DNA of 64,000 nt, taken from positions 26,223-90,222 of the forward strand of contig JASAND010022050.1 of NCBI GenBank assembly GCA_030248195.1, in the 5' to 3' direction. The position numbers and the translations under genes were made by a program. Below the pieces are notes generated by a model. It had not been told where the DNA came from. It saw nothing but the letters and a program-made list of their open reading frames with translations, and did no database searches. Source of the DNA: Trissonchulus latispiculum. Its lineage: Eukaryota > Nematoda > Enoplea > Enoplida > Ironidae. Positions 1-64,000 of the stretch are shown here, in pieces. Within the stretch, counting starts at the first letter, position 1. Each line of letters begins with the position of its first letter.

Positions 1-1086
1 AGGCAAACATGCTAATTGACTGGGCTTTGTGCTTCTGAAAATATCACTTGTCTAATCACTAAAAGAAAGTTGGCATTGAAAATTATTTATACGTAACGGA
101 CATGTAGTCGCTAAATGACCAACTTGGTGGCAGAAAAAACGCCGACGAAACTGACTCAAGTGAAAATGTTTTGCCCAAAAATGACGAGATCTGAGCATTG
201 CAAAATTTCAGTGGCATATTATTGAGAAAAACACAAGCTATTACAAAAACAGTTCGGAAACAACAACTTTGGTATGGGGGGCGGGGGGGACCAACAAAAA
301 ACCGAAACTATTCACAGTTATGTACGTATGTTTAGTACGCGTGCTACAAAACGGATTAAAACAACAAATTGTACGTATACCAAGGCAAAGCTGACAAAAA
401 TACTGCGTTTCAGAAGAAAAAAATCGCAATTGCGTGCAAAAATAGCAAAATGTGCTCTAACAAAGAAAGAAGTGCGACGAAACAACTGGGGAGGGGGCAC
501 GTTTCTTTCCCAAAATGGTCATATTTACACAAAAGCAGCATATGTAGCGCATGTGCGACCTCCTATTTGCTGAACATTGACCAAAATTACCAGTTTTCTA
601 ATATACGTATGTTTCCAAGTGTCAAAATTTCGTCCAAAATCAATCTAAAAATGCATTTTTCCATGAAAACAAGTCCAACACAATATGCTTCTGCTCAGAA
701 ATTAATGCTTACGCGCACACAAAACAAAACTTCGCCTGCAATCGATCCAAAAATTCAAAAAACTCAAATATTAGTCACAAATTTGATACTAATTATGGGG
801 GCGGACGTTATGTTTCGCATTTTCCGACAGTACGACCGACTCCGATTTTTATATTCGACTCACCAAAACAGAAAAACTGTTCGAAAGTGCCAAAAAACGA
901 CACTATGATTTCGAAAAAACTTGAAAATGGGGGTTTTAGGGGGAGGGTCAAAAATGAATAACTACTCTCAAAATACAAAATCTAGACTAAAATTGGAATT
1001 TGCGTTTAGGCTCACCTTTATTTTAGGCTAAAATCATGATTTTTAAGCGACTTTTGATTTTTGGGGTCGATTGGGGGAATAAAAAT
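1..1086. other. AT-rich non-coding stretch
   Basis: I see no gene, exon pair or clear repeat boundary here. Open frames exist on both strands but are rich in Lys, Asn and Thr codons that AT-rich random sequence would produce, and they overlap one another. Short G runs occur at about 277-290 and 490-500. Confidence 0.5.
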
Positions 1087-1090
1087 TTAA

Positions 1091-2168
1091 GGTGCTGGTA
1101 TCGTTTAGTGCAGTGCTTGTGTGGGTATTATTTGAAACGCCATAAGTTTCGCAATTTTGTGAGTTGGAAAGAGTTTTATGCATCATTTTAAAGCTTATGA
1201 TCTGAAGATTCTCATGAGAGTACGAAACTAGTAAAAATCCGCAAAAAATAGCGAACATTTTCTGACATACTGACATCTGACAGGTTGGGTATAGACCAAA
1301 AATCTTTGAACATCGATTTCTCAAAACTGTGGAATCAGCCAAAATTTTTTCTTGTGCTGTCCTATAAAAGACATGTGGGCCGAGGGGCAGTTTTTTGGAT
1401 TTGGCTTGGCAGGTCTTAACGGTCAAGAAAATCCATTAAATCTGCAGTTACACGAAATTTCGCAACATTGCATTGAGTTTTCTCGCAACTGGAGTTGTTT
1501 TAGCTCAAACCAAGAAAAATGTCCCTCCGCAATAGTGCGAGCTCTCATTTTGCCAAAAATCACGCGAATCCATTGGGTAGTTTTTGAGAAATCGAAGTTC
1601 AAAACAAAATAATCGCAGTTTTGCCAAAATTGTTTTTCGGCCAAATCTCTAGCCTAGAGCAACAAACTCCGGCTAATAGGCATTGATAAAAGGTGCAATG
1701 AGACTGTGTATCGATCGAGTTTATAATCTAAAGTTTATAGTTTATAAGTTTATAGTTTATATTTATAATGATCGATCGACATAATTTATTTATGTATAAA
1801 CCAAAATTGTCCGTACGATTTGGCAGTAATTTTGAAAAACTGATTTTCTCGAAAACGGCCATTTTTGGACCCCAAATATCGTTTTTTGCTTATACTGACT
1901 TAACCACTAGAGATAGCTCAAAAGTTGTAAAAGCAAAAATGTTCATTTTTGCACCCTCTTTCCAGCCATACCAACCAATCTGGTGTCTCGACTATGGGCG
2001 GAGAGAATAATGGCAAAAACCAAAAATTTCTTATCTTTGCACCTAAAAATGCGGGACTGGTCCCAGAATGTTAAAGAGCACCGAAATAGTATATTTGAAA
2101 GGTTTCACCCACTTTCATAAAGAATTCAAGCCTATAGGGTCAAATTTACACAAAGCAATACCAGCACC
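1091..2168 (-). mobile_element. TTAA-type non-autonomous DNA element, family A copy 1
   Basis: The unit begins GGTGCTGGTATCG right after TTAA (1087-1090) and ends with the inverted sequence ATACCAGCACC right before TTAA (2169-2172). A 4-bp TTAA target duplication is typical of piggyBac-type transposition. The unit is about 1.08 kb and I see no transposase. It is the reverse complement of the copies at 29116-30119 and 30124-31132; for example, the stretch downstream of its left end matches the end of the 30124 copy inverted. Assignment to piggyBac rests only on the TSD. Confidence 0.7.
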
Positions 2169-2172
2169 TTAA

Positions 2173-3443
2173 AGCCAAAATTACCGAAACTTAGAAATTT
2201 TGGTGATTATGAAACCCCAAAAATTATACAAAGCTTGGGGGGTTCAAAGAAAATTTATTCAGCCAATAATTTGCGAAATTTGACGAAATTTTACATTGGG
2301 GGGTTATTGGGAGGGGGTAAAAATTTACCAAAATTCGTTTAAATTGCACAAATACACTCCAAGTTCAGCTTCTGTTGCTCCCTTGAGTCAAAATTTCTCA
2401 GTATCGAGAACATTCGGCTCAGGGGTTGTGGAAAAAAACCCACGAAAAATTTTCCCGACTACGAAACTTTTAAAAATTTTCTCCCGTCTTGGGGGTAGGG
2501 GCTGGGGGTTGGGATCCTACCGTAAATCTACCTAAACTTTACAGCAAAATAGGTTATTGGGCTGCCCCAATTACGCAGTGCTATTTATTTCGCCGTCCCC
2601 AACTCAAAACTTCTGGCGGGGGGTGGGGGTAAGACAAGTTCCCCAACGGACTTCTGGAACTTTCGATGATCACCATTTTTCAAAGTTGCACCCTACGCAA
2701 TAGGAGAAGTTAGGAAGTCTTCAAACATAAATGAAAAGCCGTTTAAAAGATTTTCCTAATTTTTGAGATTCTAAAAATGCAAACCTTTTTCAATAAAACG
2801 CAAAATTACGTTCAAAAATCGTTTTTAAATAAAAAATCGAAAAATTTCACGTTTTTGAATTTAGTAAACCGGACAGCGGTCCTGTCACGGTCGCCAAATG
2901 TTAACTACCGGTTTACTGTCCGGTACCAAACCGGCACTTAGATGGCGAAACGATGCAGGTTCTACTCAAGCCTAACCTAGGGTGCAACTGTCGAAAAAAA
3001 TGCCCTAACTAAATGCCCTACGATGACACGGCAAATAATATGGATGGCGATAATACATAAATTGGGCAATCGGCCCGACCGAACAGTGATAGAAGAATAC
3101 TCAGACTGATTAGTTATGCATATAAGCTAATGACTGTCGCTAAATGGTTGCTGTTTCAGATGGTTAGATTGATCATTCATTAAAGTTGCCAAAGTAATTT
3201 AGGGGTAGTTTACAGTTAGTAAAGTAGGTTTTTAACATATTGCAATAGCTGTTCAAACCCTTTATGTCAACCCTTTATCACAACAGGCAGGAGTTCTGCG
3301 CTAATTGTTTCCTTTAAAGTCCAATATATATTGCAGCTATACATTGTTAGACATTATACAATACATTATATACATTATACATACATTATAATACATACAT
3401 TATAATCACACTAAAAATTGTTCTTGCCCTCACTCGAACGGGG
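2173..3443. other. Non-coding, partly G-rich
   Basis: No coding exon is recognised. The interval contains G-rich strings (2240-2530, 2615-2640), a cluster of ACCGG/CCGGT palindromes at about 2872-2935 and a run of TACATTATA repeats at about 3340-3410. Confidence 0.4.
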
Positions 3444-3451
3444 CAACAAAC

Positions 3452-4506
3452 CAGAGTTGGAAGTGGGTCGCTGGTACCCGCGGGTCGACTTTCAGGTCAG
3501 TGGTTACCCGCTGGTCAGAGCGGGTCAAAAGTTATTTTTGATCACACCATGTTTATGCGAAATTTGGGGCTAATTTCACCAGAAAATTTACAATTTATGT
3601 TAAATTTTCAATTTTTCTCTAACTTTTGGCTCTATTGTATGTCTTTATACATTATAATATTGTTTTTATGATAAATTATTTATTTCTATTCTGTCTTGAA
3701 TCTTCAGTCAAAAATATTTCAGTAATATCTTCCGGACATATGTAGTCATTGGCATAAATATTTTATTATTAAGCAAAGCCTTTAATGTTTCTGCATTGAT
3801 TGACAAACTGTTTGCGCGAATACAATGTTTACAGCTTATTACAACAGCCTGCAAATCTATCTTTCCGTAAAAAGCGTGAGCTTGAGCTGCTTCCAATAAA
3901 TAATGATATAATTCTATAATCAAGCTTGAAATTTCGTCATAGTTCGCAGAGTGATGATCATTGATCATTCCTAATTTTCTTGGTGCTAATAAAGCTTATG
4001 ATATAAATGAAAGTTTGCTATCATATCGAAATTAGGAGGGGACAGTGTTATATAAACACTCCTGCGGTAGTTGCTGCTCAGCTGTAAAAATAAATAAATG
4101 AACTGAACTTTTACGAAATTAGGTACTACAAGAAAATAGATTTAAAATAAAGATCTTCAAAACTTTGCCTAAATACTGATTCTACTGACCAATCGAGTTC
4201 CCAACACAGCATAGCATCCTCAGAACTAACGAAAACCAAGATGAAACATGCTGTAGTTAGCTGTGAACGCCAAAGTTTTGTTTGAAAGCTTTACTACTTC
4301 ACTACGCACATTTTTAAAGTGTTAATTTTGCTCGATGCATGCTATAGAGTACTTAAATATGCAAAAATTTCCAAATTTAAGAAGTGGATCAAGTGGGTCG
4401 ACGAAATTTCAGTGGGTCGCGGGTCGTGGGTCGCGGGTCGCGGGTCAGGGGTCCGCGGGTCGCGGGTACCCGCGGGTCACGAAATTACGACCCACTTCCA
4501 ACTCTG
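3452..4506. mobile_element. hAT-type MITE with GGGTCGC subterminal arrays
   Basis: The element starts CAGAGTTGGAAGTGGGTCG and ends with its inverse, CGACCCACTTCCAACTCTG. It is flanked by a perfect 8-bp direct repeat CAACAAAC (3444-3451 and 4507-4514). CA-type termini plus an 8-bp target duplication are the hallmark of hAT transposons. Inside each end lies a tandem array of GGGTCGCG-like units (about 3465-3530 and 4395-4495). I recognise no transposase; an 86-codon open frame at 3708-3968 on the minus strand shows no known motif. Boundaries are read directly; the family is inferred from TSD length and termini. Confidence 0.85.
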
Positions 4507-4514
4507 CAACAAAC

Positions 4515-5548
4515 TTCACTTTAGACTGGTATTTTTATGAAGTACGCCGTAACCACTGTTCAAATCTTTTATGTCAGCGTGTCACCTTAAAAAAGGGACA
4601 CATCATCCTAATTTAACTAATTATTAGTTAATTGATCGTAGTTTGATTTTGTGATTAGACGGATAAAGAAGTTAATATAGTTTATATATATATTATATAT
4701 ATAAAGAAATTAATTAACACGCCTACACACACATAACTTCTGACCGTACCCTGTGATTAATACCTGAAGAAGAGCAATCCAAGAGTATTCTAAATAGAAG
4801 ATTGTATCAAAGAAAGAGAAGGACAGAAAGAATTAATCTCTTGAAGGCTAATTAATTATTTATTTTCCCTAACTGTCGGTCAATTTTAAGAATAACTGAA
4901 AATAGAGTTGGCAACCCTGGTACCCTGTATCTTTACTGTAAACCGTGGTTATACTCATACTGTTAATAATCTTATTAACTATCTTATTTTCTAATTGTTT
5001 ATTCACCAGTCTGTCTGTTAAATACCATTTGTTAAGTAATAAATTATTGAGTACTCACCTGGTCTTAAACCTTGCTGAACCAGATCCTGTTGCGATCTAA
5101 CTGCTGAAAAGGATCCTGTTGCAATCTCTTTGCTGACCACGATCCTGTTGCGATCTTATCCTGCATTTCGACACCAACCAAAACGAACTCAAGACTGATA
5201 CCCTAAAAAGGTTGGCTATAGAGATTTCTGATTTTGGAAACATCTCCTTTCAGAAATCTGGTATTTAAGTTCACTAGGTACTTCTAGTGGGCGTGCTGAC
5301 CTTCCGTGTAATCTAGTGAGGCTGCCTCAGAGACTCATAAGGAATGCCAAAGAATTCAGTCTCAATTTTACTAACTTCATTACATGTTTAACACATGTCA
5401 AGGTCACCTCTGCAGGACCCTACAGAACGATGGCAGCAATATTACGAAAAACGCTCTGGTCTTGTTTTAAGGACCTATTGGGACTACAAAATATGTGAAA
5501 ATGTGCAAAATCAGAGATGGAAAAATCGACAAAAAAGCGACCCATTAC
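4515..5548. other. Non-coding with a short GATCCTGTTGC repeat
   Basis: No gene is seen. Three imperfect copies of GATCCTGTTGCGATCT lie at about 5083-5158, spaced by roughly 30 bases, so this is a small minisatellite. An (AT) patch lies at 4680-4705. Confidence 0.45.
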
Positions 5549-6060
5549 GGTGGTGATTCCCTTTGGTCACATAAAGTTTGCACCATTTTACTCATTTATT
5601 ACTTGGAGTTAAGAAGTTAATTTTTATATTGAAATGCAGCTAGGCATTTTCTCTTTTTAATGCATACCATGAAATTAATGTTGCTTTTCTAAAATATTTT
5701 TAACACATTTTAGAAGAAGTAAATTTTCCAAATTTTTTGCAGACTAAAGTAAATTTTGTCGCGAGACATTTGTTACATCGTTCGATACCTCCATCAAATA
5801 GCTGGGGACAAATTTTTATTTATTGTGAATCGCTCTTCGTTATGGAGAAAAAAGCTGAAATGTGTGCGTAACCTGTATTTTGCCTACTTTTTCCAAATTT
5901 GTCAAGCGATTACTTAGCTAGAAAGCAGTAATCGGGGCAACTAAAAAAACGTCCCTGGGTATATTTGTGCAGAATGGTGAATGCGCCACAATCTTTGGAA
6001 AAAAATTGGTCGTGTTTTGTAAAAACTACATTTTTATGATAGTATTTAAGATTGGTATAA
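5549..6060 (+). mobile_element. Family B element, 3'-truncated copy
   Basis: Begins GGTGGTGATTCCCTTTGG and runs parallel to the full-length copy at 10339 through the internal landmarks TCGCGAGACAT and AGCTGGGGAC. The match is lost near 6060, so the right terminal repeat is missing. The left flank reads ATTAC rather than TTAA. Confidence 0.65.
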
Positions 6061-6762
6061 AAGCGTGTATTTAAAGTAAAGTCGTACCCCCCCCGGAAGT
6101 TACTACCGGGGGAGGGTCCCGAGTTAACGCAACGAGCATACCTTACATGATTACAACACGATAGCTTAAGAGTGTCATACTCTCATCTGTTATACACTCT
6201 TGCTACAACTTACACTTGAACTTTGTTTATCTTAGCATTTCTTTTCTTGAATAGGACTGTGTCGCGTGAATAGGACTGTTTTGCAGTTTGACTTTGCTGA
6301 TTCGGCTGAAAAGTAGCGAAGGAGGAAATATGCCACCCTGTTTTATTTAGCTTTGCGCTGCTTAGAATTGACACAAAATAGACTTTAAGTATACTTGAAT
6401 TCTATTTCTTCTCTCATTGTGAACTCAAATATTTAGGCACTTTTAACTCCACTTCGACTGATACGAAGATAATGCTAGCATTACAAAAGTGCTTTTATCA
6501 AATGACAATATACCTCGAACTGTGACGATAACTGCTGTATTGTTCGATTGTTGTAGGGAAGAAATCCCAAAATCTTTGCTTTGCTTTGAGATATTGCTAA
6601 TCCGGATTCTCGACACTAGCATTACTGTTCATCAAATAAATTATATTGAGACGCTCCATCGCATTATTAATTACATATTCGAAAGTAGATTGTGAAGATT
6701 AGTGAGGATCATTAATTTTTAGTTGATTAACGTATTGTTCATTAAATCCAATTACACTGGAT
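6061..6762. other. Non-coding, one C/G hairpin
   Basis: No exon is recognised. A potential stem-loop, CCCCCCGG with CCGGGGGAGGG, sits at about 6088-6118. A GTCATACTCTCATCTG motif at about 6175 resembles the GAGTACATAA-family ends seen at 22.1, 22.6 and 24.3 kb. Confidence 0.4.
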
Positions 6763-8178
6763 TGCACCAAAAGAGACAATCTCGATCTTCAGATTATCTC
6801 GAGATCAACTAAGGATTAACTAGAGATAATCTCCATTATCCATTGCACCAGACAAAACTAAAGATAATTGTGAGCTCGAGATAATCTCCAGTTAGTGAAA
6901 TTTCAATCCTACCCCGGAGTAGGATTAAGTCAGAATAATTTCGAGGTTTCCATTAGAGATTCTTGAATTTGAGTGTTGGTGTGCATTTGTTCTATAGTAC
7001 GACCAAAAAATGTGTGTACAAACTTTGACCCTTTATAGCAGATTAGACAATGGAGCAAACCCCAACAATGTATATATTTTTAGAATCGTCAGGAACTCAA
7101 GATTTCGAAAATCTAGAAAAATCCCGAATTCCGGGTTTCATTCACGGAAAATCTAAAAGTTTTAGTTTTTCGCCCAATTTTTATCGCAATCAAAATTTTG
7201 TTTTGACTGTCGACTAGAGCTGGTTCCGCTGCATATTTTTGCTCTTACAAGTTTTTCACGAAAGTGAACCCAATTTCCGAAATTCCGGGTTTTCAAAATT
7301 TCCGGATTTTAAAAATTTTCTCCAATACCCACAAGATGGGTATCATTCGAAAGCTCTTATCGAGCTGAACAACTTTTGTAATAGAATGAACTCTTGAAAA
7401 TGTACATAATTCCCAGAATTCGAGAAAACCGGATTTTCCGGATTTTAAAAATTTTCTCTAATACCCCACAATATGGGTATCATTCGAAAGCTCTTGATGA
7501 GCTGAACAAATCTTGTAATAGAACCAATGTCTGAAAATGCACCCAATTCCCGAAATTCACGATTTCCGGATTTCACTCTAGCTTGGAAGGTATTAGCGAA
7601 TTCCGAGAACTGGGCTCATTTCTGCGAGCTGGTTCTATTACAGGATTTGTTCAGCTCATCAAGAGCTTTCGAATGATACCCATATTGTGGGTATTGGAGA
7701 AAAGTTTTAAAATCCGGAAAATCCGGGTTTCCCGAATTCCGGGAATTGCGTGCATTTTCAAGAGTTCATTCTATTGGAAAAGTTGTTCAGCTCGATAAGA
7801 GCTTTCGAATAATACCCATCTTGGGGTATTTGAAGAAAATTTTCAAAATCCGGAAATTTCGAAATCCCGGAATTCCGGGAATTGGGTGCACTTTCGTGAA
7901 AAACTTGCAAAAGCAAAAATATGCAGCGGGACCAGCTCTATTCGATTGTGAAAACAAATTTTTGATTGCGATAAAAATTGGGTTAAAAATTAAAAAATTT
8001 AGACTTTCCGTGATTGAAACCCGGAATTCCAGATTTTTCCGGATTTTCTAAATCTCGGGTTCCTGAGGATTCTAAAAATATATGTATTGTTGGGGTTTAC
8101 TCCAAAGGTTAATCTGCTATAAATGGTCGAACCTTGTACACACATTTTTTGGTGGTTTGATAACAAGTTTTGAGCATT

Positions 8179-8239
<61 letters not shown>

Positions 8240-8775
8240 TTTAAACACCCTTTTTATACGCTAAAGCACATAGAGAGATCTATACACAAAACAATGCGTA
8301 AAAATTTATTGATGTATCCTGTATATAATGGTTGAAATCTAAAGCAATATGTGGTATCTTGTATTTGAATTTTCAAGCAATCCCTTTTATTTCAAGTGTA
8401 TTACAATCCCTTTTATGTCAACTGTATAATAATAATATGGTCAAGCACATGTTCATTCATTCTGATTCATTCTGTAAGCGACAGACAACCTTAAATTTGA
8501 AATTGTTATGAAATTGTTTTGAAAAACAGACGAAAGTTTCTACTTTCTACTGGTGAAACTGCTCATCACATGACATAAAAACACAGTTTGATAGGTTAAT
8601 TCTTAACTCAAGATAGTCTGGAGCTTAAGCTGTAGAACGGGTAATCTCGAACTAATTTTGGTTGGTGCAGAGATAATCTCTAACCCGGAGTTAGAGATAA
8701 GCTAAGTTAATAATCCTGAACTTGAAGATATCTTTAGCTTGAGCTTGAGATAATCTTGATGTTGGTGCTAACGGC
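6763..8775. repeat. Composite fold-back (palindromic) element
   Basis: The core is a long imperfect palindrome. The arm at about 6995-7570 is the reverse complement of about 7580-8160, with the axis near 7577. Each arm carries two copies of a GGTATCATTCGAAAGCTCTT module separated by CCGGATTTT strings. Outside the core, 6763-6900 and 8640-8775 are again roughly inverted (GCACCA plus GATTATCTCGAG motifs), suggesting terminal repeats of a 2-kb element or nested insertions. Open frames of 71 and 101 codons at 7583-8051 are by-products of the repeat. Confidence 0.6.
8181..8238. repeat. (TA)n microsatellite
   Basis: An uninterrupted TA dinucleotide tract of about 29 units, inside the right part of the fold-back element. 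Confidence 0.95.
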
Positions 8776-9642
8776 CGTTAGTTGGTTAAATGATGACTGT
8801 TAAAGGCGTCAAATGTTACTACTTAGTTAGATATTTGTTGGCAGCCTACCATGCGCAATTAGAAGACATTTGTGGTATTGCTACGACGTTATTGATGATT
8901 GAAATAACTGAATGAAATTTTAACTGCATTTGGCATTTGATTGGATAAATTTTGAATAGGTGTTGATGATTATGTCATGTTAGTAATAAGGATGCTGCGA
9001 ATGAGTTTTCGCTATCATCAGATCAGCATTATAGCTGTACGTGTGCTGCAAAACATTGAACACAGTTAAACTGGGGCAATTTAAGGACCGACTAATCTGG
9101 AAAACAACCTTCCTCAAGTCAATTAGGGTGAATTGGCTGTGAGGGGTTCCATAAGATTTATTTACAAGATATATATTCTTCTTAATCGGCTTTTGTCCCA
9201 GACCAACACCATATGCTCAAATAGTCAATCGTGAAATCTAGTCCCCGGTGGTAGCACATCAGCAAGTGGTGTAGTAGCGTGAAAATTCAGTTAAGCATTT
9301 TAAGATAGAATTTAAGGTTCACTTCACTTCAGTTTACATAGGTTTATGTGTTATATTTACTATTTCATCGATTTTTTATCTTCAAGTGCTTCGATAGGGC
9401 TCTATTTTAGGTAGCTTATAGCCTATGTATTTCTCTATGCTGCATTAGTGGTTCTCCTCGTTTTGCCTATACCTACGATCCCTCTTTAAGTTACATCCAA
9501 ATGCACATATATTTGCAGTTTTCGATACATAAAGATTTATTTCATAAAGATTCGATTTCATATCTGCGTATCAAAATATTGCTTTAATTATTAATAATGC
9601 TCTTCAATTATTAATATGCTCATGGTTCATTGATTGTTACAG
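8776..9642. other. Non-coding / putative intron
   Basis: No coding exon is recognised. The stretch ends with TGATTGTTACAG, a good 3' splice site at 9641-9642 leading into the exon at 9643, so part of it is probably intron. The matching upstream exon was not found. Confidence 0.4.
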
Positions 9643-9894
9643 GTCTTGCTTCAAAGAGGTTCTGTTCTCATGTCAACGTTACTGAACGGATTGATTTTGT
9701 CTATGGTAGTGCTTAATCATTTTACAATCTACTCAAAGGCTATTCATTTGGGTTACACTCACGGATCTAGGAATATACTAATTCAAGAAGAAGATCCAGA
9801 AAATCACCCGGCCAGATTAGTTTTCTTTGCCAAAAGACAGAAAATCCATAATCGTTATGCAGAAGGTGGAATCTTCGATAACAAATATAGATGA
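9643..9894 (+). CDS. Terminal coding exon of a small membrane protein (unrecognised)
   Basis: Directly after a 3' splice site (ATTGTTACAG) there is an 83-codon open frame, in phase 0, ending at TGA 9892-9894. It encodes a hydrophobic stretch of about 20 residues near its start (LMSTLLNGLILSMVVLNHF), then a polar tail rich in Arg, Lys and Glu ending DNKYR. The composition (few Lys/Asn runs, balanced Glu/Arg, one membrane segment) differs from the surrounding AT-driven frames. I do not recognise the family. The upstream exon(s) were not located; the in-frame ATG at 9670 could also serve as a start. Function is unknown; a single-pass membrane protein is the simplest reading. Confidence 0.5.
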   Translation, partial: VLLQRGSVLMSTLLNGLILSMVVLNHFTIYSKAIHLGYTHGSRNILIQEEDPENHPARLVFFAKRQKIHNRYAEGGIFDNKYR

Positions 9895-10316
9895 CATTAA
9901 GGGAGCGGAACTAAAAAATCGAAAATGTTAATGTACTTTCCTATTTTAATTAAATGAAGAACGGCAGAACCTAAGCCTTTTCACTTAAGACATAAACCCA
10001 TTGTTACTGTATCTTATTTTTAGTTGAGAAGCTTGAGCCAACAGTATGCTATGTTTAGAGGTCCTTGTCGGACCGGTTGATAGTTCGCTCTCAAAAATGG
10101 CCCATTAACCTATTATCGAAATTGGTGCTGGAAAACTCGGTATAGTATATAAATGATGTTAAAAATTTTTAACTGGTAGAAACCTTACCTCTGATTTTTG
10201 CTTCCAAAGGAGTGATAAGTTGTAGTTGTATAAATGACTAAAAGAGTTGGCTCAAAACTCAAAATTTAAGCTTATAACATAAGAGATGACTGTTGCGTTA
10301 TGGTTAACGGTTTACA
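9895..10316. other. 3' flank / non-coding
   Basis: AT-rich sequence after the TGA at 9894, presumably 3' UTR and intergenic. Nothing further is recognised. Confidence 0.4.
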
Positions 10317-10338
10317 TTCATTACCGAGAATTGCTTAA

Positions 10339-11319
10339 GGTGGTGATTCCCTTTGGTCACATAAAGTTTGCATCATTATTACTCATTCATTACTTGGAGT
10401 TAAGAAGCCATTTTTATATCAAAATGTAGCTTGACATTTTCTCTTTTTAATGCATGCCACGAAACTAATGTTGCTTTTCTAAAATATTTTTAACACATTT
10501 TGAAAGAAGTATAATTTTCCAGAATTTTTGCAGACTCAAGTAAATTTTTCGCGAGACATCGGTTATATCATTCGATACCTCCATCAAATAGCTGGGGACG
10601 ATTTTTTATTTATTCTGAAATCGCTCTTCGTTATAGAGAAAAAAGCTGAAATGTGTGCGTAACCTGTGTTTTGCCTACTTTTTCCAAATTTGTCAAGCAA
10701 TTACTTTAGCTAGAAAGCAGCAATCGGGGCAACTTAAAAATCGTCCCTGGGTCTATTTGTGCAGAACACATTTGTTCAGTAGCAGCCCTCAAGCTTGCAT
10801 GGTGACTGCTCCACAATCTTTGGAAAAAATTGGTCGTGTTTTTGCAAAAACTACATTTTTTATGATAGCAGCCTACAGGATAGCAGTTGGAAGGCGATCA
10901 CCCATCGGATAATTTGTCCCTGTGAGACCTTCAGATCGACGCCCTTAGTTTGATTTTACGGCTTGCGTAGTTCAAGAAATGTTGGATAATTTGATTTCTG
11001 CAAAAATGACAAGTTTTCGACGCCAAAACAAGAAAATCGGCTATATCTCACGGTAGAGAAAAGCTAGAAACTTGCTTTAAAAAGCAAAAATGTGAAGCTC
11101 AATGAGATCTTTCGAATGAATATAGTCGTAACTGTATAGCAGCTGCCAAACGTTCAGGAATTGGGGAAAAACCACTCTAACCGGAAATCTCGAATTTTTG
11201 AATCGGGATTGCGCGGAGGGTGTTAGAACGCTAAAAGAACTTATTTCGGAAAGTTTCATTGAATTTCATCTTGATTTACGCCGCCAAACAACAATATGTG
11301 CCCAAAAGGAATCACCACC
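10339..11319 (+). mobile_element. TTAA-type non-autonomous element, family B full copy
   Basis: Starts GGTGGTGATTCCC after TTAA (10335-10338) and ends GGAATCACCACC before TTAA (11320-11323), 981 bp. I see no intact transposase. It has landed inside a minisatellite built on TTACCGAGAATTGC, whose units flank both sides. Further copies are at 5549-6060 (truncated right) and 44477-45080 (inverted, truncated). TIR and TSD are read directly; piggyBac-like mobilisation is inferred. Confidence 0.8.
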
Positions 11320-11323
11320 TTAA

Positions 11324-11445
11324 CCGAGAATTGCTTTACCGAGTATTGCTTAAGCGAGAATTGCAAAAGCGAGACTTTGCTTTACCGAGAATTTGTTTAA
11401 TTGAGAATTTGCTTTATCGAGAATTGCTTAACCGAGAAAATATCT
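11324..11445 (+). repeat. Minisatellite, unit ACCGAGAATTGCTTT
   Basis: About eight degenerate copies of a 14-15 bp unit (CCGAGAATTGCTTTA and variants). The array extends left across the family B insertion to about 10317. The same unit occurs in inverted orientation at about 16590-16757. Confidence 0.8.
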
Positions 11446-12385
11446 AAAACCGCTTATATACCTGTAAAACACGAAGCATGCAAGAATCCTGGACCTGAAG
11501 AATATGATAACATGAAAAATTTGTGTGGCCTACCGACATACAGATCAATTTTCTCACAATGTTATGTTGTCTGAAGCAATATTTCTAAAATAATTCGGAA
11601 TAGTAATATGTGACTAAGTTTTGTTCCTGTTATAAAAATAGAAAATAAATCGTAACAAGGTGAATTTTCAGTTAATACTTAAATAACCTAATTAAATATA
11701 TTAAGGTAAGCTAAATATATAATTACTTAAACATAATATTGCTGAATCAGATTTACGGCCAGACAGGTAAGCACGGGTGGAATAAAAAACGAAACCGGCA
11801 TTCAGCCCGATCACGGTACTGGTTCTCTGCCGCCAACAAACAAGGGGTTAAGGAAAATAGACTAAGGAGTAAGCAGAACTGGTTTGAAAATTTGTTAACG
11901 TTTTAAAGTAACGTTTTAAATTTTAAATTTAATAAAAACATTAATATTTTAAATCAATCAGGATTCTGTTAGACAAGTTTTCATTAAAATTTGAAATATT
12001 TCTAATAGTTTATTGTAAATGATTATAAATGTAGTGAGGTTGGTTTGAGAATTATGCTCATTTGTATTTGTCTGCCCACGATTCTACCCTATATTACAAA
12101 TGCAGGAGTAAACTTATAACATAAATCTTTAATTTGTAAAACCGATCCCTTTTAATCTTGCATAGCCTATTTAGGTCTTGTTAGGGCTATGATTCCTTAT
12201 TATTTTGTGGCTTTCCTTCCGCTCTTAGAGTTGTATAGGAACATCATGAATTTTGTAGTTTCTACAAAAGTGTGTCCCCGTCATCAGCTGAGGTTTCGGC
12301 ACTTCTCTTTTCCTTTACGCTTTCCATTCCATTATTGCTATGGAACTGTTTGATCAGACTAATGATCGATTTGTCAAAACAACTT
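11446..12385. other. Non-coding
   Basis: No gene or repeat boundary is recognised; AT-rich with short TTTAAAAT-type repeats at about 11900-11960. Confidence 0.4.
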
Positions 12386-12868
12386 AGGCCCCATTTCATT
12401 AAAGATTGGACGGATTAGATTAAAATTGATCCGCATTAAAGAAATAGCACCTCGGATTAAACGAATTAAAATTTAATCCAGCGAGTTAAACTAGTTAAAC
12501 GGATAAAATTTCATCCTGTTTCTTTAATGCACCTAGGATTAGAATTCTAATCTAATCCTGTTTCTTTATTCACACTTCGGATTAAAAACTGGAAGAGTTA
12601 ATTTTACTCCGGCGTGCTTAATCGCTATTCCTTTAAAGATTAATTTTAATCCGTTTAATCCGTCTCCTGTATTTTCAACTAGTTTGGCGGATTAAAATTT
12701 TTAATCGCAGTTTCTTTAATGGCGGATTAAACGAATAAAAATCAACTAGTTTAATCCGACGATTAAAAATGCTCGGATGAAACGAGTCAATTTTAATCCG
12801 TTTTAATCCGGCTGATTTTTAATCCGTTTAATCCGATCATTTAAGCCTTTAAAGAAATAGGACCCTAG
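12386..12868. mobile_element. MITE-like element rich in TTTAATCCG motifs
   Basis: The left end (GGCCCCATTTCATTAAAG) and right end (CTTTAAAGAAATAGGACCC) are inverted relatives. Between them the sequence TTTAATCCG/CGGATTAAA recurs more than ten times on both strands, giving extensive self-complementarity. No coding capacity. I could not define a target duplication with confidence, so the family is open. Confidence 0.55.
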
Positions 12869-13317
12869 ATTTAAAAAGCTTTAATTTTATTATTTTTTAT
12901 TGATTATTAGATTAATCTTTAAGTGGAATCATAGAGGACCGATACAAACTGTAATAATCCGCTTGTTAAGGGTCTTTTCGCGAAAGAGTAGAGCAGGTAA
13001 AGTAGAGTTTAACAGGTTTAACTACCCTCATGCTTGACTTTACCTCCATTGACCTCTTTTCACGAGCTTGAATTAAAATTATTAGCTAGCCAAATATAAG
13101 TAATGTATATTATTTTAATTATATTAGACGTCATAAATTGAGTAACTTTCTGTTTATTATAAAAGAAGAAGACGGAAGAAAAAGTTTACTTCAGTATAGT
13201 GAGTAAACACAAAATCATAAAAATAGTAACAGAAAATCAAAAATAAGTATATAGTAAGGCAACTAATAACAGAAAAAACCCAAGCATTATACTCATACGG
13301 AAGTAGGCAAGAGAGGA
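12869..13317. other. Non-coding / LINE 3' region
   Basis: No exon is recognised; part of it may be the 3' UTR of the minus-strand LINE that begins at 13318. Confidence 0.35.
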
Positions 13318-15807
13318 TCAGTTTTGACCACCTAACCCCTTGCCCTTCAGAAATCCTGATAAATCTGCATTTTTGGCCAGAAGATTAGTAAAACTATTTG
13401 GCGCTAACACCACATTAGGTGGTATTGAATTCCAAATTTTAATTATTCTACAATGAAACAGATTTTCTAAAGAGTAGTTAGAAGTTCTTAGCGGTTCTAG
13501 TTTTAAACAGAAAGCGTGGCTACGTGCGACTGATAACGGTGCGAAAAAATGTTTATTAAAGTCAATGTCTATTAAACCATGAACAATATTGTAAATCAAT
13601 TTTAGGTCCTGCAAAATTCTACAATACCCAAGACTTTGCAATCCAGCAGCTTTTAACCGTTCGGTGTAAGATAGTGCCTGTAATCCAGGGATACACTTAG
13701 TGAAGCTACGTTGGATTTTTTCAATCGTATTTATATCTTTATGTAGAAAAGGTGACCATATACTGGAGCCAGATTCCGAAATAGGCCTAACATAGGTTTT
13801 GAAAATTTTGTTTAAAAAAATCTCTATTTCGCGACTTAAAGCCGCAAAAAATCATGGCCTGTACAAACATGCATTTCTTGTATACCTCTTTGCAATGTTC
13901 TGAAAACTTTAGGTTATGTGATAATGTAAAACCGATATCTTCATAGTTAGTTTACAAGGTAATTCTTCGCTATTAATAGTATATCTGGCAGGTTGTACGT
14001 AGCCACCAAATAAACATACTGAACACTTTTGAATGGCAAGGGATAATTGCCATTTTTGAGACCACTCATACAACCTGACAAGACCTTCCTGAAGAAACAA
14101 ATTTACCGCAGATTTTTTATCCACTCCAGAGTACAGTTTTACATTATTAGCATAAATCATAATTTCTGAATGTTGCACACAGTCTACAATATCATTTATA
14201 TATATTAAAAACAGAATTGGTCCTAAAATAGTCCCTTGTGGAACCCCACTTTTAACGTCACATAAATTTGATTTTGACCCGTCAACATCCACAAATTGTG
14301 TGCGACCCTGTAAGAAAGAGCTAATCCACTTTACTAGTCTTCCTTTAAAGCCATATTTTTCCAATTTATATATTAACTTAACATGAGAAACAGTGTCAAA
14401 AGCTTTAGCAAAATCAATATAACAACAGTGTACTGTCCTACCAGAGTTCATAATATTGAACCAGTCTATTAACGAGCCTAAGACATTGCTAACAGTTGAC
14501 AGCTTCTTCGAAAAATCGTGTTGCTGGCTTGATAATGTAAAAAATTTACAATTTCATCACGAATAATACTTTCCATAACTTTACAACAAACAGCAGTGAG
14601 ACTAACCGGTCTATAGTTAACTGGATCGGAGTTTTCGCCTTTTCTTTTATAAATTGGAATGACTTTAGCCACTCCATTGGTCAGGGAGAACACCAGTGTT
14701 GAAACTAGCTTCAAACATTTTGCTGAGAGGATAGCAAATGCTAGTACTTATACATTTTAATAAGTAAGGGGAAATACCATCAGGTCCTGCTGAAAGTTTG
14801 TCTGGTAACTTTTTGAGATGTTTCAGGACTATATCTGGACTTATGTTCACAAATTCAAACTCCTTGTTACACCTAGAATCGAAATCTGGCATGTCGTTAT
14901 TTGGGTCTGTAAACACGCTAGCAAACTGCTCGTTTAACATCTTTGCCTTTTCCACTTTAGAGTGCATCAATAGCATCAATGCCGTTTTTTGTCATAGTAG
15001 GAATATTATCTTTCGATGTTAGTTTCGAGTTAACAAATCTATAAAATCTTTGTATAGAGTTTGATTTCAAAACGTCAGTTTCTTCTTTTAAAATATCATC
15101 GCTAGCTGAGGCTTTGGCAGCTTTTGCAACTTGTTTATAAGCCTCAAAATTTTCACTTGTTCGAATTCGTTTGTACGTACACCATTTCAATCGTTTTTTG
15201 GAAAAAATTTTTTAGTTTTTGTAGACCAGGAACTTTTTTATGTACATTAGACTTTCCTCTAGGTACACACAGATCGATGGCATATTCAAGGACGTGTGCG
15301 AAAGACGTCCACATATCATGTACCGATTGAGTTTCTCCAAAAATATTGTCAAAATCTATTGTTTCTAAAAAGCGTTTAGGGAAACGTAGTCTCCTTTTGT
15401 AAACTTAAAACAGGGCATCGATTTATTTTTAAATTCTTGCATTTTATTAACCGAAAAACTAATAACATTATGATCACTAGTACAAAAAGGTTCCAAAACG
15501 TTTACCCTCGAGACCAGTTGTTAATATTAAATCTAAAATGTTTACCTCTAGTGGGTTTGTCCACTTTCTGGTATAAACCAACATCATGGAAAAAATTATC
15601 AAAAGTCTCTTCAGCTGTTAGAAGAAAATTTTGGCTGTCTGAAAACAAATTTGGCAAGTTAAAGTCTCCTAACATAATTAAGTCCTTATTACGTATTAAA
15701 TTTCGACTTTCCAATATGAACATATCATCAACTTCATTTGGCGTCAATGGGGAGCGATAGACTAAACACAACTCAACTTCTTCTTCATTAACATTTAAAC
15801 TTAGCAT
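13318..15807 (-). pseudogene. Degenerate CR1/Jockey-type LINE (endonuclease-RT)
   Basis: Read on the minus strand from 15807 down, successive frames give an APE-type endonuclease fragment with the GDFNLP motif (about 15660). A reverse transcriptase follows with NYRPVSLTAVCCKVME (about 14600), CCYIDFAKAFDTV (about 14390) and SGVPQGTILGP (about 14240). The post-RT domain ends at the stop at 13318-13320. The parts lie in different frames, so several frameshifts separate them. The catalytic YADD box reads YANN (about 14140-14155), with both aspartates replaced. The 5' part of the endonuclease is missing. This is a dead, 5'-truncated copy; the lineage call rests on RT motif style. Confidence 0.9.
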
Positions 15808-15991
15808 CCAGAAGCCGGCAAATAATTACATTATTTATTCAAGTTAAAATCTAGTTTTTACACTATTGTTACGAGTTTGAGTTTGATTAATTCGAAAAAT
15901 GAGGTAATATCGTACAACTCGTTTAAAATCATATTGATGAAACATAGAAACATAAGTAAACAGAAGCACACTTATACTAAGTTGTTAAAGT

Positions 15992-16506
<515 letters not shown>

Positions 16507-16523
16507 AACATTATATTCAGCCA

Positions 16524-16589
16524 TTCATCATTTAGTCCAGTATTGACAATGTACATTTCATCGTTTAGTCCAGTATTGACAATGTACAT
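16524..16589. repeat. 33-bp tandem duplication
   Basis: Two copies of a roughly 33-bp unit containing TTTAGTCCAGTATTGACAAT, adjacent to the GT tract. Confidence 0.8.
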
Positions 16590-16757
16590 TTCTCGGTTAA
16601 GCAATTCTCCGTAAAGCAATTCTCGGTAAAGCAATTCTCGGTAATAAGCAAAATGTGTATATTCGGTTTTTCTCGGTAAAGCAAAATTTAAAATTAACGG
16701 CTGCTCATTTTCTCGGTAAAGCAATTCTCGATTAAGCAATTATCGGTAATGAACGCA
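16590..16757 (-). repeat. Minisatellite, inverted partner of the 10.3-11.4 kb array
   Basis: Repeated TCTCGGTAAAGCAAT units, the reverse complement of the ACCGAGAATTGCTTT unit at 10317-11445. Both arrays share the outer sequence TTCATTACCGA(G/T)AATTGC, so they are arranged as inverted ends around about 5 kb. Confidence 0.75.
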
Positions 16758-16781
16758 CACGATGGTGGTTAATATGTCTTG

Positions 16782-17207
16782 GTGGTGGTATCATTTTGTG
16801 CAGTGATTTTGCAGATTTTGCAGATTTTGCATTAAAACGCTGTAACTTTCGCAATTTTGGGAGTTTATAAGAGCTTTATACATCGTTTTACAGCTTATAA
16901 TAAGGATATTCATAAGAGTTAATAAATCTAGCGAAATTTGCAAAAAATTAACAAATATTTTCTGACATGTGCTAAATATAGACTAAAATCTTTGAACACC
17001 AATTTTCCAAAACTATAGAATCGGCCAAAAGTTCTTTTGTTACATGATATGAAAGACATGTGGGTACAGGAAATTGTTTTTGGGATTTGGCTCAGCAGGT
17101 CCTAACGGGCGAGAAAATCGCCCAAATGCACGGTAACACGAAATTTCGCAGCTTCGTATTGAATTTTCTTGCAACTCGAAGTGCCTTAGCTCTAACCAAG
17201 AGAGTAG
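16782..17207 (-). mobile_element. Family A element fragment
   Basis: Starts GGTGGTATCATTTTGTGCAGTG and follows the family A copy at 1091 in the same orientation (landmarks CGCAATTTTGGGAG, GACATGTGGG, CGGTAACACGAAATTTCGC). It stops matching near 17207. The left terminal GGTGC is degenerate and the right end is lost. Confidence 0.6.
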
Positions 17208-17788
17208 TATAGTGTACCCGTTTCGACCCTCACACTCGGGAAGGAGTAACCTTTGACCCGCCCTACTGCCAGTTTTTTAGTTCCATCCTTGCTCGCGATA
17301 TATAGCCCCAGTTCACCTAGTAATTACTCCCAGTACTTCTTGTTTATTCTCCCGGTTCTACCTGTCAAACACCCTGTTTATAAATCTAGTTCTCCTTACT
17401 TGAAATTCTGCTATTCATCCAGTTCCTTTCCTTACCAATCAAATACCTTTACTACACCCTGTTTATACTCCTAGTTCTCTCGGATGCCACACCCAGTTCT
17501 TCACCCAGACCTGTATCAACCACACACCTACACAACGCCCTGCTTGTTCCTCTAGCATATACTCCCACCCAGTTCCTACTTCATCCGTCTTTCTACTTCC
17601 TACTTTAAAGCCGTCCCTCTGTGCCTACCTACGTACGCTACTAGTCGACACACTAGTCCTGCTTAATCTACTGTTTTTGTTATTTAACTTTTTAGGTTTT
17701 TATATACAATAACGACAAACATGTACAGTATATACAGGTAGTCCAAAGGAGGACTGGTGGGATAAGGGAGGTTACTGTAGGTTCTGTC
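17208..17788. other. Non-coding, C/T-rich with loose repeats
   Basis: No gene is seen. Phrases such as CCCTGTTTATA and CCTAGTTCTC recur irregularly at about 17290-17560, suggesting a decayed minisatellite. Confidence 0.4.
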
Positions 17789-18857
17789 CTACTGCGTACT
17801 CAGCCCCATCTGCCAGCCAAACGAATACATTTTTACTTCGCTTCGGAATGGTAAGGCTTTTTCTAAAATAATATCAGCAGCAGGCATCTCAGGGTAATTT
17901 CTAATGTGATTTTCTGCATCCATCCGAGTTCCGCAAAAGAAGCAACGGATCCAGACCCTAAGAAACTTTCTCCGTTCTCCAGGATAATGCTCCAATATTA
18001 TTTATTTTAAGGGGTGTGCTTCCGGGTTTTATTGAGTTCGTCCCTAACCTTTTCTAGCAAGTTTCCGAGACGGTTTTCTCCTTGATAGTCCTTACTATAG
18101 GTTTCAGTTCCAGTTCCCCAGTATTTTTCAAATGAGTTGACAAACGCAATCTTCTTTTCGCCAGTACGGAGTAGTGTTTCTCTAGCCTGCTTGGTTTGCT
18201 CAAACTTAGCTCGAATACCTTCTAGAACAACTTTATCCTTAAGTTGGTCCAAAACTTTTGTGTTCTTTGCGGCTTCGCTCTAACGTCTAGCAGTTTTTTC
18301 GTTCAGGATAGCCTTTCTGCACTTCCAGTCATTAAAATACGCCGCTTTTTCACTTTCGTACCACTGCTGGACTGAGTACTACATTTTCCCGTGCAGTCGG
18401 AAGGGGCAGAATTGAATGTTGCTGGAGGAGGTACCCAGTAGAGAACGTTGCGTCATTGACTATAGTCGGCTCCACAGTAGTAGAATTTCTTGAGATGTTC
18501 CTTAACATCGTTTTTGGTCTTTTCTGTGTTCATGTCTGTTTTTATGTACTTTCCACTTACGAACTGCTTGTTGAACTTCTCCATCCTTTCGATCATTCAT
18601 CTCAAAGTACTTTCCTTGAAATCGACTCTAAACATCAGCAGCTCCTTTTCCTCGGGGAGTGCAGTGTGCACCACCTATTCGCACCTAGTTATTCCAGTAA
18701 GACCCATCATCCCCATAAATTGATAGAAATATTTGTGCCTCATTTTTAAGACAAGCTTAGTGCCCTGAGAAAATAGGTAGGACCCTTTTTCTTTGGTGAA
18801 CAATTTCAGAATAGAACGAGGTTTTGGATTCTGTTCGTAAATGGTTTTAATTTCCAA
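17789..18857 (-). pseudogene. Decayed NADAR-domain gene, possibly retroelement-associated
   Basis: On the minus strand a frame starting at 18456 reads a NADAR (DUF1768/YbiA-like) domain. Its parts are a CPFRLHGKM segment, QQWYESEKAAYF, a KFEQTKQARETLLRTG helix, NSFEKYWGTG and ENRLGNLLEKVRDEL, ending at 18007. Two in-frame TAG stops (about 18382 and 18283) break it. Downstream (17995-17789) another frame carries CFFCG...HIRNYPEMP, similar to a CCHC knuckle with its last Cys changed to Tyr. Upstream (18857-18460) frames contain lysine-rich segments of unknown family. NADAR proteins act on ADP-ribosylated or NAD-derived substrates. The knuckle hints at a retroelement-borne copy, but that is inference. 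Confidence 0.65.
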
Positions 18858-19170
18858 GAGCCACGGGTCAGGGTTGTTTTCCTCGTGTCACAATAATAAA
18901 TCAATCATTTAAAATAATTAACTAAATCACCTGAAATAATTCATCAGACAAAACAGTTATATCAGAAACCTGAAATGGAAAAGAATACTTTAGCTTGGGC
19001 GTGGTCTGTTATTATATTTTCTTTCTGCGTTCTGAGCTTGAATTGCACAGACGCGTTCTGACCTTTTCTTCAGTTCGAAGTTATGTTTTGGCTACGGCCA
19101 ATAAAGTAGTCTAGCCTGAACCTGCTTGTCCTCAATGTCCTCAAACGAAAATTCCTTTTCCAGCTAGAAA

Positions 19171-19450
19171 TGTCCGTGTACGGCTTGACCAAATGATATT
19201 TCGGTGAAAAACAAAAATCAAAAAACAAAAATCGCCCGGTTGATATTTGATTTTTGATTTTTGTTTTTACTGAAAAATCAAAAATCCCAGCAATGAATTT
19301 CGAATTTTGAATTTTTGTAAAATAAACAAAAATCAACTTTCAAAATACAAATTTGCGCGAATTGGTTTTTGATTTTTGATTTTTGTTTTTGATTTTGTCT
19401 CAATTGCCCCCTCCGTAACAGCTAATTGGGTGGTCTCAAGCCTTTAATCT
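19171..19450 (+). repeat. Left terminal inverted repeat
   Basis: Contains simple-sequence AAAAATCAAAAAACAAAAATC blocks, a Gln/Lys-poor AT-rich middle and a GC-richer inner end (CAATTGCCCCCTCCGTAACA). Mirrors 24745-25025. Confidence 0.9.
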
Positions 19451-19588
19451 AGTTCCTAATATTTCGTTCTCACGGCCAAGGATCACACCACTTTATTTCA
19501 TCCTTTGTTAGAGTCAAGTGACAGTTTTTCAAGCCAGTCCATAATTGTAGTCAACTTCACTGAGAAACGTTTAAATCTGCTCGAAATA

Positions 19589-22500
19589 ATGTCGGATGCA
19601 ACAGTTTGCATGACTTTCAATGGTCAAGAGCGTAAATTGACCGTACCAAATGTGACAACAGTAAATATTTCTAGAATTTTTAAGGTAAGATTTCTATTTT
19701 CTCTTCAACCAGCAGGTGTTTATCTTCTCTAGTAAAGCATTTTTATGACATGTTGGTTGGATCTTGCCCATTTTGCATAAAGTTTTCAAATGGAGGTCAT
19801 GTGGTGCATGCTAAGATATTTTAGTAGTTCTAAGGTTCCCAACTCAGACTCTTCCCGTTTAGTTGACTCAAGTCAGTTTGTAAAATTTAAATTACTACTT
19901 TTCTGTACCTCTCTCTCAGTTTTCTTAAGTAGTATTAGTTTTTAAGTGTTTGTTTGGTGGCTGGGTTCCTCAAGATGTGAAAGGATCGATTGTCTGATTT
20001 TGCTCAAGATATTTCGGTGGGCTTTCAATTATGTATTTAAAATCTGTTAAGACGAAAGGCCAGATTTTCAATCTTTAAGACTGAAGGTCAGATTTTCAAT
20101 CTTAAATTAAATGTTTGGAAGATCTCATGAAACTGCTAAATCCAGGGAATCGTCTCAACATTTTTAATAAATTGTTAAACTAAATTTGTAAGCATCTACA
20201 AGAAATTTCGGGAAATATCATATAATGGCATTATTGCATTTTTTGCAAGTACTGTAATCTCCTTTAATATGTAAAAGGAAGCTACTAACTTCTCTATTTT
20301 CAGGTCGATGAGAATTCTGTGCTTCTTGAGGATGAAAATGGGATTATTTTAATTCCCGAAGATGGAAAGTTTGACCTATCAGCGATTTCAGGCGACCGAA
20401 ATGTTCAAGTTATTGCCGACTGCCATGAGGCGACTGGAGGCCGTAACAGGTGCGGGTAATATTTTGTAGCTGTTTTTAGTTTAACCTAAAACGTCGGTTT
20501 ACGGGCCAGGGCTGGGCCGCAGGCCGACTGCCCGGTCTTCGATCAGATTTTGCGTGATTTTACTAGAGGATCATAACTCTGTAATCTCTATTTGAAACCG
20601 GATGGAGTACTACATTGAATGATCAGTATAGATAGATATACGGTGGATTTGAATATAATGTTCTGTTGAGTAGTGTTATTGATCGGACGGTTCTTCTTCT
20701 CGTCTGGCCGAACTGCCGTATGATGCAACCAGGCAGCCGTTTACCGTCTGTCCGGTCAATAATACTGTTGGTGAGCCCGAATCGGGACTGAATCGGGAAA
20801 TCCTGCGGCTTCGCTTGGTTAGACGAAGAGTACATAATGATAAGAGTGTGACAGCAGGCAGGCTCTCTGTTATCAGAGCAAACACTATGCTATGCTCGCT
20901 ATCGGCTTACCTCCCCCACAAAGACCCCTCTCACACCGCCCCTATATGGGTATATAGTTTCAAACGGGGGTCGCTCACTCTCTCAGTATATTTTCTAAAT
21001 CTATGTGTTAGACATACACGCTGACACCCCTCCTCAAATTTGGCCCCTGTTAATTTCAACGTGTAATTATGTAATGCAGCAACCCCCGTTTGGACCCCGT
21101 GCCCATATAGGGGCGGAGTGAGATGGGTTCAATTTGTGGGGGGGTAAGCCGATAGCGCGCATAGCATAGATTTTGCTCTGATAACAGCTATTTTGTATGG
21201 TATTTTTTATTCAAGACAAACTGTGGCTTCTTTTGCCCCTATGCCTGCTGCATCTCGTCCGCCTGCCGTAGCCCGAAAGCCTCCAAAAAAGGTGGAAAAA
21301 CCAGAGCTAGTGAAAATCATTCCAGCTCGATTCGATAGATACAGCAGTGCCCAGAAGATGAAGCCTATTGTCGCAGCCAAGCAAATGTATATCCAACTGC
21401 CCAAAGAAAAACTTAACCTGGAAAACATCACAAGTGCCGTGAATGAAAAGTTGGATGGTGGAGAATTTGTCATTTGTAGCGCCGATGGACGTCCAATCCC
21501 AAGCGGTCCCGTTGCTGATGGTAACGTCAGGATGGAGCTAATCTCTAGTTAATTGTACAAACTAATTAAATTTAGTGGGTGTAGGGATAAGGCTTGACCT
21601 GGATTAAAGTATTCGATCGGTGATGTTGGAGATTGAATGTCGCGAAAATTGTCCAATATAGGCATTTGGTTCTCACTCACGTCTTTAGTCATCAGTCTTA
21701 AGAAATAAATTTATGTGATGTCTGGTTTTAAAGTCTTAAGCAAGCTAAAAACCTTAAGACTAACGACTAAAGACTGCAGTTGTACCCGATTTTATGCGTT
21801 CAAGGGTAAAAATAATCCTGCTTTTCTGCGTGCGTCAAAATTAAAGTTTAATCTTGTAGCATTATTTGATTTTTGTTTTGATTATTCTAGATCCTGACTT
21901 CTGGAAGCCGTGCCAGCGTAACAACGCTAAGAAATTTTTAGCAATTCCGGCCAATGATATTCAGCTACGTGAGGAAGCTATGGAGAAATTGGGAAGCTCT
22001 GATGAAGGTATTAATATTACAATTTTTTGTACAATTCATCGTTTACACTTGGACTGCGTGCTGCTGTGTAGCTTAGTTGTTAAGTAGTTGTAGTAGTAGT
22101 TAACCATGAGTACATAACAAATAAGAGCGTGACACCGCAGTTGTCACAAATGTTTGTGTCCGTTTATTCAATTCACAACATGTGTCCGTTTATTTCGATT
22201 CTAACCTCGCCCAAATTGTTTGATTTTTACTTGTTTAATTGAATTTACTTTTAGATAATGGTCCAAAGCGAGCGGTGCGTCGACTGTCGGTAGAAGACAA
22301 ACTTGCTAACAAGAAACGCAAACTCACTTTAGGTAAATGTTACAAACATCGTAGCCTGTAAAGAGTATTCGTATTATTTTTAGAGAATCTGAACCTTTGT
22401 TTTAATTAATGATTACTATTTACTACGCATTAATTTCTTGCCAATAGAACAGTCCCAATGTGGGAATATGCTAGAGTATGTGATAGAGTGACTGGCTGTT

Positions 22501-23044
22501 AGCGGCTGCAGGTGTATGCTCACCCCCACAAACGCGTTCCTACTAGTGACCCGAAAATACACATTTGTGGGGGCCAGCCGTTAGCCGGCGTCACACTCTT
22601 ATCTATTATGTACTCTTGGTAATACTGAGTATGCACGACATACATGTGCACGAGGCGACGGTTTGGGAGAGAAAGAGGTAAACGGAAAACTGGATTTACC
22701 TCAATTTTTTTCAAAACATTACAAAATACCAATTTTGAAAGTGTGGGGTCCTGGAAGGTTGTATCATCTCATCTCTCAACAACCCTTAAGCATCGTGTTT
22801 TGTTTTAGATGCTGCTCTGAAAGCCACACAGGAATTTTTTCGATGCTGTGTTTGCTTTGGCATCGTCAAAAGTGAACCAACTGTTTGCAAAGCTTGCTGT
22901 GTGGTGGTTGGCTGCTTGATGTGTATTGAACGCTGGCAGGAAGAGCAATTTGAGGGCGTTTGCCCCTTGTGCCGTGCCAGTTGGGATGGACTACCATTGA
23001 ATGGAACCCATGGGCTACTGAAGAGCCTGATCGAAGTTGAATAA
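19589..23044 (+). CDS. Six-exon gene encoding a 325-residue RING-type zinc finger protein
   Basis: Exons: 19589-19684, 20304-20449, 21216-21520, 21891-22007, 22255-22332, 22809-23044. All junctions have GT donors and AG acceptors and the frame is kept throughout (978 nt including TAA). Residues 1-80 (exons 1-2) look like a small beta-rich module beginning MSDATVCMTFNGQ. Exon 3 is Pro/Lys-rich then folded-looking. Exon 5 holds a basic KKRK stretch that could be a nuclear signal. Exon 6 holds the RING-like finger: Cys 260/261, 263, 274, 277/278, 283, 286, 299 and 302, with CPLCRASW at the end. The finger lacks the usual His. RING proteins generally act as ubiquitin E3 ligases. The gene lies within the TIRs, so it is transposon cargo or a transposition accessory protein. 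A shorter product ending at 21552 is possible if the exon 3 donor is skipped. Confidence 0.75.
20858..21195. repeat. Fold-back MITE inside intron 2 of the RING gene
   Basis: About 20870-20990 is repeated inverted at about 21075-21190. Landmarks are CTGTTATCAGAGCAAA with TTTTGCTCTGATAACAG, and GCCTATAGGG-like GCCCCTATATGGG with CCCATATAGGGGCGG. The arms end close to the exon 3 acceptor. Confidence 0.75.
22106..22616. repeat. GAGTACATAA-type short inverted ends
   Basis: GAGTACATAACAAATAAGAG at about 22108 is inverted at about 22593-22615 (CTCTTATCTATTATGTACTC), followed in both cases by a TGTGAC/GTCACA motif. Relatives occur near 20828 and 24265. Exon 5 of the RING gene lies between the two ends, so this is either one element that has been exonised or two independent solo ends. 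Confidence 0.4.
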
Positions 23045-23177
23045 ACTGGTAGAAAATCTGGAAATACGAACCCGTTTTGCTGTTGTTTTTGACTTCATTA
23101 CCGACTTTTTTGTTTTGTTGCACGTTTGTTGTGCTTAAAATGCGTTGTGTTGCGTTCTTTAGTTAGCCTGCGAATTT

Positions 23178-24641
23178 TTACTTAGATAATAGCTCTCGAT
23201 AAAACATGATAGCACTGTGGAACAATGTATAGTCGTGATTAACAATACATCCAAACATTTGTTCCACTGTGCCAACTTTCTCTTCGATAAGAGGTATTCG
23301 TTCGGTTATCATAGAGAGATCAGTATTTTCGGGCGTCAGTGAAGCAGTTGAGCGATGTTCCTGGTAAAGCTTCACAGCATCCTCGGCCCTCAATAATGAC
23401 TGCCCCACTTGAGCATTTTGGCGGCATGAAATGTAGTTTGCAGGACAGCCTTTCCCTAAACAGATAGTGACAATGAAAACTGTGGGTACATTTGTTAGAT
23501 CCTCTGGAGCCAATTTGTAGAAGGAAATCAGTATATAGCCATAGTCTAATGATTATTATTATTATTATTATTATTATTATTTAATCAAGCTGGCACCTGG
23601 AATTAAGTGATGATTCCAACTCTTAACGAAAGTTGACAAGCCATGCGTTGCCACTGCAATAGACACGTGGCTCATTGACGTGGCATCCAAATCATTTTCT
23701 CTAGTTATGGAACCTTGGTCTCCAAGCGTGAGCAAAGCTGTCTTTATCGGGTACCCCACACGTTGGTTTATTTCAACCCAAAACCGTTCGACTCTGTTGT
23801 TCTGAAACAAACTGGACTTAAGGGGGGTCGCGATTTTTCGAGCATCACCAATTTTCTAATTTTTGTACTTCCCATGGGTCCGCAAAATAAGACAAGTGCG
23901 GTTGTTGCAAAGGTTGAGGTCCTGAGGAATCGCTATTGCAGCTACAGTGAAACAAAAAGTTTATCTATAACAGTTCTATCTATAATAGTTCTATCTATAA
24001 CACATCCTCTGCACGCCACTTTCTGCACTAACCCCCCCACCGCCAATTATACCCCTTTTTACCAAATTGGTACCTCGTCGAATCGGGGAGACGCTAACTC
24101 GGGTATCTTGTGTCGAAAACACAAGGAGTTTGTTGTTTGTTTCGAGCTTCAGAACACGAGCATAGCGAGGGAACCTGTTTGATTCACTAGGCCCAATTTG
24201 GGGATGGGGTCAGAGCATGCTCAGCATGGCACGCTTGATCATGCACGTATGTGGTCATACTGTTATGTATTATGTACTCTTAAAACTCAGCTGACTACCG
24301 CTGCATAGTCAACCAATTATTAACAAATTCCGAGCTGGCTCATTGCTTAGACAGTTTTCTGAGCATTGCCTCTTTCCATACGCTCATTGAGACAAAATCA
24401 GATCAAATTGCAAAAAAATCAAATGTTACCTCGTCAACACATTTTGAGACCTCTGCTTGCAAATCATTGTCTGACACCGCACAAGATTTGGAAATTCCAT
24501 GAGTTGAACAAAATTTTCGAAGATTGGATTCAGACAAACCCTTTTCACCTGGATAAACCTGCTTCAAATACTCAGCTGGGAAATCGTCATTCCTTCCTCG
24601 ATCACCAACGACGACACATAGCTGGGATCGAGCCAATCCAT
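23178..24641 (-). pseudogene. Degenerate DDE (rve-type) integrase-like gene
   Basis: On the minus strand the gene starts at ATG 24641-24639 (MDWLDPSYVSSLV). It shifts frame near 24570, then reads YPGEKGLSESNLRKFCSTHG up to a GTAACA donor at about 24430. A second exon begins after TTTGTTTCAG at about 23804 and reads NNRVERFWVEINQRVGYPIK and FVKSWNHHLIPG. The (ATT)n tract follows, then a C-terminal segment from 23549 to the stop at 23178. The RVERFW...YPIK block and the YPG...RKFC start recall a family of eukaryotic integrase-core proteins. The middle, which should hold the first two catalytic Asp residues, is absent: 23821-24429 has no coding match. So this copy cannot supply transposase. Family assignment is from motif memory only. 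Confidence 0.55.
23550..23582. repeat. (ATT)n microsatellite
   Basis: About 11 ATT units interrupting the DDE-type relic. Confidence 0.95.
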
Positions 24642-24744
24642 GTCAAAATGTATTGATGCCAGAAAACTCTGGAAATTAAATTAACTTAAGTTGGAAGTAT
24701 GGCGTGAGGCTAGGCTGTGAGAAACTGGAGAAATTAGATTAAAT

Positions 24745-25025
24745 TGCTTAAGACCGCCCAACTTAGCTGTTACGGAGGGGGCAATTGAGACAAAGTCAAA
24801 AAACAAAAATCAAAAATCAAAAATCAAAAACCAATTCGCGTAAATTTGTATTTTAAAATTTGATTTCTGTTTATTTTACAAAAATTCAAAATTCAAAATT
24901 CAACGCTGTGATTTTTGATTTTTCAGTAAAAACAAAATTCAAAAATCAAATATCAACCGGGTGATTTTTGTTTTTTGATTTTTGTTTTTCACCGAAATAT
25001 CATTTGGTCAAGCCGTACACGGACA
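24745..25025 (-). repeat. Right terminal inverted repeat
   Basis: Inverted partner of 19171-19450, ending CCGTACACGGACA directly before the TAGAAA target duplication at 25026-25031. Confidence 0.9.
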
Positions 25026-25606
25026 TAGAAACTACGAAGAATTTGATTCCTTCGTTCGCGAAGTCTGCGAGTCGGTTGGATTCACCTATATGGATGTACC
25101 AGATCGCCCCTTCCTCTTGGAGCAGCTGGACCAATCCGGGCGCCAACAGCTGAATCCCAGACTGTCTGACGAGTGACGACCCATCATTGCACTTGTTGGC
25201 GCAGGGAACTGCCGGCCTGCTGAGTCAATGGTCTGCACAGATCCCGCCGCTTAGATCCTGGTTCCGCCGGGTTTCGAAAAAGTCCTACAAATCCAAACCA
25301 GTTGATGACCTCCGGAAGTTAGAAAAACGCCGTAAGGAGTAAGCTAAAACCAAATCTGCTAAGGTCAGTTTTTACAAAAACTTTTCTAATTTTTCCATAT
25401 AGATAAAAGGCCTGTGTTCTAGTCAGTCGTCTGAGACTAAGTGCTAACGAAACGCTTAGCACGAGAGCAACTAGCTGCTGCGCTCGGCTGAATCAAACTT
25501 CCATAGTAACCACTTTTACTGAATCTGTCTGTGCCTTGACTGAAACCACTGTAAGGGAAGCAGTCATAGGAAAGATTAATAAGCCTGTAATGGGAGTTCA
25601 GCTGAT

Positions 25607-25680
25607 GGTCCTGTGATGTAGTTGGTTAGCATGTCTGCTCTGGAGTCAGAAGGGCCGTGGTTAAAAACCCGGCTGGGCCA
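25607..25680 (+). pseudogene. tRNA-derived sequence (degenerate tRNA or SINE head)
   Basis: A 74-nt segment folds as a cloverleaf. The acceptor GGTCCTG pairs with CTGGGCC (one mismatch), the D stem ATGT pairs with GCAT, and the anticodon stem TCTG pairs with CAGA around a TCTGGAG loop (position 34-36 TGG). An A-box-like TGATGTAGTTGG is present. The B box reads GGTTAAAAACC with C56 replaced, position 33 is C rather than T, and the T stem has two mismatches. It is therefore a decayed copy or the head of a tRNA-derived SINE rather than a working tRNA. Confidence 0.45.
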
Positions 25681-25699
25681 ATTCTTTATTTTCAATGGT

Positions 25700-26820
25700 G
25701 AGTGAAAAGCTGAACCTTCTCTTCCCCTTTTCTCTTCTAGGTCCTGGCTTCGTGGGTACAAGGGTGCCTGACGCCTCCCGTTCGGGCTTGTCTTCGGTTT
25801 CTTCTTGGTCCACCCAGCCCTGGTAGTAGCGCTACACCACTACTGAGACCACTACGCCTACTTCGGTAAACAAAGAATTAGGTCAGTTTACTATAGAAAA
25901 TCAAGTGACGACACACAGAATCGGTACTGAACTTACCACGACCGATAATCTAAACTTGCTATCTTCGCAACCTGGTGGCAGTGTATCTGCAACAGGTATG
26001 TCAACTTGCGAATCTACTAGAATATCGAGTGTAATGGCGGTAGCACGTCCCACCACTGCTCTCACGTCTGTAGTGGGCTCTATCATACGACCCATACAGC
26101 ATGTTCGTGCTCCTACTCCTGTAGTGGGTTCTGCTATACGACCCATACAGCCAACAGCTCCAGTTCAGATGCAGTTCACCACCAGTTCACCTGTTCGAAG
26201 TAATTTACCACCTACTTTTATATTTCAGGTAGCCAGACCAGGCCAACCGTGATTTCATCGTTCAACTAGGAGTCTGTACCGCGAGTCATTCCAGCGTGCG
26301 CCTGCACATCATCAATGGCGGTATCGTCCGATGGCCGACTGGTCGCGCGCGCCCAGAACGATCTACTTTGATTTTTTGCTGGTCGAGGACTATTGTGCCC
26401 ATGAGAGCCACTACCGTTGCGCATAGGCCCTCCAATCTTCCCTCGTCCCGTTTCGAGGAATCCAACGACTTGCTCTAGATCTGTACCGCACACCACCGCG
26501 GCTCTCTTAAGTTTTCTTGAACCGAATTGTAGCGTAGGAGAACAAAAAAGCTAGTAAAAGACTTTGTTGTCTGGAGTTATCATCATATACTATACTATCT
26601 TCAATCGGATGTCTTGTACTGAGTTATGATCCTAAACGGAGGCGTTTGATGTGCTTGAACTGTTTTTAAAGAAAACTTTGTTTGTTAAAGCTTGAAACTG
26701 CGGAAAACCTGTTAGTGTGCTCCATACGCCCATAATTCCACGTTTTATAGTAGCTCTATACTTTTTGTGTTTTTATGATTTGGTTCACATATTTCGGTAC
26801 TGCATTTTATTGATATATGA
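25700..26820. other. Unassigned, possibly 5' part of the Gypsy element
   Basis: A 115-codon plus-strand frame (25905-26252) is Ser/Thr/Pro/Gln-rich and contains a short internal duplication (VVGS.IRPIQ twice). It could be an N-terminal Gag-like region or chance. No LTR or primer-binding site was identified. Confidence 0.3.
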
Positions 26821-26821
26821 T

Positions 26822-29111
26822 ATGCCTAGGATTGGAAGACGGGAAATTCAAAGTTTGGGGTTAAATTTCGATCAAATTAGAATGCAGCAGGATCCACAGC
26901 CTAACATTTCTCTGCCTCGCTTGAACTGTAGTAAATAATGAAGATGTGCGCAAATGGTTTGATAGCTTTGATAGGTACGCAAGTGCCCAAAGGTGGACGC
27001 ACGCTGATAAAATTCGTATTCTCCCTTCATTTTTGGAAAGATTGGCTGCTAGAATGTTTGCTAGATTGAATGAGGAACAAAGGAGCACACGTGATAACGT
27101 GAAACTGGCTTTTATAATATATAAAATGGATTGGCTTATTTGTTTTTCTACTATTCAGATTAGTTGGACCTAGTGGTCCAAGTGGAGGTAATTAATTGAA
27201 TTTTATTGCTCAGCTTTGTCCTCCAAATGAGGCCTGTCTAAAGTGGTGTGAGTTGCGGGAATGCATCCAGGGGATGCAGAAACAGTTTCAAGCTTCCTAG
27301 ACAAAATTGAAAGGATGCTCGATGTTGCTAGACCTGGATTAACAGCGGAGTCTCGAGAGAAAGAATTGATTTTGATTTTGCAAAATCAGTCCCTTCCATA
27401 TATTCGAAAAGCGTTAATGAAGCTGAATCCAAATACTTTAGCCAAGGCTATAGAAGTAGCTAGAAAAGAGGAATTTTCCTTTATTTTTCAGGTGATTCTG
27501 TGGTAGCGAAAGTAGAAAAACGTTTTAATCAAATGCACGAGCAGAACGGTAAAATTTTTAAGTCATTAGAAGAAATGCAAATGACAGCTTCTGTAATCCC
27601 CTCCAGCACAGCGGCTGATTTTTCTTCTCAGCGTGTGTCAAGAGTCGAAGACAAACTAAAGCAGTTAACTATGTCTTTGGGTAGTCTGACCTAACAATTA
27701 GGTCAAATGATAGCTGCTCAAAGCACAAGCGGGAATTTTCAGGCACCGCATTCGTACTATGCTCAGAGATTTCAGAGGCTAATTCCTACTATAACTGTGG
27801 TGCTTCGGGACACTTTGCATCCCGTTGCACCAATCAGACTTTCCGTGGCCGAAGGCAATGGAATAGCTATGGCAGAGGTGGAGGTGGAAGAGGTCGTCTT
27901 GGAGGCGGTTCTGGTTTGGGAAACTAGTCAGCCCTTCCTTGGCTCGAGCGAGTGATGGGTTTGGCTATGCAGTTGATGGTTTCTTTTCTGATCGTAATCA
28001 ATTTCTTTACCCGGGCGATGATTCCTCTCTGTTTTTTTGCTTTTGTGCTTTTGTATTTGTTGTATGATTTCTGCGTCTGTTAATCATTTTTCTTTAGTTA
28101 GTTGTCCGTTCTTTATTCGTGGTTTTGTTGATTCTCTTGCTTCTGATATTTTGGTTGATACAGGTTCTAGTATTTCTGTAGTTAATGAATCTTTTGGAAA
28201 AGCTTGCCTAGTTGTCCTTCTCTTGAGCGTTATTTGTGCTGTTGTCCAGTGGGAGGGACCGGCAGTCCTCTAGTCGTTCTTGATAAAGTTAAATCCCGCG
28301 TGGTACTGCCGAATAATTCCTATGATTGTTCTTTTTATGTTGTTAAAAACTGTCGGTTTGACGTTATCCTTGCAACAAATTTTCTTTATGGGAAACCCTT
28401 TCAGTTGGAATTTGAATTGAGAGTTAGTTGTAGATTCTTCAGCTAAGCTTTCTGAATTACGCTCCGCCATAACGCGTACTGGCGAGGCAGTTAATTCTCT
28501 ACGTATATCCTGCGACGAGCAGTCTTCTAAACTGAATTTTTAGGCGAATCCCTGAAAACGTTTTATCATTTCAAAACAGTCCGACAGCCACTCATTTTCA
28601 GCAGCAGTTGTGTTGCCAGAATCTTTGACCCTGACCCCGTTCACTGTGTTTGTTGTTTCTGCCGTGCTGGATGATAGTGTGCACGATGCAGACACTTTAC
28701 TCTTTGAACCGATGCCTCAGTTTCGCAGGTTTCCCAAAATCAACCGGTCATCACTAGAGCTGTTGTACCAAATTTGGATGTAATTCCGATACGTTTGGCT
28801 AATCTTGGTGAGAAGCCAATGAGACTTAAGAAAGGTACTTCATTGGGCGAAGTTTAAATTTCCACAGCGGCGAAGTTCGGCAACTGAGCGACAGTGAATA
28901 TGCTAACGTAGCTACGTGTAATGCGGTTCTCACAGATGAGCAAACATCAACGATTGCCACTGGTGTTGGGCTTAGCGGCCAACTGCCAGCTGATGAGATG
29001 CAGCAGTTAAAATCTTTGCTTTCTGAGTTTGAGGACAGGTTTTCTAAGGATTGACGTTGGCATAACCACCGTCCTTGAACATCGAATTGATACAGGAAGT
29101 TCCCCTCCGAT
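26822..29111 (+). pseudogene. Decayed Gypsy-type LTR retrotransposon: gag, protease, start of RT
   Basis: Pieces of one polyprotein occur in order in shifting plus frames. A Gag domain (VRKWFDSFDRYASAQ, about 26950) is followed by a second Gag part (FLDKIERMLDVARPGL, about 27290). Next is a zinc knuckle with its first Cys changed to Tyr (YYNCGASGHFASRC, about 27790) and a Gly/Arg-rich tail. An aspartic protease follows with LVDTGSSISVV (about 28155) and VVKNCRFDVILATNFL (about 28340). The linker before RT (QLKSLLSEFEDRFSK, about 29010) ends at EHRIDTGSSPPI (about 29075-29111). Stops and frameshifts interrupt every part. The RT start is cut at the TTAA where family A elements are inserted and resumes at about 32018. 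Confidence 0.85.
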
Positions 29112-29115
29112 TAAG

Positions 29116-30119
29116 GTGCTGGTATCGCTTTGTGTAAATTCGACCCTACAAGCTTCAATTCTTTATGAAAGTGGATGAAACTTTCCAAATACCTTATTTT
29201 CGTGCCCTTTAACATTCTGGGACCAGTCCCGGATTTTTAGGTTTAATGATAAGAAAGTTTTGGGTTTTGCCATTATTCTCTCAGTACGTAGTCGCTACAC
29301 CGGATTAGTTGTTATGGCTGGGAAGAGGGCATCAACATGAACATTTTTGCTTTTACAACTTTTGAGCTACCTCTAGTGGTTAAGGCAGTATAAGCCAAAA
29401 ACGATTTTTGGGGTCAAAAAATGGCCATTTTTGACGAAATCAGTTTTTTCAAAATTACTGCCAAATCTTACAAACAATTTTGGCTTATTTATACTCAATC
29501 GATACACCGTCCAATTGCGCATTTTATCAATACCTATTCGCTGGAGTTCGTTGCTTTAAGCTAGGGAATTCGCCGAAAAACCATTTTGGCAAAATTGCGA
29601 TATCTTGTTTTGAACATAGATTTTTTAAAAGCTGCCCAATGGATTCGCGTGATTTTTGGCTGAATGAAAATTCGCCCTATTGCGGAGGGACATTTTTCGT
29701 GGTTTGAGCAAAAACGCCTCCAGTTGTGAGAAAACTGAATAGAAATTTGCGAAATTTCGTGTCATCGCGCATTTGCCGGATTTTCTGGAGTACTGAGACT
29801 TGTTGAGCCAAATCCAAAAAAATGTCCCTCGGCCCACATGTCCTTCACATCATGGTTCAAGAAAAAATTTTGGCCGATTCTACAGTTTTGAGAAATCGAT
29901 GTTCAAAATTTTTGGTCTATATTCAGTCTGTCAGATGTCAGCATGTCGGAAGTTTTTTGCTATTTTTTGCTAATTTTGCTAGTTTCGTAAGCTCATGTTA
30001 ATGTGCAGATTATAAGCCTTAAAACGATGTATAAAGCTCTTTCCAACTCCCAAAATTGCGAAAGTTATAGCGTTTCGAAAAATCACCACAAAAGCACTGC
30101 ACAAAAGGATACCAGCACC
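29116..30119 (+). mobile_element. TTAA-type element, family A copy 2
   Basis: Starts GGTGCTGGTATCGC after TTAA (29112-29115) and ends ATACCAGCACC before TTAA (30120-30123). It is inserted in the Gypsy RT. It shares its right TTAA with the next copy. Confidence 0.8.
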
Positions 30120-30123
30120 TTAA

Positions 30124-31132
30124 GGTGCTGGTATCGCTTTGTGTAAATATGACCCTATAGGCTTTAATTCTGTATGAAAGTGGATGAAACTTTCCAAATA
30201 TACTATTTCGGTGCTCTTGAACATTCTGGGACCAGTCCCGCATTTTTACGTGCAAAGATAAGAAATTTTTGGTTTTTGCCATTATTCTCTCAGCACATAG
30301 TCGAGACACCAGATTGGTTGGTATGGCTGGAAAGAGGGCACCAAAATGAACATTTTTGCTTTTACAACTTTTGAGCTATCTTTAGTGGTTAAGTCAGTAT
30401 AAGCAAAAAACGATTTTTGGGGTCCAAAAATGGCTGTTTTCGAGAAAATCAGTTTTTTTCAAAATTACTGCCAAATCATACGGACAATTTTGGTTTATTT
30501 ATTCTCGATCGATACACAGTCTCATTGCACATTTTATCAATGCCTGTTAGCCGGAGTTTGTTGCTCTAAGCTAGAGATCTGGCCGAAAAACCATTTTGGC
30601 AAAACTGCGATTATTTTGTTTTGAACATCGATTTCTCAAAAACTACTCAATGGATTCGCGTGATTTTTGGCAGAATGAGAATTCGCACTATTGCGGAGGG
30701 ACATTTTTCTTGGTTTGAGCTAAAACATCTCCAGTTGCGAGAAAACTCAATGCAAAGTTGCGAAATTTTGTGTCACCGCACATTTAATGGATTTTCTTAA
30801 CCGTTAAGACCTGCTGAGCCAAATCCCAAAAAATGTCCCTCGGCCCACATGTCCTTTATAGGTCGGCGCAAGAAAAAATTTTGGCCGATTCCACAGTTTT
30901 GAGAAATCGATGTTCAAAAATTTTTGGTCTATATTCAACCTGTCAGATGTCAGTATGTCAGAAAATTTTCGCTATTTTTTGCGGATTTTTACTAGTTTCG
31001 TTCTGTCATGAGAATCTACAGATTATAAGCTTTAAAATGATGTATAAAGCTCTTTCCAACTCACAAAATTGCGAAAGTTAGGGCGTTTCAAAAACTACCC
31101 ACAAAAGCACTGCACAAAACGATACCAGCACC
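30124..31132 (+). mobile_element. TTAA-type element, family A copy 3
   Basis: Same orientation and length class as copy 2 and directly abutting it through one TTAA. Ends CGATACCAGCACC before TTAA 31133-31136. The two copies are clearly diverged in sequence, so they are not a recent duplication of each other. Confidence 0.8.
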
Positions 31133-31136
31133 TTAA

Positions 31137-32016
31137 GGGGGGGGGGGCTACTTGGGTCAAAAATTCGACCCACACGGATTTCGCTCAAATTGTGCCCATT
31201 GATACTCCCTAGGCCCCTACGCAAGCCATTGAAATTTGAGCTGATTTCGTCCAGTAATAAAAAAGTTACAGCCATTCAAAATTTCCAATTCCTATTCAAA
31301 ATGGCCCAAAATCGGAACTTTAAAATTTTCACTTCTGACAACGATATCTTACTCAAATCAAAACCGTTCGAAACGTTCTGTAGCTCATTTTGCAGCTTAA
31401 TACAATATCTAAAACTTGTCGAAGAGCTTTTTTCAAAATTCGGTTTCTAACTTTTACAGTAATCGTTTATGTGAGGTAACCCCCAAAACACAGAAATTGA
31501 AAAATCGTGAAAATACGGTTTTTGGCCTATAACTTTGAATGGCTGCAAAATAAACGTTTATGCCAAGAAGAAAAGTTCTTTAGAATTGAAAAAGCTATCG
31601 ATTGATATAGATATTGTGCATATTTGAAAACTTCGAAAATTTTTGAAAAATGTCAGATTTTGACCATTTTTGGGGGTTACCTCACATAAACGATTGCTGT
31701 AAAAGTTAGAAACCGAATTTTGAAAAACGCCCTTCGACAAGTTGTCGATATTGTATTTAGCTGCAAAATGAGCTATAGAACGTTTCGAACGGTTTTGATT
31801 TGAGTAAGATATCGTTGTCAGAAGTGAAAATTTTAAAGTTCCGATTTTGGGCCATTTTGAATAGGAATTGGAAAATTTGAATGGCTGTAACTTTTTTATT
31901 ACTGGACGAAATCAGCTCAAATTTCAATGGCTTGCGTAGGGGCTTAGGGAGTATCAATGGGCACAATTTGAGCGAAATCCGTGAGGGTCGAATTTTTGAC
32001 CCAAGTAGCCCCCCCC
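31137..32016. mobile_element. Palindromic (fold-back) element with G-tract ends
   Basis: The left arm (31137 to about 31490, starting with a G run then GGCTACTTGGGTCAAAAATT) is repeated inverted in about 31665-32016, ending GACCCAAGTAGCCCCCC. Arms are about 350 bp with few differences around a roughly 175-bp centre. No coding capacity. It lies between the TTAA copies and the resumed Gypsy sequence; I could not define its target duplication. Confidence 0.8.
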
Positions 32017-32097
32017 TTTGCAGCACTATCGGGAGCCTGAAGCACGTAGGGATGTTATAAGTGACAACATCGAAACAATGGTCAGCGAGTGAATGCA
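32017..32097 (+). pseudogene. Gypsy RT fragment downstream of the nested insertions
   Basis: Right after the palindrome the plus strand reads QHYREPEARRDVISDNIETM, which is the standard continuation of a Gypsy RT start after the SPPI sequence at 29111. It stops at a TGA near 32085 and the rest of pol is absent. Confidence 0.7.
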
Positions 32098-33780
32098 CCT
32101 AATTCGTATGAATGTGTCTGTAGCACATCGTGGTATCTGTTATCCATCGTACAGAGTAACATTGAATTAATCTACAGTTTAATACATAATCGTTAATACT
32201 TGCTTGAAGCGTCCTTACATGACATAAATACGGGATACATAAACTACTAGAAAACACCTATCTACGAATCTCTCTCTATCATTGTTATACGTATATACAA
32301 ATTCTAATATCTATATTACGTATATGAATACCTATTTCCAATAATCATTATAATAATTAAGAAATTATCTAAAATTCTTTAATTGTAAAGGGGCGTCAAA
32401 AATCAAGTTATCAAAAATAATTATATATTTTAAAAATTTCGAATTTTTGGCTAAAAATTTTTAAAACTTTAGGCAGGGGTTTGAGGGGAAGGGTTAGCCG
32501 AAGGGGAGGGGTTGTTAAACGTTTTTAGGGGATAGGGTCGGCGTCGGCGACCCCTCCATTTGGGGGTAATTAAACACACCCAGGTTATTTTTTACCGCTG
32601 GGGCCGACCCCCGAAATTGACCTTCCCCCTCCCGAAAATTCCTTCCTCCCCCGAAATCGCCCACTCCCTGGATTTTTTTGCTCCCCCCCGGAATTTTTTG
32701 GGAGCCCAGCCCAAATTTTTGCCAAAATACACAAATTTTCAAACGTTTTGCGGCGGAGATTTTTTCACCCTTCTAACCTCACAGCCAGCTTAAAACATAT
32801 TTTTTAGTGAAAGCAGCAACAACTGCTCTGCTCCCATAGGTGTACCACCTGTTTGGGTTGGGTGGGGGGGAGTAAAAAGTCCAAATCTGGCTTGGGGGGT
32901 TTCAACATAGTTTCCCTGGAACTTTGGGTCTGGGAGGGTGAATCTTGGCCGACCTCCGAAATGTGATGGGTCCCCCCCACCCCCCCCAACACACCTATGG
33001 TTTCAACATAGTTTCCCTGGAACTTTGGGTCTGGGAGGGTGAATCTTGGCCGACCTCCGAAATGTGATGGGGGGGGGTACCCCCCCGAATTCGGACCTCA
33101 GAAATTTCGAAAAATGGCCAAACAATGCAAACTTTTCTGCAATTTAGCCCTTTTTTCATCGTAATAAGGCTTGTTCTTAACGTTTTAGGCGTTTTTGCAC
33201 CGTTTTAAAGCGATTTTAGTCCAAAATTTTAGAAAAATTTTTCAAAAAATGACCAAATTTAGCTAACTTTTTGAGTCCAAAAATCGTTGGGGGGGTTCGG
33301 GTCGGGGGGAGGGGTAACCAAAAGTTGGGGGAGGGTAAGTAAAAAAATCTGGGGGTAAATTTGGTCGAAAATTTTGGGATGGGAGACCCCCCCTAAGGAA
33401 ACTATGGGTTTCAAAAATCGGAAATATAAAAAAAGAACTACCCAATGTTTTTCGGCTAAAAATGGCCCTTTTTGGACATAAAATCGACTATTTTCGAAAT
33501 AAATCTAAGAAAAAACCACTTGTATTGCGTTTTAAAACCTATTTTGTAGCGTTTTAAACTGTTTCTAGACAATTTTTTCAGAAAATTTTTGAAAAATTGC
33601 AAAAAGTTTTGCAAAAATTTAGCATTTTTTCTCTTGTTTGGACCCCATTTTAGGGGGGGAGGGAGGTCAGCTCGGCTTGGGGGGAGTATATAGTTGAGGT
33701 CGGGTATGGGTACTCTAAGCTTGTAACCATGGGCATATATAGGTGTGGCTGGGCAAAAAATCTGGGGGGGGGGGTTCCGA
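32098..33780. other. Non-coding with G/C homopolymer-rich repeats
   Basis: No gene is seen. G and C runs of 6-10 bases recur from 32470 to 33370. A roughly 101-bp direct tandem duplication containing TTCAACATAGTTTCCCTGG lies at about 32898-32972 and 33000-33072. CCATAGGTGTACC occurs near 32837 and again near 34440. Confidence 0.5.
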
Positions 33781-33799
33781 CGGAGGGTGGGGCGACCCC

Positions 33800-34285
33800 C
33801 CTAAATTTTCTGAAATTTGGAATCCTTGCTTTGTGTCTGACATTGATAATGTTGAGAGTGTTCAACGGTATTTTACACGTAGAATTATTTTCCCTAGAGT
33901 TCTACCTTATGAAGAACGCTTAAGTGAACTTAATCTAGAATCTTTGAAATCTCGCCGCGACTTTAAAGACCTGGTTTTGGTCTATAAAATAGTTAATGGA
34001 TATACCCATTTGCATCCCGATGAGTTTTTCGAAGTAACAACCTCGCAAAGGGAGCTTAGGGGCCATGCTTATAAATTCAGGACACCTTTATGTAACCTGA
34101 CCTGTAAGAAACATTTCTTTTCTAATAGAGTTATATCTGCTTGGAATAATTTACCTGCTGCAGTTGTGGAGACTTCCAGCATTGAACTGTTTAAGCATCG
34201 TTTAAGACATTACCTATCTTTGTGAATCTTTTTCTCTCCGTCTTATATTTTCCTTTGCTTTCAATAAATTGAATTGAATTGAAAT
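33800..34285 (+). pseudogene. 5'-truncated CR1/Jockey-type LINE, post-RT C-terminus
   Basis: An open frame from about 33800 to TGA 34223-34225 encodes the region that follows RT in such elements (FKDLVLVYKIVNGYTH, ISAWNNLPAAVV, FKHRLRHYL). It is followed by a short 3' UTR and a (TTGAA)n tail at about 34268-34283. Short-unit 3' tails and 5' truncation are typical of target-primed reverse transcription. The resemblance to the 13.3-15.8 kb element is at domain level only, so it is a different family. Confidence 0.8.
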
Positions 34286-34654
34286 TCGATTTTATGCCAT
34301 TTTTGGCCACTTTTTGGCCAAAATTCTGGGGGGGGGTATTAAAAATCTGAAAATCTGGGGGGGGGGGTCGCCAAAATTTGTCATTTTGGTGGGGGGGGGG
34401 TCCCCCCCCTAACACATCTATGGGTGGGGGGTCTTTCCCATAGGTGTACCAGGCTACAGTTTACCCCCTGTGAGACCCCCACGGAGAGGCCAGACCCCCC
34501 ACCCCCCATACCCGACCACGACTACTCCCCCCCAAGCCGAGCTCAGACCCCTCCTCCCCCCCCCTAAAATGAGGTCCCAAACAAGTGAAAAATGCAAGAT
34601 TTTCGCAAACATTTTTAAACTTTTCAAAATTTTTTTTAAAAAATTGGTTGGAAA

Positions 34655-35059
34655 CAGGGTTGGGCGAGACCGAGATTTTACCGAGACCGAGACCGAGAAC
34701 GAGACCGAGACCAAGGTACCGAGACCGAGACCGAGACCGAGACTGGCCAAGTCTCGGCTTTTGGGCGAGACCGAGACCGAGACCGAGACTAGCAATTTTT
34801 AGCTTAAAATTAGTTTCAACCATTTTTTGAGGCTTAGATCTAGTATTAGGGGCTTTAACACATAAACATATGGTATCCGCACCTTGTTAGTTAATTTTCA
34901 TAACACTCATTTAAAATTTTCGCCAAAATTAGATATTTTCAAAAAATTTCCGGTCTCGGTCCGAGACCGAGACTTTTGGGTGAGCGAGACCGAGACCGAG
35001 ACTGGCCAAGTCTCGGCTTTTGGGCGAGACCGAGACCGAGACCGAGACTCCCAACCCTG
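34655..35059. mobile_element. hAT-type MITE with GAGACC arrays
   Basis: Starts CAGGGTTGGG and ends CCCAACCCTG, flanked by a perfect 8-bp duplication GTTGGAAA (34647-34654 and 35060-35067). Both ends contain tandem GAGACC hexamers (about 34668-34795 and 34955-35050), giving 405 bp in total. Open frames over the arrays (Arg-Pro or Ser-Val repeats) are artefacts. Confidence 0.9.
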
Positions 35060-35067
35060 GTTGGAAA

Positions 35068-35740
35068 TACTTAAAAACGCTGAAAAATAGGTTTTAAAAC
35101 ACAATACGAGTGGATTTTTATTAGATTTATGTCGAAAACAGTAGATTTTATGTCCAAAAAGAGCTATTTTAGCTGAAAAAAATTACAAATTAAAAAAATT
35201 ACAAAAAATTAAAAAATTGGGTACCGTTTGGGTACAGTTTTTTGAAAATTTCCGATTTTTGAGACCCCCCAAGCCAGATTTGGACTTTTTACTCCACCCC
35301 CCAACCCAAAAAAGGGGGACCCCGGGTGGCGGCTCGGGGGGGGCCACCGCGGGGGGAAAGGGGGGGGTGAATACACTATGCGCGGGGTCCTGTTAATTTA
35401 TTCAAAATTTTGTTTTTTTTGTGTTTGTTTTTTTTTTTTTTCTTTTTTTTTTTTGTTGTTTTTTTTTGTCGAAAAGTTTTAATATAAAAATTTGAAAAAA
35501 TCTTTGTTTTGATGAGAGATTTTTTTTTATTTTTGTTTTTTTTTATGCTTTGTTTACTCAGACAAAATTAAAATAAATAATTGAAATACAAATTGAAATT
35601 TTTTAATTATTTTTTGGGTTGTGGGAAAAATAATTAATTGTTTAAATATTTTGTTTTTTTTTTTACTTTTTTCATATTTTTTTTTTATTTTTTTTTTTTT
35701 TTTTTTTTTTTTGTGTTTTTTTTGTTTTGTTTCTGTTCCG
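35068..35740. other. G-rich then poly-T-rich non-coding sequence, likely LINE 5' UTR at its end
   Basis: G/C-rich strings up to 35370, then long T tracts from about 35405 to 35725. The T tracts directly precede the LINE start codon, so at least the distal part may be its 5' UTR. Confidence 0.4.
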
Positions 35741-38700
35741 ATGGCTATCACCTCAAATGTGGTGGAACGGTGGACCTCCTTGGGCGGATCCGGGTCCCTA
35801 TCACGACCCCCCTCCCCTGGTGCGAAGCGATGGCCTTTCTTTCTTCCCTTCCTCAGAGAAGGCACTTCATTCCCCTGGACCCCCTTCTGGTGCGACCCCT
35901 ACCGAACACTCCATCGAGCCGCCTTTTTCTCCGCCGGTCCAGGTAAACCTGCCTACTGGAACCGGCTGCTGCTGATGGCAGGTGATGTAGAACCCAACCC
36001 GGGCCCCTCCTCCTGGCCCTGTGGTATCTGCAGAATCAATGTTGGGTATAAGGACTACTCTATCAGGTGTAAATCCTGCCGCTCCTGGCACCACAGAAAA
36101 TGCCTCAACCTAACCGTTGCCGAACTTAATGCGGTCGCCAGCGACGGCGACTGGCAGTGTGACCACTGTCTCCACCCTGCCCCAGTTCCTCTCTTTGCCC
36201 CCACGTCTCCAGCTGCCTCTCCACCCCCTACCCCACCCAGCTCTAAGCCAGTCCGTAATGTCTGCAGGCAACCCAGCTCCGGCCTCAAATTTCTCCAGTG
36301 GAACTGTAATGGTCTGAGCCAGGCCAAAAAAGTAGAACTGCAGCAGCTGCTACACAGTGGCTCCTATGACATTGCAGCTATACAGGAGACTAATCTGCAG
36401 CCTGGTAAACCTTTCGCCGTGCCCGGGTACTCAGTATTTCGGAAAGACCGTGTGACTCCCCGGGGCAGAGGCCCTCCAAAAGGGGGCGGAGTGGCCCTCC
36501 TTGTCCGAAATGGTATCCAACATCGTCCCTCCTCCAGACCTCTCACCGCTCCGACGGACTTCACAACAGACGCGGTCGCAGTGGAAATCTTCGGGAACAG
36601 AGACCTCACTGTTGTCTCTGTCTATGTGCCTCCTATCACTCCAGGGGCCCTTGATCTGCGTCAGCAGAAATTCCAACCATCTGCTCTCCCGGCAAACCGG
36701 GGCTGTATAGTCCTTGGGGACTTTAATGGCCACAGCCCCCTCTGGGATTCCTCTTCCACCGTGTCTGATGGAGTGGGTGCACTTCTAGAGGACTGGATGG
36801 AATCGCAATCCCTACTACCAGTCAACGACGGATCTCGGACGCGCACCAACCCAGCGACCGGAAATGGATCTGCTCCGGACGTTTCCATTATCCACCACTC
36901 CATGGCAACTCACTGTGACTGGTCCGTACATCATACCCCCCTCGGCTCTGACCATCACCCCATAACAGTCTCCGTTTCCGGAATGCTGAACCGCAACCAG
37001 CCCCGGCGCAGCCGGCCTAGATTCAGCAAAGCCAACTGGGAAACCTTTGGAAAAATTTTGGATGCTGCCCTTCCGTCAGATCCGAGCCTCATCCAATGTG
37101 CCGAATCTGCCTGCAGTCTGTTCACCAGTGCAGTCTCCAAAGCGCAGACAGCAGCTGTTCCCGTTGGGGACTCAAGACCTCCTAAGCCATGGTGGTCTCC
37201 TGCTGTTGCTGCTGCCATAGGCCAACGTGAAGCACTCTACAAGGAATCTAGGCGGAATCCGGACCGCCTGCCGGACTGGAAGGAGGCATGCAGAACAACC
37301 CGCAAACTAATTATTGACTCAAAACGGGAATGTTGGAGAAAATTTGCCTCTCAGCTGAACGCCAGATCAGACCCCTCCTCAGTCTGGAGGACAGTCAAGA
37401 AAATCAACGGAAACCAGCATAGTGGACAGAGCTCTGGTGCTGCCCTGGTCGTCAACGGAAAGGTCCTGGCCACACCAAATGCCAAAGCTAACGCCTTCGT
37501 CAAGGAGTATGCTTCGGTGGCCCTAACTCGTCCCAGGAAAGAAGATAGAATCGTCCCCCACCACGTGAAGGACACCCTGAGGCTACAGTGTAGTCAAGCA
37601 TCAGCCGAGCTGCCAACGCCTGGCCACCAACCATTCACGTTGGGGGAACTGAACCAGGTTCTGTCCAGAATTAAGTCCTCTGCTGCCCCTGGCCCTGATG
37701 GCATTAGCAATGCCAGTCTCCGCCATCTAACCGAGAAAGGCAAAAATTTCCTCCTCCACCTGTGCAACCTCTGCCTAGCGTCTGGCTCCTGCCCGAACAA
37801 ATGGAAGAGGGCAAAAATCATCCCTATCCTGAAACAGGGCAAGCCAGCGGAGAACCCTAGCAGCTACAGGCCAATCGCCCTGACCTCCTGCGTAGCCAAA
37901 ATTATGGAAAGGCTAGTAAAGGAGCGGCTCTCCTTCTGGCTAGAATCAGAAGGTGTCCTGGACGATCGCCAAGCAGGATTCAGGGCCCTGCGGTCCACTG
38001 AAGACCAAGTCCTCAGATTGACCCAGTCAATCAGCGATGGCTTCAACAAAACCAAACCAGCTGCTAGGACCCTCCTTGCTCTTATCGACTTCAGCCGTGC
38101 CTTTGACAGGGTGTGGCATGCCGGCCTCATCCGAGAAATGATCAGACTCGGAGCGCCACCTTACCTCATCAGATGGATCTATGCCTTCCTGTCAAATCGA
38201 TATTGCCATGTAGAATTCGAAGGGGCTGCCAGCAAAGCCAGGCGATTCCGCAGCGGGGTGCCTCAAGGCTGTGTCCTATCCCCCACACTCTTCCTCATCT
38301 TTGTAAACTCAATCGCTAAAAATCTGCCAGAAGGTGTGTTCGTCTCTCTTTTTGCAGACGACCTGGCCGTCTGGACCCAGCATTCATCACCCATGAAAGC
38401 GGAATCTCTCTTGCAGCAAGCGCTGGACTGTATATCTGACTGGGCCCATTCTAACTACATGGAAATCAACGCTGGGAAATGTGAATCAACCCTCTTTACC
38501 ACCTGGAATGAAGAGCAGAGCTTCAGACCTATACTGCAGATAGCGGGTCAACTAGTTCCCTATAACAAAAATCCCACCTTTCTGGGAATTAAATTTGACC
38601 CCAGCCTATCCTTCAAAGCGCACATTGATTCCATCACTGTGAAGCTCAGAAAACGCAACAATGTGCTCAAGGCCCTAGCAGGAACCAGATGGGGTAGCTC

Positions 38701-40093
38701 GAAAGAAGATCTACGGTTGGTCTACCTCACATACATCGCATCTGCAATGGAATACTGCTGCTCTGCCTGGATGGGCACTACAGCTGATTCCAACCTTGCC
38801 AAGCTCCAGACGATCCAAAACGAAGCAGCAAGAGCCATCACTGGCTGCGTGGGCGGATCTCCCGCTGATCTGGTGCAAAACGAAGCCAACCTTATCCCGC
38901 TGGAGTCCCGGGCTAGGATTGCAACCTGCCTAGCTTTCGAAAAATCTAGACGCCTGCCCCTTAGCAACCCAGTGAAGATGTCATCCGAACGGTCTGTCCG
39001 ACAACGTCTGGGTAGCCAGCGTAGTTGGCGCGAAGTGGGAAAGCGTCTATCCAGCAGACATCAACTATTAAACCTACCTACTGACTCCCTGCATGCAACG
39101 GGCCCACTGCCACCCTGGGAATATCCCGGAGGCCTTTCCATCAGCGACGACCTGAGCCTCTCTATCCGACGCAGCGACCCTGTTGAAGCCAAACGGGGCC
39201 ACACTCTACAGATGCTGGCTGCTGACCCTAACTACCCCCCTGACGTAGAAGTCTACACGGATGGCTCAGCCAAGGATGGATGCGAAAACGGTGGCGCAGG
39301 AGTGCACATCATACACCATCGAAACAAAACTACCAGAAACATCAGCGAACCTGCTGGCAGGTTCACTTCGAGCTATCGGGCGGAACTGACAGCACTTACT
39401 CGTGCTCTCCACTGGATCCGGGATGTCAGCTCCAACGACGACCAATCTATCGGAATTTTTCTGGACTCTAAATCTGTGGTCCAGAAGCTCATCTCTGGCC
39501 CCGGCAGAGCGCGTTCGTCTGTGGAGATTGAAGTTTGGTCTCTACTTAAGGAAATATGCTCTCCGGAAAACCGAACTGTGTCCATCTATTGGATCCCGGG
39601 GCATTCAGGGATCCCGGGTAATGATTGTGCGGACTCGTTGGCGAATCTGGGTTCCGTTCTAAGCCAAGATGAAGCTCCAATTGACCTGTCGTCAGCCAGA
39701 GCCCTGGTCCGAAAGCGCGAATATCAGTGCTGGCAATCAAAGCTCAGTTCCCAACGACTTGGCTGTCCCGTCCTTCCTCCTCCTTCCACCAGGGAACAGT
39801 TCTTAAACAGGGCTGAGAGAAGCATCCTCTCCCAGCTCCGGGTTGGCGGGTTCTGTCCTGTCCTAAATTGGTATCTGCACCGAATTGGTGCCTCCGAAAC
39901 CCCTTTCTGCCAATATTGTCCAGGAAAAACAGATGACCTGAACCATGTCCTAATCGACTGCCCCCAGGCGGATGCGGCCCGCCTCAGACACCTCGGTTCC
40001 AACCCTTCGCACCAGGTCCTGTGGGTTTTCCCGGGGAATGTAATTGCCTTTCTCCGGGAATGCGGGCGCCTATCAGGTGTCCGGATCAATTGA
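35741..40093 (+). CDS. Intact LINE polyprotein: 2A peptide, PHD finger, APE endonuclease, RT, RNase H, zinc knuckle
   Basis: A single uninterrupted 1450-codon frame. I chose ATG 35741 because the in-frame sequence before it is T-tract-coded poly-Phe. Residues about 76-89 are a 2A ribosome-skip motif (LLLMAGDVEPNPGP), which would release an 88-residue leader and start the main product at Pro89. A PHD-like C4HC3 finger follows (CGIC...WHHRKC...WQCDHC, about 94-140). The APE endonuclease (QWNCNG, IQETN, GDFNGH, SDHHP; about 180-405) is next. RT follows (SYRPIALTSC, RSGVPQGCVLSP, FADDLAVW; about 690-900), then RNase H (YTDGSAKDG, YRAELTAL, LDSKSVV, PGHSGIPGNDCAD; about 1168-1310) and a C-terminal knuckle CQYC...HVLIDC. 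RNase H suggests the I/Ingi supergroup. A (CAA)n stretch at 40114-40133 follows the stop. Its GC-rich codons contrast with the AT-rich surroundings. Confidence 0.92.
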   Translation: MAITSNVVERWTSLGGSGSLSRPPSPGAKRWPFFLPFLREGTSFPWTPFWCDPYRTLHRAAFFSAGPGKPAYWNRLLLMAGDVEPNPGPSSWPCGICRINVGYKDYSIRCKSCRSWHHRKCLNLTVAELNAVASDGDWQCDHCLHPAPVPLFAPTSPAASPPPTPPSSKPVRNVCRQPSSGLKFLQWNCNGLSQAKKVELQQLLHSGSYDIAAIQETNLQPGKPFAVPGYSVFRKDRVTPRGRGPPKGGGVALLVRNGIQHRPSSRPLTAPTDFTTDAVAVEIFGNRDLTVVSVYVPPITPGALDLRQQKFQPSALPANRGCIVLGDFNGHSPLWDSSSTVSDGVGALLEDWMESQSLLPVNDGSRTRTNPATGNGSAPDVSIIHHSMATHCDWSVHHTPLGSDHHPITVSVSGMLNRNQPRRSRPRFSKANWETFGKILDAALPSDPSLIQCAESACSLFTSAVSKAQTAAVPVGDSRPPKPWWSPAVAAAIGQREALYKESRRNPDRLPDWKEACRTTRKLIIDSKRECWRKFASQLNARSDPSSVWRTVKKINGNQHSGQSSGAALVVNGKVLATPNAKANAFVKEYASVALTRPRKEDRIVPHHVKDTLRLQCSQASAELPTPGHQPFTLGELNQVLSRIKSSAAPGPDGISNASLRHLTEKGKNFLLHLCNLCLASGSCPNKWKRAKIIPILKQGKPAENPSSYRPIALTSCVAKIMERLVKERLSFWLESEGVLDDRQAGFRALRSTEDQVLRLTQSISDGFNKTKPAARTLLALIDFSRAFDRVWHAGLIREMIRLGAPPYLIRWIYAFLSNRYCHVEFEGAASKARRFRSGVPQGCVLSPTLFLIFVNSIAKNLPEGVFVSLFADDLAVWTQHSSPMKAESLLQQALDCISDWAHSNYMEINAGKCESTLFTTWNEEQSFRPILQIAGQLVPYNKNPTFLGIKFDPSLSFKAHIDSITVKLRKRNNVLKALAGTRWGSSKEDLRLVYLTYIASAMEYCCSAWMGTTADSNLAKLQTIQNEAARAITGCVGGSPADLVQNEANLIPLESRARIATCLAFEKSRRLPLSNPVKMSSERSVRQRLGSQRSWREVGKRLSSRHQLLNLPTDSLHATGPLPPWEYPGGLSISDDLSLSIRRSDPVEAKRGHTLQMLAADPNYPPDVEVYTDGSAKDGCENGGAGVHIIHHRNKTTRNISEPAGRFTSSYRAELTALTRALHWIRDVSSNDDQSIGIFLDSKSVVQKLISGPGRARSSVEIEVWSLLKEICSPENRTVSIYWIPGHSGIPGNDCADSLANLGSVLSQDEAPIDLSSARALVRKREYQCWQSKLSSQRLGCPVLPPPSTREQFLNRAERSILSQLRVGGFCPVLNWYLHRIGASETPFCQYCPGKTDDLNHVLIDCPQADAARLRHLGSNPSHQVLWVFPGNVIAFLRECGRLSGVRIN

Positions 40094-40670
40094 CGTTTGC
40101 CAACGATCGGAAGCACAACAACAACAACAACAATATAAATTTTCATCCATTAATCATTTAAGCCAAAAGTTTTTCACAGGTTTCACAGAAAGTTGAATTA
40201 AACAATTTCTCGAAGTATTATAAATTTTTTCTTGTGGGGGGCGGTCGTGGGGGTTTTATTTTTTTGTGGTTTTTCAAAATTTTTTTCTTGTTTTTTTTGG
40301 TATTATTTTATATTTTTTCCGGGGAATATTAAAAAAATGAATAATTGGGGATAAAAATAAAAAAAATTAATAAGGATGAAAAGTAAATTGGTGGTAGTTA
40401 CGCGGGTAGGGTCTTAATAAGGGGGAAACAGGGGGGGAAGGGTGGGGGGGAGAGCGGGCTAATTGGGAGGGGCCAGGGAGGATTTTGAGTATTTGTGATT
40501 TTGAGTTTTGTAAAATTGGTTGGGGATTTAGGTAGTAATTTATATATATATATAATGAGGGTGCGACGCTTGGCAAGCTGCCAGCAGAATTTTTACAAAA
40601 TGGGAAAAAACCAAGGGGTGGGAAAAAACCAATTCTTGCTTTTGCTGCCAAACTCTCAAAAATGGTTCTT
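40094..40670 (+). other. LINE 3' flank and simple-sequence region
   Basis: Holds the (CAA)n run, T- and G-rich strings (40230-40460) and a short (TA)n at 40540. The exact LINE 3' end and target duplication were not resolved. Confidence 0.4.
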
Positions 40671-40674
40671 AGTT

Positions 40675-43285
40675 GCTCAAAAGTCATCCACATAGCAAGT
40701 TTAATGCGTTCTTTCACGTGAACAGCTCAAAATTGCATTTGGACTTGGCAATTTTGTGCTGGCCGGTAAAAACCTCATTTTGGCGGATCGGCTGTTTGGC
40801 TCAGCTAAAGCGGCCAAAACGTACTCTGGGACAAAGAAATACGCGAAAAAACACTGAAACAACGTTTATTTTAATTTATTTCATCGAATTTCGAAAGATT
40901 TACAAATTTTTGCATTTTAACATAGAAACTGACAAATTTGATGAAACCTAGCCAGTTGATGCTGCAAATATTGATGTTTGATTTTCTCACTTATTATACG
41001 GAATATCGCAAAAATAAGTGCAGACATGAAGTCAGCGACGCCGATTTAACCTGTTGCATGCATAAAATCGCTAATATGAGTTACCCTGACCGAATACTGG
41101 GGTTGGTTTTTTCCCACCGGCTGGTTGTTTTCCAGTCATTGGTTTTTACCCCGGCTAATTAACCGTTAATTACTAATTAACGACAGGACCTAGAGAGGTG
41201 ATTTATATATCAAAATGACAGTCTAGACAGGGCTTGATAAGAAAATAATTTATAGCCGGATTGCTCCACTGGGTATATAGTTCTGCAGAGTCCAAAAAGT
41301 GACTACCTTGGTTTTTTCCCCGACCTCTATACGTACTTACGTAAATTTGAATGTGTCTTCGGACTTGTGCTATCTAATCTGATTTTAAGTGTATACGTAT
41401 TTTTATTTAATAATGTGTATGTTAATATTCATAATAACAACGATATATATAGTCAGACCCGGGAAAAACGCCCCAGATAAGGGTAAAACAACGGGGCCGC
41501 CCTGGAAGCCCGGTAGACCCGGCGAGTCCCACTAATGTGTGATAATATAGCGCCACCCTAGATGACCTCAAACTATAAGTATGAGACCCCTGGACCAAAT
41601 AGAAAGTTTTCAGTGTAATTTCAAAGTTGACCTCCCAAAACTACCGCCAAAAGCTAAGGGTCATATCGGAATTTCTAAACTTCTCTTGCTAGCGTGGAGA
41701 GACTCCGGGCTCCAATACTGTGCATGTGGGTTTGTATTGGCCCCAAGTATTAACACACAAGGCACCATATCCCCTACTGCATTGGGGCTCCACCAGCTGA
41801 CCATTTTTTTACCCCCAAAATTTCGCCACTTTTCGGGTAAAAAAATGGTCAGAATCCAGCAAAAAATTTTTTCTGAAGCAGTATGGGGGTTTTAATGCGT
41901 TTAGAACGCTTAAAAAGCATCGATTAAGCCTAAAAACTTTTTAAATTAGTCAAAACCGACCATTTTGAATATTTTTCAAAAATGGCTATTTTGCTTATGA
42001 AACCTGATTGCTGGATGCTGCACAATTTTTGAACTTTTCAAATCGATAAAAATTGTTACCAATTCATTATAACTTTGGTTTTTTTGGCCAAATATACTAA
42101 ATTTGATGCGCTCTTTCATCTGGAAGCATCAAATCTACTCTAGCGCCAATATTTTGGGGTGATTTTTTTACCACACACCAATTTTTTACCATTTTGTCGG
42201 GTAAAAAAATCACCGATTTTTTTATTAATCTGAGAATCTGTGGTGCTAGGAAAGATTTTAATACCTGAATCGATAGAGGGCAGTGCCGGGCACTTACATG
42301 CAAAACCGCTTCCAGATTGGCCAACATTTGCGAAAGTTAGAGGCTTAAGTCGAAAACCCTTTTTTTTATCCCGGGTCTGACTATACATCAGACATTATTA
42401 TTATTAATTCTAAACATTCTAAGCAATGCAATAGCGCCGCAGGCCAAAATTTTTGAATAAATCATATTCTGGTTAGAAAAGAATCGCAGTGTTTCAAAAA
42501 GTTTTAAAGAAGTTTGACAAAATTTTTGAAAATTTTAATAAAATTTTGCTTTCGATAATAGGCTAAAATCGGTTCCCGTTGCGGTACGTTTTCAAAAACC
42601 GGAACCGGAACCAAGAAGTATATACCGGAATCGGAATTCCGGTTGATCCCCAATATTATAGAGGTCGGAAAAAAAACCAAGGTAGTCACTTTTTGGACTC
42701 TGCAGAACTACTCTGTGGAGCAATTCGGCTATAAATTGTTTTCTTATCAAGCCCTGTCTAGACTGTCATTTTGGTATATACATAAATCGCGTCTCTAGGT
42801 GCTGTCGTTAATTAGTAATTAACGGTTAATTAGCCGGGGTAAAAAACCAATGGCGGGAAAAAACCAACCTATGGGGGAAAAAACCAACCCCAATATTCGG
42901 GCAGGGTAACTCATATTAGCGATTTTATGCATGCGACAGGTAAAATCGTCGTCGCTGACTTCATATCTGCAGTTATTTTTGCGATATTCCTTATAATAAG
43001 TGAGAAAATCAAAATTTGCAGCATCAACTGGCTAGGTTTCATCAAATTTGCCAGTTTCTATGTTAAAATGCAAAAATTTGTAAATCTTTTGATATTCGGT
43101 GAAATAAAATAAACGTTTTTTCAGTGTTTTTCGCGTATTTCTTTGCCCCAGAGTACATTTTTACCACTTTAGCTAAGCCAAACTGTCGATCCGCCGAAAT
43201 GAGGTTTTTACCGGCTAGCACAAAATTGAAAAGTCCAAATGCGTGAAAGAACGCATTAAACTTGGTATGTGAATGGCTTTTGCTA
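40675..43285. mobile_element. Long-TIR element (arms about 650 bp)
   Basis: The left arm, about 40675-41335, reappears inverted at about 42655-43285. Landmarks are AGCAAGTTTAATGCGTTC with GAACGCATTAAACTTGGT, AACCGTTAATTACTAATTAA on both sides, and TTTTTGGACTCTGCAGAACT inverted. Arms differ by scattered substitutions and indels. The central 1.3 kb has no recognisable transposase and is mostly occupied by a nested TA-type MITE. Superfamily is unassigned; no clear outer target duplication was found. Confidence 0.7.
41452..42381. mobile_element. TA-type (Tc1/mariner-like) MITE nested in the long-TIR element
   Basis: Termini GTCAGACCCGGG and CCCGGGTCTGAC are perfect inverses flanked by TA on each side (41450-41451, 42382-42383). 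About 930 bp. I see no transposase. The interior contains AAAAAATGG/CCATTTT-type inverted motifs. A TA target duplication is the mariner hallmark; the family is inferred from it. Confidence 0.7.
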
Positions 43286-43893
43286 ATTTGCTAATTTTTC
43301 ATTACTTTGTCTGAAATGTACACGGATATCCGGATATTTTTCTCAAATCGGATAGTATCCGGATATAAAAATTATCCGGATATCCAGTGCCCATCAATCT
43401 CCAGAATTTTGAAAAGGGTCCAGTCGGAAAAGGTGTGTCCGACCACAAATTTTTGCCAAAAATGGACTAATTTGGCCCAAAATTTCAAAAACATTTCCGA
43501 AAAGGGTGTGTCCGGACCCCCTGCACCCCCTGGATACGCCCCCTGGTGCGCCCAGTTAAAAACCACTATTGCCATGCCATGTGATAGATAATTGTGCACG
43601 CCTGCAAATTTATAGTAGCCAAAGTTTGATAATTTATTAGATAAATACGTATATATACTTGCAAACTTTCCAAAATCGAACTTGGAAACCAATGTGGTAC
43701 TGCATGGTAGACTTGCTCTACTTAATCGGGTGCAGTTGGCAACTGCAGCTGCTGTGGTTATTGAGTAGGGGGGGACCATGTTTTTTCTCTTCTTTTCCGT
43801 CATGTGCCCCCTCTGACTATATTTGTTTCAAGCTCACTGGAGTTTTGTTTGTTGTTAGGTAGTAGTTGCTCTAAAAGAACGTAAGAGTTGCTT
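43286..43893. other. Non-coding upstream of the ZDHHC-like exon
   Basis: Contains a cluster of GGATATCC palindromes (ATATCCGGATAT units, 43321-43385). TTGTTAG at about 43852-43858 could be a 5' UTR splice acceptor. Otherwise nothing is recognised. Confidence 0.4.
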
Positions 43894-44069
43894 ATGAATG
43901 AAGAAAAAGATACTTCCCAGATGGATTGCGTAACTGCAACCCAATATGGATCCTTTGACAGAGTTAGAGAGCTTATTGAGACTCAGCAGTATAACGTCAA
44001 TCAAAGAGATCCTGATAATATCACCCTCATGCATTGGGCTGCAATAAACAATCGACTTGAGATTGTGCG
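43894..44069 (+). CDS. First coding exon of a ZDHHC17/13-like ankyrin-repeat palmitoyltransferase
   Basis: ATG 43894 opens a frame of 58 codons plus 2 nt ending at a GTATGT donor (44070). The product matches the N-terminal ankyrin region of ZDHHC17 (HIP14) S-acyltransferases: ATQYGSFDRVRELIE, then QRDPDNITLMHWAAINNR and EIVR, the first ankyrin repeat with its LHWAA-type helix. The protein family is a Golgi/endosome membrane enzyme that palmitoylates substrates through a DHHC cysteine-rich domain; that domain is not in this window. No downstream exon was found before 64 kb. So the gene either has a huge intron containing the Polinton or is a fragment. Confidence 0.7.
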
Positions 44070-44476
44070 GTATGTTTTGCTGGATTGGGTTGGTGTTCTT
44101 TTTTATGGGGTTTTGAGCACTGCCGGATCTAGGATTCGGTGACGGGGTGGCGGTAAAATGTTTGCAGCCGGGAGTCCGGGAGACGTAGCCTCCCAGAAAT
44201 TGAAGAAATTTTTGTTCTTGCAATAAAATCGGTCTTCGGATTTTTGATTCTTTTATTTTTGAAGAACTGAGAAAATTTTATAAAAAATATTACACATTTT
44301 TAGGCAAAAATAGGGGTGTGGGTAAAACCAGCCTCAACCAGGTTTTTTTTTTCAAAATAGGACCTGTGTAAATCTTGTGTAAATTTAAATTTCAGTGTGT
44401 ATTTTTGTATGACGCTGTGTAAAATCTAAGAATGTTGTTTTTCAAATATAATACGAAATAAAATATATACATTTAA

Positions 44477-45080
44477 GGTGGTGATTCCTTTTGGGCACAT
44501 ATTGTTATTTGGCGGCGTAAATCAAGATGAAATTTGATGAAACTTTCCGAAATAAGTTCTTTTAGCGTTCTAACACCCTCCGCGCAATCCCGATTCAAAA
44601 ATTCGAGTTTTCCGGTCAGAGTGGTTTTTCCCAATTTCTGAACGTTTGGCAGCTGCTATGCAGTTATGACTATATGCATTCGAAAGATCTCATTGAGCTT
44701 CACATTTTTGCTTCTTAAAGCAAGTTTCTAGCTTTTCTCTACCGTGAGATATAGCCGATTTTCTTGTTTTGGAGTCGAAAACTTGTCATTTTTGCAGAAA
44801 TCAAATAATTCAACATTTCTTGAACTACGCAAGCCGTAAAATCAAAGTTTGGGCGTCGATCTGAAGGTCTCACAGGGACAAATTATCCGACGCATGATCG
44901 TCTTCCAACTGCTATCCTGTAGGCTGCTATCATGGAAAATGTAGTTTTTGCAAAAACACGACCAATTTTTTTCCAAAGATTGTGGAGCATTCACCATGCA
45001 AGCTGGAGGGCTGCTACTGAACAAATGTGTTCTGCACAAATATACCCAGGGACGATTTTTTAGTTGCCCCGATTGCTGCA
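44477..45080 (-). mobile_element. Family B element, truncated at the Polinton junction
   Basis: Starts GGTGGTGATTCC after TTAA (44473-44476) and is the reverse complement of the family B copy at 10339-11319 as far as GTTGCCCCGATTGCTGC (about 45080). There the match stops abruptly and AGTAGTTAG... begins. The missing part is not found elsewhere in the window. Confidence 0.75.
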
Positions 45081-45464
45081 GTAGTTAGAAAAAGGGGGTT
45101 CTGGAACAACGATCATCTGATGAGGTGTTTGCAACCACGGAAGGCAAGAGCTCAAAGAACAAAGATCGCCTGACAAGGAGTTTGATTGGATATTGGTAAT
45201 CCATGTGGAAAATGATCGACAGCGACTAGCGACTTACACTCAGAGAGAATAATCACAAGTTGGAGACAGGCAAAACTGATGAAAGTTATTGCAATTGTTC
45301 CTAGAACAACCACAACAGAGGAACAGATAAGGTTGTTGCATCATGTGTCGTAAAGTTGTCCAAAGGAATTTTGCAGAGCTTTTCTTCTGAACACAACACT
45401 TTTATTGTTTAATACATTGGCTATGCTTTAATATAGTATATTGGTATTTTAAATAGATTGTTAT
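45081..45464. other. Polinton left flank, non-coding
   Basis: No gene. Probable left terminal repeat plus the polymerase 3' UTR; several GATC-containing motifs (AACGATCATCTG, AAAGATCGCC, ATGATCGACAG) occur. Confidence 0.35.
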
Positions 45465-48371
45465 TTAGTTATTTATCGAAAAATGACCATAAGCCATGGT
45501 TTCTATTCCATCGTCAGCTAGATATCGTTTATCATCAAAGGCAGAAAGTGATCGCTTGTTGACTTCCATGGAATACATTTGATGCAGATGACTTCGAATG
45601 TTTGTCATCTTGTGGTATTGAACACTTGGACGTAACAGTGCTTCCTTGTAGTGAGCATGGCGCATGTTTCGTTTCACTACTGCTTTTGAAATACCTTTTG
45701 CCCGCTTCTTACATTCTTCACCGTATGTAAAACTGTACATTTTTGATCGCAGACCAACGAATTCTGAAATGGGCATCCCCGAAGTTTCATCTTTCATCTT
45801 TCCCATTACCTTTTTATTATTTGTGCTGAATAAGAAGTGATCTGAAGGATAGTCACTTGTGTCATACCAGTCAAAGTGCTTTTGCAAATCCTTATAGATG
45901 TTTCTTGTCTTCACGAGATAACAGAGTGAGTCTGTGTCTGTAAAAAGTAGTTTGCAGTTCGAGCCATATACTTTCTTGAACTTGTTATAGTGAAAATCGT
46001 ACATCAGTAGTTTTGACAAGTCCAGAACCGTAAAACCAATATAGATCGGCTTGTTCAAGATGGTACGAGTTCTTCGCATCTTGACGGCAACCAGATCGTT
46101 TCCAAAATCGATGCTTTCTTCGTAGCGGGGACTTGCAACGAGTTTGAGAAATCTCCTGGTTGAAGTGACCAATTCAATATTGACATATGCTCTGACATTT
46201 TCCATGCTCTTCCCAAACACTGCATTGTTGAGAAGTTTGAACAGATCCTTTTCAAAATTGCTTGTAGCCTGTTTGCGCATGTTTGCGTTGAATTCTATGT
46301 AAGGCTTCATCCAAGTTGACTGCTTAAATGCTAACACTCGGTGAACTTTGACAACTCGCAGGCCAAGTTTTGTGTACAATTGAAGATTGCGAAGATAGAT
46401 AATATAATGTTGCTTGTTACCCAAAGTGGGGATCAATTTTTCGGTTTCGGTATGGTTTAGTTTCTGAATTGATAGCACATTCTTACAGTACGGAGACAGC
46501 ATTTGGTCTGTGATCGTTAACTTCTCGACAGCTAATGGATAGTCGTTGTGATCATTGTGAAGATTTGTTGGGTATTCGAGGTCTACCTCGAGGACATATC
46601 CGACATCCCCCTCTGGATCTTCTGCCAATGGACAGAATTGCTGTATACGTTCTTCATCAAGCCATTGAAAATCAGCTTCTGGCAGTTTCTGCGTCATCGT
46701 CCAACCATACAGATTATTCGCGTCAAGATAAATTATCCAAGACTGATCTTCAGTATGTTCTTCAATGTTGCGAGATGTGAGAAAATTTTCAGCTTGAGCG
46801 TACCGATGCATAATTGAACTGACACCACCTCTAATCCCAGCTTCAAAGAACGTGTACATATCAACATCTGTTAAGAGCTCCAGTTTCACTTTCGTTAATT
46901 TGAGGCAAGCAGACCACGCAAACGAAGGCAAGGTGTAGTAGTGTACTGGATCTATGGTGAAGTGGGCAAGCGAAAAATTGCGAAAATTTTCGAATATATC
47001 ACACAGTAGAAGAACGTCACATTTTAGATATAGATCATGGTAATCTCCTAGTGTTTTCATACAAAATGTTTGCCAAACGGTGTGGGCATGAGTAAACTCT
47101 TCAGCCCCTACGGTTTCCAGTGTAAGAGAGCTATAGAAATGGTCTAAGCTCGGTAGACTGGTTTCTTTAAATTTTTCCCACTCGTCCACATATTCGTATG
47201 GATAGATTCCTTTACGTAATAAAAGCTTCTGTTGATCCTCGGACGGAAAGAAGTGTCGAATGGCCAAGAAATTATTCTTATCATTTTTTGCCAAGGCTTG
47301 AACTAAAGTATCTAGCGAACTGGATAGGAACTGAAAAGAATCCAGGAATTTTATGGAATATGATATGCTTTGTTCGTTGTCGCTGGAAGAGTGCTGTAAC
47401 TGCAGAGAGAAGGTTATGTAGTCCTCCATTCCTTTTGGTATGCATTTAATGGTGGCATTGTGTTGCTTTGCTGCTGTCCCCAAACGCTGCATAATCAGAT
47501 GACCATCATAGCGTCTTAAGTTATGCAATACAACTGCTACATCCTTAGAAAGTTTATACTCAATGTTGCATTTTCTGTGTGCAGCTCCACGAAAGCATCC
47601 ACAAAGATGGCAATGATCTTTCACTTTTCCGATTGACTCGCAAAAGAGACAGTATGTATCAGACGGAGACTGTTGACACTGTTCACATTGTTGAAATGGT
47701 TTAGTACAGATGTGACAAAGAGAAGCCTGTTGAAAGCTTTTAACTTCTTCATTGCTAAGGTGATGCTTTCTTTCCCTTCTCTGCAGACGAGTTTGGTGAT
47801 TTGCTGATAGCTCCAAGATATTGTGAAGAAACCGCTCAACGCAGTCATCACCTCTGTAAGTCAGCAGATTCCCAAATTGTACTGGTGATTTCTCACAACA
47901 ATGATGTAAATCTAGGAGTCCAAAGCTGCACGGTACATGTTTGGCTTTCTTAATACTGTAAGACTTATCTGGATTAGGATCAGCAGTATGGATGGCGCGA
48001 ACAAAACATTCAAAGTCGGCGTAAATAACATATGGCATTCTGTGTGCGTTTTTCCACTGAGTGAACTCAAGCAGAGGCTTTCCTGATTCACTGCATTCAG
48101 GCATCTGAATACATTCTGTTGCTGTACATCGACGTTCATGTAATGCCAAAATTTCTTGAGAGGAGCAGGGCACCAAACATTTGAAGCAAAAGTATTTTCT
48201 GCATCGATGTTTGGTATGGCTATACAACAAACGATTTAAATCCTTTATAAGACAGTAGTGCCAATTATCGCCATTTTGTAGTATCAGCAAATTCACTTTA
48301 TATGTTGGAATGTCAGTTAATTTCGAAAGATATACTGGAAAAACATGGTCTTCGTAACCGTAGACGTTCAC
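45465..48371 (-). CDS. Protein-primed DNA polymerase B (pPolB), C-terminal 968 residues
   Basis: Family-B polymerase that copies the element using a terminal-protein primer. Visible parts are a cysteine cluster (CRKYFCFKCLVPC...HERRC) and the 3'-5' exonuclease motif YADFECFV (near 48010). A second cysteine-rich insertion follows (CHICTKPFQQCEQC...CHLCGCF). Polymerase motif A is DANNLYGW (about 46715), motif B is FKLLNNAVFGKSMENV and motif C is FTDTDSLCY (about 45940). The frame remains open upstream of 48371, and the N-terminal part continues in another frame at 48512-49027, so a frameshift near 48540-48560 splits the gene. Total length would be about 1180 residues, normal for Polintons. Stop TAA at 45465-45467. 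Confidence 0.93.
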   Translation of the reverse strand: MNVYGYEDHVFPVYLSKLTDIPTYKVNLLILQNGDNWHYCLIKDLNRLLYSHTKHRCRKYFCFKCLVPCSSQEILALHERRCTATECIQMPECSESGKPLLEFTQWKNAHRMPYVIYADFECFVRAIHTADPNPDKSYSIKKAKHVPCSFGLLDLHHCCEKSPVQFGNLLTYRGDDCVERFLHNILELSANHQTRLQRRERKHHLSNEEVKSFQQASLCHICTKPFQQCEQCQQSPSDTYCLFCESIGKVKDHCHLCGCFRGAAHRKCNIEYKLSKDVAVVLHNLRRYDGHLIMQRLGTAAKQHNATIKCIPKGMEDYITFSLQLQHSSSDNEQSISYSIKFLDSFQFLSSSLDTLVQALAKNDKNNFLAIRHFFPSEDQQKLLLRKGIYPYEYVDEWEKFKETSLPSLDHFYSSLTLETVGAEEFTHAHTVWQTFCMKTLGDYHDLYLKCDVLLLCDIFENFRNFSLAHFTIDPVHYYTLPSFAWSACLKLTKVKLELLTDVDMYTFFEAGIRGGVSSIMHRYAQAENFLTSRNIEEHTEDQSWIIYLDANNLYGWTMTQKLPEADFQWLDEERIQQFCPLAEDPEGDVGYVLEVDLEYPTNLHNDHNDYPLAVEKLTITDQMLSPYCKNVLSIQKLNHTETEKLIPTLGNKQHYIIYLRNLQLYTKLGLRVVKVHRVLAFKQSTWMKPYIEFNANMRKQATSNFEKDLFKLLNNAVFGKSMENVRAYVNIELVTSTRRFLKLVASPRYEESIDFGNDLVAVKMRRTRTILNKPIYIGFTVLDLSKLLMYDFHYNKFKKVYGSNCKLLFTDTDSLCYLVKTRNIYKDLQKHFDWYDTSDYPSDHFLFSTNNKKVMGKMKDETSGMPISEFVGLRSKMYSFTYGEECKKRAKGISKAVVKRNMRHAHYKEALLRPSVQYHKMTNIRSHLHQMYSMEVNKRSLSAFDDKRYLADDGIETMAYGHFSINN

Positions 48372-48511
48372 GGCAATAGTATTCTGATTTTCAAACTTCG
48401 GAATTTGTGAAAGCGGCAGGGGAAACGAGAGTCCTTCGAGCTTGAGTGAATCTTTGAGTGACTGGTAATGGGATATGCGTTGAGGATTGTCCTGCTGTGG
48501 ATAAAGGAATG

Positions 48512-49027
48512 CTAGAATGCTCCAAACAAAGCAGTGATTGTCAGTATAATTTTGAGGGTTGATATTGCCTTTTTCGCTGATAACTTTGACGGCAGAGGAA
48601 TGAAGGAAGCTGCTTGAAGTGGAACATATTGAGCTACGTGAACATCCAACAGATCAATAGTATCTATGACCCAGCCAGAACCTCTCTTTTGAAACTCATC
48701 AACCTTCTTTTGCAGTTCAGAGGTAGCCGCCTGCATAATGGTTTTCGGATCGTCAGCTAACAAAACGGTCTTTTGATGGCTGTTGAAGTATGCTTCTAAC
48801 TTCACTGTGTAGTCTGTAATTTTGTAGAAAGTAACTTGCAGTCGCAATTGTACTTTTATAGCACTCAACTCAGTTTGTAGTCTCCTGATTAGGAATTTTA
48901 GCAACTGCTTTGTGTCACCAATATAAGACGACAAATCACAATACGTTGCAGAAGAGCTTAGCCGATATCGTCGAAGGTATCCTCGGAGTGATTGCGCAAT
49001 CGTTTGAAGGTCAAAGGTTTCTGACAT
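48512..49027 (-). CDS. pPolB N-terminal part (frameshifted from the main frame)
   Basis: Starts at ATG 49027-49025 (MSETFDLQTIAQSL). It contains the segment typical of Polinton polymerases ahead of the catalytic body: a GSGW motif, then YVPLQAASFIPLPSKLSAKKAI. After that the reading frame changes and the product ends at 48512, while the polymerase continues in a neighbouring frame. A short A run (CAAAATT) near 48555 is a candidate indel site. Divergent from the pseudokinase gene; the two start codons were only about 50 bp apart before the MITE inserted. Confidence 0.8.
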   Translation of the reverse strand: MSETFDLQTIAQSLRGYLRRYRLSSSATYCDLSSYIGDTKQLLKFLIRRLQTELSAIKVQLRLQVTFYKITDYTVKLEAYFNSHQKTVLLADDPKTIMQAATSELQKKVDEFQKRGSGWVIDTIDLLDVHVAQYVPLQAASFIPLPSKLSAKKAISTLKIILTITALFGAF

Positions 49028-49039
49028 TTCAATCTAAAT

Positions 49040-49801
49040 CACGGTTTTTTTTTTGCGTAAAATACTGCGTATTTACGCAGTCGAGCTTAAAAATACGCAG
49101 TCAAAAACAAAAATACGCACCAAAATACGCAGCCGAAAAATTCGGTAGCAAGAATTTCCAGAGTGCTCTAAATTAATTTCTTGGGACAATTCAACGTAGT
49201 TTGGGCTCTGGCTTCTTCTGGGGGGCTCCGCCCCCCAGACCCCCCCCCACTTATATACCTCTTCGCTTCTACATTGATCCTCCCGTCTGCAGTTGCTTCT
49301 AAACACACGTATATTGTTGTATACGTTGTATACACATGCGTTGTTTTTGTTTCTATTTTGATTTGACATAGTAAACTAAAATTTTATCTGTTCTAAGACT
49401 TTAGGTATTTGTTCTATTCGTAAACTCTATTTGTCTAACCAACAACTTTACTATTAAATTGCTCCAGGCAAAGAATTCAAAGTTTTAAGAGCAAATTTAA
49501 TCAAAAATTTAAAATTTTCTTCAACTTCTGGGGGGCTGCGCCCCCCAGACCCCCTGCGTGTCTGTTTCAAATCAAATATTCATACTTTTACACCATAGTT
49601 CAATCGGCACGCAACGTAAAATGAAGCTAAGACCTTTAAGGTTGTTTAAAAACTCTTAAAAACTAATTAATTCGACGCAAAATGCGTTTATAGCGTTGAG
49701 AAGCGATTTTTGTAATTTTACGCAGTCGAAAATAAAAATACGCACTCGAAAACAAAAATACGCAAAATTTACGCAGGTCCGATTTTCAAAAAAAAACCCT
49801 G
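49040..49801. mobile_element. hAT-type MITE with TACGCAG arrays, inside the Polinton
   Basis: Starts CACGGTTTTTTTTTTGCG and ends AAAAAAAAACCCTG, imperfect inverse termini. A perfect 8-bp duplication ATCTAAAT flanks it (49032-49039 and 49802-49809). Repeated AAAATACGCA(GTC/CTCGAAAAC) units occur at both ends. Two hairpins of form CTGGGGGGC-loop-GCCCCCCAG lie at about 49218 and 49528. It separates the polymerase start from the pseudokinase start. Confidence 0.85.
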
Positions 49802-49838
49802 ATCTAAATCAAATCAAAACAAGCACATTGAGTACCAG

Positions 49839-50771
49839 ATGGGGTGTTGCTGTTGCAGTCAGAGTAGTAGAATTAGGATGGACAAGAGTGGTTGCTACAC
49901 ACTTGATGGTGCAGACACACTTGTGAAGTTTTACCCAGCAGTGAAGATTCAATATGGTTGGATTCCTGTTAAAGAATACTGCGGAAATAATTTAAAGATT
50001 GGAAAAGTCCTCAATAGTATAGACTGGGAATGGTTCTGGGATGTTAGCAACAGATTACACCATGATGAAACTGATGTTCATCAGAAATTGAAAGAAGCAA
50101 AAGACATTTTACTTCCACCTACCGCACGTCTTGTCCAGTTTCCAGGACCTCCTATCAACGGTCAATTTCTTCTTATCTATGATCCCAGCTTTGGAACAGT
50201 TGTTGATCAACTGAAATTAAAGGGTATTTTTGGAGAGATATATGCTAGACAAATTTTTAAACAAATGGCATCAGCCGTGGCGTATGCTCATCAAAGCTCT
50301 ATGTTTTTGATGGACATAAGACTGTTGAACTGGGAATTTGTTGATGCAGGACGAAACAAGATTCGCTTAAGATGTTTTGACGAACTGCAAGTTATGGAAG
50401 ATGGTGACGAATTTACTGAAGTTCGTTTTCGAACAACTCCATATGCATCGCCAGAATTTGTTCAAGTGGAAAAGTTTCCCGAAATTAATGCTAAGCAGTC
50501 TGATATGTGGAGTCTAGGAGTAGCACTATTCTTAATGACAACTGGAAGGTACCCGTTCACTACAACTGCTCAAGCTTCGATTCAAGAGAATATTGTTAAC
50601 GAAAGAGTGATATTTCCAATTCACTTACCACTATCGGTTGAGCTGAAATTGCTGATAGCTGGATGTTTGAGAAAGGATCCACAAAAGAGATGGACAGCAT
50701 GCAACTTGATTCAACACCCTTGGTTTCAAGCTTCAACTAACTATGGACTGGGACTTATGAATGAGCCCTAA
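49839..50771 (+). CDS. Tribbles-like pseudokinase, Polinton cargo
   Basis: 310 residues, single exon. The start MGCCCCSQSS is a strong N-myristoylation plus palmitoylation signal, implying membrane attachment. Residues about 100-300 have the C-lobe of a protein kinase in Tribbles style. These include ARQIFKQMASAVAYAHQSS, then a catalytic loop MDIRLLNWEF where the Lys and Asn of HRDLKxxN are lost, as in Tribbles. The DFG equivalent is FDELQV. YASPEF replaces APE, then MWSLGVALFLMTTGRYPF and a final HPWF. No glycine-rich loop is visible. Tribbles proteins are scaffolds that steer E3 ligases and MAPK signalling; no COP1-binding tail is evident here. The gene lies between the polymerase and NADAR, where Polintons carry variable cargo. 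Capture from a host is inferred. A degenerate active kinase is the alternative. Confidence 0.8.
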   Translation: MGCCCCSQSSRIRMDKSGCYTLDGADTLVKFYPAVKIQYGWIPVKEYCGNNLKIGKVLNSIDWEWFWDVSNRLHHDETDVHQKLKEAKDILLPPTARLVQFPGPPINGQFLLIYDPSFGTVVDQLKLKGIFGEIYARQIFKQMASAVAYAHQSSMFLMDIRLLNWEFVDAGRNKIRLRCFDELQVMEDGDEFTEVRFRTTPYASPEFVQVEKFPEINAKQSDMWSLGVALFLMTTGRYPFTTTAQASIQENIVNERVIFPIHLPLSVELKLLIAGCLRKDPQKRWTACNLIQHPWFQASTNYGLGLMNEP

Positions 50772-50837
50772 CAGGTAGGGTGTTTTTTTATGAAACACGT
50801 GATGTTTGAAAAACTGGTCAATCAAAACATAGCAGGG

Positions 50838-50845
50838 TATATAAG
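50838..50845 (+). promoter_or_regulatory. TATA box for the NADAR gene
   Basis: TATATAAG inside GGGTATATAAGGGGC, 80 bp before the NADAR start codon and about 70 bp after the pseudokinase stop. It is the best core promoter match in the element. Confidence 0.6.
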
Positions 50846-50917
50846 GGGCTGTTGGAATTTTAAAAGTCTTTATTTGTATCTTGTCTTGTGTGTCAGTGTC
50901 TTTACAATTTTGTTAGC

Positions 50918-51541
50918 ATGAATTTTGCATACGAAACTCTGGCCAAGAGCACCACTGGTGAAGACTTAATAATGTTTTACAGCGGCTGGAGTGTGCTCAG
51001 TACATTTCGGATTAGCCCATTTAAACTCGATGGGAAAAATTACCGATCCGTCGAGCAATACATGGCAGCACATCGAGCTAAGATGGCAAATAGAGAAGAT
51101 TTGCATAGTGAAGTAATGAAGGAGTTTGCACCCAGTAAATATCGCGACATTCTTGACGGAGTGCAAGATCCTGTTGACTGGGAGCCAAAGTCAGTGCAGC
51201 TCATGGAAAAGGCACTTCTTGCAAAGTTTCGCCAGAATAAAAATGCTGCCCATGTCTTGAAATCAACTGGAAGTAAGTTTCAGATTAGAGTTTCATATAC
51301 TGAACTAAATAGCCTGCAGTTGATATTTCCTTAGGATAACTGTAATTATCAACGTTAATAACTCCTTGTTGTTTCTGTTGTAGATGCTAAAATTGTCTTT
51401 GCCACTCCCTACGATTACTTCTGGGGAAACGGATTAATTGTTAATGAACCTGCCTGTTTGGATCCTACGAAATACCCTGGACGAAACGTGTTGGGTGAAC
51501 TGCTATGTAAGATTCGGGAAGAAATTAAATATAATGAATGA
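50918..51541 (+). CDS. NADAR-domain protein, intron-containing Polinton cargo
   Basis: Exons 50918-51272 and 51384-51541 are joined by a 111-nt intron (GTAAGT...TTGTAG) and give 170 residues. ATG 50918 (MNFAYETLA) fits the TATA box. NADAR (DUF1768/YbiA-like) features in order: MFYSGWSVLSTFRISPF, GKNYRSVEQYMAAHRA, ALLAKFRQNKNAAHVLKSTG, then after the intron IVFATPYDYFWGNG and RNVLGELLCKIREEI. Family members hydrolyse ADP-ribose or riboside linkages, including reversal of guanine ADP-ribosylation, and occur in large DNA viruses. In this setting a counter-defence role against ADP-ribosylation or NAD-based immunity is plausible but inferred. AATAAA follows the stop directly. Confidence 0.85.
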
Positions 51542-51605
51542 ATAAAGCTACCAGTTTGATTATCACTGTTACTGTTATTTTAATAAATCTGTGGCTTGAT
51601 GTTTA

Positions 51606-52673
51606 ATGGATGCCAAACTAGCAAATATCTACTATTCTCCCAATCAACCTGGCTCCTATTCATCCTCCAAATTATACTATGAAGCACGAAGAAAAGGGCT
51701 ACCTGTCACGAAACCGAAAATAAAAGACTGGTTGGCAAAGCAGAATACGTTTCAACTTCATAAAATAGCAAAACGGAAGTTTCCACGAAGGCGTGTTATT
51801 GTTGAAGGGATCGATGCATTATGGGACCTAGACCTTATGTTTGCCCTAAAACTTCGAAGGTACAACTTTGGAGTGCGTTACGTTTTGGTAGCCATTGATG
51901 TTTTCAGCAAAATGGCGTTTGTTGCAGCCCTGAAGACGAAAACTGCAAGCGCAGTGTTACAAGGCTTTAAGAAGATTCTGAAGAAAGCATTTCCTAGGTT
52001 TCCAAAGACAATCAGAACAGACAAAGGAAAAGAGTTCTGTGGTGCATTTAACAGGTATCTGATTAGCAACCAAATCAATCACCAGTGGGCTAATCCACCT
52101 CTTAAAGCCAACTATGCCGAAAGATTCATTAGAACACTTCGAGATAAAATTTCCAGATTTCTCACAGAAAAGAATTCGCGTCAGTATGTGACGAAATTGC
52201 AAGATTTGGTAGATTCATACAATAAAACCGTACACTCAGCAACTGGAATGGCTCCACTTTCGGTGACATCTGATGCGAATGATCGCCTGAGACAAAAGCT
52301 GTATGGAAAACAACCTGAGAGAAGTTCTTCTTTTAAGTTCAATCTCGGAGATCAAGTTAGAATAAGCCGAAGAAAGGCTGTTTTCGAGAAAGGTGCTACT
52401 CAAAATTGGTCAGAAGAATTCTTTGAAGTAAGCGGGAGAATGAACACTAGTCCGCCAATGTATTACTTAACAGACATGCTCGGTGATCAACTGAAACCGA
52501 TGTTTTACGAGGAGGAACTGCAGATGATAGAACCAAATGCTTGGAATAATAGGAAAGTTGCAAAAGCGGTCCCAGTAAAAAGTTCACCAAATAGTTTCAA
52601 GGTCTTTTGGCGCGGTTGGCCTGAATCAATGGCTGAAACCTTGACTAGCGAGGAGTATAAAAGGCGACGTTAG
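51606..52673 (+). CDS. Polinton integrase (retroviral-type DDE)
   Basis: 355 residues. N-terminal YYSPNQPGSYSSSKLYYEA...WLAKQNTFQLHK is the usual Polinton integrase opening. The catalytic core has Asp in LWDLDLMF, Asp in RTDKGKEFCGAF and Glu in ANYAERFIRTLRDKI, followed by YNKTVHSATGMAP. The C-terminal part (FNLGDQVRISRRK...YYLTDMLGDQLKPMFYEEEL) is an SH3-like DNA-binding tail, ending with a chromodomain-like FKVFWRGWPES. It inserts the element with a short target duplication. The frame is intact and all three acidic residues are present. Confidence 0.95.
   Translation: MDAKLANIYYSPNQPGSYSSSKLYYEARRKGLPVTKPKIKDWLAKQNTFQLHKIAKRKFPRRRVIVEGIDALWDLDLMFALKLRRYNFGVRYVLVAIDVFSKMAFVAALKTKTASAVLQGFKKILKKAFPRFPKTIRTDKGKEFCGAFNRYLISNQINHQWANPPLKANYAERFIRTLRDKISRFLTEKNSRQYVTKLQDLVDSYNKTVHSATGMAPLSVTSDANDRLRQKLYGKQPERSSSFKFNLGDQVRISRRKAVFEKGATQNWSEEFFEVSGRMNTSPPMYYLTDMLGDQLKPMFYEEELQMIEPNAWNNRKVAKAVPVKSSPNSFKVFWRGWPESMAETLTSEEYKRRR
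52656..52663 (+). promoter_or_regulatory. TATA box at the integrase 3' end
   Basis: TATAAAAG within GGAGTATAAAAGGCG, overlapping the last integrase codons and 50 bp before the small gene at 52713. Its sequence quality and spacing suggest a late-type promoter. Confidence 0.5.
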
Positions 52674-52712
52674 AAAGAAGCTGGTCATTTCGCAGTTCTG
52701 ATTGGCGCTAAC

Positions 52713-53018
52713 ATGTCGTCCGGGAAAGACAGTTGGCAGGAAGTTGAATCTGATTTAATGAAAGTAGCCCTTTTTGAAATAATTGATAAGCTTAAAGCGT
52801 TAATGGCGGAGGGGTGTGCTGGTTGCAACAGCGATGATCCAGTATTTGCTAGGTATGGTTCGGCCCATCAAGACGGATGCTGTCGCTCACCGTGTGAAGC
52901 TGTATCCGGCTTACTGCCAAAAGCTTTGGAAGAACTGAAAATGCAGACTAATAAATACTCTTTTGCAGACAAAGATAAATTAGCTGACTTAGTTTTGAAA
53001 ACTTGGCGTGGTTTGTAG
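52713..53018 (+). CDS. Small cysteine-containing Polinton protein, unknown function
   Basis: 101 residues starting MSSGKDSWQEVESDL. Two helical flanks enclose a central cysteine group, CAGC...CCRSPC, that could bind zinc or form disulfides. It follows the integrase by 39 nt and precedes the penton gene by 32 nt, so it is probably a structural or accessory virion gene. I do not recognise a family. Confidence 0.65.
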   Translation: MSSGKDSWQEVESDLMKVALFEIIDKLKALMAEGCAGCNSDDPVFARYGSAHQDGCCRSPCEAVSGLLPKALEELKMQTNKYSFADKDKLADLVLKTWRGL

Positions 53019-53050
53019 TGACCATTATTATTATTTGCTGTTTTATTAAA

Positions 53051-53799
53051 ATGGATGTTGCCTCAAATGCATTCTATGTTACATTGCCGTCTAATGCTTC
53101 TATGTCCATATACCCTGACAATACGTTGGCCAGTTACCATGTGAAACTAAACACTCCTTTGACATTAACCGGTAACTGGGAAGTCGCACTTGCTGAAATT
53201 TCATATCCTAACAATGTTTTTAACATTGGAGATCAAGAAAAGGATAGAACTGTAATTGTGGAACGTTGGGCGACTCAGACCAGTGTACTAATAAACCCTG
53301 GATGCTATACAAGTTTTGAGCACGTGTGTAGTTTGCTCAATACCAAATGTGATGAAATTGATTTAAAATTTAGCTTCAACAACAGAAAGGTTTGCATAGA
53401 GTCATCATCTGAAATGCCTATTAATATAACGTTTCCTGGAAGGCTAGGCCTGTTACTTGGATTTAAGCCTCTCCATTTGTATCAATTCACTGGTTTTATC
53501 TACAGTGAGCTTCCGCCGGATTTAAGCGGTGGTATTTGTCATTATTACGTTTACTGCAACATCTGTGAACCTCAAATAGTCGGAGACCAATACTCCCGAT
53601 TACTGCGGATTCTTACAACATTCAGGATACTTCTGTCATTCAAAGAGACTACAGCAACCTACATTATCTTAAAGTCCCAAAGGATAAAAGTGTATCAGTA
53701 GTTCGAATAGACATCTGCACGGAAGACGGTAATCCTGTCCCATTCTCTGATTTCGGCCGTGTAATTGTCGTTTTACATTTGCGTAGGAGAGGTATTTAG
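53051..53799 (+). CDS. Minor capsid (penton) protein, frameshifted
   Basis: ATG 53051 (MDVASNAFYVTLPSN). The first about 190 codons show the single jelly-roll penton signature: SIYPDNTLASYHVKL, then NWEVALAEISYPN, and QIVGDQYSRLLRI near 53580. After about 53605-53625 the frame that carries the characteristic C-terminus (IDICTEDGNPVPF and an LHLRR end, stop TAG 53797-53799) is the -1 frame. In the starting frame the product ends at 53701. A 1-nt loss or a sequencing error explains this; no slippery heptamer is apparent. The protein would form the capsid vertices together with the major capsid protein. Confidence 0.82.
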
Positions 53800-53800
53800 C

Positions 53801-54337
53801 ATGTCAACTGATCAGAGCGCTTGCCTTTGCAAATTTCTACAACGACATCAGAATGGCCAGGGTTTTGTATATCCGATAGGCCCTATATACAATGGCGCAA
53901 TCCACCAGCAAGGACATGGTATTGGGTCCGTTTTTGCGAGTCTAGCTAAGTGGCTCCTACCTGTTGCCAAATTCCTCACTCCCCACATTCTTGATGGTGT
54001 GACTCAATTCACAAAAAATACGGTCATGCGTAAGCAATCCAAAAAACGTGCAGCTAAAGAAGCAGCAAAGTCGGTTGCGACCAGTGCTATAAAAGATCTT
54101 TCTTCCAAACTTACGTTGCAAACGGGTGCAGGCACGAAACGTAGAAAAGCGCGAAAGTCATCACAATTGAAGAAACAATCGTCAAGGAAGTCCACTAAAA
54201 CAACTAAGAAGAGACCACGAACGAAACGCCAGAACCGATCGTCTCGTCGAAAGTCTAGAAAGCAGCAAATCTCAAGAGGAAGAAAACGAAACCAGCGTTC
54301 TCCATCGAAAGTTGATTTCAGAGACATTTTTGCTTGA
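53801..54337 (+). CDS. Basic virion core/membrane-active protein
   Basis: 178 residues, starting ATG 53801 one base after the penton stop. Residues about 40-70 are a hydrophobic, possibly membrane-inserting stretch (GIGSVFASLAKWLLPVAKFL). The C-terminal 75 residues are extremely Lys/Arg/Ser-rich (RKARKSSQLKKQSSRKS), like a DNA-condensing core protein. Polintons and adenoviruses both carry such proteins beside the capsid genes, so a pX/pVI-pVII-like role is inferred from position and composition. Confidence 0.7.
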   Translation: MSTDQSACLCKFLQRHQNGQGFVYPIGPIYNGAIHQQGHGIGSVFASLAKWLLPVAKFLTPHILDGVTQFTKNTVMRKQSKKRAAKEAAKSVATSAIKDLSSKLTLQTGAGTKRRKARKSSQLKKQSSRKSTKTTKKRPRTKRQNRSSRRKSRKQQISRGRKRNQRSPSKVDFRDIFA

Positions 54338-54340
54338 TAA

Positions 54341-55687
54341 ATGGCAGCGAAAAGAATGAAGCGAATGGAAGATTCCAAGGCAACATCTGCTCTCTTCGTA
54401 AAAGCAGAAACGGATATTTTTAGTCAAATGCCTGTTCAGTCGTCAGTTGGACAGACTCAATTAATTGACTATCGCCCGATAAATGCCATAGCAACCAACA
54501 ACCCTATAACCTTCTTCATTCCGGGAAACGAAGAAGAAATGTTGGATCCAACATTTTTGCTTAAATGTACATTTAAGGTAAAGCCAGTAACTGCTGTGAA
54601 ATTGATGGCGTCTGCGAAACTGGCGGTAATTAACGCTTTTGGTCATACAATGTGGAAAGATATTACAGTGAAGATCGGTGACAAAATTATTAGTTCAGCT
54701 ACGGAAAATTATGCATACAGAGCTTATTTGGAAAGACTATTAAATTTTGGCAGAGAAGCAAAAGAGTCACAGCTTACAATGGAAATGTACTACAAGGATA
54801 CAGCAGGAAAGTTCAACAGCCTCGAGCAGAACGAAAACAATGGGTTTCGAATGAGGCAATTCATTTGTTCGACAGGAAGGCCGGTGATCATGTTAACTCG
54901 TTTGTCTACAGATATTGGAAATCAGCCGCGACTACTGCCAAACAACATAGATATCACTATTACCTTGTATCAGTGTTCAGATAACTTTAGACTACTGTAT
55001 TCCAAAACTGATGCAGATTCTTTAGACTATACTGTGGAAATAATGGATGCACAGCTCTATTGCAAACGTATTAAATTGACACCGCCAATGGCATTAGCCA
55101 TTGCTCAAACCCTACGGCTGAAACCTGCCCTGTATCCAATTTCTAGGGTTCTGGTTAAGACTTTTCAAATCAGTGCAGGTACAACACTTGTCAACCGCGA
55201 AAGCATTTCCTTAGGTCAACTACCTAGAATGGCGATTGTCGGAGTAGTGGAAAGCTTAGCATACACGGGTCATCCAGAGAAAAATCCATTTAATTTCCAG
55301 TCCAAGAACTGCACCTACGCTTGTCTATACAAAGACAGCGATCCAATTCCATCTATTGCCTACACTCCTAACTGGGCAATGTCAGATGTGGTTCGCGAAT
55401 TTATGAGCTTGTTCCATGCCAGCAATATGTTAGGCAACAATATTGGCAACAACATTAGCTTATTCGACTACATGAACGGCGGATATGTATTGTATGCCTT
55501 TGACCTAACTCCAGACGATGCTGGTGCCGCACCGCACACATCCACTGGTCGACAAGGCAGCCTGACGCTAAAAATGCAGTTTGCCCCTAACGAAATTGAC
55601 GTCCCCTGCACAATTGTTGTCTATTTAGTATACGATAATACATTGTGGATTGATCATCATCAAAACGTACTTACTGACTTCAGTTAA
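54341..55687 (+). CDS. Major capsid protein (double jelly-roll)
   Basis: 448 residues, ATG 54341 three nt after the preceding stop. Sequence landmarks of Polinton major capsids: LIDYRPINAIATNNPITFFIPG, NAYRAYLERLL-like ENYAYRAYLERLLNFG, SLEQNENNGFRMRQF, PVIMLTRLSTDI, LLPNNIDITITLYQ and a C-terminal LKMQFAPNEIDVPCTIVVYLV. It would trimerise into capsid capsomers. The frame is intact. Assignment comes from these motifs and its place between core protein and protease. Confidence 0.9.
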   Translation: MAAKRMKRMEDSKATSALFVKAETDIFSQMPVQSSVGQTQLIDYRPINAIATNNPITFFIPGNEEEMLDPTFLLKCTFKVKPVTAVKLMASAKLAVINAFGHTMWKDITVKIGDKIISSATENYAYRAYLERLLNFGREAKESQLTMEMYYKDTAGKFNSLEQNENNGFRMRQFICSTGRPVIMLTRLSTDIGNQPRLLPNNIDITITLYQCSDNFRLLYSKTDADSLDYTVEIMDAQLYCKRIKLTPPMALAIAQTLRLKPALYPISRVLVKTFQISAGTTLVNRESISLGQLPRMAIVGVVESLAYTGHPEKNPFNFQSKNCTYACLYKDSDPIPSIAYTPNWAMSDVVREFMSLFHASNMLGNNIGNNISLFDYMNGGYVLYAFDLTPDDAGAAPHTSTGRQGSLTLKMQFAPNEIDVPCTIVVYLVYDNTLWIDHHQNVLTDFS

Positions 55688-55692
55688 ACAAC

Positions 55693-56298
55693 ATGAATAG
55701 CCAGCAAATTATGGAAACTTTGCAAAACAATACGGTGACGGCTCCATACTTTGCAGGTGTGTTTGCAAAGGACACCTTGCCCTTCCATATTACTACAATC
55801 GTTCCAAACAAGAGATATTCCATTTTCATTACAAATACAGACACTATCAGCGGTCCAGGAGAACACTGGGTCCTATTTTGGTTCTGTGGTAAGAGTAAAG
55901 GGAGAAAGCAACGTTTCTGTTACTTTGTGGACTCTTATGGAATGCCACCAGAATTTTATTGCAAAGAGTTTGTAAAGTTTATCAATAGAAACTCAGAAGA
56001 CTTTTGTTTCAATACTAAATGTGTTCAGTCAATTAACAGTAATACATGTGGTGATTGGTGTTTGTATGCTGCCTATTATTTGTGTTTGTCAACGTATAAT
56101 GAGACTGCTGAAAATTCTCTTGACGTTTTCTTTCGCTTTTCTGAAAAACCATCCGAAAGAGCTAACAATGATAATTTCGTCCGAAATGAAGTTAAACGTT
56201 TGTTCTCTTTCTACGATGTTTCACAAAACAATTTTGAGCGCTGCTTATGTTGTCAGCTCCTATGCAGTGTACTTTATAAATATTACTCTTTCTGCTAA
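55693..56298 (+). CDS. Adenain-like maturation cysteine protease
   Basis: 201 residues. Catalytic elements in adenain/Ulp1 order: His in GPGEHWVLFWF, Asp in YFVDSYGMPPEF, then NSNTCGDWCLYAAYY carrying the nucleophilic Cys (CGDWC) preceded by the usual N/Q-rich strand. It processes capsid and core precursors in the virion. It starts 5 nt after the major capsid stop. The C-terminus is Cys-rich (RCLCCQLLCS). The frame is intact. Confidence 0.92.
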   Translation: MNSQQIMETLQNNTVTAPYFAGVFAKDTLPFHITTIVPNKRYSIFITNTDTISGPGEHWVLFWFCGKSKGRKQRFCYFVDSYGMPPEFYCKEFVKFINRNSEDFCFNTKCVQSINSNTCGDWCLYAAYYLCLSTYNETAENSLDVFFRFSEKPSERANNDNFVRNEVKRLFSFYDVSQNNFERCLCCQLLCSVLYKYYSFC

Positions 56299-56322
56299 TA
56301 ATGTCTTAAAGCATCAGGCTGT

Positions 56323-56341
56323 GGCGCGGCGAAGCCGCGCC
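56323..56341. repeat. GC-rich hairpin between protease and ATPase genes
   Basis: A perfect 8-bp stem GGCGCGGC with loop GAA and GCCGCGCC, in otherwise AT-rich DNA. Could act in RNA 3'-end formation or DNA structure; no direct evidence. Confidence 0.6.
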
Positions 56342-56405
56342 CCGCCTACGCTCGCCCCTCAATATTTATACTTTGCTATTTCTATGATTTTAGTGAAAAT
56401 AAAAT

Positions 56406-57074
56406 ATGGAAGAGATTGAATTTGATAGTCGTCTTCAGACACCATTTTCAATGATTGTCACAGGATGTTCGGGTAGCGGAAAGACACACTGGATTGAACG
56501 CTTTTGTAAGCAACAATCCAGTTTAATGAACCGCCCTGCATCTAAGATATACTGGTGTTATGGCGTTGACCAGCCAGACTTCCACAGAAACCTTTGCTAC
56601 ACTGTTCCTAACCTAGTCCTTCATAAAGGTTTCAATTTAGACTTTTACAATCAAACACCTGAACTGCTTGATAGCAATAGTTGTGTGCTGTTAATACTTG
56701 ATGACCTTCATTCAGACTTAGCCAATCTTCCTATTCTTGGTGACTTATTTACAAAATTCAGCCACCATACCAATACATCGGTCATCTTTACTACTCAAAA
56801 CTTTTACCACCAAGGCTCTCAGTCACGTGACGTTAGCAGAAACGCTCACTACATTGTATTGCTGAGTCAACCTAGAGATCAAACTGTAGTTCGATCAATC
56901 GCCCGTCAAATGTTTCCAAAGAAGAGCACATACATGCTCAGTGCATATAACGATGCTACCAGCTCCCCCTACGGTTATTTACTTATTGACGCGAAACCAT
57001 TCACTCCAGCTAAGCTTCGCTTAAGAACTGGCATTTTCAGTGATCAGGAGGACTTTGTAAACGTGCCTTCATAA
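56406..57074 (+). CDS. Genome-packaging ATPase (A32/FtsK-HerA type)
   Basis: 222 residues. Walker A GCSGSGKTHWIERF at residues about 17-30, Walker B LLILDDLHSD at about 97-106, and the sensor region SVIFTTQNFYHQGSQSRDVSRNA typical of Polinton and virophage packaging ATPases. It drives DNA into the capsid. ATG 56406 lies in AAAATATGG. The next gene begins directly after its stop. Confidence 0.93.
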   Translation: MEEIEFDSRLQTPFSMIVTGCSGSGKTHWIERFCKQQSSLMNRPASKIYWCYGVDQPDFHRNLCYTVPNLVLHKGFNLDFYNQTPELLDSNSCVLLILDDLHSDLANLPILGDLFTKFSHHTNTSVIFTTQNFYHQGSQSRDVSRNAHYIVLLSQPRDQTVVRSIARQMFPKKSTYMLSAYNDATSSPYGYLLIDAKPFTPAKLRLRTGIFSDQEDFVNVPS

Positions 57075-57413
57075 ATGGGACCTAGTAGTTTGCTTCAAAA
57101 ACAGTTACATTGGTTACAAGTTTTATCGGAAGCAAATCCTCGATTTAGAAAAAGAATTATAAAAGGATGTAAAACTGCTGTTATTCGAGCAATATGCGAA
57201 TGCTGCTTAAATATTTTGCGCGGGAACCCTGCCTTAAGCATAAAGCAGAAGCGAAGGTTACGGCCCTACCGAAATCTGTGTCGACGTCTGCTGAATCGAT
57301 CATTGTCCAGCAGCAAAAAGCGTGGTCTGTTGCTTCAGCGAGGAGGCTCAATTCTTCCCTTGATACTTACCCCAATTCTTGGAGCGGTGTTGGGATGGCT
57401 TTCCAGAAAATGA
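57075..57413 (+). CDS. Small basic virion protein with hydrophobic C-terminus
   Basis: 112 residues. ATG directly follows the ATPase TAA. The body is Arg/Lys-rich (RRLRPYRNLCRRLL) and the end is a Gly-containing hydrophobic helix (ILPLILTPILGAVLGWLSRK). This layout is common in small Polinton proteins placed after the ATPase and resembles adenoviral core or membrane-lytic peptides. Its stop overlaps the next start (ATGA at 57410-57413). Confidence 0.75.
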   Translation: MGPSSLLQKQLHWLQVLSEANPRFRKRIIKGCKTAVIRAICECCLNILRGNPALSIKQKRRLRPYRNLCRRLLNRSLSSSKKRGLLLQRGGSILPLILTPILGAVLGWLSRK

Positions 57414-58069
57414 AGCTTGTTCCTTGCACATCACTGTCATTTCCTCAACAGCATTCACACGATGAACTGCAATCGCTAAGACGCAATGTTCAATCGAGCC
57501 TGGACCGGGAAATGGAGGAAATTTTAAAAAGCAATATTCCCGAATACACCAAGCTGAAATTGTACAACAACGTCTTGATCAAATTCCTAAGTGTTGCTGA
57601 AAACCAAACTCAAAGTGAGCAGCCCGGAAACACAGCAACAGTGGATTCAAACCTGCTTACTGCATTTCCTACATCTGTGCATCAAAAAATGGCGAACTTC
57701 ATGAAGCTACTGACCAGTACCAACATTAAGTGGGATTCAGCTGGAAATGTGTATATCAATGATAGACCTATAGGTGGATCCAGAATTAGTGATCTCGTAT
57801 ATCATCTAGTACAAACGTCTGCAACCAGGAAACCACCTATTGGTTTTGATGACTTTTTGAAGGCAGTTGCGGATACTGAAATACCAAGTACTTTCATGGG
57901 AACTGCTAAAATGAGACGACAACTGGAGGAATTACGTCAAGAAGCCAGCACCGTTACTGACTTTGAACAACTACCACATACACAATCTGGTTTTGGAAAG
58001 AATAAGAAGAAGAAGATGGTTCGTAACATTAAAAGACCTACCAAAACATTCTATTGGTATAAGTATTAA
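57410..58069 (+). CDS. Conserved Polinton late protein, unknown function
   Basis: 219 residues from ATG 57410 in the ATGA overlap. A longer frame reaches back to 57194 but only re-reads the previous gene. Sequence includes SLDREMEEILKSNIPEYTKLKLYNN, WDSAGNVYINDRPIGGSRISDLVYHLV, a PIGFDDFLKAV segment and a very basic tail (KNKKKKMVRNIKRPTKTFYW). I recall similar proteins next to the ATPase in other Polintons, with helical N-terminus and a GS.I.DL motif, but no activity is known to me. A virion protein is likely from position. Confidence 0.7.
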   Translation: MKLVPCTSLSFPQQHSHDELQSLRRNVQSSLDREMEEILKSNIPEYTKLKLYNNVLIKFLSVAENQTQSEQPGNTATVDSNLLTAFPTSVHQKMANFMKLLTSTNIKWDSAGNVYINDRPIGGSRISDLVYHLVQTSATRKPPIGFDDFLKAVADTEIPSTFMGTAKMRRQLEELRQEASTVTDFEQLPHTQSGFGKNKKKKMVRNIKRPTKTFYWYKY

Positions 58070-58098
58070 AGTACGCTTTTGTGACATGTCTTTTTTTA

Positions 58099-58614
58099 TT
58101 AAATAGTTATCGACCACAATGTGTTTTTCACGGTTTCAACATAGTTTAGCAACTGTTTATAGTGTTCGGCTTTCAAATTTTCCACGTCAACAATTTTTCT
58201 CAAGCATTCCTTTTGGTTTTCTTTGAGAGAAGGCTCAGCAATGCTGAGCAGAAGATTTCCAAATGCGTCATCAATGCATTGAAAGTATTTACATATTCTG
58301 AAAACAACGTCTTCATCCGTAGCAAAATTTACGGAAGTTTCTGGTTTGGAGCGTTGAGAGAGCTTGTCGATGAGAGTTTGTGAATAATGCTTCCAAAATT
58401 CGAAAAACATACGCAGGTCTGTGTTGGCCTGATCAAGAAGCTCCGTCTCTGACGTTTTCAAGTCATGTTATTCCAGGTCATTGATCCGCTTTGCTAGTTG
58501 GCAAATGCTATCAATTATTGATGATAGAAAGCCACCAAAATTATTGAAATGCTCCACTAACAATCCTCCACTACCATGGAATATACTGGCAATTTCTCCA
58601 AGCTGAGTTACTTG
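58099..58614 (-). pseudogene. Unknown helical Polinton gene with an internal stop
   Basis: On the minus strand an open frame follows a 3' splice-like ATTATTTCAG (exon start about 58615). It runs 48 codons, hits TAA at 58470-58468, then continues in the same frame for about 121 codons to 58099. The downstream part is rich in Leu, Glu and Lys, likely coiled-coil (TELLDQANTDLRMFFEFWK). No ATG opens the second part. An upstream ATG at about 58742 (MSDGDSFGVLKQKQL) may be the first exon, but no junction preserved the frame. Either a decayed two-exon gene or two short genes. Confidence 0.45.
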
Positions 58615-58857
58615 CCTGAAATAATAGTCAATCAATTAATTACACACTGACGACTTGATTCTTAGCATTGTATCAGTGATGTACTAAAATTAAGATTAGC
58701 TGCTTTTGCTTCAGTACACCAAAGCTGTCCCCGTCTGACATTGCGATTGATCAAAATTGTAAATGAGTTTTTAGAATTTTAGTTTCCCTCTGTAAATTGT
58801 TTCAGTTAGATAAGGCGTTGATAAATACACCGCAGAGCTACTAAATATTAAGTGATA

Positions 58858-60027
58858 CTATAGAGTTTCCGAAATAACAGTGTAAACTGACTTTACTAAA
58901 TCGGTGATAGAAGATATGGAAAGATCTTTTAAATCGTCGAGTACTGCACGATATTCGTTATCTGTCATTGGGGATGGAGAGTCCAACACGACTAGCTCTG
59001 GCTCCGAAGAGGACAGTTTGGTTGACTTTGGTGTCGTTGATAATTGCGAACCATCCGTGTCAATCTTTCGCTTTTTGCCAGCTCCAGGAGACGCCCAAAT
59101 TCCGGTCTTCGACAGAGCTTCGAGAGCTTTTACATCGTCTTCCAAGGAGGCCAAGGCTTTCATAGCTTCCTCAGCAGACGTTGGGAGCTGTGAATGGCTC
59201 ATTTTGAAAGATGTGTTGTTTCCAGTGTCAGAAGATGCTGAAACAGATACAGTAGTGGAGTCCTGATGATTGTCTGAAGTACCTGCAGAATCAGGATTCT
59301 TTGAACTGTCAGGCGTTGAGGTATTTGCATTGCAGGCCAAGCAAGACAATTGTGCACTAGAGACCGAACCAAGATTGCTTTCAACTGCAATTTCGGCGCT
59401 TGGTTTTGAAATGTTTACTTCAACTGTTGGAGTTATAAAGCCTTTCTTGTAAAGTGAACGCGCCATTTCCCTGTATGCTATACCAGACTTTGCTTTTAGC
59501 GTTAGCGGGTACCCTTGATTTCGGTAAGCCAAGGAATTGAAACAATAGCTTGGCTGTATAGCCGTAATGTTGTCTATCAGATCAATTGCCAGCTGGACGT
59601 ATTGGGGCTTCGGAAATTTAACTGAGGGCTTCTTTCGAAGTTTGAGCTTATAGTTAAGTTCTCGCTTCTTTCGAAAGCAGAAAACTTCCTCCTCTGTCAG
59701 CTTTTTGAAATGGTTTCTGACCAAAGCTTTGTTGACGACCACAGAACAGAGGTGCAGGAACAAATTTTGGTAATGCTTTCCGAAAGAAAGTCGATCATGC
59801 AGGACTTTGTCTTGGTGAACAAACATGAAAATGAAAATTTGCTCTATCATGGCAACGACACCAAGTCGTTCTTGATGATCAATACTGGTGAACCAAAACG
59901 TTGCAATGGCATTAAGGGTATCGTCGAGGTTGGAGTACTGCAGGCCAACGGCAAGGGTTATAAGGCGATAGAGGTAGTACAGAGCTCCCTCAGCTCTGCG
60001 AGGGTCTCCTTGCATTGTTCGAGCCAT
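58858..60027 (-). CDS. Large unknown Polinton protein with nuclear-type signal
   Basis: 389 residues, ATG 60027-60025 (MARTMQGDPRRAEGA), stop at 58858. Residues about 1-185 look folded and helical (YYLYRLITLAVGL, FKKLTEEEVFCFRKKRELNYKLKLRKKP). The middle, about 200-270, is Ser/Thr/Asn-rich and probably disordered. The C-terminal part has a basic GAGKKRKIDTDG motif that could be a nuclear localisation signal. A splice-acceptor-like GTTATTTTAG lies just before the ATG, so a 5' UTR intron is possible. I do not recognise the family; an early or regulatory protein is a guess from strand and location. Confidence 0.65.
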   Translation of the reverse strand: MARTMQGDPRRAEGALYYLYRLITLAVGLQYSNLDDTLNAIATFWFTSIDHQERLGVVAMIEQIFIFMFVHQDKVLHDRLSFGKHYQNLFLHLCSVVVNKALVRNHFKKLTEEEVFCFRKKRELNYKLKLRKKPSVKFPKPQYVQLAIDLIDNITAIQPSYCFNSLAYRNQGYPLTLKAKSGIAYREMARSLYKKGFITPTVEVNISKPSAEIAVESNLGSVSSAQLSCLACNANTSTPDSSKNPDSAGTSDNHQDSTTVSVSASSDTGNNTSFKMSHSQLPTSAEEAMKALASLEDDVKALEALSKTGIWASPGAGKKRKIDTDGSQLSTTPKSTKLSSSEPELVVLDSPSPMTDNEYRAVLDDLKDLSISSITDLVKSVYTVISETL

Positions 60028-60203
60028 GTTCCTAAAATAACCCGCCCACTAAAAGAACATGTCCAATGCTTACGAGTTAGAATCAAATGGAATGTAGTAA
60101 GCTCCAGTTGTACTGCCACAGCTGATGGACAACTTTGGTCCACTATGACATTTAACAATTGTGAGAAACTGCGACTGTAGGTAACTGTAGCTATCATCAG
60201 CAA

Positions 60204-61885
60204 CCAGCAGAATGTTCTAACTAGCTGTTACAAGCTTACCAATATGCTCGCCTGCAAGACTGAAAGTGTAGAAAACAGAAGAAACCAAAATCAGTTGAAG
60301 CAATCAGCAAAGCTGAAATAGATACGCGGCATATAATAACAGCTCTTTTCACTCTTTCCTATTAAGTTAAGAATAATTTTTGAACGCTGTTAAAGCAAAC
60401 TGAAGATCGTCAATCGTGAACCGCTAGATTAGGAACAAGCAATTATAATTTGTTCATTGTTCGTTTCAATTACATTTCAAATTACATTTCTGTTTTTATC
60501 TTATTTATTATTAATCTGCAATAAAAAGGTAATACATCACCCAAATCATGCCATTAACAATATTTTTCTTCTTTCGCGTTTCTCAATGTTCGCAAAAGGA
60601 ACAAATATTAATTAATTATAGTTGGCATTTAAAGTGATATGGTGTATCTTAACCAGCTGCACCAAAACGAAGACAATTTCAGTAAACCTCACCTAAGCTT
60701 TATCCTGCAAGATTTTTGGTTTTTGGCAAGACTGCATTTGATATTGCAATGAACATTCAAACAGAAAATGAACCAGTGGCAAAATATTCCAGAAACCTGA
60801 AATATCGCTGCAGGAATAGTTACAATCAGTTTATCTAGCCTAGCATTGACCACCTGCAGTTTTATTTTTATCTAGTGTGACACGGCATTATGGTTTACTG
60901 AAAAGTTATTATATATTCCAAATTATACTATAAATATAGACGTTCGCAATAATTTCTTCACTTAATGTAATGGTTTTAGATACCAATTAGATTTTGACAG
61001 TGACAAGTCAGGTCTTAACTAGTTATTCAGAAACAAGATTATTTCAATGAGGGTCATTCTTTGAATTAATACTATTACACCGCTTACCTAAAATATCACA
61101 TACACTGTGAGCTCTCTGACATGACAGCCTTCTGTATTGCAACAAACATCCAGAATGGAAGTAAACCGGTGTCAATTGAATCCGTAATCCAGTTATCTAA
61201 AATAAGTGTGAGATTTCACGCAAGGATTGTAATTATTCAAATAATATTGAAATTAATTTATTCTGGAATTAAAAGCTGTTCATTTAGTAACTTCCAGGCG
61301 AAATTAGAATCCGTCTTCTAGCTTGTGTCAGTTTTGGTTGAAGAAACCTATGTACTCATTGACTGCATAAAACAACTTCTTTAATTTTAACTTTCTCAGT
61401 CTTTCCAATGATGTAAGCAAGTAAAATTATTTGTACAGACTTTCAGCTAACATCCTTCACGCTGGTAGTTTCAGATTTCTTAAGATCTAGAGGCAAGATT
61501 CTTAAACTCTCCACTTAAAAATCATCAAGCTAGCAACAATTGCTAAAATTAATACTTTACCCATCCAAACCTTAAATACACTTTCTATGGTTACCGCTTT
61601 AAGCACAGTTATTGCAGCTTCAACAATCGTTTCGACTAGAAACAGCCACCACTCCACGGCCTTTCAGAAGGGATACTAACAAGGTTTCCCAAAACTTGTA
61701 GGCGGTGACACAACCAAAATGTTATGGGTCATGACCTATAAATTATAAAAAATCAAGGTCAAAACACAAGCTTTACAGCTCTACTAGTTCATTCTGTAGT
61801 CATTTCATGTACTTAACAGGTTGCTTCTTTCGCCCTCATTAATTTGTGGCAAAAAAGATTGTCAAAACTTTATTTAATTTCAACA
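60204..61885. other. Non-coding; expected Polinton right end not recognised
   Basis: AT-rich, no exon or repeat identified. I compared it by eye with 45081-45464 for an inverted terminal repeat and saw none. TATAAATTATAAAAAATC at about 61736 could be core promoter sequence for the gene at 61886. Confidence 0.4.
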
Positions 61886-63093
61886 ATGGCTGAAGATAGG
61901 TTAGTTTTAGCACTTTTTTATTTCAATTTTAAGCAGTCTTTCATTAATAACCGCAATAACTAATATTAAACTGTGATACAAATAGCTGTAAATTAAATAT
62001 ACATAAATGTATTTTATAATGTATTGCTCACCTGAAGTGTTCGTTCGAAAAATTCCAGCATTAAAGACTTAAATCAAAGCTCGTCGTTATAAACCCAAAC
62101 AAACCATAAAAAAGTGCTGCGTAATGTGCGAAACGTTAGAACTCGCTTAGCTTCAACAAAACTATGCTACTTGAGCGAGCCTCGTTGACGAACGTTTTCT
62201 ATTTGCATTAGCTAACGATCGTTGTCTGCCTGACGATCGTTTTAAGCAACCATGATCAGCAAGCACTAAAATGGAAACAGACAAATTCATAGCTAGTAAC
62301 TCAAACAAGGCAGGCAGCGCTATGTTGGAATTCGCTCAACTGCAAGCAAAACTTTCGATAGAAAAGAACAAAACATTCAGTGACGATCGCTTTTGCTTTG
62401 AGATTAGCTAATGATAAATTCTTAATTTCTGGCATGACGATCGCTTCAGAAAGGCAACATAGGCTGTCGCTCGTTTAAGTTTGAAGCGTGCTAAAGGCTG
62501 TTTAGACTTTGGCGTTGCTAACAATCTTTAAATCAAATTTGACTTCGCATCTGCTTCAGTTTAGACGACCAGTAAGCAAAAATGATCGTCAATAATTAAC
62601 ATTTTGGGACCATTTTTCGAAATTCTGAAGAAACATTGCGAAAACAAATTATGCGAGTAATAAATGCAGTGTAGTATATGTTTTATTTGTGTGTTTAATT
62701 GCAGAAAGCTGTCTTTGGGGAGTAAAGCGAAACGAGCCCTGGATTCAGCAGACGATGGTGATCTGACGAAGAAAAACAAAACCCAAGAAACTACAGATGA
62801 GATCGTTAAACCTAAAGATGGTTCTCAAGTAGAAACTCATTCGCCGGTGACTCCTACCTGCCAAGTCAGCTATGCTCAATTCAATGCTCGTTTTGGCGAT
62901 ATGAAGCTAAACGTAAAAATTAGTTTCAATGTTTTCTCTGGTGCTAAAACGAGATTGGCCACGATTTCATCAGAATTGCAATCTGTTGAAAATTTGATGG
63001 AAAAACCAAAGGCAGTTAAGCTTATTCGTTTAGACGACGTGACCATAGAAATCACAAATGGTCGTCCTTGCTTATCAATTAGCAAAATTCCTG

Positions 63094-63095
<2 letters not shown>
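61886..63095 (+). CDS. 5' part of an unrecognised intron-containing gene
   Basis: Exon 1 61886-61899 (ATGGCTGAAGATAG) and exon 2 62705 to about 63095 join in frame across an 805-nt intron (GTTAGT...AATTGCAG). The product begins MAEDRKLSLGSKAKR, has an acidic/lysine-rich stretch and then a beta-rich-looking region (YAQFNARFGDMKLNVKISF, then VKLIRLDDVTIEITNG). Exon 2 runs directly into a (GT)n tract, which supplies the 5' splice site. A possible third exon starts after CATTTTTTAG at 63186 and ends at TAA 63255-63257. No family is recognised. It may be a host gene or lie in an undelimited right part of the Polinton. Confidence 0.55.

Positions 63096-63136
<41 letters not shown>
63096..63136. repeat. 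(GT)n at an exon-intron border
   Basis: About 20 GT units directly after the coding part of exon 2, so every unit is a potential splice donor. Confidence 0.95.
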
Positions 63137-63137
<1 letters not shown>

Positions 63138-63257
63138 ACAATTTGAACTGGGTTTTCTTCAATGGGTTGCACCCTCATTTTTTAGGATCCAGCACTCGCC
63201 CCCTTCCCCATTTTGAGCTTCCCACTTCACTCTTGGTGCCCAGAAAATGCCAACTAA

Positions 63258-64000
63258 CTATATATTGGGGATTTTTGGGTCAAAATTTGCAAGGTCCAAA
63301 ATCGTGTAATGGAAATTTTTCACTTTTGCGCACTTTTTAGTTTAGTTGTAGCAGTATACATAGAACACGCGCAATTTTGTACCGTATTAGAATTTTGATC
63401 CCATTTTATGTCCACCCCCGCTTTTTTCCTTGACTTGGAGGGGGTCGTTCTCCACACTTCCGCCACACTCCCCCACGGTTTTTCGCCAAGAGAAAACCCA
63501 GACCTGACTCTAGAGCAATATGCCTTCTCAGCATTATTATTTTAGGTTCGAAAAAGGTATCTTAATTTTGTCATGATTAGTTTTATTATTCAGCTTTACC
63601 TGTCATATATATACACTGCCTTGTAACAGAGTTTTTATTTGAAAGAAACAGGTCCGTCGTCGGCAGAAGCATTTCTGTGCTTGTCTGTACGTTTTGACCA
63701 TTCTGTGCCTACTTAGCAGGGAATCTTCACCGCACGTCAGATGAAATCGCAGCCGCCGACAAAGCAGGTTGTCGATGACGGGCCCTGTTTCTACAATATG
63801 AGCTTGTATGTGAGCTGATTTTTTGATGTGTGTAGTTGCTCTGTTGAAATCTAGTATTTTTGTTAATTTTTGTTCTCTAAGTAAATGACTTTCTTCCAAT
63901 CGTTCTTTGCGTTCGTACGTCATGTTTTGGACTTCAGAATTTTTAAATGGTCCGAGTTATATCTATAATATTAGGACGTCTCGGCTGTGAAGAGAATTGT
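63258..64000. other. Non-coding or unassigned
   Basis: C/T-rich stretch at 63410-63500, then AT-rich DNA. A 106-codon minus-strand frame (63923-63603) is basic and Cys/His-containing but I recognise nothing in it. Confidence 0.35.

What the first reader, a model, noticed from the sequence alone, without database searches (positions are those of the whole stretch)
49839..51541. Polinton with a two-gene signalling/ADP-ribose cargo module
Seen: between the divergent polymerase gene and the integrase lie a Tribbles-like pseudokinase and a NADAR gene, each with an intact frame, while core genes show lesions. Known: Polintons, virophages and large DNA viruses carry host-interaction genes at variable positions. 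Inference: the pair is a host-manipulation module, with a membrane-tethered pseudokinase redirecting signalling or ubiquitin ligases and NADAR erasing ADP-ribosylation. I know of no described Polinton with this pair.
Basis: partly seen in the sequence, partly recalled or inferred. Interest (0 to 1): 0.88.

Follow-up and report, generated by a model that had tools for sequence, protein, structure and literature searches.

The report
Polinton gene pair: pseudokinase plus NADAR
A virus-like mobile element in an unnamed eukaryote genome (probably an invertebrate) carries a dead-kinase relative of Tribbles next to an ADP-ribose-type enzyme with an altered active site; the pair recurs in many diverged copies in that genome and is kept by selection, which points to a shared job.

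Summary
Both genes are real. The pseudokinase (49839-50771) is closest to Tribbles; the NADAR gene (50918-51541) has two exons around a 111-nt intron. Of 22 places of this family inspected in the same 734-Mb genome (window included), 18 show pol(-)/Tribbles/NADAR/integrase(+) in this order, 2 show Tribbles/NADAR/integrase, 2 are partial, although Tribbles identity falls to 32%. dN/dS against a sister copy is 0.09 (pseudokinase), 0.00 and 0.02 (NADAR exons), 0.10 (integrase), 0.13 (pol N part).

The last-strand acid of NADARs is Phe in 19 of 19 readable copies and in 3 of 3 NADARs read from a second Tribbles+NADAR lineage, but Glu in 14 of 14 other NADARs I picked from this genome. A COP1-type tail motif is absent in 26 of 26 tails; an MG-type N-terminus exists in 9 of 20 copies. 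Best reading: a selected two-protein module, pseudokinase and polymerase divergently transcribed, NADAR probably a binder rather than an eraser. Separately, a Ty3/Gypsy-type retroelement in this genome carries Tribbles-like kinases with a Glu-type NADAR.

The parts
49839..50771 (+). Tribbles-like pseudokinase, 310 aa; alternative start at 49878 (Met14)
   Evidence: family alignment; N-termini
50918..51272 (+). NADAR exon 1 (predicted)
   Evidence: PF08719 1.5e-14; conserved in 20 family copies with both exons
51273..51383 (+). predicted phase-1 spliceosomal intron, 111 nt, GTAAGT...TTGTAG
   Evidence: same position in 20 of 20 copies with both exons; no RNA evidence
51384..51541 (+). NADAR exon 2 (predicted), with Phe at the last-strand acid position (IVFATPYD)
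   Evidence: PF08719 1.9e-8
50838..50844 (+). TATATAA box 80 nt before the NADAR ATG
   Evidence: consensus match only
51541..51546 (+). AATAAA directly after the NADAR stop codon
   Evidence: consensus match only
48512..49027 (-). N-terminal part of the polymerase gene (first frame)
   Evidence: matches the pol N part of family copies
45465..48371 (-). main part of the polymerase gene (second frame; open to 48653)
   Evidence: no Pfam match; 49-60% identical to an ORF beside a capsid gene in L088
51606..52673 (+). rve integrase, 355 aa
   Evidence: Pfam rve 1.3e-12
54341..55687 (+). major capsid protein of the Polinton/F54H12.2-like family, 448 aa
   Evidence: 852 database proteins at E<=1e-3; own-genome copies
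55693..56298 (+). probable maturation protease (by position and by L085/L088 matches, no Pfam match above cut-off)
56406..57074 (+). packaging ATPase (Pox_A32 type)
   Evidence: Pfam 4.5e-9
49032..49809 (.). stretch with imperfect 22-nt inverted ends, internal repeats and two GGGGGGCTNCGCCCCCC hairpins; probably a later insertion, as pol and pseudokinase starts are 29-90 nt apart in the 19 other copies measured and 811 nt apart here

Best explanation
The pair is a selected two-protein cargo module of a Polinton family. Shown: it sits at the pol/integrase junction in diverged copies of the family, with pol and pseudokinase start codons 29-90 nt apart in the 19 other copies measured (811 nt here, through an apparent insertion), so the two are divergently oriented around a very short spacer; NADAR has its own TATA-like and AATAAA sites and an intron; both proteins are under purifying selection; the pseudokinase is a Tribbles relative without the DFG aspartate and with a variable catalytic loop; the NADAR has Phe where other NADARs have the last-strand acid. 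Inferred: the pseudokinase is made with the polymerase and works as a scaffold or decoy for host partners of Tribbles-type kinases (MAPK pathway partners are my guess, from the kept HPWF-like end of the kinase domain in part of the copies); the NADAR binds ADP-ribosylated nucleic acid or an ADP-ribose derivative without cleaving it, and so shields or soaks up a host ADP-ribosylation signal; the two act in one pathway.
For: Conserved order: 18 of 22 family places with all parts, 2 with Tribbles/NADAR/integrase, 2 partial. Co-occurrence: 32 of 127 Tribbles-like places lie within 6 kb of a NADAR place against about 0.3 expected from even scatter. Selection: window versus L090 dN/dS 0.09 (310 codons), 0.00 and 0.02 (118 and 49 codons). 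Phe at the acid position in 19 of 19 readable copies and in 3 of 3 of a second lineage, against Glu in 14 of 14 other NADARs picked from the genome and 69 of 69 distinct viral-contig/phage NADARs. F-type NADARs group together in a tree of the exon-1 part, which does not contain that position (93/95). In the Mol Cell 2023 paper the structurally equivalent acid (D171 in E. coli C7) is needed for efficient hydrolysis (PMC11543638, section 12). Short divergent spacer.
Against: No experiment, no RNA. The same paper reports K95R still active in vitro and E88A only mildly affected, so activity cannot be excluded from residues alone; by sequence the conserved Glu (E173 in C7) was not needed there and D171, two residues earlier, was; ours has Ile there. 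In the retroelements of this genome Tribbles-like kinases go with Glu-type NADARs (3 of 3 read), so loss of the acid is not a rule of the pairing. 22 of 92 integrase places of other Polinton lineages have a NADAR but none a Tribbles within 10 kb, so NADAR works without the partner there. One copy (L110) keeps a Tribbles fragment and pol without a NADAR in the stretch. Recent copy pairs show dN/dS up to 0.87 (L099/L101), as drift after insertion would give. The structure model failed (pLDDT 31). That the two proteins meet is not tested.
Confidence: 0.6

Rival explanations
1. NADAR-F is still an enzyme, with a changed substrate or a different catalytic residue; the Tribbles-like protein is its partner or works separately.
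For: NADAR exon 1 shows no amino-acid change against L090 at dS 0.586; Glu of the VEQY motif is kept in 19 of 20 copies; Asp and Trp of the PYDxxWG motif are kept. K95R and E88A keep activity in vitro in E. coli C7 NADAR (PMC11543638).
Against: No acid at the last-strand position nor two residues before it in the copies read; the second lineage also has Gln for the first Glu (3 of 3), and E88Q was inactive in C7 NADAR.
Confidence: 0.28
2. The two genes serve the element's own cycle (virion, genome processing, copy control) and do not touch host defence.
For: Fixed place at the pol/integrase junction and divergent start with pol; conservation as strong as core genes. A role in processing RNA intermediates has been suggested for NADARs of retrotransposons (PMC12477816, passages).
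Against: No Tribbles hit in 0 of 4 distant Polinton fragments from mis-binned assemblies carried either gene and 0 of 92 other-lineage integrase places had a Tribbles within 10 kb, so it is not a general Polinton function.
Confidence: 0.12
3. Passenger DNA: host genes or an assembly error caught between pol and integrase, without function.
For: Pseudokinase and NADAR both belong to families known from host cells; a retroelement in the genome carries related genes.
Against: Same order in 18 of 22 places on separate contigs and dN/dS of 0.00-0.14 for window versus L090 and L091.
Confidence: 0.01

Closest known systems
Tribbles pseudokinases TRIB1/TRIB2
   Same: Best solved relatives of the window protein (96.6 bits; next kind 61) and more so of the second-lineage kinase (TRIB2 187 bits, STK40 92) and of the retroelement kinase (TRIB1 144, STK40 75); no DFG aspartate; HPWF-like end of the domain in part of the copies.
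   Different: About 30% identical over the C-lobe; N-lobe not matched; tail too short for, and without, a COP1-type motif; intronless viral ORF; optional MG start.
NADAR domain, YbiA-type ADP-ribosyl hydrolases (PF08719)
   Same: Both exons match PF08719; first Glu and the D..WG motif kept.
   Different: Last-strand acid is Phe (19 of 19) and the phosphate Lys is Arg (19 of 20); known subfamilies have Glu, Asp or His there (PMC11125620, passages).
Virus-encoded NADARs (phages, NCLDV, animal RNA viruses)
   Same: A virus-type element carrying a NADAR; proposed to counter host ADP-ribosylation (PMC9503650, passages).
   Different: That survey's text does not mention polintons, virophages, adintoviruses or mavericks (term counts 0); here the NADAR is split by an intron, F-type, and tied to a Tribbles relative.
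NADAR domains of Ectocarpus Gypsy elements and oyster Tx1 LINEs (PMC12477816, passages)
   Same: Mobile elements that acquired a NADAR.
   Different: Retroelements; no Tribbles-like gene in the passages seen.
Polintons / adintoviruses
   Same: Capsid, integrase and ATPase genes of that kind.
   Different: The Tribbles/NADAR slot is not in 4 of 4 distant fragments; terminal inverted repeats not found here.

Membership tests
Polinton / adintovirus-type element | double-jelly-roll major capsid protein of the Polinton family | tested here: met
   852 proteins at E<=1e-3, closest 50%, several named F54H12.2-like from animals; fold itself not modelled
Polinton / adintovirus-type element | rve integrase | tested here: met
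   Pfam rve 1.3e-12, above cut-off
Polinton / adintovirus-type element | packaging ATPase | tested here: met
   Pox_A32 4.5e-9, above cut-off
Polinton / adintovirus-type element | protein-primed family B DNA polymerase | tested here: inconclusive
   no Pfam match for the 968-aa ORF; 49-60% identical to an ORF next to a capsid gene in L088; PolB motifs recalled, gene split over two frames
Polinton / adintovirus-type element | terminal inverted repeats | tested here: not met
   no long inverted pair framing the element in 40000-64000; ends of the element not located, so loss cannot be told from a missed end
Tribbles pseudokinases | closest to TRIB among kinases of known structure | tested here: met
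   relatives
Tribbles pseudokinases | no canonical DFG aspartate, degenerate catalytic loop | tested here: met
   CFD in the window; catalytic-loop Asp position varies (D, N, K, S, P and others) among copies
Tribbles pseudokinases | C-terminal COP1-binding motif (recalled) | tested here: not met
   pattern [DE]x0-2VP[DE] absent in 26 of 26 tails
NADAR (YbiA / BC4488 / phage types) | PF08719 domain | tested here: met
   both exons, (exon 2 only just above cut-off)
NADAR (YbiA / BC4488 / phage types) | Glu, Asp or His in the last strand | tested here: not met
   Phe in 19 of 19 readable copies
NADAR (YbiA / BC4488 / phage types) | hydrolysis of ADP-ribosyl guanine | not testable with these tools
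   needs protein

The most novel reading that the evidence does not exclude
Two linked pseudoenzymes, an ADP-ribose reader derived from an eraser (NADAR-F) and a Tribbles-type scaffold, form one effector that disarms a host ADP-ribosylation response wired to Tribbles/MAPK signalling; the same two protein kinds were joined again in a Ty3/Gypsy-type retroelement of the same genome, so the host pathway is under attack from two unrelated kinds of mobile element.
Probability: 0.25. Interest if true: 0.92.

Novelty: new variant of a known kind. Interest (0 to 1): 0.8.

Why it matters
It gives a linked, selected gene pair that ties Tribbles pseudokinases to ADP-ribose biology, a link I found in no paper of the library searched. 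The roles of NADARs in animals are described as unclear (PMC11125620, passages); a recurring partner is a concrete lead.

Tried and rejected
Single-gene host contamination or misassembly: rejected by the same order on separate contigs. Intactness of the pair as proof of selection: dropped, since most core ORFs are intact too. Relatives outside this genome: viral contigs gave none for the pseudokinase, NADAR exon 1, integrase or capsid; the protein database gave none at E<=1e-3 for pseudokinase (822 candidates) or exon 1 (3 candidates), a search of limited reach. Four Polinton fragments mis-binned in bacterial assemblies (L085-L088, 28-35% capsid identity) carry neither gene at E<=0.01. The GGGGGGCTNCGCCCCCC 30-mer had no exact match in viral contigs. 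AlphaFold2 on the lone pseudokinase gave pLDDT 31 and was not used. ADP-ribose pyrophosphate 'GR' residues were dropped as an argument, because Glu-type NADARs of this genome also lack them. The tree of kinases leaves the order of second lineage, retroelements and TRIB1 open.

Counts made from capped lists: one search scored 128 of 308 candidates, 150 of 739, 114 of 2665, 94 of 1251, so co-occurrence counts are lower bounds. The 14 Glu-type NADARs were picked by me, about half because they lie near an integrase. The 69 distinct NADARs come from 84 loci found with patterns that include the Lys but not the last-strand Glu, so their Lys conservation is not independent.

Full report
What is there. 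The window is G000:C14953:26223-90222 of an unnamed 733.8-Mb genome in 21,732 contigs. At 45,465-58,069 lies a Polinton-type element: polymerase on the minus strand in two frames, then on the plus strand pseudokinase, NADAR, integrase (Pfam rve 1.3e-12), further ORFs, capsid protein (852 relatives), probable protease and ATPase (Pox_A32 4.5e-9). I did not find terminal inverted repeats.

The pair. The pseudokinase ORF 49839-50771 matches Pkinase (2.5e-25) and among solved structures TRIB1/TRIB2 first (96.6 bits, MELK 61). The NADAR gene matches PF08719 in two pieces that meet at profile position 118, around a 111-nt GTAAGT...TTGTAG stretch. In family copies the same interruption is present in 20 of 20 that show both exons, 102-190 nt long, so it is an intron by conservation, not a frame break; no RNA was seen.

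It is a conserved cassette. The pseudokinase search of the own genome gave a family of diverged copies. I read 22 places of it, the window included (L089-L110). 18 show pol(-), Tribbles, both NADAR exons and integrase in this order (L089-L099, L101-L106, L108); L107 and L109 show Tribbles, NADAR and integrase without pol in the stretch held (L107 at a contig end); L100 is interrupted and partial; L110 has pol and a Tribbles fragment without NADAR or integrase in the stretch. Identities fall to 32% for Tribbles while NADAR exon 1 stays at 60-100% in 19 full matches and exon 2 at 79-100%. By integrase, 22 places at 50% or more were listed; 18 have both genes within 10 kb; of the other 4, C1048 keeps NADAR exon 2 directly before the integrase, C5520 starts inside the integrase at contig base 2, C18721 has the same cut integrase and was not inspected, C15604 has stops and was not inspected. 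By capsid gene, 16 of 22 contigs at 60% or more also carry both genes; the other six are cut or broken integrase/capsid pieces.

Selection. Nei-Gojobori counts, window against L090: pseudokinase dN 0.038, dS 0.409 (310 codons); NADAR exon 1 0.000/0.586 (118); exon 2 0.009/0.508 (49); integrase 0.038/0.362 (221); pol N part 0.042/0.314 (170). L106/L108: pseudokinase 0.185/1.393, exon 2 0.009/1.076, integrase 0.131/1.301. Very similar copies show higher ratios, up to 0.87 for L099/L101, as expected after insertion. So both proteins are constrained about as much as core genes, NADAR more.

What the residues say. In the pseudokinase the DFG Asp position is Cys in the window and varies in the family; the catalytic-loop Asp position is D, N, K, S, P or other: catalysis is not what selection keeps. 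The start MGCC (L089, L090, L091, L100) or MG[SL]VFS (L096-L099, L101) is in 9 of 20 copies with a readable start; 11 start at the equivalent of Met14, which in the window is a second ATG. In NADAR the first Glu is kept in 19 of 20, Lys is Arg in 19 of 20 and Gln in 1, and the last-strand acid is Phe in 19 of 19 readable of 22. The residue roles are from PMC11543638 (passages, section 12 in full) and PMC11125620 (passages): E43, K50 and E125 of the oomycete NADAR, with Glu, Asp or His at the last position in the known subfamilies. Both solved NADARs found (8bau, 2b3w) have Glu there, as have 69 of 69 distinct viral-contig and phage NADARs. In this genome 14 of 14 other NADARs read (L137-L150) have Glu-Lys-Glu.

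A second lineage and a second kind of element. On C9688 two tandem Tribbles-like ORFs (TRIB2 187 bits for one) stand near an intronless NADAR on the other strand and a polymerase related to the window's, followed by a dUTPase (2.3e-41). No integrase or capsid match was found in the 20 kb read, so its class is open. Its NADAR and two more of this kind (L135, L136) have Gln-Lys-Phe. A tree of the exon-1 part puts the F-type NADARs of both lineages together, apart from Glu-type ones (93/95; 32 rows, 117 columns; the second lineage sits on a long branch). Quite apart from this, RNase H-integrase ORFs of Ty3/Gypsy type are followed by a Tribbles-like ORF and an ORF with a C-terminal NADAR (3 of 3 scanned; two with a weak 3'-5' exonuclease match); of 8 such contigs compared, 7 have kinase, NADAR ORF and a second kinase, and one (C10351) has polymerase and kinase between 861-bp direct repeats of 98.96% identity but no NADAR match. 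Repeats of that kind were seen in 1 of 8; several of the contigs end inside the element. The 3 NADARs read from these have Glu.

Numbers. Within 6 kb, 32 of 127 Tribbles-like places have a NADAR place and 31 of 148 the reverse; even scatter would give about 0.3. Among 92 integrase places of other lineages 22 have a NADAR and 0 a Tribbles within 10 kb. The lists are capped, so these are lower bounds; the retroelement NADARs are not in the NADAR list.

How it may work. In the 19 other copies measured the start codons of pol and pseudokinase are 29-90 nt apart; in the window 811 nt, with a stretch at 49032-49809 that has inverted ends and looks inserted. Divergent starts this close suggest that the pseudokinase is expressed with the polymerase (inference). 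With both active sites altered and both sequences constrained, binding rather than catalysis is the simplest common property: a Tribbles-type scaffold or decoy and an ADP-ribose binder acting on one host pathway. That they meet, and which host factor they touch, is not shown. Against it stand the Glu-type NADARs of the retroelements and NADAR-only Polintons, which show that neither the loss of the acid nor the partner is general.

Known or new. Virus NADARs and mobile-element NADARs are in print (PMC9503650, PMC12477816, passages). Searches of the paper library for polinton with Tribbles and polinton with NADAR returned 0 papers; NADAR with pseudokinase returned 30, of which the 8 listed titles are off the subject; PMC11071296 has no NADAR or Tribbles in its text. 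Subscription papers are not held, so this is not proof of absence.

Noticed in passing
L111, L112, L114-L124, L129-L134 (contigs C5542, C8957, C10389, C13216, C3462, C10974, C8847, C6810): Ty3/Gypsy-type retroelement with an unusual 3' gene set: Tribbles-like ORF, ~700-740-aa ORF with C-terminal NADAR and in two of three a weak 3'-5' exonuclease match, an ORF without Pfam match, and a second kinase-like ORF.
   Followed up: partly
L127/L128 (C10351:9124-9984 and 19490-20350): 861-bp direct repeats, 98.96% identical, flanking a Gypsy-type polymerase and a Tribbles-like ORF without a NADAR match.
   Followed up: partly
G000: NADAR is very numerous in this genome (739 first-look candidates, 150 scored), many as intronless ORFs of 150-200 aa; 22 of 92 integrase places of other Polinton lineages have one nearby.
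   Followed up: partly
L113, L125, L126 (C9688): Polymerase-bearing element with two tandem Tribbles-like ORFs, NADAR on the opposite strand and a dUTPase; no integrase or capsid match in 20 kb.
   Followed up: partly
49032-49809: Probable insertion between pol and pseudokinase with imperfect 22-nt inverted ends, internal repeats and two G/C hairpins; a 73% inverted relative of part of it lies at 44167-44253.
   Followed up: partly
40678-43282: Large fold-back structure, several inverted arms of 41-139 nt at 83-96%.
   Followed up: no
L085-L088: Polinton capsid, integrase and ATPase genes sit on contigs filed under bacterial assemblies (for example a Bathymodiolus symbiont), so eukaryotic or viral contigs were mis-binned.
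   Followed up: partly
58858-60027 (-): 389-aa ORF next to the element without Pfam match; whether it belongs to the element is open.
   Followed up: no
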